Source: Hamadaea sp.
Lineage (GTDB): Bacteria > Actinomycetota > Actinomycetes > Mycobacteriales > Micromonosporaceae
Assembly: GCF_013362815.1 (NCBI RefSeq)
Contig: NZ_JABFVK010000119.1
Location: 1-37,989, forward strand
Reading direction: 5' to 3'
DNA length: 37,989 nt
Position 1 is the first letter of the stretch, and every line of letters starts with the position of its first letter. Below the pieces are notes generated by a model. The model did no database searches and was not told the DNA's origin. It saw nothing but the letters and a program-made list of their open reading frames with translations. Both the position numbers and the translations under genes were made by a program. Below are positions 1-37,989 of the stretch, in pieces.

Positions 1-82
1 CACCTTGACCAGGAGGGCAGAACCCGGGTCCACAGTGTGTGGGTCGACAGCGACGGGATGGCGTGCGCGGACGCAAAGGCGT

Positions 83-1258
83 TCAGTGGCGGCGTGTCTG
101 ACCAACAAGAATGAGAATGGCAAGGTACAGCGAGATCATCCCGTTGTTGTCAACGATCGCTTTCCAGATCTCCGGATACCCAACCCGCAGGACCATGCTG
201 GTGATCAGCAACAAGCCCGCCACCGAAGTTACGTTCGTGACCTGCTGAGCGCGCTCGATCGACGGCAGGCACAGGCGCAGTTGAAATAGCAATGACTCAA
301 AGAATCCGAGCGTTTCGCTGTCGACTACCGTCAACCCGGAATTGCGCTCAACTTGGCTGTCCGGCGGTGGCTTGTAGGCCAGATCCTCCGAGCTGGACGT
401 CCGATCGAACGCGGAGAGCGCATCAACGAATTCGGCAAATCTTGTGTGCTCGGCAGCTAACACCATCGCGCCGGTCTTGTCACTGGTAGGCAGCCGCTCA
501 AGCGTGCCGCCGAGCCCATGGCGGGCGATCTGGGCGTCGTCGATCGCAGGAGCAAAGCGGCGGTAGGCGTCAAGTAGGCCGATGGCGTTCGGGAGGCCGG
601 CGGCTTTCGCGTAGTCGATCGCGGGCCTGAAGCGGCCGATGGTCGTGGCAAGGCCCGAGATCCCGGCGTAGTCGACGGCCGGGGCGAAGCGGCGATACGC
701 ATCGAGTAGACCCGAAGCCTTCGCGTCCTCGATCGCGGGACCGAGGAGACCGACCACGCCAGGAAGGCCAGCGGCCTTCGCACCGTCGACGGCCGGGGCG
801 AAGCGGCGATACGCATCGAGTAGACCCGAAGCCTTCGCGTCCTCGATCGCGGGACCGAGGAGACCGACCACGCCAGGAAGGCCAGCGGCTTTCGCGTAGT
901 CGATGGCCGGTTTGAACATACCGACGGCGTTAGCCACGCCCGACATCTTGGCGAACTGGGCGGCAAGGCCCGCCGTCGCCGACTTCGCGCCAAGCAGCTG
1001 GCTGAATTCGCGGACAGATTTCTTATGCTGGCCAAGGAACCTATCTCCGAGGTCAGAATTAGTCTCCAGGAAGGCCTCAGCCAAGGTCAGCCTTGCGGGC
1101 CTGACATCCGAAGCATCGTCACTATCAGCCTCGTCCGTAGTACCGACCACAAGCCCGCCACCAGCCGGTACCGCGTCATGGGCAGGCGGACGCTGTACCG
1201 GCCGCGATTCAGAGCTACGCACGCATTCAGGATACCAACCACATCGACTAAGTGCCAC
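83..1258 (-). CDS. Repeat-containing protein with C-terminal membrane segments, unknown function
   Basis: I do not recognise the family. The 391-residue frame has an acidic, low-complexity N-terminus (to about residue 50), then a helical middle built from degenerate units containing GLL-x-AYRRFAPAVD and AGLPGVVGLLGPAI. Two adjacent 38-residue copies at about 121-158 and 159-196 are nearly identical, and weaker copies lie on both sides. The C-terminus has two hydrophobic stretches (about 344-362 and 373-387), so the protein is probably membrane-anchored with the repeats outside the bilayer. The start is a GTG without a well-placed ribosome binding site (a GAGG lies about 16 bases upstream), so the true start may be further in. 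Codon and base use look less GC-biased than in the rest of the window, suggesting an accessory gene. It is divergent from the gene at 1487. Confidence 0.6.
   Translation of the reverse strand: MALSRCGWYPECVRSSESRPVQRPPAHDAVPAGGGLVVGTTDEADSDDASDVRPARLTLAEAFLETNSDLGDRFLGQHKKSVREFSQLLGAKSATAGLAAQFAKMSGVANAVGMFKPAIDYAKAAGLPGVVGLLGPAIEDAKASGLLDAYRRFAPAVDGAKAAGLPGVVGLLGPAIEDAKASGLLDAYRRFAPAVDYAGISGLATTIGRFRPAIDYAKAAGLPNAIGLLDAYRRFAPAIDDAQIARHGLGGTLERLPTSDKTGAMVLAAEHTRFAEFVDALSAFDRTSSSEDLAYKPPPDSQVERNSGLTVVDSETLGFFESLLFQLRLCLPSIERAQQVTNVTSVAGLLLITSMVLRVGYPEIWKAIVDNNGMISLYLAILILVGQTRRH
671..898. repeat. 114-bp tandem duplication inside the coding region
   Basis: Two head-to-tail 114-bp copies (671-784 and 785-898) differ at only four positions, all in the last 13 bases. 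The unit is 38 codons, so the duplication keeps frame. More diverged units flank it. The near identity at DNA level, including silent positions, points to a recent duplication. Confidence 0.95.
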
Positions 1259-1486
1259 ATTTTAAACTGATTTGCCTCAATGCGTGCGGGGTGTCGTCAC
1301 GTTGGATCACGCCTGTACGCCATTAGCGGGTCGTTAGACGGCTCCGCTGAAGATCGCGAATGATCATTGATCGGGGACCTGGGTGTTACGCCTGAGCGGG
1401 CGTTTGCGGGCATCTCGGTCGCTTGATCGAGTTCTTCTGAATTGGCGGTGCCACCCCGCAGCCTCTGATGGTGAGAGTGAACTACG

Positions 1487-2020
1487 GTGTCGCCCGTGGA
1501 CGCCTCCGACTGGATCACCCTCGGCGCAGTCATCGCCACGCCGGTCACGGCGGCGCTCAGCATCATCTTCACCCATCGCGGCAGCCTTCGGTTGCAGCGA
1601 GACCGCCACAACCACGAACGTCAGCAGCGCCTTACGGGTCGGCGAATGACGCTCTACATCGATATGGCCGAGTATGCGCGAGACCTCGAAGCGCGTCTTC
1701 CATACATGGCGGACGAGATGGGGGTCGAATCGACACCCGGGCCTCCAGAAGGTCTCGTCAATGAGTTCCGACTTGACGCCCGCGTACAGGTGATCGCCCC
1801 ACCGGGACTGGTGGACGCATGGACCGCTTTTCGCACGGCCGATAAGCGCGTGCAGTGGGAGGGCCTGGAACATCCCGACGGAATAGACCCGTACGGGCAG
1901 CCCTATCTCAAGTGGGATGGACCGGCCCTCACACAGCTGAGATCTACGCTGTCCGCCCTTCAGGCGTCCCTGCGAGAAACCGTGCAGTCGGAGGAGCGCG
2001 GTGAGGCCCCGAGTGTCTAA
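1487..2020 (+). CDS. Small protein with N-terminal membrane anchor, unknown function
   Basis: A 177-residue hypothetical protein. Residues about 8-29 form one hydrophobic segment (ITLGAVIATPVTAALSIIFT). A basic stretch follows (RGSLRLQRDRHNHERQQR, about 31-48), then a charged, probably cytoplasmic domain. This resembles many small actinobacterial proteins with an N-terminal anchor followed by a coiled helix; no enzymatic motif is visible. The start is a GTG preceded by GGTGAGAG; a second in-frame GTG lies nine bases downstream at 1496 and is equally possible. It is divergent from the repeat protein across 228 bases. That gap contains the 10-bp palindrome AATGATCATT (1359-1368) and no other feature I can support. 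Confidence 0.6.
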   Translation: MSPVDASDWITLGAVIATPVTAALSIIFTHRGSLRLQRDRHNHERQQRLTGRRMTLYIDMAEYARDLEARLPYMADEMGVESTPGPPEGLVNEFRLDARVQVIAPPGLVDAWTAFRTADKRVQWEGLEHPDGIDPYGQPYLKWDGPALTQLRSTLSALQASLRETVQSEERGEAPSV

Positions 2021-2123
2021 CTGGGTGACAACCGGGCCGGACACAGGCGGACATCAGGAAACGATGACGGGCGATACTGCCTGCTAGCGCCGTACATCCA
2101 ATGAGGTCGTTGATCTCCGGCAG

Positions 2124-2152
2124 TTGACAGCTATGTAAACGATTTGGACACT
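2124..2152 (+). promoter_or_regulatory. Candidate promoter of the ABC importer operon
   Basis: A perfect TTGACA (2124-2129) is followed after 17 bases by GACACT (2147-2152), which keeps the A at position 2 and final T of a -10 box. It lies about 70 bases upstream of the binding-protein ATG. A second TTGACA at 2166-2171 has no clear partner. There is no obvious LacI-type palindrome in the 200-base gap 2021-2220. Confidence 0.4.
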
Positions 2153-2220
2153 TGCGTCAGCCCGTTTGACAAAACCCCCAACAGGGTACCGGCGACCGCC
2201 GGAACGACCTAGGGAGTCCA

Positions 2221-3537
2221 ATGACCAACGAGGCAAGAGCTACCCGTCGCGCGCTGCTTCAAGCCGCGCTGGCGGCGCCGGTATTGGCCGCGTGCGGTGG
2301 GGTGTCCACTAGCGGCACCGGCGGCGCGGGTTCGGTGAACTTCCTCTCGACCCAGTTCACGCCGGTCGAGGAGCGCCAACGCTTCGAAAAGATCCTCGCC
2401 GACAAGGTGACCAGCGCCAAGGTGGGCTACAACCCGGTCGACAACGCCACCTTCGCCACCACTCTGCGTACCCAGGTGGAAGCCGGAAAGGTGCAGGTGA
2501 ACCTGGTCGGCGGTTTGCACGGTGACCTGGCGCCGCTGGGTGACAAGCTGATGGACCTCGACGACCTGGCCGGCTCGCTCACGGACCGCGGGTTTGCCGC
2601 GGACCTGATCGAGCTGGGCAAGCTCGGCGGGACCACCGCGAAATACATCCCCTGGATGCAGGCCACCTACATGATGGCCGTGAACAAGAAGGCGTTGCAG
2701 TGGCTGCCCTCCGGGGCGGACGTGCAGAAGCTGACGTACGACCAGTTTCTCAGCTGGATGACGGCGGCGAAGGCGGGCAACGGCGGCAAGCCGGTGTTCG
2801 GACTCGGCGCCGGGCCGAAGGGGCTTTACCACCGGTTCTTCCAGGGTTTCCTGCTGCCGAGCTTCACCGGCGGGCAGATCACGACGTTCCGCAGCGCCGA
2901 CGCGGTGACGGCGTGGGAGTACATGAAGGAACTGTGGGCGCAGACCGCTCCCGCGTCCACCAACTACGACTTCGTTCAGGAGCCGTTGCAGCGGGGCGAG
3001 GTGCTGGTCGGCTTCGACCATGTCGCCCGGCTGGCGACCGCGCCGAAGGACAAGCCCGACGAATGGCTCATGGTGCCCGCGCCGAGCGGGCCGAAAGGGC
3101 TGGGCTACATGCTGGTCATCGCCGGGTTGGGCATACCGAAGGGTGCGCCCGACGCCGACAAGGCCAAGGAGGTCATCCGCACGCTGACCACTCCGCCGGT
3201 CCAGACGGAAGTGTTGCGGCAGAACGCGTTCTTCCCCGTCGTCAAGGGTGATCTGCCGGGCGACCTGCCGGCCGCGATCGGGCTGGAGGCCAAGGCGGTC
3301 GCCGCTCAGCAGTCGGCCTCGAACGCGATCGTGTCGCTGCCGCCCGTCGGGCTCGGGTCGAAGGACGGCGAGGTCAGCCAGATCTTCAAGGACACGTTCA
3401 AGGCGATCTGCCTCGACGGCAAGGCGGTGAAGGCGACGCTCGACGCCCAGGCGACCAAGCTCAACGCGATCCTGGACGAAGCCAAGGTCGCCTGCTGGAA
3501 GCCCGATCCCGCCGGGTCGCCGTGCCGGGCCGCGTGA
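2221..3537 (+). CDS. ABC importer substrate-binding lipoprotein
   Basis: Extracellular solute-binding protein of the carbohydrate (CUT1-like, family 1) type, 438 residues, a normal length. The N-terminus carries a twin-arginine-like TRRALLQAAL followed by a lipobox LAAC with the lipidated cysteine at residue 25, so it should be exported and anchored to the outer face of the membrane. The mature part is a two-lobed binding protein that delivers ligand to the two permeases encoded directly downstream. The ATG is preceded by GGGAG at good distance. The ligand cannot be read from sequence; sugars, polyols or glycerol-phosphate derivatives are typical for the family. The stop overlaps the next gene by four bases (GTGA). 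Confidence 0.9.
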   Translation: MTNEARATRRALLQAALAAPVLAACGGVSTSGTGGAGSVNFLSTQFTPVEERQRFEKILADKVTSAKVGYNPVDNATFATTLRTQVEAGKVQVNLVGGLHGDLAPLGDKLMDLDDLAGSLTDRGFAADLIELGKLGGTTAKYIPWMQATYMMAVNKKALQWLPSGADVQKLTYDQFLSWMTAAKAGNGGKPVFGLGAGPKGLYHRFFQGFLLPSFTGGQITTFRSADAVTAWEYMKELWAQTAPASTNYDFVQEPLQRGEVLVGFDHVARLATAPKDKPDEWLMVPAPSGPKGLGYMLVIAGLGIPKGAPDADKAKEVIRTLTTPPVQTEVLRQNAFFPVVKGDLPGDLPAAIGLEAKAVAAQQSASNAIVSLPPVGLGSKDGEVSQIFKDTFKAICLDGKAVKATLDAQATKLNAILDEAKVACWKPDPAGSPCRAA

Positions 3538-4331
3538 AGCTGCGCGGGCCGCTCCTGCTCATCGCGCCCTCGCTGATCTTCCTCACGGCGCTGTTCGCCT
3601 GGCCGCTGGTCGCGGGCCTCAGCCAGGCGAACGGCGCCGACATCCGGCGCATGCTGGACGACGCGTACTTCTGGCCGGCCGCGCGCAACACCGCGCTGCT
3701 CATCGTGGTGCTGATCCCACTGCAGTTCGCGCTCGCGATCGCCATGGCGCTCCTGCTCCGCGCCCGCCCGCGGTTCGCGGGCGTCTATTTCTACATCTGG
3801 GTCATCCCGCTCGCGATCAGCGATCTGGCCGCGGGCCTCGTCTGGCTCGCCGTGTTCACGGATCGGGGCTACCTCAACTCCGCGCTGAGCCAGCTTCACA
3901 TCGAGGGATACGCCTGGCTCAGTTACCAGCATCCGGTGACGATGTTCTTGGCGGTGGTGGTGGCCGAACTCTGGCGATCGACCTCACTCGTCTTCGTCAT
4001 CGTGGTGGCCGGGATGCAGAGCATTCCGCGCGACTACGACGAGGCCGCCGCGGTCTTCGGGGCGAACTATTGGCAGCGGCTGCGCAAGGTGATCCTGCCG
4101 CAGCTGCGGCCGAGTCTGCAGGTCGCCCTGATTCTCCGGACGATCCTGGCGCTCGAGACGTTCGCCGTCGCGCAGGCGTTGACCGGGCGCAACATGCCAC
4201 TGCTCGTCGGGGAGACGTATCAGTGGTATGCCGTGTTGCAGAACCCCAACGTGGCGACCGCGATCGCGCTCGTCATCCTCGCGGTGTCGCTGCTCGCCGC
4301 TTTCGGCTATCTGCGGGCGTTGCGCTCATGA
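3534..4331 (+). CDS. ABC importer permease, first subunit
   Basis: Inner-membrane permease of a CUT1-type importer, about 265 residues, with roughly six hydrophobic segments. It has the cytoplasmic EAA loop that docks on the ATPase: DEAAAVFGANYWQRLRKVIL, beginning near residue 169. The GTG at 3534 forms a GTGA overlap with the binding-protein stop and is the preferred start; another in-frame GTG at 3522 would add four residues. It would pair with the permease at 4328 as a heterodimer. It is short for the first permease of such systems, but all core segments appear present. Confidence 0.9.
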   Translation: MKLRGPLLLIAPSLIFLTALFAWPLVAGLSQANGADIRRMLDDAYFWPAARNTALLIVVLIPLQFALAIAMALLLRARPRFAGVYFYIWVIPLAISDLAAGLVWLAVFTDRGYLNSALSQLHIEGYAWLSYQHPVTMFLAVVVAELWRSTSLVFVIVVAGMQSIPRDYDEAAAVFGANYWQRLRKVILPQLRPSLQVALILRTILALETFAVAQALTGRNMPLLVGETYQWYAVLQNPNVATAIALVILAVSLLAAFGYLRALRS

Positions 4332-5131
4332 GGCGGCATCGGTTCGGGCTGCAGCTGGCCTGCGTCGCCATCACGCTGTTCTTCGGCGTACCGCTGTATC
4401 TGATCGCCCTGGCCGCCTTCTCGAGCCGCGAATCGCTCGACCGCTTCCCGTTGCCGCTGCTCCCGACGGACCTCTCAGCCGAGACCATCACGACGTTCCT
4501 CGGCTCGACCGGAGTCGTCGGCGGCTACCTCAACTCACTGATGGTCGGACTCAGCACCGTCGTCCTGGCCCTCGTCATCGGCGTGCCCGCCGGGTACGCC
4601 CTGGCCCGCCACGCGTTCCGGGGACGCGACCCGTATCAGCTGTTCCTGCTGCTGACCCGGGCGCTGCCGATCGTCGTCCTGTCGGTGCCGCTGGCCCGGA
4701 TCTTCCTGCAGACCGGCCTCTACGACACGACGTACGCCGTGACGCTGCTCCACACCGCGTTGGCGTTGCCGACGACCGTCCTCATCACCTCGGCGGTCTT
4801 CGTCGGCGTACCCCGGGAGCACGAAGAGGCGGCTCAGGTCTTCGGAGCGTCGCCGGCGCGCGCCTTCGCCCGGGTGGTCCTGCCCCAGGCGCTCCCCGGT
4901 ATCGCGGCGGTCGCGATGTTCACCTTCGTCTTGTCCTGGAACGAGGTTCTGGGCGCGACGATCCTGACCCTCAACCAACGGACGCTGCCCGCGCACGTGC
5001 TGACCACGCTGTCGGACTCGCCGCTGGCGTACCGCTTCGCCGGTGGCCTGGCGCTGATCCTGCCCGCGATCGTCTTCGTCGCGGTGATGCGCCGCTACCT
5101 GCTCAACATGTGGGGGACTACGCTCCGATGA
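4328..5131 (+). CDS. ABC importer permease, second subunit
   Basis: A 267-residue permease related to MalG/UgpE-type subunits, with about six membrane segments and an EAA loop (EEAAQVFGASPARAFARVVL, from about residue 166). The frame is open far upstream, but the real start is the ATG at 4328, which overlaps the preceding TGA (ATGA); the upstream part is antisense-like sequence of the first permease. Translational coupling on both sides supports equal synthesis of the two permeases and the ATPase. Confidence 0.9.
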   Translation: MRRHRFGLQLACVAITLFFGVPLYLIALAAFSSRESLDRFPLPLLPTDLSAETITTFLGSTGVVGGYLNSLMVGLSTVVLALVIGVPAGYALARHAFRGRDPYQLFLLLTRALPIVVLSVPLARIFLQTGLYDTTYAVTLLHTALALPTTVLITSAVFVGVPREHEEAAQVFGASPARAFARVVLPQALPGIAAVAMFTFVLSWNEVLGATILTLNQRTLPAHVLTTLSDSPLAYRFAGGLALILPAIVFVAVMRRYLLNMWGTTLR

Positions 5132-6141
5132 AGATCACGATCAGCGATCTCGTGAAGACCTATCCGGGCCAAGCTCGGCGGGCCACCGACGACGTGTCAT
5201 TGGAGATCGCCGACGGCGAATTCCTCGTGCTTGTCGGCCCGAGCGGCTGTGGCAAGACCACCCTGCTGCGAATGGTCGCAGGGCTGGAGACACCCGACTC
5301 CGGCACCATCCACATCGGAGACCGCGACGTCACCGGAGTGGCCGCCCGCCACCGGGGCATCTCCATGGTCTTCCAGTCGTACGCGATCTTCCCGCACATG
5401 AAGGTACGCGACAACATCGGCTTCGGCCTGGCCATGCGCAAGGTGGACCCGGCCGAGATCCGCCGCCGCGTCGACCAGGCGGCGGAGCTGTTGCAGCTGA
5501 CCGAGGTGCTCGATCGCCACCCCGCCCAGCTGTCGGGCGGCCAACGGCAGCGCGTCGCGGTGGCTCGTGCCGTCGTCGTCGACTCGGGCGTACTGCTGAT
5601 GGACGAGCCGCTGTCCAATCTGGACGCGCTGCTGCGATTGCAGTTCCGGGCGGAACTCAAGAAGATCGTCCGCGAGATCGGCACAACCACTCTTTACGTC
5701 ACGCACGACCAGGCGGAGGCGATGTCGCTCGGCGACCGGGTGGCGGTCATGCGCGACGGCCGGATCGCCCAGCTCGGCCCACCACTGGAGGTCTACGACG
5801 CCCCGTCCGACCAGTTCGTGGGCGGTTTCCTCGGCTCGCCACCCATGAACTTCGTCCCCGGCCCGGCCCTCGGCCACGCCTCGGACGTCCTGATCGGCGT
5901 ACGCGCAGAGAAGGTCGCGGTCGGCACCGAGCGAGCCGACGACGCCCGCCCGGCAACGGTGGAAGTCGTCGAACCGACTGGGGCGTCGATGCTACTCACC
6001 GTCCTGATCGACGGTCACCGCCTCAAGGTCTCCGCGCCGCCGACCTTCACGGCCACGCCGGAGCAGCAGATCTGGCTCCGATTCGATCCCACGTCGCTGC
6101 GCTTCTACGACCCGGAAACCGGCCTCGCCCTCCTCCGATAG
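5128..6141 (+). CDS. ABC importer ATP-binding protein, MalK/UgpC type
   Basis: A 337-residue ATPase that powers the importer. Visible motifs are Walker A GPSGCGKTT (residues 37-45), Q-loop VFQSYAIFPH (81-90), signature LSGGQRQR (from 135), Walker B LLMDEP (156-161) and the switch histidine in YVTHDQ (H193). The last 100 residues look like the TOBE/OB regulatory domain typical of sugar-importer ATPases. The ATG overlaps the permease stop (ATGA). Many actinobacterial sugar importers borrow a shared MsiK ATPase from elsewhere, whereas this one has its own, which makes the four-gene unit self-sufficient. A strong hairpin follows directly after the stop. Confidence 0.93.
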   Translation: MKITISDLVKTYPGQARRATDDVSLEIADGEFLVLVGPSGCGKTTLLRMVAGLETPDSGTIHIGDRDVTGVAARHRGISMVFQSYAIFPHMKVRDNIGFGLAMRKVDPAEIRRRVDQAAELLQLTEVLDRHPAQLSGGQRQRVAVARAVVVDSGVLLMDEPLSNLDALLRLQFRAELKKIVREIGTTTLYVTHDQAEAMSLGDRVAVMRDGRIAQLGPPLEVYDAPSDQFVGGFLGSPPMNFVPGPALGHASDVLIGVRAEKVAVGTERADDARPATVEVVEPTGASMLLTVLIDGHRLKVSAPPTFTATPEQQIWLRFDPTSLRFYDPETGLALLR

Positions 6142-6144
6142 TGA

Positions 6145-6176
6145 GCGGGCGGCGTCCCGTGGAGGACGCCGCCCGC
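6145..6176. terminator. Hairpin between convergent genes
   Basis: A perfect 13-bp stem (6145-6157 with 6164-6176, arm GCGGGCGGCGTCC) with a 6-base loop CGTGGA begins three bases after the ATPase stop. It lacks a long T-run, as is usual in high-GC actinobacteria, and could serve both the importer operon and the small gene converging from the right. Confidence 0.85.
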
Positions 6177-6191
6177 ATTTGTCGGTGGGGG

Positions 6192-6347
6192 TTACCAATA
6201 GTGGCGACGGCCCATGACCGGCCGGCCGACGGCACCGAGCAGGTACAGCACCGCGCCCACGATCAGCAGAATGATGCCGAGTGTCTGCAGGATGCCCACG
6301 TGCAGCAGCCAGCCCAGGAGAAGCAGCACCACACCAGCGATAAGCAT
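6192..6347 (-). CDS. 51-residue membrane protein, DUF6131-like
   Basis: A short gene with two hydrophobic stretches (about residues 2-14 and 18-39) separated by a small HVG turn, ending in the characteristic tail GRPVMGRRHYW. This pattern matches a very common family of tiny actinobacterial membrane proteins that I recall as DUF6131; its function is not known. The ATG at 6347 is preceded by an excellent ribosome binding site, GAAGGAGGATCC, which with the intact frame and family match makes this a real gene. It lies 48 bases downstream of the MmyB-like regulator on the same strand and could share its transcript. Confidence 0.9.
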   Translation of the reverse strand: MLIAGVVLLLLGWLLHVGILQTLGIILLIVGAVLYLLGAVGRPVMGRRHYW

Positions 6348-6395
6348 CGGATCCTCCTTCGAAGTCGACGATGGAGTACCCGAAACCGGCGATCG

Positions 6396-7277
6396 CTACA
6401 CGAAGACGAGCTCTTGGGACTTCGGCAGCACGATCTCGTCGGGTGTCACCGAGGCAAGCTTCTCCATCCCGGCCTGGGCCGGCGCGTCCATCGGGGTGTA
6501 GACGCTGAACCGGACCTTGCGCTGATCGCCGAGGTACGCGTGGACGACCTCCGCGTGGATCGTGCCGACCACGTCGTGGTGCAGTGTCTTGAGGACGCCG
6601 TCGAGGCTGGCGACCTCCTGCCGCCGCCAGATCTCGGCGAACTCCGGTGAGTGCGCCTCGACGAGTTTGACCAGCCGCTGCCATCCCGGGTCGGCGACGT
6701 CGGCCGCCATGGCGACCCGCATCTTCGCGACCAACCGGGGCGCGGTCTCCGTCCAGCCGCCGATGATCGTGCGCATCCGCGGGTTGGCGAAGAAGAGCAG
6801 CAAGGAGTTCTGATACTCGTCGGGCAGCTCGCGGTAGTCGCCGAACATCGCCATGTAGGAATGGTTCGACGCGAGGATCTCCCAGCGGGGACCGACGACC
6901 ACTGCGGGATACGGTCCGACCTGGTTCAGCATGAGTTCGACGGCCCGGCCGACCTTCGGCTCCCGGGTGGCCGGGTGTGGCTCGTTCAGCTCGGCCAGGG
7001 TGAACAGGTGCTGGCGTTCGGCGTCGTCCATCCGCAGCACCCGGGCGACCGCGCCGAGCACCTGCGTCGAGACGTTGATCGAGCGGCCCTGCTCCAGCCA
7101 GGTGTACCAGGTCACACCGATGCCGGAGAGCATCGCGACCTCTTCACGCCGCAGGCCGGGCGTACGCCGCCGCAGGCCGTCGGGGAGACCCACCATTTCG
7201 GGGGTGGTCCGCTCCCGGCGGGATCGAATGAAGTCACCGAGGGCTTGTCTGCGCTGCTCTTCCCTACCCTGGTTCAC
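6396..7277 (-). CDS. Helix-turn-helix regulator with MmyB-like ligand domain
   Basis: A 293-residue transcription regulator. The N-terminal XRE-type helix-turn-helix spans about residues 35-85 (GLRREEVAMLSGIGVTWYTW, then LEQGR). The C-terminal part carries the MmyB-type PAS-like domain, with the usual GPRWEILASNHSYMAMFGDY segment. Members typically sit beside an oxidoreductase or efflux gene and control it, probably in response to a small hydrophobic ligand. Here the gene is divergent from an MFS exporter only 59 bases away, which suggests the exporter is its target. The start is a GTG; a possible operator half-site overlaps it. Whether it activates or represses cannot be told. Confidence 0.88.
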   Translation of the reverse strand: MNQGREEQRRQALGDFIRSRRERTTPEMVGLPDGLRRRTPGLRREEVAMLSGIGVTWYTWLEQGRSINVSTQVLGAVARVLRMDDAERQHLFTLAELNEPHPATREPKVGRAVELMLNQVGPYPAVVVGPRWEILASNHSYMAMFGDYRELPDEYQNSLLLFFANPRMRTIIGGWTETAPRLVAKMRVAMAADVADPGWQRLVKLVEAHSPEFAEIWRRQEVASLDGVLKTLHHDVVGTIHAEVVHAYLGDQRKVRFSVYTPMDAPAQAGMEKLASVTPDEIVLPKSQELVFV

Positions 7278-7333
7278 CCAGTAACAGTATCACCGGGCTC
7301 TAGGTACCAGGCTTGAGCGCGTACCAGGGTGAT
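7268..7333. promoter_or_regulatory. Candidate operator between regulator and exporter
   Basis: The short divergent gap holds two direct copies of GTACCAGG (7304-7311 and 7321-7328, 17 bases start to start). A third, inverted 7-of-8 copy, CCTGGTTC (7268-7275), overlaps the regulator GTG. An ATCACC/GGTGAT inverted pair (7289-7294, 7328-7333) brackets the region. This arrangement suits binding by the MmyB-like regulator, but no binding site for this regulator is known to me. Confidence 0.4.
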
Positions 7334-7336
7334 CGT

Positions 7337-8722
7337 ATGACCACTGCGACGCTTCCCGCCGCCACCGCCGCCACCCGGCCGGCGGCACCGTGGCGGGCGC
7401 TGCCGATCCTGTTGCTCGGCGCTTTCCTGCCCATCCTCGACGCCTTCATCGTCAACGTCGCCCTCCCGACCATCGGGCGTACGCTCAACGCCGGTCCGGC
7501 AGCACTGGAGCTGACCGTGTCCGGCTACGGCGTCGCGTACGCCTGCACGCTGGTGGCCGGAGGTCGCCTCGGCGACCGCTTCGGCCGCAAGCGGATGCTG
7601 CTCGTCGGCATGACCGCGTTCACCGTCGCCTCGGCCGCCTGCGGGCTGGCCCCCACCGCTGGTGCGCTCATCGCCTTCCGCATCCTTCAAGGGCTGGGCG
7701 CGGCTCTGCTCTTCCCCCAGGTACTGGCCTCGATCCAGGCCGGCTTCGAAGGAGCCGACCGGCAGAAGGCCCTCGGCCTGTTCGGATCGATGGCCGGGCT
7801 GGCCGGCGCGGTCGGCCAGATCCTCGGCGGCGCGCTGCTCGCCTGGGATGTCGCCGGGCTCAGCTGGCGGCCGTTGTTCCTGATCAACGTGCCCGTCGGG
7901 ATCGCCGCCGTGGTGCTCGGGCGGCGGTTCGTGCCCGAGACCCGGGCTCCCCGCGCCGCTCGGATCGACGTGTGGGGCGCGCTCCTGCTGGCCGCCACCA
8001 TCGCACTTCTCCTACTACCGATCACCCTTGGGCGTACCGAGAAATGGCCATTGTGGACGTGGTTGAGCCTGGCCGCGGTCGTGCCCGCCGCGGTGGCCTT
8101 CTTTGTGACCCAGAGCCGGCAGGAGCGGCGCGGCGGTAACCCGCTGTTGCCGCCGAGCCTGCTGACCCTGCGTCTGGCCCGGCGCGCGCTGCTCGCGATC
8201 CTGCTGTTCGCCACGCTCATCGGCGGTTTCCTGTTCACCGTGGCGGTCACGCTGCAGATCGGGCACGGGTTCGGGCCGATGGCCGCCGGGCTGGCGATGG
8301 GACCGTGTGCGGTTACGTTCCTCTATGTCTCGCTGCGCGTCGGCCGCTGGGTCAGCCGATACGGCGTCCGGGTGCTCATCGGCGGCGCGCTGATCTTCGG
8401 CCTGGGGATCGTGGGCTTCGCCGCCGTCGTCAAGTACGCCGACCACCTGAATGTCGTCGAAGCGGCGATGCCGTTGGTCGTCGTCGGGGTCGGCTGGGCG
8501 ATGGTGCTGTCCCCGGCGATCGGATTCGTGCTGGCGGGCCTGCCGGCCGACCGCGCCGGACTGGCCGGTGGCGTGCTGTCGACGGCGATGCAGCTCGGGC
8601 TCGCGCTCGGCGCCTCGCTTCTCGGCTCGCTGCTGTTCGCGACGAGCCAGCTGGTGGCGTTGGGCGCTTGTCTCGTTCTGGCGGTCGGCACCGCGATCGC
8701 TTACAGGCGCATGCGCTCATGA
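7337..8722 (+). CDS. MFS multidrug exporter, DHA2-like
   Basis: A 461-residue major facilitator protein with about 13-14 hydrophobic segments, as expected for the DHA2 drug:proton antiporter group. The loop 2-3 signature GGRLGDRFGRKRM is present (about residues 74-86), and an NVALPTIGRTL segment near residue 40 resembles the DHA2 first-helix motif. It should expel a hydrophobic compound using the proton gradient. The start chosen is the ATG at 7337; an earlier in-frame start at 7313 would run through the operator candidate. The stop overlaps the PIG-L gene (ATGA), so the two are coupled and may share a substrate. Confidence 0.9.
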   Translation: MTTATLPAATAATRPAAPWRALPILLLGAFLPILDAFIVNVALPTIGRTLNAGPAALELTVSGYGVAYACTLVAGGRLGDRFGRKRMLLVGMTAFTVASAACGLAPTAGALIAFRILQGLGAALLFPQVLASIQAGFEGADRQKALGLFGSMAGLAGAVGQILGGALLAWDVAGLSWRPLFLINVPVGIAAVVLGRRFVPETRAPRAARIDVWGALLLAATIALLLLPITLGRTEKWPLWTWLSLAAVVPAAVAFFVTQSRQERRGGNPLLPPSLLTLRLARRALLAILLFATLIGGFLFTVAVTLQIGHGFGPMAAGLAMGPCAVTFLYVSLRVGRWVSRYGVRVLIGGALIFGLGIVGFAAVVKYADHLNVVEAAMPLVVVGVGWAMVLSPAIGFVLAGLPADRAGLAGGVLSTAMQLGLALGASLLGSLLFATSQLVALGACLVLAVGTAIAYRRMRS

Positions 8723-9483
8723 TCGCGCGGAATATGCTGGCGACCATGAGTTTCCCACCGTCAGCACCGCCGATCGAGGACGTCAAGAAGGTCCTCTGCG
8801 TGTTCGCGCACCCCGACGACGTCGACTTCGGCAGCGCCGCCACCGTGGCGCGCTGGGTCGCCGAGGGGATCGAGGTGGCCTACGTCCTGGTGACCCGGGG
8901 TGACGCCGGCGGCTTCGACAACACGCCGCGCGGCGAGATGCCGGGCCTCCGCGAGGCCGAACAGCGGGCCGCGGCGGCGGCGCTAGGCGTCACCCAGGTC
9001 GAGTTCCTCGAAGGTTACTTCGACGGCAAGGTCACGCCGTCCCTGGAACTGCGCCGAGACCTGGTCGCGGCGATCCGCCGCCACCGCCCCGACCGTATCC
9101 TCACCAGCTCACCGCTGCGCCGGTGGGAGCGGATCTCCGGGCCCAGCCACCCCGACCACCTCGCGGTCGGCGAGGCCCTCACCTGCGCGGTCTATCCCGA
9201 CGCTCGCAACGAGTTCGCGCTGCCGGAGCTGCTGGCGGCCGGGCTGGAGCCGTGGGTCGTCCGCGAGATCTGGTACTCGGGCGGGCCCAACCCGGACCAC
9301 GCCGTCGACGCCACCGACTACTTCGACCGCAAACTCGCGGCGCTGAACGCGCACGCGTCCCAGACCCGGCACATGGAAGACCTCGAGGGGATGCTCCGCG
9401 GGTGGATGGGCACCACTGCTCAAGCTGCTGGTATGCCTGAGGGGCAGGTCGCTGAGGCGTACACGATCATCCGGACCGAATAG
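8719..9483 (+). CDS. PIG-L (LmbE-type) deacetylase
   Basis: A 254-residue zinc-dependent N-deacetylase of the PIG-L/LmbE family, which includes MshB and Mca. The metal and base motif AHPDD is at residues 30-34 and the second zinc motif HPDH at 144-147. Such enzymes remove acetyl groups from N-acetylglucosamine-type substrates or cleave mycothiol S-conjugates. The ATG at 8719 overlaps the exporter stop (ATGA); ATGs at 8734 and 8746 are alternatives and fit the family N-terminus better. Coupling to a drug exporter hints at a role in handling a conjugated or sugar-bearing toxic compound, which is inference. It should not be called mshB or mca without comparison with the rest of the genome. Confidence 0.85.
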   Translation: MIARNMLATMSFPPSAPPIEDVKKVLCVFAHPDDVDFGSAATVARWVAEGIEVAYVLVTRGDAGGFDNTPRGEMPGLREAEQRAAAAALGVTQVEFLEGYFDGKVTPSLELRRDLVAAIRRHRPDRILTSSPLRRWERISGPSHPDHLAVGEALTCAVYPDARNEFALPELLAAGLEPWVVREIWYSGGPNPDHAVDATDYFDRKLAALNAHASQTRHMEDLEGMLRGWMGTTAQAAGMPEGQVAEAYTIIRTE

Positions 9484-9498
9484 CTTCGGGCAGCTCTG

Positions 9499-9571
9499 CT
9501 GCACGTTCGGGCGGCTGCACGTTCGGGCGGCTGCACGTTCGGGCGGCTGCACGTTCGGGCGGCTGCACGTT
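9499..9571. repeat. 16-bp tandem repeat, 4.5 copies
   Basis: Four exact head-to-tail copies of CTGCACGTTCGGGCGG (starting at 9499, 9515, 9531 and 9547) plus a 9-base partial copy begin 15 bases after the PIG-L stop. The copies are identical, so the array is likely to vary in length between strains. Confidence 0.95.
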
Positions 9572-9576
9572 ATCCG

Positions 9577-9628
9577 GGATAACGCGGTTATTTTCGCTCG
9601 CGAAGCCGCGTTATCCCGGGATAGCGCG
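9577..9628. terminator. Alternative hairpins with GGGATAACGCG motif
   Basis: An 11-bp perfect stem (GGATAACGCGG 9577-9587 with CCGCGTTATCC 9606-9616) encloses a smaller TTCGC/GCGAA hairpin (9593-9597, 9600-9604). A competing 11-bp stem with one mismatch, a G-U pair in one transcript, is formed by 9607-9617 and 9618-9628. The element lies between convergent genes and probably terminates both. The rest of the gap to 9692 holds another GGGATAACGCG copy (9656-9666). Confidence 0.7.
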
Positions 9629-9692
9629 ATCGGCCGCCCGGGCGCAACAGCCGCCGGGATAACGCGATCAGGCCCCGGAGATGGCGCAGGCG

Positions 9693-12446
9693 TCAGCGGG
9701 TGAGCGCCCCAGCGACCTCAGTCCGCGAGGAGACCCCGAGCTTGTGCAGAATGCTCGAAACGTGGACGGCCGCGGTCTTCGGTGAGATATAGAGCCGCCG
9801 AGCGAGCTCGGCGTTGGTCAGCCCTTCCGCGACGAGCAGGGCGACTTCGCGTTCCCGGGGAGTCAGCGGCACGACGCCGTTCTCGGCCGCGCGGCTGTGC
9901 GCCGGGGCCAGGCCGAGCTGGGCCCGGACCTGGTCGAGCTGAGCGACGCGCCAGCCACCCCACCGGCTCAGCAGGTCGGCGGCTTGGTCGGCGAGCTTCG
10001 TCGCCTGGGTGGTCTGGCTGGCGGCGAGCAGCCGCCGGGCGGCGAGTGTGTGCGCCGTTCCGCGTACGCTCGGAGGCAGGATCGCGGAGTCGAACACCGC
10101 CCGGTAGCCGCGCAGGGCGCGGTCGTCGTCACCGGCCAGTTCGGCCAGTTGCGCCGTCACCAATTCCCGCCAGTCGTCCCAGAGCTGGCCGTCCAGCATC
10201 ACCTCGCCGAGATGGCGTACGCGATCGCGGGGCAACCCGGCGTACAGGGCCGCCGTGATCAGGTCGTGCGCCTGCTCACCACTACGCCAGGGCTGCTGGG
10301 CCAACGCCTCCAGCACGGTGTCGAGCAATTCGATCGCGCGATCGTCGCCGGATCGGCAGGCGAGGTGGAAGTCCAGGCCCGGCAGCACCAGCGGGGACAA
10401 GCCCGGCTGCGATCGCAGTTCGGCCAGGATCGCCGTGACCCGGCGGAGTTCACCGGCCTCCAGACTGAGCCCGGCGAGGAAGACGGAGTGGTAGTCGGCC
10501 CGGCGACCACGGAAGGCGTAACCACGGTCCCGCGTCCGCCCCTCGTCGAGGGCGGCGATCCCGGCGGCGAGGTCGCCCTCCCGCATCGCGATACGCGCCC
10601 GCCCCTGGAAGTACGCCGCGACGGCGAGCGACTCGAAGCCGGCCCGCTCGGCGTCGACGCGCATGCGTTCGAGCACTTCGGCCTGGTCGGCGAGGGACTC
10701 CGACGGCGGCATCTGGACGAGGTTGTAGAGGGCGCGGGCGGCCAGCACCCACTCCCCCAGCTTCTCCGTCTCGTCGATCAATCCGGCCAGGATCGCCCGC
10801 CCCTGTTCGGCCGTCGCGGGCTGCTCAGCGAGCGTGGATCCCTTCTCCACCAAGGCGGCCAGGCGTACGGCGGGCAGGTCGAACTCGGCCGCCAGCGCCA
10901 GCGCCCGGTCGGACCACAGCAGCGCTTCGTCGACCCGGTCGCGGAGCATGGCCGACTGGGCCACCGCCGTCATCGCCCGCGCTTGGTCGGCACCCGGTGG
11001 CAGGGTCGCGATGAGCTGCTCGATCTCGGTCGTCCAAGCCTCCATGCCGGCGGTGTCGTCGGACTCCCAGGCGAGCCGGATGAGCAGGTAGAGCGCGTCG
11101 GCCCGATCGGTCGACGTGGTGGCCAGATCCCGCCACTTCCGCGCGTACTCGGCGGCGTCGTCGAGGAGCCCGGCGAGCCAGGCGGCGCGGGCGGCCGCAC
11201 TGAGCAGTTCGAGGTCGTCGCCCTCTTCCTCCAGGCCCATCTCGGCCAGCTGCAACGCCTGGTACGCCGACCCGATGGACAGGTAGAGGGCGGCCCCGCG
11301 GCGGGCCGCCGCCACCATGTCGTCGTAACGTCCGGCCGCCTCGGCGTGATGTGCGACCAGCGCCGGGTCGACCTCGTCCGCCGCGAGCAACGCTTCCAGC
11401 GCGGCCTCGTGCAGGCGGCGACGCTGGCGGCCGAGCATCTGGCCGGTGATCGCCTCGCGAAGCAGCGCGTGCCGGAAGGTGAACTCGTCTTCGCCCGACT
11501 CCACCAGCACACCGCGCTGGACGAGTTCCCGCAGGACGTCGATCAGCTCGTCCTCGCCGGCCCTGGTGACCGCCGCGAGCAGGTCGAACGGGATGCGGTG
11601 ACCGAGGAGGGCGGCCGCCTCGAGGATGCGCTGCCCGGCCGGGTCGAGGCCGGTGGCCTGACGGCGGAGCACCTCGGCGAGGCTCCACGGCAGGGGCTGC
11701 TCGCTGACCGCCTCGAGATCCTGCCCGGCGTACGCCCGCAGCAGCTCTTCCAGGAAGAAGGGATTGCCGCCGGTGCGGTTGTGCAGCGTCACCGCGGTCC
11801 GGTAGGAGACCGGCCGGCCACCCGCGATCGCCAGCATCGCTGCGGTCTCGGCCGTGGTCAGCCGCTCCAGTCGCAGGTGCGTCACGGCGTGCCGCCGCTC
11901 CATCCGCTCCAGCAGCGCCGACACGGGATGCCGGCTGGTGACCTCGCCGGGGCGGTAGGTCCCGATGAGCAGGTGAGCGCCGGGGCGGTCGGCGAGGCGC
12001 TCGAAGAGAGCGGCGCTCTCGGAGTCGGCCCAGTGCAGATCCTCGAAGACGAGGACGGAAGGCGCGTCCCCGACGAGCCGGGAGACGATGTCCAGCCCGG
12101 CGTGCAGCCGCTCGACCGGGCTGCGGCCGGGATCGACCAGCGCGGCCACCTCGGCGTCCACGCCGAGCATCCCGCGCGAGGCCAGCCGGCCCGCTCCGTC
12201 GATCGCGTCCAGCAGCAGCTCGTAAGGGCGGGCCAGCGAGCCGGGCTCGGCGTGGCCGACCAGCACGACGGCGCCTTCGGGCAGGGTGGGCAGGAATTCC
12301 TGGATGAGCCGGGTCTTGCCGATGCCGGGCTCACCGCCGACGATCGCGACCTGCGGACGGCCGGACGCGACGAGCCGCGTCAATTGACGCAGCTCGTGAT
12401 CTCGGCCGATCATGCTCTGGCTGGCACCGTCGCGCAGGAAACGCAC
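9693..12446 (-). CDS. Large LuxR-family (LAL) ATPase regulator
   Basis: A transcription activator of the large ATP-binding LuxR type, about 917 residues from the preferred GTG. Order of parts: Walker [10 protein letters not shown] near residues 37-45, Walker [12 protein letters not shown] near 131-141, a long helical region with tetratricopeptide-like composition (about 350-830), and a LuxR helix-turn-helix at the C-terminus ([20 protein letters not shown] onward). Such proteins usually sense a ligand through the middle region and activate catabolic or biosynthetic genes. The frame is open up to 12545, but a terminator-like hairpin at 12489-12520 lies inside that extension, so starts at 12446 (GTG) or 12413 (ATG, just before [10 protein letters not shown]) are better. 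No nearby target is obvious. Confidence 0.88.
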
Positions 12447-12488
12447 GCCACCAAGATACCGGCGAGGTGGGACACGCCCTAGAGCGTT

Positions 12489-12520
12489 GTGAGCCGCCCC
12501 TCGGTGGAGGAGCGGCTCAC
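12489..12520. terminator. Hairpin between small gene and LuxR-family gene
   Basis: Arms of 14 bases (12489-12502 and 12507-12520, GTGAGCCGC outer part) pair at 13 positions around a GGTG loop. It starts 22 bases beyond the stop of the 45-residue gene on the minus strand and lies 42 bases before the LuxR-family start, so it probably ends the short transcript. Confidence 0.8.
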
Positions 12521-12541
12521 AGCACACGGTTTCCGGCGCGA

Positions 12542-12679
12542 TCACTTGTGTGATCGTTCCGCGCGCTTCGTCCGGCTTTTGCGGGCCCGGGCGAGGACGC
12601 GGCTGCGGTCGGCCTCCGCGATCAGTTCCTGCTGGTGGAGCTTGGCCATGTCGAACAGGGTGTCGGGCGAGGTGAACAT
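12542..12679 (-). CDS. 45-residue basic protein, unknown function
   Basis: A short protein with an amphipathic helix ([20 protein letters not shown]) and a strongly basic C-terminus ([17 protein letters not shown]). Similar tiny proteins (conserved [19 protein letters not shown]-like start) occur widely in actinobacteria, in my recollection without assigned function. The ATG at 12679 is preceded by AAGGAG with a 6-base spacer and is preferred to the in-frame GTG-like extension to 12748. A 7-bp inverted repeat (GGTGGTG 12692-12698, CACCACC 12712-12718) sits directly upstream of the ribosome binding site and could affect translation if it is in the transcript. It is followed by a strong hairpin. 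Confidence 0.75.
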
Positions 12680-12800
12680 CTTCGGCTCCTTGGTGGTGTC
12701 TGTTCTTTCGTCACCACCTATGTTCCGCTGGTAAGGAGTCGAAGCCATCAGGAGCGATGACGTATCTTGCCCGGACCGGCGTACCTACCCCCTGCGGAAC

Positions 12801-12822
12801 CCGTCTAGGTATACCTAGACGG
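12801..12822. terminator. Perfect 22-bp palindrome overlapping the GH3 stop codon
   Basis: The 22 bases are their own reverse complement (half CCGTCTAGGTA). The TAG stop of the GH3 gene (12815-12817) lies inside. As RNA it would give a 9-bp stem with a TATA loop. It may be a terminator for the glucosidase gene, though there is no T-run; the perfect symmetry would equally suit a dimeric regulator. Confidence 0.55.
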
Positions 12823-15226
12823 CTGCCGAGAGCGGCCGGACGGCGCTGCTCGGACCGACCTCCACCCGATAGCCGCCGGGCGGCGTACGCCACTCGCCGT
12901 CCCAGATCTGGAACGCCCGCTCGGGCAGCGGGATCGTGACGGTCGCGGTCCTCCCCGGTTCGGCGGTCACCGGGGCGAAGCCAGCGAGCCAGCGCACCGG
13001 GCGGGTGTCGTCCGGTGTGGACGGTGCGAGGTACACCTGGACGACCTCACGCCCGGCCCGGGAACCGGTGTTACGCAAGGAGACCGTCACAGCACCATCC
13101 TCGATGGACAGAGACTCGTACGCCCACGTCGTGTACCCGGAGCCGTGGCCGAACGGATACCGAGGCGTACGCCCCGAGCGGTGCCAGGCGCGGTAGCCGA
13201 TGTAGATGTCCTCGGCGTAGTCGAGCACTCCGTCGGCCGGGGTGGTCGACAGCACCGGGCAGTCCTCGGCCCGGACGGGCCAGGTGGTGGGCAGCCGCCC
13301 GCCCGGCTCGGTTCGGCCGGACAGCACGTCGGCCAGGGCGTGCCCGGCTTCCTGCCCGGGGAACCAGGTGAGCAGCACGGCCGCCACCTCGTCGGCCCAG
13401 GGCAGTTCGACCGGCGATCCGGCGTTGACCACCACGACGGTACGCGGATTGGCCGCGACCACTCGGCGTACCAGCTCGTCCTGGCGTCCTGGAAGGGCGA
13501 GGCCGGTCCGGTCGAAGCCCTCGGACTCGACCTCCTCGGTGGTGCCGACGACGACGATCGCGACGTCGGATTCCGCCGCCACTCGTTCGGCTTCGGCGAG
13601 CAGCTCGTCGGCGGTCGCGACCGGCTCGGCATGGCCGAGGAGCAACGCGACGACCGCGAAGTTCTCGGGGAAGGCGACCTGATGCAGGAGGCTGACCTCG
13701 ACCGTCTCCCCCGCTACCAGGTCGATCGGGAGCCGCCCCTCCGGCGGAGCCAGGAACAACGCGGCCGGGTCCATGTTCTCCGGCACGAGGGCGTCGTCGA
13801 AGCGGGTCTTGCCGTCGACCGACAGGGTGAACTGGCCGATGCCCCGGATCGCGAGGTGGTGCGTACCGGTGGCGCCGGGGGTGAGCCGGCCGCTGAGTTC
13901 CACCGTGGCGAGCTTTGCCGGGTCGACTCCCTCGGGCATCTCCATCCACATGCCGACCGCGGCGGGCAGGCGCTCCACGTACATCGTCTGTCCCTCGGCG
14001 TCCCGGAACGTCGCCGTCAGCTCCGTCCACTGCGGACCGGCAGCCGCGGGGATCTTCTCGCGCGGGTCCGCGCCGATGGCGTACGTGAGCTTGGTGGACT
14101 CCGGCAGCGCCGCGGTCAGGCCGTCGAGCGGGGAGACGATGTGCGCCGGGAAGACCTGGGCGCTGCCGCCGCCGAGAATGCGCGCATCCTTCGCCAGCAC
14201 GCCGATCAGGGCGACGCTGGACGGCGAGGCCAGCGGCAGGATGCCGTCGTTGGCGGCCAGTACGAAGGACCGGCCCGCGATCTCCCGGGCGAGCGCTTCG
14301 CCGTCGACCGGGGCGGGGCGATCCTCGACCGCCACCGCCGGGGCGACGCCGTCGAGCGCGCCGACCCGGGCCGCCAGGCGCAGGACTCGGCATACGTGGT
14401 CGTCGATCAGCTCCTCGGCGACCGCGCCGGAACGCACGGCCGCCACCAGGCGTTCGCCCCAAGGACTACCGGCGCCGGGCATCGCCAGGTCCAGGCCGCC
14501 GCGCGCGGTCGCCTCGGTGTCCCGGGCCGCGAACCAGTCGGAGACGATGAAGCCGTCGAAGCCCCACTCACCCTTCAGCACGCCGTTCTGCAACTCGTCG
14601 TGCTCGGTCATGCTCACGCCGTTGACCTGGTTGTACGCCGCCATGACGCCCCACGCCCCGGCGTCGACGATGGTCTCGAACGGGGCGAGATAGAGCTCCC
14701 GCAGCGCCCGGTCGGAGATCTTGTTGTCCACCGTGAACCGGTCGGTCTCGGCGTCGTTGGCGACAAAGTGCTTGACGGTGGTGCCGACGCTGTGCGCTTG
14801 CACCCCTTGCACGTACGCCGCTCCGATCGCACCGGTGAGCAGCGGATCCTCCGAGTACGCCTCGAAGTGGCGGCCGCCCAGCGGACTCCGATGCAGGTTC
14901 ACCGTCGGGGCGAGCAGGACGTGCACCCCCTTGCGGCGGGCCTCCTGCCCCAGGAGGTGACCGGCTCGGCGGGCCAGCTCGGGATCCCAGGTGGCGGCCA
15001 GGGCAGTCGGGCTCGGGAGGGCGATCGAGGGGTCCTCCGCCGTCCACCGCGTTCCGCGTACGCCGATGGGGCCGTCGCTGACGACCAGTGAGGCGAGGCC
15101 GATCTCGGGGACACCGGGCACGGTCCAGGAATCCTGCCCGGAGAGGATCTTGACTTTCGTTTCGAGGTCGAGGCGGCTGAGCGCCTCCTCGACGGCGACC
15201 TCACGATCGGTACGCAGCGCTGACAT
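12815..15226 (-). CDS. GH3 beta-glucosidase with PA14 insertion
   Basis: Glycoside hydrolase family 3 enzyme of 803 residues, releasing glucose or a related sugar from the non-reducing end of oligosaccharides or glycosides. The N-terminal barrel has VKHFVANDAE (151-160) and the nucleophile motif VSDW (D230). The second domain has the acid/base region EEVESEGFDR (E567 or E569). A PA14-like carbohydrate-binding insertion sits at about 400-530 between strands of the second domain, as in some bacterial and yeast GH3 enzymes. A fibronectin III-like domain ends the protein. No signal peptide is visible, so it is probably cytoplasmic and acts on imported glycosides. The ATG at 15226 follows AAGGGAGG at ideal spacing; the frame upstream of it overlaps the operator and is not used. 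It is divergent from a TetR regulator. Confidence 0.93.
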   Translation of the reverse strand: MSALRTDREVAVEEALSRLDLETKVKILSGQDSWTVPGVPEIGLASLVVSDGPIGVRGTRWTAEDPSIALPSPTALAATWDPELARRAGHLLGQEARRKGVHVLLAPTVNLHRSPLGGRHFEAYSEDPLLTGAIGAAYVQGVQAHSVGTTVKHFVANDAETDRFTVDNKISDRALRELYLAPFETIVDAGAWGVMAAYNQVNGVSMTEHDELQNGVLKGEWGFDGFIVSDWFAARDTEATARGGLDLAMPGAGSPWGERLVAAVRSGAVAEELIDDHVCRVLRLAARVGALDGVAPAVAVEDRPAPVDGEALAREIAGRSFVLAANDGILPLASPSSVALIGVLAKDARILGGGSAQVFPAHIVSPLDGLTAALPESTKLTYAIGADPREKIPAAAGPQWTELTATFRDAEGQTMYVERLPAAVGMWMEMPEGVDPAKLATVELSGRLTPGATGTHHLAIRGIGQFTLSVDGKTRFDDALVPENMDPAALFLAPPEGRLPIDLVAGETVEVSLLHQVAFPENFAVVALLLGHAEPVATADELLAEAERVAAESDVAIVVVGTTEEVESEGFDRTGLALPGRQDELVRRVVAANPRTVVVVNAGSPVELPWADEVAAVLLTWFPGQEAGHALADVLSGRTEPGGRLPTTWPVRAEDCPVLSTTPADGVLDYAEDIYIGYRAWHRSGRTPRYPFGHGSGYTTWAYESLSIEDGAVTVSLRNTGSRAGREVVQVYLAPSTPDDTRPVRWLAGFAPVTAEPGRTATVTIPLPERAFQIWDGEWRTPPGGYRVEVGPSSAVRPLSAAV

Positions 15227-15262
15227 ACGGCCTCCCTTGGGTTGGAGCCATCGTGCACTAAC

Positions 15263-15282
15263 TACCGAGTGATCAGTAGGTA
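15263..15282. promoter_or_regulatory. Candidate TetR operator
   Basis: A 20-bp imperfect palindrome centred at 15272/15273 (TACCGAGTGATCAGTAGGTA) pairs at 8 of 10 positions, with TGATCA at its centre. Length and symmetry are typical of TetR-family operators. It lies between the divergent GH3 and TetR genes, just upstream of the tetR -35 and 36 bases upstream of the GH3 ATG, where binding could shut off both. Confidence 0.65.
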
Positions 15283-15288
15283 ACGTTA

Positions 15289-15318
15289 TTGTTTCGAGAT
15301 AATCGCGGCGGCTATCCT
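15289..15318 (+). promoter_or_regulatory. Candidate leaderless promoter of the TetR gene
   Basis: TTGTTT (15289-15294) and TATCCT (15313-15318) are separated by 18 bases. The -10 box ends six bases before the ATG at 15325 and no ribosome binding site is present, which fits a leaderless transcript. Confidence 0.45.
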
Positions 15319-15324
15319 GCGTCC

Positions 15325-15927
15325 ATGACACACCCTCGGCGCAGGCTGAGACCCGAGCAACGGCGTACCGAGATCCTGGAGGCGGCGCTGGAGGTCTTCG
15401 CCGAACGCGGCTATCGCGGCGCCACCCTCGCCGCCGTGGCCGACAAGGTCGGCCTGACCCAGCAAGGGTTGCTGCACTACTTCCCCAGCAAGGACGCGCT
15501 GCTGATCGAGGTGCTCCGGCGACGCGACGAGATCGACGCGGGTGCGTACGAACCGTCCGGCAACGGGCTGGAGACGATGGAGAAGCTGGTGGCGCACAAC
15601 GCGACGCTGCCCGGGCTGGTGCAGTCGTTCACCGTGCTGTCGGCCGACAGTGTCACCGACAACCACCCCGCCAAGGAGTTCTTCATCGAGCGCTATCGGC
15701 GTACGCGCGAAACGCTCGGCGAGTCGATCCGCCGCGAGTTCGGCGAGAACCTCCCCGGCGGGCTCACTCCCGAGCAGGCGACCGCCCTGCTCGTCGCGGT
15801 CATGGACGGGCTGCAACTCCAGTGGCTGCTCGATCCGGGCGAGGTCGACATGGCCGCGGTGTTCCACGCCTTCGCCGGTCTCTTGCGCTCGACCCCGTCA
15901 GCTGCAGATCAGGGAAACGCACCCTAA
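15325..15927 (+). CDS. TetR-family repressor
   Basis: A 200-residue TetR regulator. The N-terminal helix-turn-helix is clear: RRTEILEAALEVFAERGYRG, then ATLAAVADKVGLTQQGLLHY and FPSKDALL (about residues 12-55). The C-terminal helical domain should bind an inducer, probably a sugar or glycoside given the divergent GH3 gene. The ATG at 15325 is chosen because the upstream in-frame extension covers the promoter. The 3' end overlaps one arm of an inverted repeat that continues past the stop. It most likely represses the glucosidase and itself. Confidence 0.88.
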   Translation: MTHPRRRLRPEQRRTEILEAALEVFAERGYRGATLAAVADKVGLTQQGLLHYFPSKDALLIEVLRRRDEIDAGAYEPSGNGLETMEKLVAHNATLPGLVQSFTVLSADSVTDNHPAKEFFIERYRRTRETLGESIRREFGENLPGGLTPEQATALLVAVMDGLQLQWLLDPGEVDMAAVFHAFAGLLRSTPSAADQGNAP

Positions 15928-15964
15928 AACAGCCCGCTAAGGCATGCGTAACCGTGATCTGCAG
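15902..15964. terminator. Inverted repeat between convergent tetR and pseG-like genes
   Basis: CTGCAGATCA (15902-15911) and TGATCTGCAG (15955-15964) are perfect 10-bp arms 43 bases apart, enclosing a second ACGCA/TGCGT pair (15917-15921, 15945-15949). The left arm overlaps the tetR end; the right arm lies just beyond the stop of the pseG-like gene. It probably terminates in both directions. Confidence 0.55.
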
Positions 15965-15967
15965 GAG

Positions 15968-16999
15968 TCAGAGCAAGGCGAGGAAGGCGTCGGCGACCCG
16001 CTCCCGGCCCCGCCCGTCCACGACAGCCATCGCACGCGTAGACAGCTCTGTGCGTACAAGTGGATTGGAAAGAAGTTCACGGAGAGTGACCACCGCGGAC
16101 TCGGCGGCCGGCGACGACGCGTCGGCGAGGTCGCCGAGCAGGCCGATGCCGGCGGTGAGGCCGCGCGCCATGACCCGCTCGTAGCCGAGCCATTGATTGT
16201 CGACGACCCAGACCATCGCAGCCGCCGCGCCCAGGCACAGCAATTCCCATGTGGACGTACCCGACGCGCTGACCACGACGTCGGCGGCGGCGATGTGCTC
16301 GGGCAGCCGGTCGGTCGGATCGATGACCCGCAACTCCTGACCCGGCCCCGGGCGCAGCTGCTCCAGCTCCTTGCGCAGCTGCTCCGAGCCCGCGACCACG
16401 GTCGCGTCGACCGGCTCGCCCGTCGCGAGCACGAGCCGCGTGATCACCGGCCCCGCGCCGAACGCGTCCGTGCCGCCGAAGAACGCGAGCAGCTTCGGTC
16501 GTCCTTCATGGACGGTCTTCGGATGCTCGGGCCGCAGCCGGCGCACGGAATCGCGCAACAGCACGTACTTCAGGCCGGCGAGACGCGGCACGCTGGTCGG
16601 CACATCGGCCAGCTCCGCGTCCAGATTCTGGTCCAGGAACAGATCCGGTTCCTGACCGCGAGTGTCACCGTCCACAATAGCCAGCACTGGTACGCCGAAA
16701 GCCCGGACGGCGCCCGCACAGTGTGGATCCAATGTGTATGAATCCACCACGAGTCCGCTAAGCCGGAGTTCTCGTGCGGCCGCCACGAGATCGGCGGGCG
16801 TGTCCGGACCGGGCAGGAGTGGCAGGTCACGGTCTCGCAGTTCGCGTTCGGCCCAGCCCACCCCGCCGACGTCGCCCAGGAACACGACCTGTACGCCGCG
16901 CGCAGTGAGTTCCTCGGCGAGCGCGATGCCCCGGACCAGGTGGCCGACGCCCGTGGTGGGACCCGCGTCGCAGCGGATCCCGATCCGGCTGTCGCTCAC
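15968..16999 (-). CDS. pseG: PseG-like UDP-sugar hydrolase
   Basis: A 343-residue GT-B fold enzyme of the PseG/SpsG family. PseG removes UDP from UDP-2,4-diacetamido-2,4,6-trideoxy-beta-L-altropyranose, giving the free sugar for PseI. The N-terminus IGIRCDAGPTTGVGHLVRG contains the family G-x-GH motif with the catalytic-type histidine at residue 20, and the C-terminal half has the nucleotide-binding VVSASGTSTWELLCLG. The GTG at 16999 forms a GTGA overlap with the cytidylyltransferase stop, so the frame upstream is not used. The hydrolase, rather than a hydrolysing 2-epimerase, points to pseudaminic instead of legionaminic acid. It is the last gene of its operon. Confidence 0.85.
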   Translation of the reverse strand: MSDSRIGIRCDAGPTTGVGHLVRGIALAEELTARGVQVVFLGDVGGVGWAERELRDRDLPLLPGPDTPADLVAAARELRLSGLVVDSYTLDPHCAGAVRAFGVPVLAIVDGDTRGQEPDLFLDQNLDAELADVPTSVPRLAGLKYVLLRDSVRRLRPEHPKTVHEGRPKLLAFFGGTDAFGAGPVITRLVLATGEPVDATVVAGSEQLRKELEQLRPGPGQELRVIDPTDRLPEHIAAADVVVSASGTSTWELLCLGAAAAMVWVVDNQWLGYERVMARGLTAGIGLLGDLADASSPAAESAVVTLRELLSNPLVRTELSTRAMAVVDGRGRERVADAFLALL

Positions 17000-17739
17000 C
17001 CCTGATTCAGGGATTTCTGCTCGACATGGGCGTTGATCGCGGCGATCTCCGGATTGGCGGCCAGCCACTCCACCATCTTCTGCAGCGAGACGCTGGTGTC
17101 GCCGAAGTGCGCCACCGCCTCCTCGACGAGCCGCCAGTCGTCCTCGGTGTCGACGGTCAGCCGCAGCTGCGACCGATCCGGCGGCAGGGTCAGGCCCATG
17201 ACGCGGAACTGGTCCGGATTCGAGTACGCGTACGAGGTGACGTGGATGCGATGGAAGCCCTCGGCGATCTGCCCGATGCGGCGCAACGTGGCGGCGTCGA
17301 TGATCTCGACGTCCATCCCGAGCGGCAGCATCCGCTTGATCGAGGTGCTGAGGTAGTCCAGCCCCGGCACGCTGCGGAAGACCCGGCAGGCCAGCGCCAC
17401 GATCTCGGGGTCGATCAGCGGGTTGTCGGCGGAGAACCGCATGACGGCGTCGGCCGGGTGCTCGTCGAGCGCGCCGGTGAACCGGGTCAGCACGTCGTCG
17501 ACCGGACCCCGGTACGCCGGCACGCCGAGCCGCTCACACTCCGCGACGATCTCGTCGTCGATGTCCTCGACGGTGGTCGCGACGACCACCTTGTCCAGCG
17601 CGCCGCTCTCGTGGGCGGCGCGCACGACCCGGCCGAGCACCGTGCGCCCGGCCAGCGTCTTGAGGACCTTGCTGGGCAGCCGAGTAGAACCCATCCGCGC
17701 CTGAATGATGCCGACGACGCTGACGTGACCTGCTCTCAC
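16996..17739 (-). CDS. pseF: PseF/SpsF-like cytidylyltransferase
   Basis: A 247-residue nucleotidyltransferase of the acylneuraminate cytidylyltransferase/SpsF family. It should couple CTP to pseudaminic acid, giving the CMP-activated donor. The N-terminal nucleotide-binding segment GIIQARMGSTRLPSKVL (residues 10-26) is typical, followed by the D-x-D-like FSADNPLIDPEI for metal and substrate. The GTG at 17739 overlaps the preceding stop (GTGA); an in-frame GTG at 17721 starts closer to the conserved core. Assignment to PseF rather than another member of the family rests on the complete Pse set around it. Confidence 0.8.
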   Translation of the reverse strand: MRAGHVSVVGIIQARMGSTRLPSKVLKTLAGRTVLGRVVRAAHESGALDKVVVATTVEDIDDEIVAECERLGVPAYRGPVDDVLTRFTGALDEHPADAVMRFSADNPLIDPEIVALACRVFRSVPGLDYLSTSIKRMLPLGMDVEIIDAATLRRIGQIAEGFHRIHVTSYAYSNPDQFRVMGLTLPPDRSQLRLTVDTEDDWRLVEEAVAHFGDTSVSLQKMVEWLAANPEIAAINAHVEQKSLNQG

Positions 17740-19526
17740 GCCTCCTCCTGCTCCTCGCCGTTCCGACGGAGTACCCGTCTGGCCACGTCCAGAACGCGAC
17801 GAGCCAGCGCGAGGCCGAGCTTACCCATCCGAGCGGTGAAGGTTCCGCTCAGGAGTTCGACTCGCCCTTCCGCCTTACGCAGGGCTTTCTCCCGGCCGAG
17901 GAGCAGCTTCTCGTTCCACTTGTTGGTGGCCTTCTCATGATCGAGCTCCGCGCGCAGGCGCTCCACTGCGGCCCGCAGATCCTGGACGCTCTCCGCGCCC
18001 GGCGCGGTGATGCCCTGGTCGAGGCCGGTGAGCTTGACGCGCAGCTCGGCGATCTCGGCGTCGGTGAGGCCGAGTTCGGCCCCCGTGAGCTTGGCCTGCA
18101 GGTCCACCGCCTGACGCAGGACGTCGTCGCCGCCCCAGTCGTAGCCGGCGAGCCCGCCCAGTACCCGGGTCAACTCGTCGACGCTGTCGAGCTGCGGCCA
18201 CGGGTGCGAATATCCGGCGCCGATCAGCACGGTCGCGAAGTACCGCAGCGATCGGGCGACGGCCACCTCGACCGGCACGGTCAGCTCGGTCGACCAACTC
18301 GGGTCCCAGCGTACGAAGGTGTCGTCCACGACCAGCAGCTCGCTCGGCAGGATCAGCACATCCGCGCCGGAGACCCGGCCGTTGGCGTCCGCCCGGGTCG
18401 ACGCCCACGCCGCGAACTGGGCCAACGCCATCTGCAGACCCGGGACGTCACGGTGCATACCGAGCGCGATGAGGTGATCGAGTAGCGGAACGCCGTCGGG
18501 AACCGGGCCGTCGAGCGCCTGCGGGTCCCGGACCAGCACGTTGCGAGTGACCAGCGCCCGGGGGCCGAGCACCCGGCGGTTCCAGCCGTCGAGGTGCATC
18601 AGTTCGTAGCGGATCGGCCACGGCGCAGTGCGCTCGTCGCTGACCAGCGCCCGGGGCGTCAGGGTCTGCTGCCCCTCCCGGGTCGCCACCACCAGCCAGG
18701 CGGACGCGAGCGCGCTCCCGGCCTCGGCTCGCATCGCGCCGGACGCCAGCGGACGCGGGTCCATGAGCATCGTCTGGCCGTCGAAGGCCTGGTCGAACGC
18801 GGTCGTCACGACCGCCTGCAGGTGCACTTTGAGCTGCGGATCTACCGCGAGATCGAGCGGAACCAACGCGGTCGGACGCTGCGGATGTGGGAACGCCAGC
18901 ACGGTGGTCGACGGCTCGAGGCCGAACCCGGCGACGGTCGCGGCGAGCTCCCGAGCCGAGGCCGGCCGGGTCGCGTCGAAGCCGTCCGACGGCGTCCAGT
19001 CGGCGTCGGTACGCGTACCGCGCGGGGGGGTCAGCGCGGCCAGCCGATGGATGCCCAGCAGGTTCTCGTGCACGAGGGCGAGCGTGCCGCCGACGCCGAC
19101 CAGCCCGGCGACCAGCTCCGCCCGTTCCTGCCAGCTCAGCTGGGGGCCGTCGGCCGAGCTGAGCCGCTCGACGCCGCCGCCCACGAGAACCAGGTCGAAC
19201 GGTTCCGCCGAGTCGACCTTCGTCAGATCGCCGCAGAGCACCTCGACGCCGGGGTGGGCCTTGGCCGCCTTCGCGGCGTCCGGGTAGCTGCGGAGCAGGC
19301 AGGTGACCTGCATGCTCTCGGCTTCCAGCACCGACAGCACGGCGTCGTCGTGCAGCCCGGCCACGAACGCCCGGCCGCCGGGGCGTACCAGTTCGGTGAG
19401 CAGCTCGACCAGGACCGCGCCGCCGGCCGGCGTACGCTGCTGCTGCGGCTCGTCATCGCTCCAGACCAGCATTTCACTGCCGATCAGCCGCAAGTTGCCG
19501 GGGACCCCGCCGCTTGCCACTGTCAC
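17736..19526 (-). CDS. Methyltransferase-like protein with kinase-like motif and coiled coil
   Basis: A 596-residue protein that I cannot assign to a characterised family. Residues about 30-170 resemble a class I SAM-dependent methyltransferase (LVRPGGRAFVAGLHDDAV, FDLVLVGGGVE, later VGGTLALVHENL). Around 389-411, ADVLILPSELLVVDDTFVRW then DPSW resembles the catalytic C-lobe of kinase-like phosphotransferases (D-x3-P-x-N-x-LVV-DD-x7-D), with the usual N replaced by E. Residues about 513-560 form a charged coiled coil, and the end (GKLGLALARRVLDVARRVLRR) is a basic amphipathic helix that could bind the membrane. The order recalls the O-antigen chain-terminating protein WbdD. The GTG at 19526 overlaps the preceding stop (GTGA). 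A role in ending or sizing a nonulosonate-containing polymer is inference. Confidence 0.6.
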   Translation of the reverse strand: MTVASGGVPGNLRLIGSEMLVWSDDEPQQQRTPAGGAVLVELLTELVRPGGRAFVAGLHDDAVLSVLEAESMQVTCLLRSYPDAAKAAKAHPGVEVLCGDLTKVDSAEPFDLVLVGGGVERLSSADGPQLSWQERAELVAGLVGVGGTLALVHENLLGIHRLAALTPPRGTRTDADWTPSDGFDATRPASARELAATVAGFGLEPSTTVLAFPHPQRPTALVPLDLAVDPQLKVHLQAVVTTAFDQAFDGQTMLMDPRPLASGAMRAEAGSALASAWLVVATREGQQTLTPRALVSDERTAPWPIRYELMHLDGWNRRVLGPRALVTRNVLVRDPQALDGPVPDGVPLLDHLIALGMHRDVPGLQMALAQFAAWASTRADANGRVSGADVLILPSELLVVDDTFVRWDPSWSTELTVPVEVAVARSLRYFATVLIGAGYSHPWPQLDSVDELTRVLGGLAGYDWGGDDVLRQAVDLQAKLTGAELGLTDAEIAELRVKLTGLDQGITAPGAESVQDLRAAVERLRAELDHEKATNKWNEKLLLGREKALRKAEGRVELLSGTFTARMGKLGLALARRVLDVARRVLRRNGEEQEEA

Positions 19527-20425
19527 GCCATTACTCCTGCCATCGGGGATTCTGTCGCTGCCTCGACCGCTGGGTCGATTTCGAGGGATCGACGGAAGGC
19601 CACCTGCTCCTCGGTCCACCCGAACAGCCGGCGTACGGCCTCGGGCGGAAGGATGCGGTCAGCGCCCATCTCGTCGCGGGCGGTCTGGTGTGCCGCCGCC
19701 AGGTCCAGCTTCGCCCCGTGCATCTCCGGCCACAGCCGGCGTTGGCGGGCCACCCCGCCGAAGGTCGGATCCTCGTCCTGCAAGGTCATCGTGTCGCCGT
19801 AGACGGCCGGTTCGCACCCGGCCAGCGCGCCGTAGAAGACCGCGCTGCTCAGCCGATTGGACGCGACCCGCTTGTGCCGGCGCAGCTCGGCGAGCTGCCG
19901 GCTCAGGAAGAACCGGTCGGTATGCCGCCACCAGAAGCCCCGGTAACCGTGCGTCACGATACGGAAGCCCGCATCTTCGTAGATCCGGCGGACTCGGCGC
20001 ATCCGGTACTCGTTCCAGTACAGGCAGATCGTCACCGGCCCGTCCTCGACCTCGCGGATCTGCCGGATCAGCCGCTTGTGGTCGCCGTGGACGTGCTGGC
20101 CCTCCCACCCGTGGAACGGGTAGTAGATCGTGCCCTCCCGCTCCGGCAGATCGGCCGGCTCGGGCTCCATCGTCAGCAGGTACGCCCAGGGCGCACCCAC
20201 CACGACGACATTGCGGTAGCCGAGCGACCAGGACCTCCGGCGCTGCTTCTCCGACCAGACGAACAGCGGCGACCCGGCGACGTAAGGCGTACCGGGGGCG
20301 AGGCCGTCGCCGATGTTCCAGCCATGCTGGAGGTAGCCCTGGATGCGCGGCGCGGGGTCGAGGTCGATCCCGCAATATCGGGCCATCACGTCCGCGTGGC
20401 CGTAAAAGACGTTCGCGTGGTGCAT
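19523..20425 (-). CDS. Candidate glycosyltransferase in the Pse operon
   Basis: A 300-residue protein without a clear characterised relative. Two segments look like GT-B transferases acting on cell-surface polymers: IQGYLQHGWNIGDG (about 28-41), recalling the QHG motif of polysialyl- and glycerophosphotransferases, and RVASNRLSSAVFYGALAGCEPAVYGD (about 186-211), with the S-S-x3-A-x3-G pattern near the donor site. No signal peptide or membrane helix is seen, so it should act in the cytoplasm. Its place between pseC and the rest of the operon, with no Maf-type gene in the window, makes it the best local candidate for transferring the nonulosonic acid. The ATG follows GGAAG with an 8-base spacer. 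Confidence 0.5.
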   Translation of the reverse strand: MHHANVFYGHADVMARYCGIDLDPAPRIQGYLQHGWNIGDGLAPGTPYVAGSPLFVWSEKQRRRSWSLGYRNVVVVGAPWAYLLTMEPEPADLPEREGTIYYPFHGWEGQHVHGDHKRLIRQIREVEDGPVTICLYWNEYRMRRVRRIYEDAGFRIVTHGYRGFWWRHTDRFFLSRQLAELRRHKRVASNRLSSAVFYGALAGCEPAVYGDTMTLQDEDPTFGGVARQRRLWPEMHGAKLDLAAAHQTARDEMGADRILPPEAVRRLFGWTEEQVAFRRSLEIDPAVEAATESPMAGVMA

Positions 20426-20461
20426 GAGAAAGACTTCCGGTAGTTACGCTCGGGTGGGGGG

Positions 20462-21586
20462 TCAGCCGAGAATCGTACGGAGAGCTTCTACCACCCTATC
20501 CTGATCGTTTTCTGTCAACGTCGGGAACAGTGGCAGCGACAACTCCTCGGCGTAGAACTTCTCCGCGTTAGGGCACATCCCCCGTCGGTAGCCCAATTCC
20601 GCGTACGCCGGGTGCCAGTAGACCGGGATGTAGTTGACCTGCACCCCGATCCCGGCAGCCCGAAGCTTGTCGTAGACCTCCCGGCGGCGGCCGTCCAGCA
20701 CGCGCACGGGATACAGGTGGTACGCCGGGTCGACCCAGTCGCGTTCGACCGGCAGCCGCAGGCCCGGCACGTCGGCGAGCAGCTCGTTGTACCGGGCGCG
20801 CAGCGCCGTCCGGCGGGCCTTGAACGCGCCGAGCCGGGTCAGCTGAGCCCGGCCGAGCGCGCAGAGGACGTCCGGCAGCCGGTAGTTGACGCCGAACTCC
20901 TGGACCTCGTAATACCAACCGCCGTCGGTCGGGTTCGCGAAGTCGGCCTCCTCGCGGATCATCCCGATGCCCTTGAACCGGCGCGCCCGCTTCATCAGCT
21001 CCGAATCGGGGGAGGCCACGCCACCGCCCTCGGCGGTGGTCAGGTTCTTGGTCGGGAAGAACGAGAACGTCGTGAGGTCGGCCAGCGACCCGACGAACCG
21101 GCCCTTGTAGGTGCCGCCGATCGCGTGCGCCGCATCGGCCAGGACCAGCGCCCCCACCTCGTCGGCGACCTTGCGGAGCTCGTCGTACTCCGCCGGGTGG
21201 CCGGCGTAGTCGACGGCGGCGATCACCTTCGTCCGCTCGGTCGTCACCGCCGCGGCGGCGGCCGGATCGAGGTTGGCGGTGTCCTCCTCGACGTCGGCGA
21301 AGACGACCTCGGCCCCGAGGATCGTCGCGCAGGAGGCGGTCGCCACGAAGGTCATCGGCGTGGTGACCACCTCGTCGCCGGCCTTGATCCCGGCGGCGGC
21401 GTACGCCACGTGCAGCGCGGCGGTGCCGTTGCTGACCACCGTGACCGGTACGCCACCGGTCCACTCGGCGAGATCCCGCTCGAAGGCGTCGACCTGAGGC
21501 CCGGTGGTGAGCCAGTCACTTCGCAGCGCCTCGGTGACGGCTGCGATGTCGGAGTCCTCGATCGTCTGCTTGCCGTACGGGAGCAT
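20462..21586 (-). CDS. pseC: PseC-like UDP-sugar aminotransferase
   Basis: A 374-residue PLP-dependent aminotransferase of the DegT/DnrJ/EryC1/StrS family. PseC converts the 4-keto-6-deoxy-L-sugar made by PseB to the 4-amino sugar, using glutamate. Landmarks are NGTAALHVAYAAAGI (53-67), the PLP-binding DAAH (D151), and SFFPTKNLTTAEGG with the Schiff-base lysine K180. Length is normal for the family. The ATG has an AGGAGG six bases upstream. It lies 58 bases downstream of pseB in the same operon. The neighbourhood rather than the sequence alone decides PseC against related aminotransferases of dTDP-sugar pathways. Confidence 0.88.
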   Translation of the reverse strand: MLPYGKQTIEDSDIAAVTEALRSDWLTTGPQVDAFERDLAEWTGGVPVTVVSNGTAALHVAYAAAGIKAGDEVVTTPMTFVATASCATILGAEVVFADVEEDTANLDPAAAAAVTTERTKVIAAVDYAGHPAEYDELRKVADEVGALVLADAAHAIGGTYKGRFVGSLADLTTFSFFPTKNLTTAEGGGVASPDSELMKRARRFKGIGMIREEADFANPTDGGWYYEVQEFGVNYRLPDVLCALGRAQLTRLGAFKARRTALRARYNELLADVPGLRLPVERDWVDPAYHLYPVRVLDGRRREVYDKLRAAGIGVQVNYIPVYWHPAYAELGYRRGMCPNAEKFYAEELSLPLFPTLTENDQDRVVEALRTILG

Positions 21587-21644
21587 CGCGCCTCCTGGGC
21601 CTAGAACATGCGTCAGCTGGCTTCGAGCTGCTGGAACGATCCGG

Positions 21645-22628
21645 TCAGGCTTGCATCCCGAGGATCTCGCGCAACTGCTCGGCCGAAAGCCACATGTCGT
21701 TGTTGTCCGAGCGGTAGTTGAAGTCTTCCGCGACGGGCTCGGCGTCGGCCGGGGGGATGTAGCCCCACTCGGCGATGGTGGGCTGCACGACGTAGCGGTC
21801 GGTGAGGCGTACCGTGCGGTGCGCGTCGTCGATCGCGATCATCTCCTCGTGCAGCTTCTCGCCCGGTCGGATGCCGATCTCGTGCGTGGCGCTGCCCGGG
21901 GCCACCGCCTCGACCAGGTCGCCGATCCGCATGCTCGGGATGCGCGGCACGTAGAGCTCGCCGCCGTTCATCAGGTCGAACGAGTCGACGACGAACTGGA
22001 CGGCCTGCTCCAGGGTGATCCAGAATCGGGTCATCCGCTTGTCGGTGATCGGCAGGCTCTCGCCCTCGGCGGCGAGCTTGCGGAACAGCGGGACGACCGA
22101 GCCGCGGCTGCCCATCACGTTGCCGTAGCGGACCACGGAGAACCGGGTCGGGTACGCGGCCGCGTAGTGGTTGGCCGAGACGAAGAGCTTGTCGGCGACG
22201 AGCTTGGTCGCGCCGTAGAGGTTGATCGGGCTCGACGCCTTGTCGGTGGAGAGCGCGACGACCTTCTTCACCCCGTTGTCGATCGCGGCCTCGATGACGT
22301 TCTGCGAGCCGGCGACGTTCGTGCGGACGAACTCGAACGGGTTGTACTCGGCAGTGTCGACCTGCTTGAGAGCCGCCGCATGCACGACATAGTCGACCTT
22401 GTGCATGGCCCGGGTCAGCCGCTCGCGGTCCCGGACGTCGCCGATGAACCAGCGCAGCCGCTCGTCGTTGCCGAACATCTGGCGGACCTCGTACTGCTTC
22501 AGCTCATCCCGCGAGAGGATCACCAGCCGGGCAGGGTCGAGGTTGTCCAGCGCGTAGCGCAGGAATGCCTTGCCGAACGAACCCGTCCCACCAGTGACAA
22601 GAATGGACGAACCCTGCAGCACGCTCAC
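21645..22628 (-). CDS. pseB: PseB, UDP-GlcNAc 4,6-dehydratase (5-inverting)
   Basis: A 327-residue short-chain-dehydrogenase-fold enzyme performing the first step of pseudaminate synthesis, converting UDP-GlcNAc to the 4-keto-6-deoxy-L-arabino sugar with bound NADP. The Rossmann motif TGGTGSFGKAF is at 12-22. The catalytic set is STDKA (D129, K130) and YGATK (Y138, K142), as in FlaA1/PseB enzymes. The frame is open upstream, but the GTG at 22628 is preceded by AAGGAG with a 6-base gap and starts directly before the Rossmann fold. Length (Campylobacter PseB is about 330) supports this. It is the promoter-proximal gene of a six-gene operon. Confidence 0.93.
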   Translation of the reverse strand: MSVLQGSSILVTGGTGSFGKAFLRYALDNLDPARLVILSRDELKQYEVRQMFGNDERLRWFIGDVRDRERLTRAMHKVDYVVHAAALKQVDTAEYNPFEFVRTNVAGSQNVIEAAIDNGVKKVVALSTDKASSPINLYGATKLVADKLFVSANHYAAAYPTRFSVVRYGNVMGSRGSVVPLFRKLAAEGESLPITDKRMTRFWITLEQAVQFVVDSFDLMNGGELYVPRIPSMRIGDLVEAVAPGSATHEIGIRPGEKLHEEMIAIDDAHRTVRLTDRYVVQPTIAEWGYIPPADAEPVAEDFNYRSDNNDMWLSAEQLREILGMQA

Positions 22629-22664
22629 ATTACGCTCCTTGCCGTCTTCACTTACCCAAGCCGC

Positions 22665-22693
22665 ATTATCCGAGCTCAACCCGGTTTGGTCCA
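22665..22693 (-). promoter_or_regulatory. Candidate promoter of the pseB operon
   Basis: On the minus strand, TGGACC (22693-22688) and GATAAT (22670-22665) are separated by 17 bases. Transcription would start near 22658, about 30 bases before the GTG, leaving room for the AAGGAG site. Confidence 0.45.
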
Positions 22694-22814
22694 CCGAAGG
22701 CGGCCGCGTGGCTCGCGCGCGGCGCGCTCGGCCCGGCTGCGGCCCGTGCCAACATACACGGCGTACCCCCAGGTCGGGGAAACAGCGTCCGGAAGGCCGC
22801 GCACCCCGCTGGGC

Positions 22815-22820
22815 TAGACT
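22815..22820 (+). promoter_or_regulatory. Candidate -10 box of the ACP operon
   Basis: TAGACT lies 58 bases upstream of the ACP start in an otherwise GC-rich stretch. No good -35 hexamer is visible at 16-19 bases. The 250-base gap 22629-22878 between the divergent pseB and ACP genes otherwise holds no feature I can name. Confidence 0.3.
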
Positions 22821-22878
22821 CGCCGGGCGCCATCGCCGCTTCTGGCGGGCACTGCTGCGGCTTTCTTGGAGGACGTAA

Positions 22879-23121
22879 GTGATCGAGATCGACCGGCTGC
22901 GCAAGGTCTTCCGCTCCTCGCTCGAGCTGCCCGAGGACTACGACGTCGACGGCCTCGAGTACCGCGGGATCGAGAAGTGGGACTCGCTGGCCCACATGTC
23001 CCTCGTCGCGGCGATCGAGGACGAGTTCGACGTCATGATCGACACCGACGACGTGATCGACATGAGCTCTTTCGGCAAGGCCCGCGAGATTCTGGGCAAG
23101 CACGGTGTCGAGTTTGCCTGA
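22879..23121 (+). CDS. Acyl carrier protein
   Basis: An 80-residue carrier protein. The phosphopantetheine attachment site is WDSLAHMSL with serine 36, followed by the acidic helix II and III ([20 protein letters not shown]) typical of ACPs. The start is a GTG with TTGGAGGA upstream. It is the first gene of a five-gene plus-strand operon of acyl-handling enzymes. It is probably a dedicated carrier separate from the fatty acid synthase ACP, since the operon has its own AMP-forming ligase to load it. Similar small ACPs occur in nonulosonate and flagellin-glycosylation islands of Gram-negative bacteria. Confidence 0.9.
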
Positions 23122-23890
23122 AGTTAGTTCTCCTGAAGTTCACTCGCCGGACAGCCCCACGCGTGTGGCGCTCGTCACCGGCGGGTCGCGCGGCATCGGC
23201 CGGGCCGTCGCCGAGCGGCTGGCCACCGACGGGTACGCCGTAGCGGTCCACGCGAGCACCCTGGCCAACGCCGAACCGGTCGCCGCGGAGCTGGCCGGCA
23301 AGTACGGCGTACCGACGCTGGCGGTGGCCGGTGACGTGAGCGACCCGGCTGCGGTGAAGACTGCCGTCCGGAGGGTGTTCGAGCAGTTCCGGCGGCTGGA
23401 CGCGCTCGTCGTCGGAGCCGGTACGCACGAGGCCGGCATGCTCGGGATGCAGTCCGACGCCAGCATCCAGCGGCTGTTCGACGTGAACGCGGTCGGCGCG
23501 GCGCACACCCTTCAGCACGCCGCCCGGCTGCTCCGCCGGGGCGACTCCCCCGCCGTCGTGCTCGTCGCCTCGGTGATGGGCCGGGTCGGCGGGGCCGGTC
23601 AGGCCGTCTACTCGGCGACCAAGGCTGCCGTCATCGGCCTGACCCTGGCCGCCGCCAAGGAGCTGGGCCCGGCCGGCATCCGGGTCAACGCCGTCGCGCC
23701 CGGCTTCATCGAGACCGACATGCTCAGCACGCTGGACGAGGCCGGCCGGACCGAGGTCGTCGCGGCCACTCCGCTGCACCGGCTGGGCCGCCCGCAGGAT
23801 GTGGCCGACGCAGTCGCGTTCCTGCTCTCCCCGCAGGCCTCGTTCGTCACCGGACAGGTCCTCGGCGTCGACGGAGGCGTAATTCGATGA
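23105..23890 (+). CDS. FabG-like short-chain dehydrogenase
   Basis: A 261-residue NAD(P)H-dependent reductase of the classical SDR family, closest in pattern to 3-oxoacyl-ACP reductases. Motifs: TGGSRGIG (25-32), an active-site serine in [15 protein letters not shown] with catalytic Y and K, and the C-terminal GQVLGVDGG. It may reduce a 3-oxo group on an acyl chain carried by the ACP, or a keto group on the sugar. The GTG at 23105 overlaps the end of the ACP gene by 17 bases; a later start near [10 protein letters not shown] is possible. The stop overlaps the next gene (ATGA). Confidence 0.85.
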
Positions 23891-25272
23891 TCAGCTTGGT
23901 CGGGCCGGGGGCCCGGCTGGTCGACGCCGCCACCGGTGACGTCCTGGCCGGCGAGGAATTGGCGGACCGGGTCGCGGCAACGGCCGAGCAGGCGGCGACC
24001 TGGCCCGGCGTGCTGTTCGCACACTTCCCGGCCACGATCGACGCCGTCGTCGGCTACCTGGGCGCGCTGCAAGCCGGCCGGCCGATCTGCCTGCTCGACC
24101 CCGATCTGCATACCGATCTGCGGGATCGCCTCGTGGCCCGGTTCGAGCCCGGCGCGATCACCGGCGGCAAGGGCGACCTGCCGCCCGGCTATCACGACGA
24201 GGGCGGCGTCTGGCTACGGGACGAGCCGTCGGCAGTCACTCCGCATCCCGACCTTGCCCTGCTGCTGACGACCTCCGGCTCGACCGGCGACCCCAAGCTC
24301 GTCCGGCTGACCCCGACCGCGGTCGAGTCCAACGCCCGGGCGATCGCGGCGGCCCTCGGCATCGACGGCGGCGAGGTCGCGATCACCAGCCTTCCGCTTT
24401 TCTACTCGTACGGGATGTCGGTGCTGAATTCGCATCTGATCAGCGGTGCGACGGTGGTGGTGTCGCCGCGTACGTTCCTGGAGCGGGAGTTCTGGAACGA
24501 CGTGAACACCTATGGCGTCACCAGCCTTGCTGCGGTGCCATATCAGTACGAGATGCTCAAGCGGCTGCGTTTCGACCCTTCGCGCTATCCGACTCTGCGT
24601 ACGCTCACGCAGGCGGGCGGACGGCTGAAGGCCGAGCTGATCGTCGACTTCCACGGGCGCATGTCGGCCGTCGACGGCCGGATGTTCGTGATGTACGGCC
24701 AGACCGAGGCCGGTCCCCGGATGACGACGCTGCCTTCGGCGTACCTGCCGGCGAAGGTCGGCTCGGTCGGCCCGGCCCTGCCCGGCACCGAATTGTTCAT
24801 CCGGACCGAAAACGGTGCCGAGACCACCGAACCCGATGTCGAGGGGGAGGTCATCTTCCGCGGCCCCAACGTCATGATGGGGTACGCCACCGCCGCGGCC
24901 GACTTCGCGACCGGCGACGAGCTGGGCGGCCGGCTGTCGACCGAAGACCTCGGGAAGCTCGACGCCGACGGGCACTTGTGGATCACCGGACGGCTCAAGC
25001 GGATGGGCAAGATCTTCGGCATCCGGGTCAACCTGGACGACGTAGAACGGCTGCTCACCGACACTCCGCCGGTCGCAGCCGTCCCCGGTGACGACCGGCT
25101 GACCGTCTTCGTGGAGTCCGGCGAGGAGCAGTGGCCGGCCAAGATCAAGGCTCGGCTGGCCGAGGCACTCGGCATCCACTCCAGCGGTTTCGACGTGCGC
25201 AGCATCACCGCTCTGCCGCTCCTGGCCAACGGTAAGGTCGATTATCGGAAGCTGGCGGAGGAGGGCGCGTGA
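23887..25272 (+). CDS. AMP-forming acyl ligase
   Basis: A 461-residue member of the ANL superfamily (acyl-CoA synthetases and adenylation domains), somewhat short for the family because the N-terminal part is compact. The ATP-binding loop [10 protein letters not shown], the A5 motif YGQTEAGP, the hinge region [20 protein letters not shown] and the C-terminal catalytic lysine in NGKVDYRKL (K450) are all present. It should adenylate a carboxylic acid and transfer it to the phosphopantetheine of the ACP two genes upstream, or to CoA. The chain length cannot be judged. It is coupled on both sides: ATGA with the reductase and GTGA with the LuxE-like gene. Confidence 0.9.
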
Positions 25273-26321
25273 GCGAGGAAGTCTTCACGCTGAAGCAGCC
25301 GGAGAAGGACGAGCGCCTGCTCGAGCAGCTGAGCGCGCTCACCCGGCACCATCGCGAACGCAGCCCGGAGTACGACCGTATCCTGCTGGCCAGCGGCCAG
25401 GCCCAGGACTCCTACGCCAGCGTCTACGACCTGCCCTGGCTCCCGGTCCGGATGTTCAAGAACCACCACCTCAAGAGCATCCCGGACGACGAGATCGTCA
25501 AGGTCCTCACCTCCAGCGGCACCACCGGCGACGTCAGCCGGATCTATCTCGACCGCGACGCCGCCGCTGCGCAGACCCGGATGCTGTCCCGGACGTTGCA
25601 AACCGTGCTCGGCCCGAAGCGGCTGCCCATGCTCATCGTCGACAGCCGCGGTGTCGTCGCCGACCGGCGCAGCTTCAGCGCCCGGGGCGCGGGCATGCTC
25701 GGCCTGATGAACTTCGGCCGCGACCACGTCTGGGTGCTCGACGAGAACGGCGAGCCGGACGTCGAGGTGCTCAAGCAGTTCCTCGCCAAACATGGCGACC
25801 AGCCGTTCCTCATCTTCGGCTTCACCTTCATGGTGTGGCTCTACCTCTACGAGGCCGCCCGCGACGCCGGGCTGGACCTGTCCAACGGCATCCTGATCCA
25901 CTCCGGCGGCTGGAAGAAGCTCATCGACCGGGCCGTGGACAACGCGGAGTTCCGCCGTCGGCTCGCCGAGGACATCGGCCTCACCAAGATCCACAACTTC
26001 TACGGCATGGTCGAGCAGATCGGCACGATCTACCTGGAAGGGCCGGACGGCGGCGGGCTGTACTGCCCCGACTTCGCCGACGTCATCATCCGGGACCCCG
26101 AGACCTGGGAAGTCGCGCCGATCGGCACGCCTGGGCTCATCGAAGTCACCAGTACGCTGCCGACGTCGTACCCCGGACACGTGCTGCTGACCGAGGATCT
26201 CGGTGTGGTGCATGGCGTCGACGACGGAGCCTGGCCGGGCAAGCGGTTCAGCGTCCTGGGCCGGCTCCCCCGCGCCGAAGCCCGCGGATGCAGCGACACC
26301 TTCACCGGAGGCGACCGATGA
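25269..26321 (+). CDS. LuxE-like acyl-protein synthetase
   Basis: A 350-residue protein of the LuxE/PaaK-related family. In luminous bacteria LuxE activates a fatty acid with ATP, holds it on a cysteine near its C-terminus and passes it to LuxC. Here TSSGTTGDVSR (about 90-100) is the ATP-binding loop and FYGMVEQIGTIYLE the second conserved block. LGRLPRAEARGCSDTF ends the protein with a cysteine at position 341, ten residues from the C-terminus, which matches the acylated cysteine of LuxE. The start is a GTG overlapping the ligase stop (GTGA). No luciferase genes are present in the window, so the acyl group must serve another purpose. Confidence 0.85.
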   Translation: MSEEVFTLKQPEKDERLLEQLSALTRHHRERSPEYDRILLASGQAQDSYASVYDLPWLPVRMFKNHHLKSIPDDEIVKVLTSSGTTGDVSRIYLDRDAAAAQTRMLSRTLQTVLGPKRLPMLIVDSRGVVADRRSFSARGAGMLGLMNFGRDHVWVLDENGEPDVEVLKQFLAKHGDQPFLIFGFTFMVWLYLYEAARDAGLDLSNGILIHSGGWKKLIDRAVDNAEFRRRLAEDIGLTKIHNFYGMVEQIGTIYLEGPDGGGLYCPDFADVIIRDPETWEVAPIGTPGLIEVTSTLPTSYPGHVLLTEDLGVVHGVDDGAWPGKRFSVLGRLPRAEARGCSDTFTGGDR

Positions 26322-27550
26322 AGATCGAGGTACGCTTCCCGGCCGGTCCGCAGGCCGAGATCGACGACGTCATCGCGGGAGTGACCGCCGAGCCCGAGGG
26401 CGGTCGGCTCGTCCCCGGCGACCCCCGGGTCGTCGACTTCCTCACCGCGCTGGCCCGGCGGCTGCTGGCTCCCTCGATCGCCCGCCGTCATCCCGAACTG
26501 GGCTCGCTCGGCTTCTTCCTGCGCAAGACCGAGATCCGCAAGACACTGGAGCATCTGCGCCGCGAGGGCGACGACGCGCTGGTCTTCCCGCGCGGTCTCG
26601 TCTTCCACGTCCCGCCGGCCAATGTGGACACCATCTTCGTCTACTCCTGGGCGCTGTCGGCGCTGGCGGGCAACCCCAACATCATCCGGATCTCGTCGCG
26701 GGCCGCCGGCGCGGCGCTGACGATTCTGGAGACGCTGAACGAGTGCCTGGCCGATGCGCACCCCGCCATCGGCCAGACTCAGCGGATGATCACCTACGGC
26801 CACCAGGACGAGGTCACCGCGGCGCTGAGCGCTGCCTGCGATCTCCGGGTCATCTGGGGCGGTGATCGCACCGTACGCGACATCCGGCGGCACCCGCTCG
26901 CGCCGCACGCCCGGGACGTCACGTTCCCCGACCGCTCCTCGTACGCCGCGATCTCCCTCGCGGGCTGGCAGGCGACCGACGCCGAGGGCCGCAAGCGGGC
27001 CGCCGAAGGGCTGGTCAACGACGTCTACTGGTTCGACCAGGCGGCCTGTTCCTCGCCGATGGCGATCTACCTCGTCGGCGACGCCGGTCAGGCACCCGCC
27101 GTGAAAGAGGAGCTTCTGAGCCTCGTCGCGCAGGGCGCTCGGGCGCAGGGATTCGCCGTCGACGCCGCGATGGCGGTGGAGAAACGCGTCTCGACGTACG
27201 GCCTGGCTGCGGAAGGCAGAGCCACCGCGTTGGACCTGGCCGACAACACCGTCACGGGCGTTACGCTGACCAGCCCGGACGCCGTGCCGCACGACTGGCT
27301 GGGTGCGGGCGTCTTCCCGTTCACCACGGTCGGGTCGCTGGCCGAGATCGCGCCGCTGATCACCCGCAAGGACCAGACCTTCAGCCACTTCGGATTCACC
27401 CGGGACGAACTTATCGCCTTCGCCCATCAGTTGGGCGGACGCGGCGTCGATCGGATCGTCCCGTTCGGACAGGCGCTGAACTTCGCGGGAGTATGGGACG
27501 GCTACGACCTCATCCGTGAGTTCGGCCGCCTCGTGACCGTCACCGCCTGA
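26318..27550 (+). CDS. LuxC-like acyl reductase
   Basis: A 410-residue aldehyde-dehydrogenase-fold protein of the LuxC acyl-CoA reductase family, which reduces acyl groups with NADPH to aldehydes through a thioester on the enzyme. The catalytic cysteine is in WFDQAACSSP (C244), and the nearby ANVDTIFVYSWALSALAGN (101-119) is the usual cofactor-side block. It is about 60-70 residues shorter than Vibrio LuxC, mainly at the N-terminus. The ATG at 26318 overlaps the LuxE stop (ATGA); the open frame upstream is a shadow. It is the last gene of the operon, followed by an inverted repeat. LuxE plus LuxC together imply an aldehyde product or a reductive transfer. Confidence 0.88.
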   Translation: MKIEVRFPAGPQAEIDDVIAGVTAEPEGGRLVPGDPRVVDFLTALARRLLAPSIARRHPELGSLGFFLRKTEIRKTLEHLRREGDDALVFPRGLVFHVPPANVDTIFVYSWALSALAGNPNIIRISSRAAGAALTILETLNECLADAHPAIGQTQRMITYGHQDEVTAALSAACDLRVIWGGDRTVRDIRRHPLAPHARDVTFPDRSSYAAISLAGWQATDAEGRKRAAEGLVNDVYWFDQAACSSPMAIYLVGDAGQAPAVKEELLSLVAQGARAQGFAVDAAMAVEKRVSTYGLAAEGRATALDLADNTVTGVTLTSPDAVPHDWLGAGVFPFTTVGSLAEIAPLITRKDQTFSHFGFTRDELIAFAHQLGGRGVDRIVPFGQALNFAGVWDGYDLIREFGRLVTVTA

Positions 27551-27616
27551 CCGTTGATCACGGCGAAGGGGGCGGCGACCCGCCGTCAACCGGGACCCTA
27601 GGTTCATGATCAACGG
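27551..27616. terminator. Inverted repeat between convergent luxC-like and SDR genes
   Basis: Perfect 10-bp arms, CCGTTGATCA (27551-27560) and TGATCAACGG (27607-27616), enclose an inner GGCGG-CGAC-CCGCC hairpin (27571-27584). The left arm begins directly after the luxC-like stop and the right arm ends nine bases from the stop of the converging gene, so one element can end both transcripts. Confidence 0.75.
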
Positions 27617-27625
27617 AGCGGGGCG

Positions 27626-28420
27626 CTACCAGGCAGTCCATCCACCGTCGACGACGACGTTCGCCCCGGTGGTGTAACTCGACCGCGGAGACGCGAGAAA
27701 AAGCAGCGCAGTAGCGATCTCTTCAGGAGATCCGACCCGCCCCAACGGGGAGTGTTCGCCGAGCGCCTGAAGGAATTCCGGGTCGCCCCCACCGGGAAAT
27801 GCCCCTGGCGTCAGCGCGTTCACGCGTACACCTTGGGGGGCAAGCTCGACCGCCGCGTAGCGCGTGAGCTGCAGCAAGCCTGCTTTGACGGCGCCGTAGT
27901 AGGGCGGGTTGACCTGCTCGGGACTCGCGTAGAGCGAGGGCCGGGGGCTGACCAGGCCGTACATCGACGACACGGTGATGACCGCGGGCGACGAGTCGGC
28001 GGCGGCGCGGACCAGGAGGTCGCGGGTGGCGGCGAGCAGGCGTTGGAAGGCGGCGAGCGCGAGGTCGGCGGCCTGGGCGAAGTCTTCCGTGCGAGCGGTG
28101 GCCAGCGTTCCGCCGCGCCCGACATGCGCATTGTGCACCAGGACGTCCACGCGCCCCGGACCGACGCTCAGTGCCAGGCCGAGCGCCTGGACATCGTCGG
28201 GATTCGTGACGTCGCATCGGGCGCTCACCGCGGACAGGCCGTCGGCCAGCAACTCTTCCGTCAAAGCATCCAATGTGGAGGAATCTCGCCCGACCAGCCA
28301 GACCTGCGCACCCGCCGTGGCAAGCGTCCGGGCCATGACGCGGCCGAGCCGACCGGTCGCACCCGTCACCACCGCGATCTTGCCGCTCAAACCGAACAGC
28401 GCCTCGGGCGTCAGGTTCAT
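27626..28420 (-). CDS. Short-chain dehydrogenase, sugar-type
   Basis: A 264-residue classical SDR with TGATGRLG (about 20-27), NAH in place of the common NNAG/NAG motif, VSSMYG with the active serine, and YYGAVKAGL with catalytic tyrosine and lysine. The C-terminal GANVVVDGGWTAW is typical. Related oxidoreductases (for example PtmA of Campylobacter) sit in nonulosonate clusters, where they adjust precursor oxidation state; this resemblance is by context and fold only. The ATG at 28420 overlaps the aldo/keto reductase stop (ATGA), favouring it over the GTG at 28435. It is the last gene of the pseH operon. Confidence 0.82.
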   Translation of the reverse strand: MNLTPEALFGLSGKIAVVTGATGRLGRVMARTLATAGAQVWLVGRDSSTLDALTEELLADGLSAVSARCDVTNPDDVQALGLALSVGPGRVDVLVHNAHVGRGGTLATARTEDFAQAADLALAAFQRLLAATRDLLVRAAADSSPAVITVSSMYGLVSPRPSLYASPEQVNPPYYGAVKAGLLQLTRYAAVELAPQGVRVNALTPGAFPGGGDPEFLQALGEHSPLGRVGSPEEIATALLFLASPRSSYTTGANVVVDGGWTAW

Positions 28421-29301
28421 CGCGCGCTCCCCCACGTGCTCGGATCCACCAGCTGCACGGGCAGCGGCGGCAACCGATCCAAGATCATTTCACGCTCGAC
28501 CGCTGTGAGCCCCGTCCGGCTCGCGAGCCGGACGTTCTCGCCGAGCTGGTCCAGCGTCTCGGCCCCGATCACGACCGAGGTCACCCAGCTCAAACCTAAG
28601 GGGTACGCGACCAGGAGGCCGGCTCGGTTCGGAAAACCGAGTTCCGCCGCGACCTCGTCAAGCACGCGCACCGCGGCGTCCCGGTCCTCGTCGGGGACGT
28701 GCGGCCAGCGGACGGCGCTCCCGGCGGTCAGCAGCCCTTGCAGGTAAACACTGCGAACCGTGACGACCACGTCGTCGGCGAGGACGTCCGCGACCCCAGC
28801 GGAGGTCCAGCGCCGGTCGACCACGTTGCAGGGCAGCTGGACGTACCCGAGATCGGGGAGCTTGGCGACCTCGAACAGCTCCGCCGGATTCTGCACGGAC
28901 ACGCCGATCCGGTCGGCTCTTCCTTCGTCCTTGACTCTTCGAAGCGCATCCCACGCGATCGGCACGTCGGCCGCCCGATGCAGGAGGAACGTGGCGCTCT
29001 TCTCATGGAGCGCGGTGAGGCTGGCGGTCACGCTCGCCTCGACGTCCGTCTCGCCCGGTGCGACCTTGGTGATCACCTTCGGCTTCACCGGAGCTGCGCC
29101 GATGCGCGCTTCGCTTTCGCCGTACGCCCGCGCGGTGTCCACATGGGTCACCCCGAGCTCGGCGGCCTTCGCCAGCAAGGCGTCGACCGCCGTCTGATCG
29201 AGATCCCCGGTCGTGTTGGCGATCCCGTACGCCATCCCCAGTTGGGCCGCACCGAGAACCAGGGCGGACTGGCGAAAGCCGCCCTGGTCGCGTACGGGCA
29301 A
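28417..29301 (-). CDS. Aldo/keto reductase
   Basis: A 294-residue aldo/keto reductase. The N-terminus has LGAAQLGMAYGIAN, then THVDTARAYGESE with the catalytic aspartate and tyrosine (about 53-65). The family lysine is in VITKVAPGE and the histidine in FLLHRAADV. It is expected to reduce a sugar keto or aldehyde group with NADPH. Genes of this type occur in several bacterial nonulosonate clusters without a settled role. The apparent start is a TTG at 29301, nine bases after the PseI stop, without a clear Shine-Dalgarno sequence, which suggests translation by reinitiation. The stop is coupled to the SDR gene. Confidence 0.82.
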   Translation of the reverse strand: MPVRDQGGFRQSALVLGAAQLGMAYGIANTTGDLDQTAVDALLAKAAELGVTHVDTARAYGESEARIGAAPVKPKVITKVAPGETDVEASVTASLTALHEKSATFLLHRAADVPIAWDALRRVKDEGRADRIGVSVQNPAELFEVAKLPDLGYVQLPCNVVDRRWTSAGVADVLADDVVVTVRSVYLQGLLTAGSAVRWPHVPDEDRDAAVRVLDEVAAELGFPNRAGLLVAYPLGLSWVTSVVIGAETLDQLGENVRLASRTGLTAVEREMILDRLPPLPVQLVDPSTWGSAR

Positions 29302-29309
29302 CGGGGTGC

Positions 29310-30359
29310 TCAGATGAGGTCCCAGCTCAGTGGGGTGCCCTTGGCGGCGTCGCGGGTGAAGGTGCGGCCGAGGACTTTGTCGATCTCGATCGGGGGCAGG
29401 CCGTTGGCGGGCCGGATCGAGCGCACGTTGGCCGGGGTGACCGGGTCACCGGCCTGGACGTCTTCGACCACGTACAGCGAACGGCGGAACCGCAGGCCTT
29501 CCTTCTCCGACTCGGTCGGGCCGATGTGCGTACTGCCCAGGGCGAGCCAGGCACGTTCGGACTCGTCGACCAGGGCACGCATCTCGGCCGGGGTCATCGA
29601 GAACGCCGAGTCGACCCCGCCGTCCTCCCGGGCCAGGGTGATGTGCTTTTCGATCACGGTCGCCCCGAACGCCACACTGGCGATCGGCACCCCGATGCTG
29701 AGCGTGTGATCCGACAGACCGACCTGTACGCCGAAGGCCTCGGCCAGGATCGGGATGCGCCGCAGGTTGGAGTCTTGCGGCGGCGACGGATACGACGCGG
29801 TGCAGGCCAGCAGCACGATCTGGGTCGCACCCGCACCACGGGCGGTGTCCAGCGCGGCGGCGATGTCGGCGACGCTGGCCATCCCAGTGGAGATGATCAA
29901 CGGTTTGCCGGTCTGCGCGGCGAGCCGGATCAGCGGCAGGTCCACCAGCTCCGACGAAGCGATCTTGTACGCCGGTGCGCCCAACGACTCCAGCAGCTCG
30001 ATCGCGGTCGGGTCGAACGGGGCCGAGAACACGGTCAGCCCGTGCGACGCGGCCCGCTGGAAGATCGGCTGGTGCCACTCGAACGGCGTGTGCGCCTTCT
30101 GGAACAGCTGATACAGCGACTCGCCGCCCCACAGGTCGTGCCCGGCCGAGATCCGGAACTCCGGGGTGTCCACGTCGATCGTGATCGTGTCCGGGGTGTA
30201 GGTCTGCAACTTCAACGCATGCGCACCGGACTCGGCGACCGCGTCGACGATCTGCAACGCCCGCTCCAGGGAACCGTTGTGGTTACCCGACATCTCGGCG
30301 ATGACGAACGGCCGATGCCCCGGCCCGATCAGATGACCACCGATCTTGATCTCGGTCAC
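29310..30359 (-). CDS. pseI: PseI, pseudaminic acid synthase (NeuB family)
   Basis: A 349-residue NeuB-family synthase that condenses the diacetamido-trideoxy-L-altrose made by PseG with phosphoenolpyruvate to give pseudaminic acid. The barrel spans about 15-275 with FVIAEMSGNHNGSLERA (18-34), KLQTYTPDTI (50-59), SAPFDPTAIELLESL, KIASSEL and the metal-ligand-type SDHTLSIGVP. The C-terminal SAF (antifreeze-like) domain covers about 290-345 (RRSLYVVEDVQAGDPVTPAN). The TYTPDTITID pattern is more like PseI than sialic acid NeuB, in my judgement. The ATG overlaps the PseH stop (ATGA). Confidence 0.9.
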   Translation of the reverse strand: MTEIKIGGHLIGPGHRPFVIAEMSGNHNGSLERALQIVDAVAESGAHALKLQTYTPDTITIDVDTPEFRISAGHDLWGGESLYQLFQKAHTPFEWHQPIFQRAASHGLTVFSAPFDPTAIELLESLGAPAYKIASSELVDLPLIRLAAQTGKPLIISTGMASVADIAAALDTARGAGATQIVLLACTASYPSPPQDSNLRRIPILAEAFGVQVGLSDHTLSIGVPIASVAFGATVIEKHITLAREDGGVDSAFSMTPAEMRALVDESERAWLALGSTHIGPTESEKEGLRFRRSLYVVEDVQAGDPVTPANVRSIRPANGLPPIEIDKVLGRTFTRDAAKGTPLSWDLI

Positions 30360-30868
30360 TTCGTTCTCCCCTTCCGGTCGGCCGCGCTGAGCTCGGTCCA
30401 GACGACTTCCTGCGGCACCCCGTCGACCTCGCGCTCGTAGCGCCGGGTCTCGGTGAATCCCATCCGCTTGTGCAACTGCAACACCGGGGTGTTCCAGGCG
30501 AGCGTCTCGCCCCCGATCAGCTCGGCGCCGAGCACGTCGAAGGCGTACGCCACGGCGTCCTTCTCCAGCTGCACCCAGGCGGGCAACAGCTCACCCTTCG
30601 CCTGGAGCGTCTCGTTGTCGAGGTAGAACCCCCAGACGACGCCGTGCTCGGCGGCCTCCCGGGCGTCGAAGCTGACCACCCCGGCCGGCTCTCCCCGCCA
30701 CTCGAAGATCAAGACGCGCCTTTTCTCGTCCGCCGCGACGGCGGCCCACCAGGCGGCGTGCTCCTCCGGGCGGATCTCATGCGTCGTGAAGCTCACCTTG
30801 CGTACTTCGGGGTGATTGCGCCAGGTCAAGACGATGTCCCGGTCGGAATCGGTCGCGTCGCGCAGCAC
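30356..30868 (-). CDS. pseH: PseH-like N-acetyltransferase (GNAT)
   Basis: A 170-residue GNAT-fold acyltransferase. PseH acetylates the 4-amino group of the PseC product from acetyl-CoA. The N-terminus LRDATDSDRDIVLTWRNHPEVRKVS and EHAAWWAAV are typical of PseH-like and RimJ/RimL-like members. The later WNTPVLQLHKRMGFTETRRY is the conserved C-terminal GNAT block. The start is a GTG with no ribosome binding site but a -10 box six bases upstream, suggesting a leaderless mRNA. If the lux-like operon supplies unusual acyl groups, this enzyme is one possible acceptor step; that is inference. Confidence 0.85.
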   Translation of the reverse strand: MLRDATDSDRDIVLTWRNHPEVRKVSFTTHEIRPEEHAAWWAAVAADEKRRVLIFEWRGEPAGVVSFDAREAAEHGVVWGFYLDNETLQAKGELLPAWVQLEKDAVAYAFDVLGAELIGGETLAWNTPVLQLHKRMGFTETRRYEREVDGVPQEVVWTELSAADRKGRTK

Positions 30869-30874
30869 CCGACG

Positions 30875-30880
30875 ATCCTA
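30875..30880 (-). promoter_or_regulatory. Candidate -10 box of the pseH operon
   Basis: TAGGAT on the minus strand ends six bases before the pseH GTG, which places the transcription start at or next to the start codon. No convincing -35 hexamer is seen. Confidence 0.45.
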
Positions 30881-30923
30881 GCCCGGCCGCTGCTCCCGCC
30901 CTCCCGCCGGGATCATGACCTCA

Positions 30924-30933
30924 CCCCTAGGGG
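30924..30933. promoter_or_regulatory. Palindrome centred between divergent operons
   Basis: CCCCTAGGGG is a perfect 10-bp palindrome lying 55 bases from the pseH start and 58 bases from the ABC ATPase start. Its central position near both -35 regions makes it a possible shared operator. Confidence 0.3.
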
Positions 30934-30978
30934 CGGAAATCGGTAACTCGCCGGATCACAGAACTTCCAGGATGCGTC

Positions 30979-30984
30979 TAGGTT
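30979..30984 (+). promoter_or_regulatory. Candidate -10 box of the ABC operon
   Basis: TAGGTT ends seven bases before the GTG at 30992, as expected for a leaderless transcript. This also argues against the TTG at 30983, which lies inside the box. Confidence 0.45.
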
Positions 30985-30991
30985 GACGACC

Positions 30992-31921
30992 GTGACACTG
31001 ATCGCGACCGAGTCGCTCACCAAGCGCTACGCGAACGGCGTACTGGCGCTCAGCGAATTCACGGTCCAGGTGCAGCCCGGCGTCGTCGGTCTCGTCGGCG
31101 CCAACGGAGCCGGCAAGTCGACGCTCATCAAGATCCTCCTGGGTCTCGTCGAGCCGACCGCCGGCAGCGTACGCGTGCTGGGTCTGGACCCGAGGACGGA
31201 AGCGGAGAAGATCCGGGCCCGGGTCGGCTACATGCCGGAGCACGACAGCCTGCCCCCGGATCTGGCCGCGGCCGAGTTCGTGACGCACATGGCTCGCATG
31301 AGCGGGCTGCCGAAGGTGGCCGCGCGGGAGCGGGCCTCGGAGGCGTTGCGGCACGTCGGCCTCTACGAGGAGCGGTTCCGCCAGATCGGCGGCTACTCCA
31401 CCGGCATGAAGCAGCGGGTCAAGCTGGCCCAGGCGCTCGTGCACGACCCTGATCTGCTGCTGCTGGACGAGCCGACGAACGGGCTCGACCCGGCCGGGCG
31501 GGACGCCATGCTCGGGTTGATCCACCGGATCGGCAGCGAGTTCGGCATTTCGCTCGTCGTCTGCTCGCACTTGCTCGGCGAGGTCGAGCGGATCTGCGAC
31601 TCGCTCGTGGCGATCGACGGCGGCCGGTTGTTGCGCGCCGACAGCGTCGCGACCATGACGACCGTCAGCGATGTGCTCGCGGTCGAGGTCTCCGAGGGGC
31701 AGCCGGAACTCGCCGCGGCGTTGCGGGCCCAGGGCCTGCCGGTCCGCGAGGAGTCGCATCTCATTCTCGTGCCGCTGACCGGCGACGGCACCTACGACCA
31801 GATCATCGGCGAGGTCGCCCGGCTGGATCTGCCGTTGCACCGGCTCGACCTGCGCCGCCACCGCATCGCGGAGCTGTTCGCCACCGCGGCCCCGACCGGA
31901 CAGGAGGCCGCCGATGTCTGA
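30992..31921 (+). CDS. ABC transporter ATPase, ABC-2 type system, first
   Basis: A 309-residue ATPase with Walker A GANGAGKST (36-44), signature YSTGMKQR, Walker B LLLLDEPTNGLDP and switch histidine in VVCSHLLGEVE. A C-terminal domain of about 90 residues follows the ATPase core, as in exporters of the ABC-2/NosF type. The partner permease follows with an 8-base overlap. The family moves lipids, antibiotics or copper-enzyme maturation factors, or works in resistance, so the substrate is open. The GTG at 30992 is preferred (see the -10 box); a TTG nine bases earlier is the alternative. Confidence 0.88.
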   Translation: MTLIATESLTKRYANGVLALSEFTVQVQPGVVGLVGANGAGKSTLIKILLGLVEPTAGSVRVLGLDPRTEAEKIRARVGYMPEHDSLPPDLAAAEFVTHMARMSGLPKVAARERASEALRHVGLYEERFRQIGGYSTGMKQRVKLAQALVHDPDLLLLDEPTNGLDPAGRDAMLGLIHRIGSEFGISLVVCSHLLGEVERICDSLVAIDGGRLLRADSVATMTTVSDVLAVEVSEGQPELAAALRAQGLPVREESHLILVPLTGDGTYDQIIGEVARLDLPLHRLDLRRHRIAELFATAAPTGQEAADV

Positions 31922-32792
31922 GTCGGGCGTCATCCATGACATCGGCTACCAGCGGTACTCCGGGCCCCGGCTCGGCCGCGGGTATGCCGTCCGCTCGCTC
32001 TACGCGCACAGCCTGCGGACCGCGTTCGGTCTCGGCCGCAGCGGCAAATCCAAGATCTTCCCGTGGTTCGCCGCCGGCATCGCGCTGCTCGTCGCCGTGA
32101 TCGTCACGGCGGTACGCGCACAGATGGGCAAGCCGGTACTCTCCTACACCTCGTACGCCGACGCCATCTCGATTCTCGTCGTGCTGTTCTGTGCGGTCAT
32201 CGGCCCCGAGTTGGTCTCCCGGGATCTGCGTTCCGGCGTACTGCCGCTGTATTTCTCGCGACCACTGACCCGCGCGGACTATGCGCTGGCGAAGCTGGCC
32301 GCGACGGTGTCCGCGGCGTGGCTGTTGCTGGCGATGCCGCTGACGATCATGTTCCTGGGCGGAGCGTTCGGGGCGGGCGGCGCGAAGGAGATCTGGACCG
32401 AGGTCGGCCGGTACGCCGCGGGCCTGGGCTACGCCGCGCTGTTCGCGCTGCTCTTCGGGGCGATCTCGACGCTGGTCGGGTCGCTGGCCAGCCGCCGGGC
32501 GGTGGCCGCGGCGATCATCGCGGGCTTCTTCCTCATGGCGACCGCGGTCTCCGGTGTGGTGTCGGGCATCGCCTTCGCCACCGACAGCACCGCGTTGCAG
32601 CACACGTTCGGCCTGCTCAGCCCGGCGACTCTGCTGCAAGGCGTCCACGCCTGGGCGTTCGCCGAACAGCCCGGCGATCTGGAGACGATCCCGGTCGGCG
32701 GCCTCGGCCCGGTCTACGGGCTGGTCTTCGCCGGCGTGGTCGCGCTGTGCACCCTGCTCCTGCTGGCCCGCTACCGGAAGGTCGCCCGATGA
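31914..32792 (+). CDS. ABC-2 type permease, first
   Basis: A 292-residue membrane protein with about six hydrophobic segments (first at about 48-66). The VVLFCAVIGPELVSRDLRSGVLPLYFSRPL segment is the hallmark of ABC-2/NosY-like permeases, in which a conserved E-x-R loop precedes the third segment. It should pair with the ATPase upstream. The ATG overlaps the ATPase end by eight bases and its stop overlaps the next ATPase (ATGA). Confidence 0.87.
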   Translation: MSESGVIHDIGYQRYSGPRLGRGYAVRSLYAHSLRTAFGLGRSGKSKIFPWFAAGIALLVAVIVTAVRAQMGKPVLSYTSYADAISILVVLFCAVIGPELVSRDLRSGVLPLYFSRPLTRADYALAKLAATVSAAWLLLAMPLTIMFLGGAFGAGGAKEIWTEVGRYAAGLGYAALFALLFGAISTLVGSLASRRAVAAAIIAGFFLMATAVSGVVSGIAFATDSTALQHTFGLLSPATLLQGVHAWAFAEQPGDLETIPVGGLGPVYGLVFAGVVALCTLLLLARYRKVAR

Positions 32793-33700
32793 AGGTCGAA
32801 CTCGACGGCGTCTCCAAGTGGTACGGCAACCTCGTCGCCGTCAACGACATCTCGATGGTTCTGGCGCCCGGGGTGACCGGCCTGCTCGGGCCGAACGGCG
32901 CGGGCAAGACGACCGTGCTGCACATGATGGCCGGTTTCCTCGCCCCGTCGCGGGGTCAGGTGCTGGTCGACGGCGAACCGTCCTGGCGCAACCCGCCGGT
33001 GTACGCCAAACTCGGGCTCGTCAGCGAGCGCGAGGCGGTGCACGGCTTCCTCACGGCGTACGAGTTCGTGCTGGCCAGCGCCAAGATGCAACGCCTGGCC
33101 GATCCGGTGGCGGCCACTCGCCGGGCGCTGGACCTGGTCGAGATGACCTCGGCGCAGGACCGGCGGATCGAGACCTACTCCAAAGGCATGCGGCAACGGA
33201 CCCGGGTCGCGGCGGCGCTGGTGCACGATCCAAAGGTGTTGTTGCTGGACGAGCCGTTCAACGGCATGGACCCCCGGCAGCGCCTGCACATGATGGAACT
33301 GCTGCACCGGATGGGTGAACAGGGCCGGGTGGTGCTGTTCAGCTCGCACATCCTGGAAGAGGTCGAGCAGGTCTCCGGCACGGTCCAGGTCATCGTCTCC
33401 GGAAGGCTCGCCGCGTCGGGCGACTATCGCAGCATCCGGCGGCTGATGACGAACCGGCCGCACGTGTTCACCGTCCAGTCCAGCGACGACCGCCGGCTCG
33501 CGGTGGCATTGATGGGCGAGACGTCGGTGGCGGGCGTGGACGTCGACGCGAAACTCGGCCTGACGGTACGCGCAGCCGACTACGGCACGTTCACCCGCGC
33601 CCTGCCGAAGATCGCCCTGTCGACGGGCATCCGGGTGCACCGGCTGATCCCCGCCGACGAGTCCCTGGAGAGCGTCTTCTCCTACCTTCTCGCGGCCTGA
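32789..33700 (+). CDS. ABC transporter ATPase, ABC-2 type system, second
   Basis: A 303-residue ATPase, clearly a paralogue of the first in the operon: Walker A GPNGAGKTT (34-42), signature YSKGMRQR, Walker B LLLDEPFNGMDP, SSHILEEVEQ with the switch histidine, and a C-terminal domain of about 90 residues. The ATG at 32789 overlaps the permease stop (ATGA); the longer open frame upstream is a shadow of the permease gene. Its own permease follows after 14 bases. Confidence 0.9.
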   Translation: MKVELDGVSKWYGNLVAVNDISMVLAPGVTGLLGPNGAGKTTVLHMMAGFLAPSRGQVLVDGEPSWRNPPVYAKLGLVSEREAVHGFLTAYEFVLASAKMQRLADPVAATRRALDLVEMTSAQDRRIETYSKGMRQRTRVAAALVHDPKVLLLDEPFNGMDPRQRLHMMELLHRMGEQGRVVLFSSHILEEVEQVSGTVQVIVSGRLAASGDYRSIRRLMTNRPHVFTVQSSDDRRLAVALMGETSVAGVDVDAKLGLTVRAADYGTFTRALPKIALSTGIRVHRLIPADESLESVFSYLLAA

Positions 33701-33714
33701 TTGCGGAGTACGCC

Positions 33715-34428
33715 ATGAATCTCACCATCGCATCGATTACCTTGCGTGGTCTTCTCGGTCGCGCCCGGTTCCTCTTCCTGCTGCCGCTGCCGGTCATCAT
33801 GCTGGGACTGGCCTGGCTGGCCGACTCTCTCGGGGCGGCTCCGGCGGACTGGGTCGGCCCGATCGTCGGCGGGCTCGGCGTCGCCGTCGTGCTCCCGGTG
33901 ATGGCCCTGATCGTCGGGACCGGCGTACTGGGGTCGGAGATCGACGACGGAACCGTCGTGCACATCCTCACCAAACCGTTGCCACGCCGGGAGATCATCC
34001 TCGCCAAGCTGGCCGTCGCCACCGGAGTCACGGCGCTGGTCGCCGGAATTCCGCTGTTCCTCGTCGGGCTGCTCGCCGAGGGCGTACGCCTCGGGCTGGG
34101 GTTGTTCGTCGCCGCCGTGGCCGGTTCCTTGGCGTACTGCGCCTTGTTCCTGGCGCTGAGCCTGCTCACCCGGCGGCCCGTGCTCGTCGGGCTGGCGTAC
34201 GTGCTGCTCTGGGAGGGCTTGCTGGGCAACCTGCTGAAGGGCACCCGGCTGCTGTCGATTCAGCAGAACGTCGTCGCGCTGGCCGACGCGATCTCCGGAT
34301 CGGATCTGGTCAAGAGCACGATCTCGACCCCGTTCGCGGTCGGCGCGGTCGTCGTCTTCGCCGTCGGCGGGACGTGGCTCGCGATCGACCGTCTGCGCTC
34401 GTTCAGCGTCGCGGGCGAGACCTCCTGA
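33715..34428 (+). CDS. ABC-2 type permease, second
   Basis: A 237-residue permease with about six hydrophobic segments and the family pattern VGTGVLGSEIDDGTVVHILTKPLPRREIILAK (about 68-99). It is shorter than the first permease and lacks its N-terminal cytoplasmic extension. With the second ATPase it would make either a second exporter or one half of a heteromeric one. The ATG at 33715 is 14 bases after the ATPase stop, the only non-overlapping junction in the operon. A small GGTCGG-CA-CCGACC hairpin (34437-34452) and a very long inverted repeat follow. Confidence 0.87.
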   Translation: MNLTIASITLRGLLGRARFLFLLPLPVIMLGLAWLADSLGAAPADWVGPIVGGLGVAVVLPVMALIVGTGVLGSEIDDGTVVHILTKPLPRREIILAKLAVATGVTALVAGIPLFLVGLLAEGVRLGLGLFVAAVAGSLAYCALFLALSLLTRRPVLVGLAYVLLWEGLLGNLLKGTRLLSIQQNVVALADAISGSDLVKSTISTPFAVGAVVVFAVGGTWLAIDRLRSFSVAGETS

Positions 34429-34479
34429 CCTGATCGCGGTCGGCACCGACCGTCCCGGGCCGCTGGCACGCCGCAAAAA

Positions 34480-34544
34480 GCGCCGGATCAGGGTTCTGGG
34501 TCGAATCTTGGCTCAAGATTCGACCCAGAACCCTGATCCGGCGC
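34480..34544. terminator. Perfect 31-bp inverted repeat with 3-base loop
   Basis: Arms 34480-34510 and 34514-34544 are exact reverse complements with the loop GCT; the arm begins GCGCCGGATCAGGGTTCTGG and ends CGAATCTTG. The element sits between the ABC operon (plus) and the GH1 gene (minus), 51 and 31 bases from their stops. It is far longer than most factor-independent terminators. A bidirectional terminator is the simplest reading; a small mobile repeat is also possible. Confidence 0.9.
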
Positions 34545-34575
34545 CGGCGAATGCCGCGGTCAGAGCGAGCCGTCG

Positions 34576-35964
34576 TCAGAGGGAGTTGGTCGTGACTACC
34601 CGGGAGAACCAGCGCGCGCTCTCCTTGAGCCGCCGCTCCTGCGTGGCGTAGTCGACGTGCACCAGCCCGAACCGCTTGTCATAGCCGTACGCCCACTCGA
34701 AGTTGTCGAGCAGCGACCAGGCGAGGTAGCCCCGTAGGTCGACGCCGTCGGCGACGGCCCGATGCGCGGCCCGCAGATGCGAGGCGAGGAAGCCGATCCG
34801 CTCGGTGTCCTCGATCTCGTCGCCGACCACGACGTCGGGGAAGGACGCCCCGTTCTCCGTGATGATGAGCGGCGTCTTCGTGTAATCCCCGCCGAGCCGC
34901 TTGAGCAGCACGTGCAGGCCGTCCGGGTCGATCGGCCAGTCCATCCCGGTGCGCGGCAGGTCCGGGTCGAGGAACTCCACCCCCTCGGTCCCCGGGAACT
35001 GAACCGACCCCGGCGAGCCGACCTTCGCAGCCACAAGCGTCGGCATGTAGTAGTTCACGCCGAGGAAGTCGATCGGGGCGTTGATCGTCGCGAGGTCGCC
35101 CTCCTGGATGTGCGTACCGCCGGTGAATCGCTCGATGACCTCGAGCATGTCGGCCGGGTAGCGGCCGACCAGCAGCGGATCGAGGAAGATCCGGTTGTGC
35201 AGGCCGTCGACCCGCGCCGCCGCCTCGACGTCGTGCCGATCGGTGGTGTCGCGCGGAAACACCGGGCTGAGGTTCACCGTCACCGACACCTCGCGGGCGC
35301 CGGCTTCGCGCAACCGCCGCGCTGCCAGACCGTGGCCCAGCATCAGGTGGTGGGCCGCCCGGAACGCGGCATCCGGTTCGGTACGCCCCGGAGCATGGTT
35401 GCCGGAGGCGTACCCGAGGAAGGCAGAGCACCACGGTTCGTTGAGCGTGGTCCACGTCGGCACCCGGTCGCCGAGCCGCCGGAACGCCGCGATGGCGTAG
35501 TCGGCGAAGGCTTCCGCGGTCGCCCGGTTCGTCCAGCCGCCCCGGTCCTCCAGGATCTGCGGCAGATCCCAGTGGTAGAGGGTGGCCATCGGAGTGATGC
35601 CGGCCCGCAGCAGCTCGTCGACGAGGCGGTCGTAGAAGTCGAGTCCTCGCGGGTTCATCGGGCCGGTGCCGTCTGGCACCACCCGGGGCCAGGCGATGGA
35701 GAACCGGTAGGTACCCATCCCCAGCTCCCGCATGATCGCCACGTCATCGGCGTACCGGTGGTAGTGGTCGCACGCGACGTCGCCCGTGTGCCCGCCGTCC
35801 ACGATTCCCGGCGTACGCGAGAACGTGTCCCAGATGGAGGGAGTGCGCCCGTCTTCGGCAGAAGCACCCTCGATCTGGTACGCCGCCGTCGCGACGCCCC
35901 AGCGGAAGCCCGCCGGGAAGGTGACGGAGGCGCTGGCCTCGGTGCGGTCCTGAGTCGTAGTCAT
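34576..35964 (-). CDS. GH1 beta-glucosidase
   Basis: A 462-residue family 1 glycosidase with the complete barrel. The acid/base glutamate is in TLNEPW (E176), the nucleophile in LIITENGA (E370), and the substrate-binding YHWDLPQ and LLDNFEWAYGY blocks are present. No signal peptide is seen, so it acts in the cytoplasm, hydrolysing beta-glucosides such as cellobiose brought in by the importer encoded upstream. The ATG overlaps the permease stop (ATGA). The arrangement matches the cebEFG-bglC type of cellobiose operon of Streptomyces, but no CebR-type operator falls inside the window, so the substrate is inferred. It is the second beta-glucosidase in the window, of a different family. Confidence 0.93.
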   Translation of the reverse strand: MTTTQDRTEASASVTFPAGFRWGVATAAYQIEGASAEDGRTPSIWDTFSRTPGIVDGGHTGDVACDHYHRYADDVAIMRELGMGTYRFSIAWPRVVPDGTGPMNPRGLDFYDRLVDELLRAGITPMATLYHWDLPQILEDRGGWTNRATAEAFADYAIAAFRRLGDRVPTWTTLNEPWCSAFLGYASGNHAPGRTEPDAAFRAAHHLMLGHGLAARRLREAGAREVSVTVNLSPVFPRDTTDRHDVEAAARVDGLHNRIFLDPLLVGRYPADMLEVIERFTGGTHIQEGDLATINAPIDFLGVNYYMPTLVAAKVGSPGSVQFPGTEGVEFLDPDLPRTGMDWPIDPDGLHVLLKRLGGDYTKTPLIITENGASFPDVVVGDEIEDTERIGFLASHLRAAHRAVADGVDLRGYLAWSLLDNFEWAYGYDKRFGLVHVDYATQERRLKESARWFSRVVTTNSL

Positions 35965-36869
35965 CCCTTGAGGGCTCCTTGCATGATTCCGTGGATGATC
36001 TGCTTGCCCAGCAGCGCGAACACGACGATCAGGGGCATCGTCGCGAGGGCGGCGCCGGTCAGAGTCAGCGAGTAGTCGGTGATGTATCCACTCGCGACGG
36101 TGGACAGGGAGACCTGGACGGTGGGGTTCTCCGGAGTGAGGACGACCAGTGGCCAGAAGAAGTCGTTCCAGGCGTTCATGAAGGTCAGCATGCCCAGCAC
36201 CGCCGCAGCCGGCCGGGCGATCGGCAGGACGACGTGCCAGAACAGGCCCATGGTGGTGCAGCCGTCGACCCGGCCCGCCTCGAGCAGTTCAGTCGGCACG
36301 GCCGAGGATAGGAACTGCGACATGAAGAAGACGCCGAATGCGCTGACGAGACTGGGCGCGATGACGGCATAGAGCGTGTCGATGAGCTGCCACTTGGCCA
36401 TCAGCATGTAGAGCGGGATCACGCCGAGCTGGCTGGGCACCATCATGGTGGCGATGACCGCGACGTAGAGCCCCGGCCGTCCACGGAAGCGCAGCTTGGC
36501 GAAGGCGAATCCGGCCAGCGACGAGAACAGCACCACGCTGAAGGTGATGACCGACGAGACGATCACCGAGTTCAGCAGTGCCTTGCCGAAGGCGACGGTG
36601 TCGAAGACCCGGCGGACGTTCTCGACGAGATGCGTACCGGGGAACAACGGCGGCGGCACCTGGCCGAGCGCCGAGTTGTCCATCGACGCGACGATCACGC
36701 TGTAGTACAGCGGGAACGCCGAGAAGAAGAGGAACGCGATCAGGGTCAGGTACGTCAGCGGATGGGCCCGCCGGATGAACCCGATCGGGCGTACTCGGGT
36801 CTTCTGCTTGTAGACCTCGCTCACCGGACGGCGAGTCCGGGGCGGGACGGTGGGTGTCGTGGTCGACAT
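35961..36869 (-). CDS. Sugar ABC importer permease, MalG type
   Basis: A 302-residue inner-membrane permease with six hydrophobic segments and the EAA loop ELLEAGRVDGCTTMGLFWHV (then VLPIARP). A basic N-terminal tail of about 35 residues precedes the first segment. The ATG at 36869 overlaps the upstream permease stop by one base (TGATG); the open frame continuing to 37757 is a shadow of that permease gene. It forms the membrane channel with the permease encoded just upstream. No ATPase gene is present in the visible part of the operon, which suggests a shared MsiK-like ATPase elsewhere. Confidence 0.9.
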   Translation of the reverse strand: MSTTTPTVPPRTRRPVSEVYKQKTRVRPIGFIRRAHPLTYLTLIAFLFFSAFPLYYSVIVASMDNSALGQVPPPLFPGTHLVENVRRVFDTVAFGKALLNSVIVSSVITFSVVLFSSLAGFAFAKLRFRGRPGLYVAVIATMMVPSQLGVIPLYMLMAKWQLIDTLYAVIAPSLVSAFGVFFMSQFLSSAVPTELLEAGRVDGCTTMGLFWHVVLPIARPAAAVLGMLTFMNAWNDFFWPLVVLTPENPTVQVSLSTVASGYITDYSLTLTGAALATMPLIVVFALLGKQIIHGIMQGALKG

Positions 36870-37765
36870 CAGGCCCTCCGGATGCGTCGGATGAGCAGGA
36901 AGTTCAGCATCGCGGCGAGGACGATGATGAGGAACATGAGCCAGGCGGTCGCGGAGGCGTAGCCGAAGTCGAAGCGGCCGAAGCCCGCCTGGTAGAGGTA
37001 GAGCGCCAAGGTCTGGAACTGGCCGTCCGAGCCGCCGGTGAGCCCGCCGCCGCCGAAGACGAGCGGCTCGGCGAAGACCTGCAGGCCGCCGATGGTCGAC
37101 ACGATGACCGTGAAGATGATGGTCGGCCGGATCGACGGGATGGTGATGCGGCGCAACCGCTGCATCGACGTCGCGCCGTCGAGGATGGCCGCCTCGTGCA
37201 GCGAGTCCGGCACGGCCTGCATTGCGGCCAGGTAGATGAGCGCGTTGTAGCCGGTCCAGCGCCAGATGATCATCACCGAGATCGCGATGTGCGAGGTCGC
37301 GGTGCCGGCCTGCCAGTCGACGTGGCCGAAGCCGAACAGCCCCAGCACCCAGTTGATCATTCCGTAGTCGCGGCCGAAGAGCTGGCCGAAGATGATCGCG
37401 ACGGCGACGACGCTGGTCACGTTGGGCAGCAGCAACCCGGTACGCCACAACGTCTGGCCGCGGAGCCGGTTGTTGAGGATGTGCGCCAGCAGCAGCGCGA
37501 ACACGAGCTGCGGGACGGTCGAGATCACCCAGATCGACGCGGTGTTGCCCAGCGCGTTCCAGAACGCCGAGTCGGCGAACAGATCCCGGTAGTTCTGCAG
37601 CCCGATGAAGGTGTGTTGATCCTCCAGCAGGCTCCAGTCGTGCAACGACACCCACGCCGTGTAGACCAGCGGGAACGCGCCGAGCAGTCCGAACAGGAGG
37701 AAGAAGGGCGAGATGTAGAGGTAGGGCGACGCCTTCACATCCGCCCGGTGCAGCCACGATTTCAC
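36869..37765 (-). CDS. Sugar ABC importer permease, MalF type
   Basis: A 298-residue permease with about six hydrophobic segments, the first at about 16-38 (LYISPFFLLFGLLGAFPLVY), and an EAA loop SLHEAAILDGATSMQRLRRI. The GTG at 37765 is preceded by GAGGAG with a 6-base gap and begins at the conserved N-terminus; the upstream in-frame extension is arginine- and serine-rich non-coding sequence and overlaps a hairpin. It is co-transcribed with the binding protein upstream and the MalG-type permease downstream. Confidence 0.9.
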   Translation of the reverse strand: MKSWLHRADVKASPYLYISPFFLLFGLLGAFPLVYTAWVSLHDWSLLEDQHTFIGLQNYRDLFADSAFWNALGNTASIWVISTVPQLVFALLLAHILNNRLRGQTLWRTGLLLPNVTSVVAVAIIFGQLFGRDYGMINWVLGLFGFGHVDWQAGTATSHIAISVMIIWRWTGYNALIYLAAMQAVPDSLHEAAILDGATSMQRLRRITIPSIRPTIIFTVIVSTIGGLQVFAEPLVFGGGGLTGGSDGQFQTLALYLYQAGFGRFDFGYASATAWLMFLIIVLAAMLNFLLIRRIRRA

Positions 37766-37810
37766 GACGTGCTCCTCGGGTCTTTCACTGTGGACACCAG
37801 GTGGATGACC

Positions 37811-37840
37811 GGCCCCGGTCCGGGCGTCGGGACCGAGGCC
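37811..37840. terminator. Intercistronic stem-loop after the binding-protein gene
   Basis: GGCCCCGGTCC (37811-37821) pairs with GGACCGAGGCC (37830-37840) at 10 of 11 positions. It lies between the binding-protein stop and the first permease. Stem-loops at this place commonly lower downstream transcript levels or protect the upstream mRNA, so that binding protein exceeds permease. Confidence 0.55.
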
Positions 37841-37859
37841 GATCAGTTCAGGGGTGGCG

Positions 37860-37989
37860 TCAGACGATCTTCTTGATCTCCTCGAGCGCCTGCTTCCAGG
37901 CCGCGTCGGGCGTCTGCTTGCCCTGCTCCACACGGGTCAGGCCGTTCTGGATGGCGGTGTTGATGTCACCGGCCTTCGGCCCGAGGTAC
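37860..37989 (-). CDS. ABC importer substrate-binding protein, C-terminal part
   Basis: Only the last 42 codons are in the window; the gene continues past the right edge. The visible sequence, from YLGPKAGDINTAIQNGLTRV through QGKQTPDAAWKQALEEIKKI to a final V and TGA stop, is the usual C-terminal helix pattern of CUT1 sugar-binding proteins (I-x-x-AL-x-RVEQGKQ-x-x-x-A-W). It is the first gene of the importer operon that ends with the GH1 beta-glucosidase. It has no start here, so signal peptide and ligand cannot be judged. Confidence 0.8.
   Translation of the reverse strand, partial: YLGPKAGDINTAIQNGLTRVEQGKQTPDAAWKQALEEIKKIV

Follow-up and report, generated by a model that had tools for sequence, protein, structure and literature searches.

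The window analysed here is the whole 37,989-nucleotide stretch of DNA from Hamadaea sp. (contig NZ_JABFVK010000119.1). Five coupled genes on its plus strand encode an ACP, an SDR, an AMP-forming ligase, a LuxE-type synthetase and a LuxC-type reductase, at the positions that the first-pass annotation had given for them:

22879..23121, plus strand: ACP with the phosphopantetheine serine S36 (PF00550, 20.4 bits, slightly below the cut-off of 20.8)
23105..23890, plus strand: FabG-like SDR, proposed semialdehyde (or ketoacyl) reductase (PF13561, adh_short_C2, 198 bits)
23887..25272, plus strand: AMP-forming ligase, which in the proposed route charges the ACP with the acid (PF00501, 145 bits)
25269..26321, plus strand: LuxE-type acyl-protein synthetase with C341 (PF04443, 174 bits, cut-off 24.9)
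26318..27550, plus strand: LuxC-type acyl-thioester reductase with C244 (PF05893, 87 bits, cut-off 21)

The SDR/ligase, ligase/LuxE and LuxE/LuxC junctions are overlaps of 4 bp each. Gene prediction allows an alternative start of the SDR at 23165, and the mechanical open reading frame of LuxC extends further 5', the ATG at 26318 being its likely start. The residues S36, K450, C341 and C244, which had been singled out from the letters alone, proved invariant in distant aligned copies. S36 is conserved across 7 aligned ACPs, distant copies included, and K450 and the TSGSTG loop in 8 aligned ligases; C341 (5 aligned sequences) and C244 (6 aligned sequences) stand opposite a cysteine of 7xc6_E and 7xc6_A, respectively. 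In the SDR, N128, S156, Y169 and K173 are invariant in 7 aligned sequences. The SDR scored 214 bits against the FabG equivalog of NCBIfam, below the cut-off of 297.75, and its top-scoring models are glucose-dehydrogenase/FabG-like, with no known semialdehyde reductase as the best.

In luminous bacteria, LuxE and LuxC make the aldehyde for luminescence from fatty acids. As had been noted, the window holds no luciferase and no ketosynthase: Pfam gave no match to either in the 42 window ORFs scanned, which cover all 33 predicted genes, and no match to an iron- or zinc-type alcohol dehydrogenase in the same ORFs. The module LuxE is the sole PF04443 match in the whole genome.

Pse-type genes on both sides of the module

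The module was said to be flanked on both sides by pse genes, and this held: its ACP side faces pseB, and pseI and a PseH-type gene lie downstream.

15968..16999 (ORF to 17068), minus strand: PseG-like UDP-sugar hydrolase (TIGR03590, 123.5 bits, cut-off 153.55; start from gene prediction)
16996..17739, minus strand: PseF-like cytidylyltransferase (PF02348, 93 bits; TIGR03584, 35.6 bits, cut-off 205.7)
17736..19472, minus strand: Y, conserved partner of X (no family match)
19523..20425, minus strand: X, conserved in Pse loci, candidate nonulosonate transferase (no family match; weakly GT-B-like model)
20462..21586, minus strand: pseC-type aminotransferase (TIGR03588, 416.3 bits, cut-off 423.5)
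21645..22628, minus strand: pseB, inverting UDP-GlcNAc 4,6-dehydratase (TIGR03589, 493.4 bits, above the cut-off of 407.75; start from gene prediction)
27626..28435, minus strand: second SDR, between the module and pseI, outside the conserved five (PF13561, 155 bits)
28417..29301, minus strand: aldo/keto reductase adjoining pseI, outside the conserved five (PF00248, 71.7 bits)
29310..30359, minus strand: pseI, nonulosonate synthase (TIGR03586, 461.1 bits, above the cut-off of 340.25)
30356..30868, minus strand: PseH-type GNAT N-acyltransferase, which is proposed to use the acyl-ACP from the module (TIGR03585, 85.6 bits, cut-off 93.1)

The equivalog level of NCBIfam was reached by PseB and PseI. 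Since PseC, PseH, PseG and PseF matched below their cut-offs, the sugar is called pseudaminic-acid-like here. The predicted structure of X (pLDDT 76.6) gave weak matches to GT-B enzymes with a TM of about 0.3. The pair of second SDR and aldo/keto reductase also occurs in the loci L124, L168 and L169.

Spread of the module and its N-acyltransferase partners

The neighbourhood was compared in 82 loci, namely the best 80 of 570 confirmed relatives, all actinobacterial, together with L004 and the window. Flanks of up to 10 kb were examined, 15 kb for L004 and more for the window. The gene order and strand of the five were kept in all 82 loci, so the arrangement is not due to chance. A sugar aminotransferase was in view in 81 of them, which bears out the proposed link to glycan genes, and homologues were not mostly devoid of sugar-pathway genes in this sample. 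The module is, however, not specific to nonulosonate loci: in the same best-80-plus-two sample PseB was in view in 26 loci and a Gfo/Idh oxidoreductase in 44, and 49 loci have a hexapeptide acyltransferase instead of the PseH type. The family of Y counts 28 genes in 23 of these 82 loci.

An N-acyltransferase was in view in 72 of the 82 loci, 49 hexapeptide-type and 23 PseH-type, never both, and lay within 1 kb of the module in 53. The 10 loci that had none in view all carry pseB, pseC, pseF and pseG in the flank. LuxE and PseI are 2-28 kb apart in 38 of the 42 family genomes carrying both, which often places them outside the examined flanks. In 7 loci (L009, L011, L012, L017, L019, L022 and L058) a PseH-type gene lies next to the ACP, and neither PseB nor PseI is in view; by coordinates L009, L011 and L022 are the genomes G358, G399 and G408, where no PseI was found genome-wide at E <= 1e-60. 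In Ponticoccus, a PseH-type gene lies directly 3' of luxE, and in Deinococcus a PglD-like hexapeptide enzyme lies 3' of luxC.

An actinobacterial version, which had been expected to be noteworthy, is not exceptional: of 200 genomes from the window's family, 57 have the module LuxE, although phylum-wide only 2 of 296 do, the window's own genome counted. The module is common in some soil actinomycetes, with its order and its company of glycan genes conserved. In Rhizobium plasmids, LuxE-LuxC was seen with an ACP, a ligase, an SDR on the opposite strand and a transketolase pair. A LuxE-LuxC-SDR trio of Pantoea (LuxE 26% identical), whose 17 kb show no sugar genes in the annotation, was set aside, and likewise a LuxE-like gene on a Salmonella plasmid. 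A viral-contig scan for phage-borne copies gave 74 pattern matches and 0 relatives.

The module itself is not new. The first-pass annotation had pointed to lux-like and ACP genes in flagellin islands of Aeromonas, and the excerpts of PMC7874193 bear this out: the Group II polar flagellin glycosylation island, orf1-orf3-luxE-luxC, is described for 98 strains. By its published gene list, it has the same five annotated functions in the same listed order, located 3' of pseH in AH-3. The window conforms to this type, with the five families in order on one strand in a pse locus with a PseH-type gene. For enterobacterial flagellin islands, the excerpts of PMC4875605 list the same five families, Acp, FabG, CaiC, LuxE and LuxC, in 71-80 strains each, which implies their joint occurrence; the target there is flagellin. 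Flagellin was rejected as the glycan target here: unlike in the Aeromonas island type, the window's genome (97.47% complete) gave 0 PF00669 matches, and 4 of 14 control genomes were positive.

PseH type in loci with and without the module

Pse loci were also compared with respect to the presence of the module, "no module" meaning a genome without a LuxE match at E <= 1e-20. PseI without LuxE occurred in 24 genomes, of which 22 were sampled; they gave 23 stretches, 21 with PseH (L126 and L151 were without). The module rows (n=45) have LuxE inside the stretch in 29 cases and elsewhere in the genome in 16. PseH proteins of at least 38% identity and 80% coverage entered the identity comparison. 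The identity to the window's PseH was 47.9-68.9% in module loci (n=43) and 40.3-50.0% in no-module loci (n=21). The mean identities of the other enzymes to the window's proteins were nearly equal with and without the module: 77.9 and 77.2% for PseB, 69.8 and 70.0% for PseC, and 72.3 and 73.8% for PseI when lone extra PseI copies were left out.

In a PseH tree of 66 rows, of which 62 differ and some come from genomes of the same strain, all 21 no-module PseH proteins form one clade (support 100/98.6). The PseI tree of 58 of these loci shows no such split and needs 3 changes of module status; the no-module locus L153, from the window's genus, nests with the window. The PseB of L153 is 91% identical to that of the window, yet its PseH is of the no-module type at 50%.

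All 21 no-module loci with PseH carry a different SDR no more than 4 kb from that gene. In all 3 loci that were opened, this SDR is accompanied by an AMP ligase and by a small protein that Pfam identifies as an ACP in 2; LuxE and LuxC gave no match in the opened stretches. The SDRs of the two kinds of loci are 30-34% identical and the ligases 21-24%. The module thus seems, from these sequence comparisons, to have been swapped together with its partner N-acyltransferase, and the number of independent swaps is small because a single genus (g2) accounts for 17 of the 21 no-module PseH rows. The gene set and its order, the conserved residues, the use of one of two N-acyltransferase folds and a PseH type that tracks the cassette are all seen directly at the sequence level.

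At the position of a tyrosine in the PseH structure 4xpk, the actinomycete PseH proteins have histidine in 45/45 module rows and asparagine in 21/21 no-module rows. This tyrosine probably corresponds to Tyr138 of Helicobacter pylori PseH, which the available text on that enzyme describes as a putative general acid, with acetyl-CoA as the donor. The His/Asn difference is a hint toward a change of the PseH donor from acetyl-CoA to acyl-ACP.

A proposed route to a hydroxyacyl donor

We consider the module to be, probably, a portable acyl-donor cassette that makes a hydroxyacyl-ACP for the N-acylation of an amino sugar. LuxE would adenylate a small carboxylic acid and keep the acyl group on C341; the acid is probably a C4 dicarboxylate (malate or succinate, for instance) activated at one of its carboxyls. 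LuxC would accept the acyl group on C244 and reduce it to the semialdehyde, which the SDR would convert to a hydroxy acid. The ligase would then adenylate the remaining carboxyl and transfer the acid to the ACP, and the N-acyltransferase, PseH-type here and hexapeptide-type elsewhere, would pass the acyl group to the amino sugar. Here the sugar made by PseC would be acylated on its C4 amine, the nitrogen that ends up as N-7 of the nonulosonate. The order of the reactions, the C4 nature of the acyl group, the choice of ACP over CoA as the donor and the final place of the sugar are inferred; that PseH here uses an ACP-bound donor is a guess, the H. pylori enzyme using acetyl-CoA. An acyl or aldehyde group for a glycan had been predicted: the acyl group is indeed the likely product, but the aldehyde is more likely an intermediate. 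Two acyl-activating enzymes in one operon, regarded before as unusual, need not be odd, as one route can accommodate both, each at its own step.

The route is much like that proposed for the tetronate of Vibrio cholerae O1, as far as published descriptions allow them to be likened. In the excerpts of the tetronate papers (PMC3441752, PMC12208996, PMC4772473), RfbL is described as activating 2,4-dihydroxybutanoate for CoA or the carrier RfbK, RfbN contains a LuxE domain, and a wbeL deletion left the O1 antigen absent. The rfbKLMNO / wbe genes (VC0248-VC0252) share with the proposed module a carrier protein, a ligase, a LuxE domain and the N-acylation of an amino sugar, although LuxE, which has its own gene in the window, is part of RfbN in V. 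cholerae, where the sugar is perosamine and not a nonulosonate. The carrier protein, AMP ligase and LuxE of the tetronate type are all present in the window by Pfam. RfbM is presumably an alcohol dehydrogenase, in whose stead the module has the SDR.

The published masses of Aeromonas glycans were compared with this route. For AH-3, which belongs to the Aeromonas Group II with the five listed genes, a Pse derivative of 376.14 Da and an unexplained unit of 102 Da are reported. Dihydroxybutyryl in place of one acetyl gives a calculated 376.148, and the group itself 102.03; O-methylglyceroyl fits 376.148 equally, and the 376.14 of AH-3 is a rounded value. Sch3 (A. caviae) and AH-1 are weak comparison strains. 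Sch3 is given as Pse5Ac7Ac in one paper and Pse5Ac7Ac9Ac in another; for AH-1 an unexplained 403 Da glycan is reported and a figure legend also names a "376 Da sugar", which would argue against a tie between 376 and the module if AH-1 lacks it. The literature on actinobacterial teichulosonic-acid chemistry yielded nothing usable on acyl groups.

The strongest evidence for the cassette comes from the no-module Pse loci, where another ACP-ligase-SDR set appears to go with another PseH, and PseI is not split in this way. This pattern could come from lineage alone, with no functional tie between PseH and the module, and the large share of g2 among the no-module rows is in keeping with that. Such an explanation appears improbable, as PseB, PseC and PseI are on average about equally similar with and without the module, L153 combines a close PseB with a distant PseH, and PseH-type genes adjoin the module in genomes without PseI. 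Against the pathway itself speaks the best score of the SDR, which is not to a known semialdehyde reductase. A ligase and an SDR are also found in the cassette of the no-module loci; the substrate of the SDR might therefore be a keto group bound to the ACP, with LuxE/LuxC serving some separate purpose. In that case the N-acyl donor, such as 3-hydroxybutyryl-ACP, would come from the ACP, ligase and SDR, and a separate aldehyde, needed at another step of the same glycan, from LuxE/LuxC. The FabG-like character of the SDR fits this, as does the set in the no-module loci, which can evidently function without LuxE/LuxC. We nevertheless hold it to be unlikely, if worth keeping in mind: the five genes stay together in one order in all 82 loci (the best 80 of 570, L004 and the window) whatever the sugar, which fits one route better, and the two kinds of SDR and of ligase are only distantly related.

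Lipidation of the glycan by a long-chain acyl group or fatty aldehyde would follow the liposugar idea in the excerpts of both PMC7874193, whose authors speak of fatty-acid/aldehyde genes and a possible liposugar, and PMC4875605, where the genes are read as a liposugar component; for the window, an N-acyl role is proposed instead. The fatty acids used by LuxE/LuxC of luminous bacteria favour their view, and the luminescence LuxC-LuxE complex (PDB 7xc6) belongs to the same two families, with both cysteines aligned to C341 and C244. The window, however, lacks luciferase and LuxD and has the ACP, ligase and SDR instead. LuxE (66.2 against 550) and LuxC (45.2 against 750) fall well short of the cut-offs of the fatty-acid equivalogs, and the glycan units of AH-3 given in the accessible text (376, 162, 203 with phosphate or methyl, and 102 Da) include none of fatty-acid size. 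We therefore give lipidation little credence. The structure 7xc6 is, we assume, from Photobacterium.

Returning to the cassette, its wider meaning can be put more tentatively. Bacteria may possess interchangeable acyl cassettes that are inherited together with an N-acyltransferase of their own and put different short acids into otherwise conserved amino-sugar pathways; LuxE/LuxC would be a dicarboxylate-to-semialdehyde reductase that feeds an ACP-bound hydroxyacyl donor, and PseH would have shifted from acetyl-CoA to acyl-ACP. The lux-like genes, left as fatty-acid or liposugar genes in the excerpts of PMC7874193 and PMC4875605, would thereby be given a role whose product mass can be tested. 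Many actinomycete surface nonulosonates are predicted to bear a hydroxyacyl group and not a plain acetyl, and the sequence type of PseH is predicted to tell which acyl group. If this is true, many non-luminous bacteria use their LuxE/LuxC relatives to reduce short-chain acids with which sugars are decorated.

Gene content and genomic setting of the module

The module lies at the position and on the strand given in the first-pass annotation and consists of the following genes:

22879-23121, plus strand, ACP (Pfam score 20.4 bits, just below the cut-off of 20.8)
23105-23890, plus strand, SDR (Pfam family assignment; an alternative start at 23165 is possible)
23887-25272, plus strand, AMP ligase (Pfam family assignment)
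25269-26321, plus strand, LuxE (Pfam family assignment)
26318-27550, plus strand, LuxC (Pfam family assignment)

All five genes overlap, and since the last three junctions overlap by 4 bp each, translational coupling of the module is suggested. The residues that had been singled out, S36 of the ACP, K450 of the ligase, C341 of LuxE and C244 of LuxC, are invariant across the distant copies aligned. C341 and C244 align with cysteines of the solved LuxC-LuxE complex 7xc6, which we take to be the acyl-carrying ones. The claimed absence of a ketosynthase and a luciferase was borne out, as neither had a Pfam match in 42 ORFs of the window, covering all 33 predicted genes.

Upstream, the minus strand encodes pseB, a pseC-type aminotransferase, the proteins X and Y, a cytidylyltransferase and a PseG-like hydrolase, and downstream, also on the minus strand, an SDR, an aldo/keto reductase, pseI and a PseH-type GNAT. 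The sugar is named pseudaminic-acid-like (Pse-like) because only PseB and PseI, among the pse-type proteins of the window, met the NCBIfam equivalog cut-offs. In the window's genome (7.45 Mb, 97.47% complete), PF04443 had a single match and flagellin had none. A second PseI with 99% identity to that of the window (G000:C72:19979-21019; L123:10979-12019) has a subtilase on one side and a LysR regulator on the other, with no further pse-gene match in the 20 kb stretch covered, and a second lone PseI was found in a genome of the same genus (L125).

Distribution and the acyltransferase partner

A genome_contigs scan of 84,980 species gave at least 595 pattern matches, at least 570 of them encoding a LuxE relative. 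The best 80 of these at least 570 relatives, all actinobacterial, were compared together with a Nonomuraea locus (L004) and the window. Order and strand of the module were kept in all 82 loci. A DegT-type sugar aminotransferase was in view in 81, a Gfo/Idh oxidoreductase in 44, PseB in 26 and PseI in 16. A polysaccharide locus of Deinococcus shows the identical order; Ponticoccus preserves it for four of the genes, with LuxC close by on the opposite strand. X and Y (window 17736-20425), a conserved pair of Pse loci with no family match, occur in 22 and 23 of the 82 loci, sometimes in two copies per locus; X is weakly GT-B-like in modelling and may be a transferase of the sugar.

Within the window's family, which we infer to be Micromonosporaceae, LuxE was present in 57 and PseI in 66 of 200 genomes, the own genome being counted both times. 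Both occurred together in 42 genomes, at most 28 kb apart in 38 of these (Fisher p 3.6e-14, kinship ignored), LuxE without PseI in 15 and PseI without LuxE in 24. A phylum-wide sample had LuxE in 2 of 296 genomes, one of them the own genome.

Two Rhizobium plasmids (L007, L008) carry LuxE-LuxC with an ACP, a ligase, a putative acyl-ACP:UDP-GlcNAc acyltransferase, a two-part transketolase, FabZ and a GMC oxidoreductase; this variant may build a different acyl group. On a Pantoea plasmid (L174:7962-11354), a LuxE-LuxC-SDR trio lies next to genes for peptide transport and peptidases; the 17 kb covered there contain no annotated sugar-pathway gene, maltose transport excepted.

The partner of the module is an N-ACYLTRANSFERASE. 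A hexapeptide acyltransferase was in view in 49 and a PseH-type GNAT in 23 of the 82 loci, never both together, and in 53 loci the acyltransferase was within 1 kb of the module. The 10 loci with neither type in view all have pseB, pseC, pseF and pseG in the flank, and in related genomes PseI and PseH are frequently more than 10 kb away. In seven loci where neither PseB nor PseI is in view, a PseH-type gene adjoins the ACP, and in three of these genomes no PseI was found genome-wide at E <= 1e-60 (coordinate-matched). The acyltransferase thus accompanies the module itself and not the Pse pathway alone. None of the 11 scored PseH-type proteins associated with a cassette, that of the window among them, reaches the PseH equivalog cut-off.

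Pse loci with and without the module

Identity to the window PseH was 47.9-68.9% in 43 loci with the module and 40.3-50.0% in 21 loci from genomes with no LuxE match at E <= 1e-20, the ranges overlapping at the edges only. The mean identities of PseB and PseC hardly differed with module status, and those of PseI were nearly equal (72.3 in 35 module loci, 73.8 in 22 no-module loci). The 21 no-module sequences together make up a single clade of the PseH tree (support 100/98.6). A quick PseI tree, built for 58 of these loci, required three changes of the module labels, so independent swaps were few, as also follows from the origin of 17 of the 21 no-module PseH in one genus. There, the long-branched L153, a no-module locus from the window's genus, clusters with the window; its PseB is 91% identical to that of the window, its PseH 50%.

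The module's ACP, LuxE and LuxC had no match in any of the 21 no-module loci with PseH, and all 21 have a different SDR (31-35% identity) within 4 kb of PseH. In the three loci opened (L130, L153, L134), an AMP ligase and a protein of 83-93 residues stand beside this SDR; for L153 and L134, Pfam or alignment confirmed all three parts, and for L130 the ligase and the SDR. They share 14-34% identity with the module parts. Judged from these sequences, cassette and PseH appear to have been swapped as one unit. A further protein of 129-137 residues is found beside the alternative SDR (L153:1826-2239, L130:11222-11611); that of L153 had no Pfam match.

Precedents and the proposed acyl group

A likeness to Aeromonas, mentioned in the first-pass annotation, is known from a published gene list, in which the Group II islands (98 strains) have the five annotated functions in equal order with pse genes (PMC7874193). 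For enterobacterial islands the same families are listed, each of them in 71-80 strains (PMC4875605), and a fatty or liposugar role is proposed in both papers. No publication on an actinobacterial version was found among open-licence PMC papers.

The Group II strain AH-3 is reported to carry a Pse derivative of 376.14 Da and, in addition, a 102 Da unit that is left unexplained (PMC7874193). Pse5Ac7Ac with one acetyl replaced by dihydroxybutyryl was computed as 376.148 and dihydroxybutyryl alone as 102.03; O-methylglyceroyl matches 376.148 too. The agreement is a hint at dihydroxybutyryl as the acyl group, and Pse with a 4-hydroxybutyryl amide is on record (PMC9912281). Comparison strains leave the mass argument undecided: Pse5Ac7Ac is described for A. 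caviae Sch3 (PMC9290775), Pse5Ac7Ac9Ac for A. caviae (PMC4691044), and an unexplained 403 Da glycan for AH-1, one legend naming a '376 Da sugar'.

By description, the module parts resemble the tetronate genes of Vibrio cholerae O1. The title of a 1995 tetronate paper reportedly terms the pathway putative. According to the published descriptions, RfbL activates 2,4-dihydroxybutanoate and couples it to either CoA or the carrier RfbK (PMC12208996), RfbN contains a LuxE domain (PMC4772473), and a wbeL deletion lacks the O1 antigen (PMC3441752).

In the reaction order proposed from the parts, LuxE/LuxC would start from a small diacid and reduce one of its carboxyls, giving the semialdehyde, the SDR would turn this into a hydroxy acid, the ligase would load it onto the ACP, and PseH would move the hydroxyacyl group from the ACP onto the sugar by N-acylation. 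Such a route would employ both acyl-activating enzymes and make a ketosynthase unnecessary. The comparisons of sequence and gene order are evidence that the module serves as a donor cassette for N-acylation and is inherited jointly with its acyltransferase. The module is real, recurrent and of a type already known from Gram-negative glycan loci; new here is the actinomycete form, for a Pse-like sugar and in a genome without detectable flagellin.
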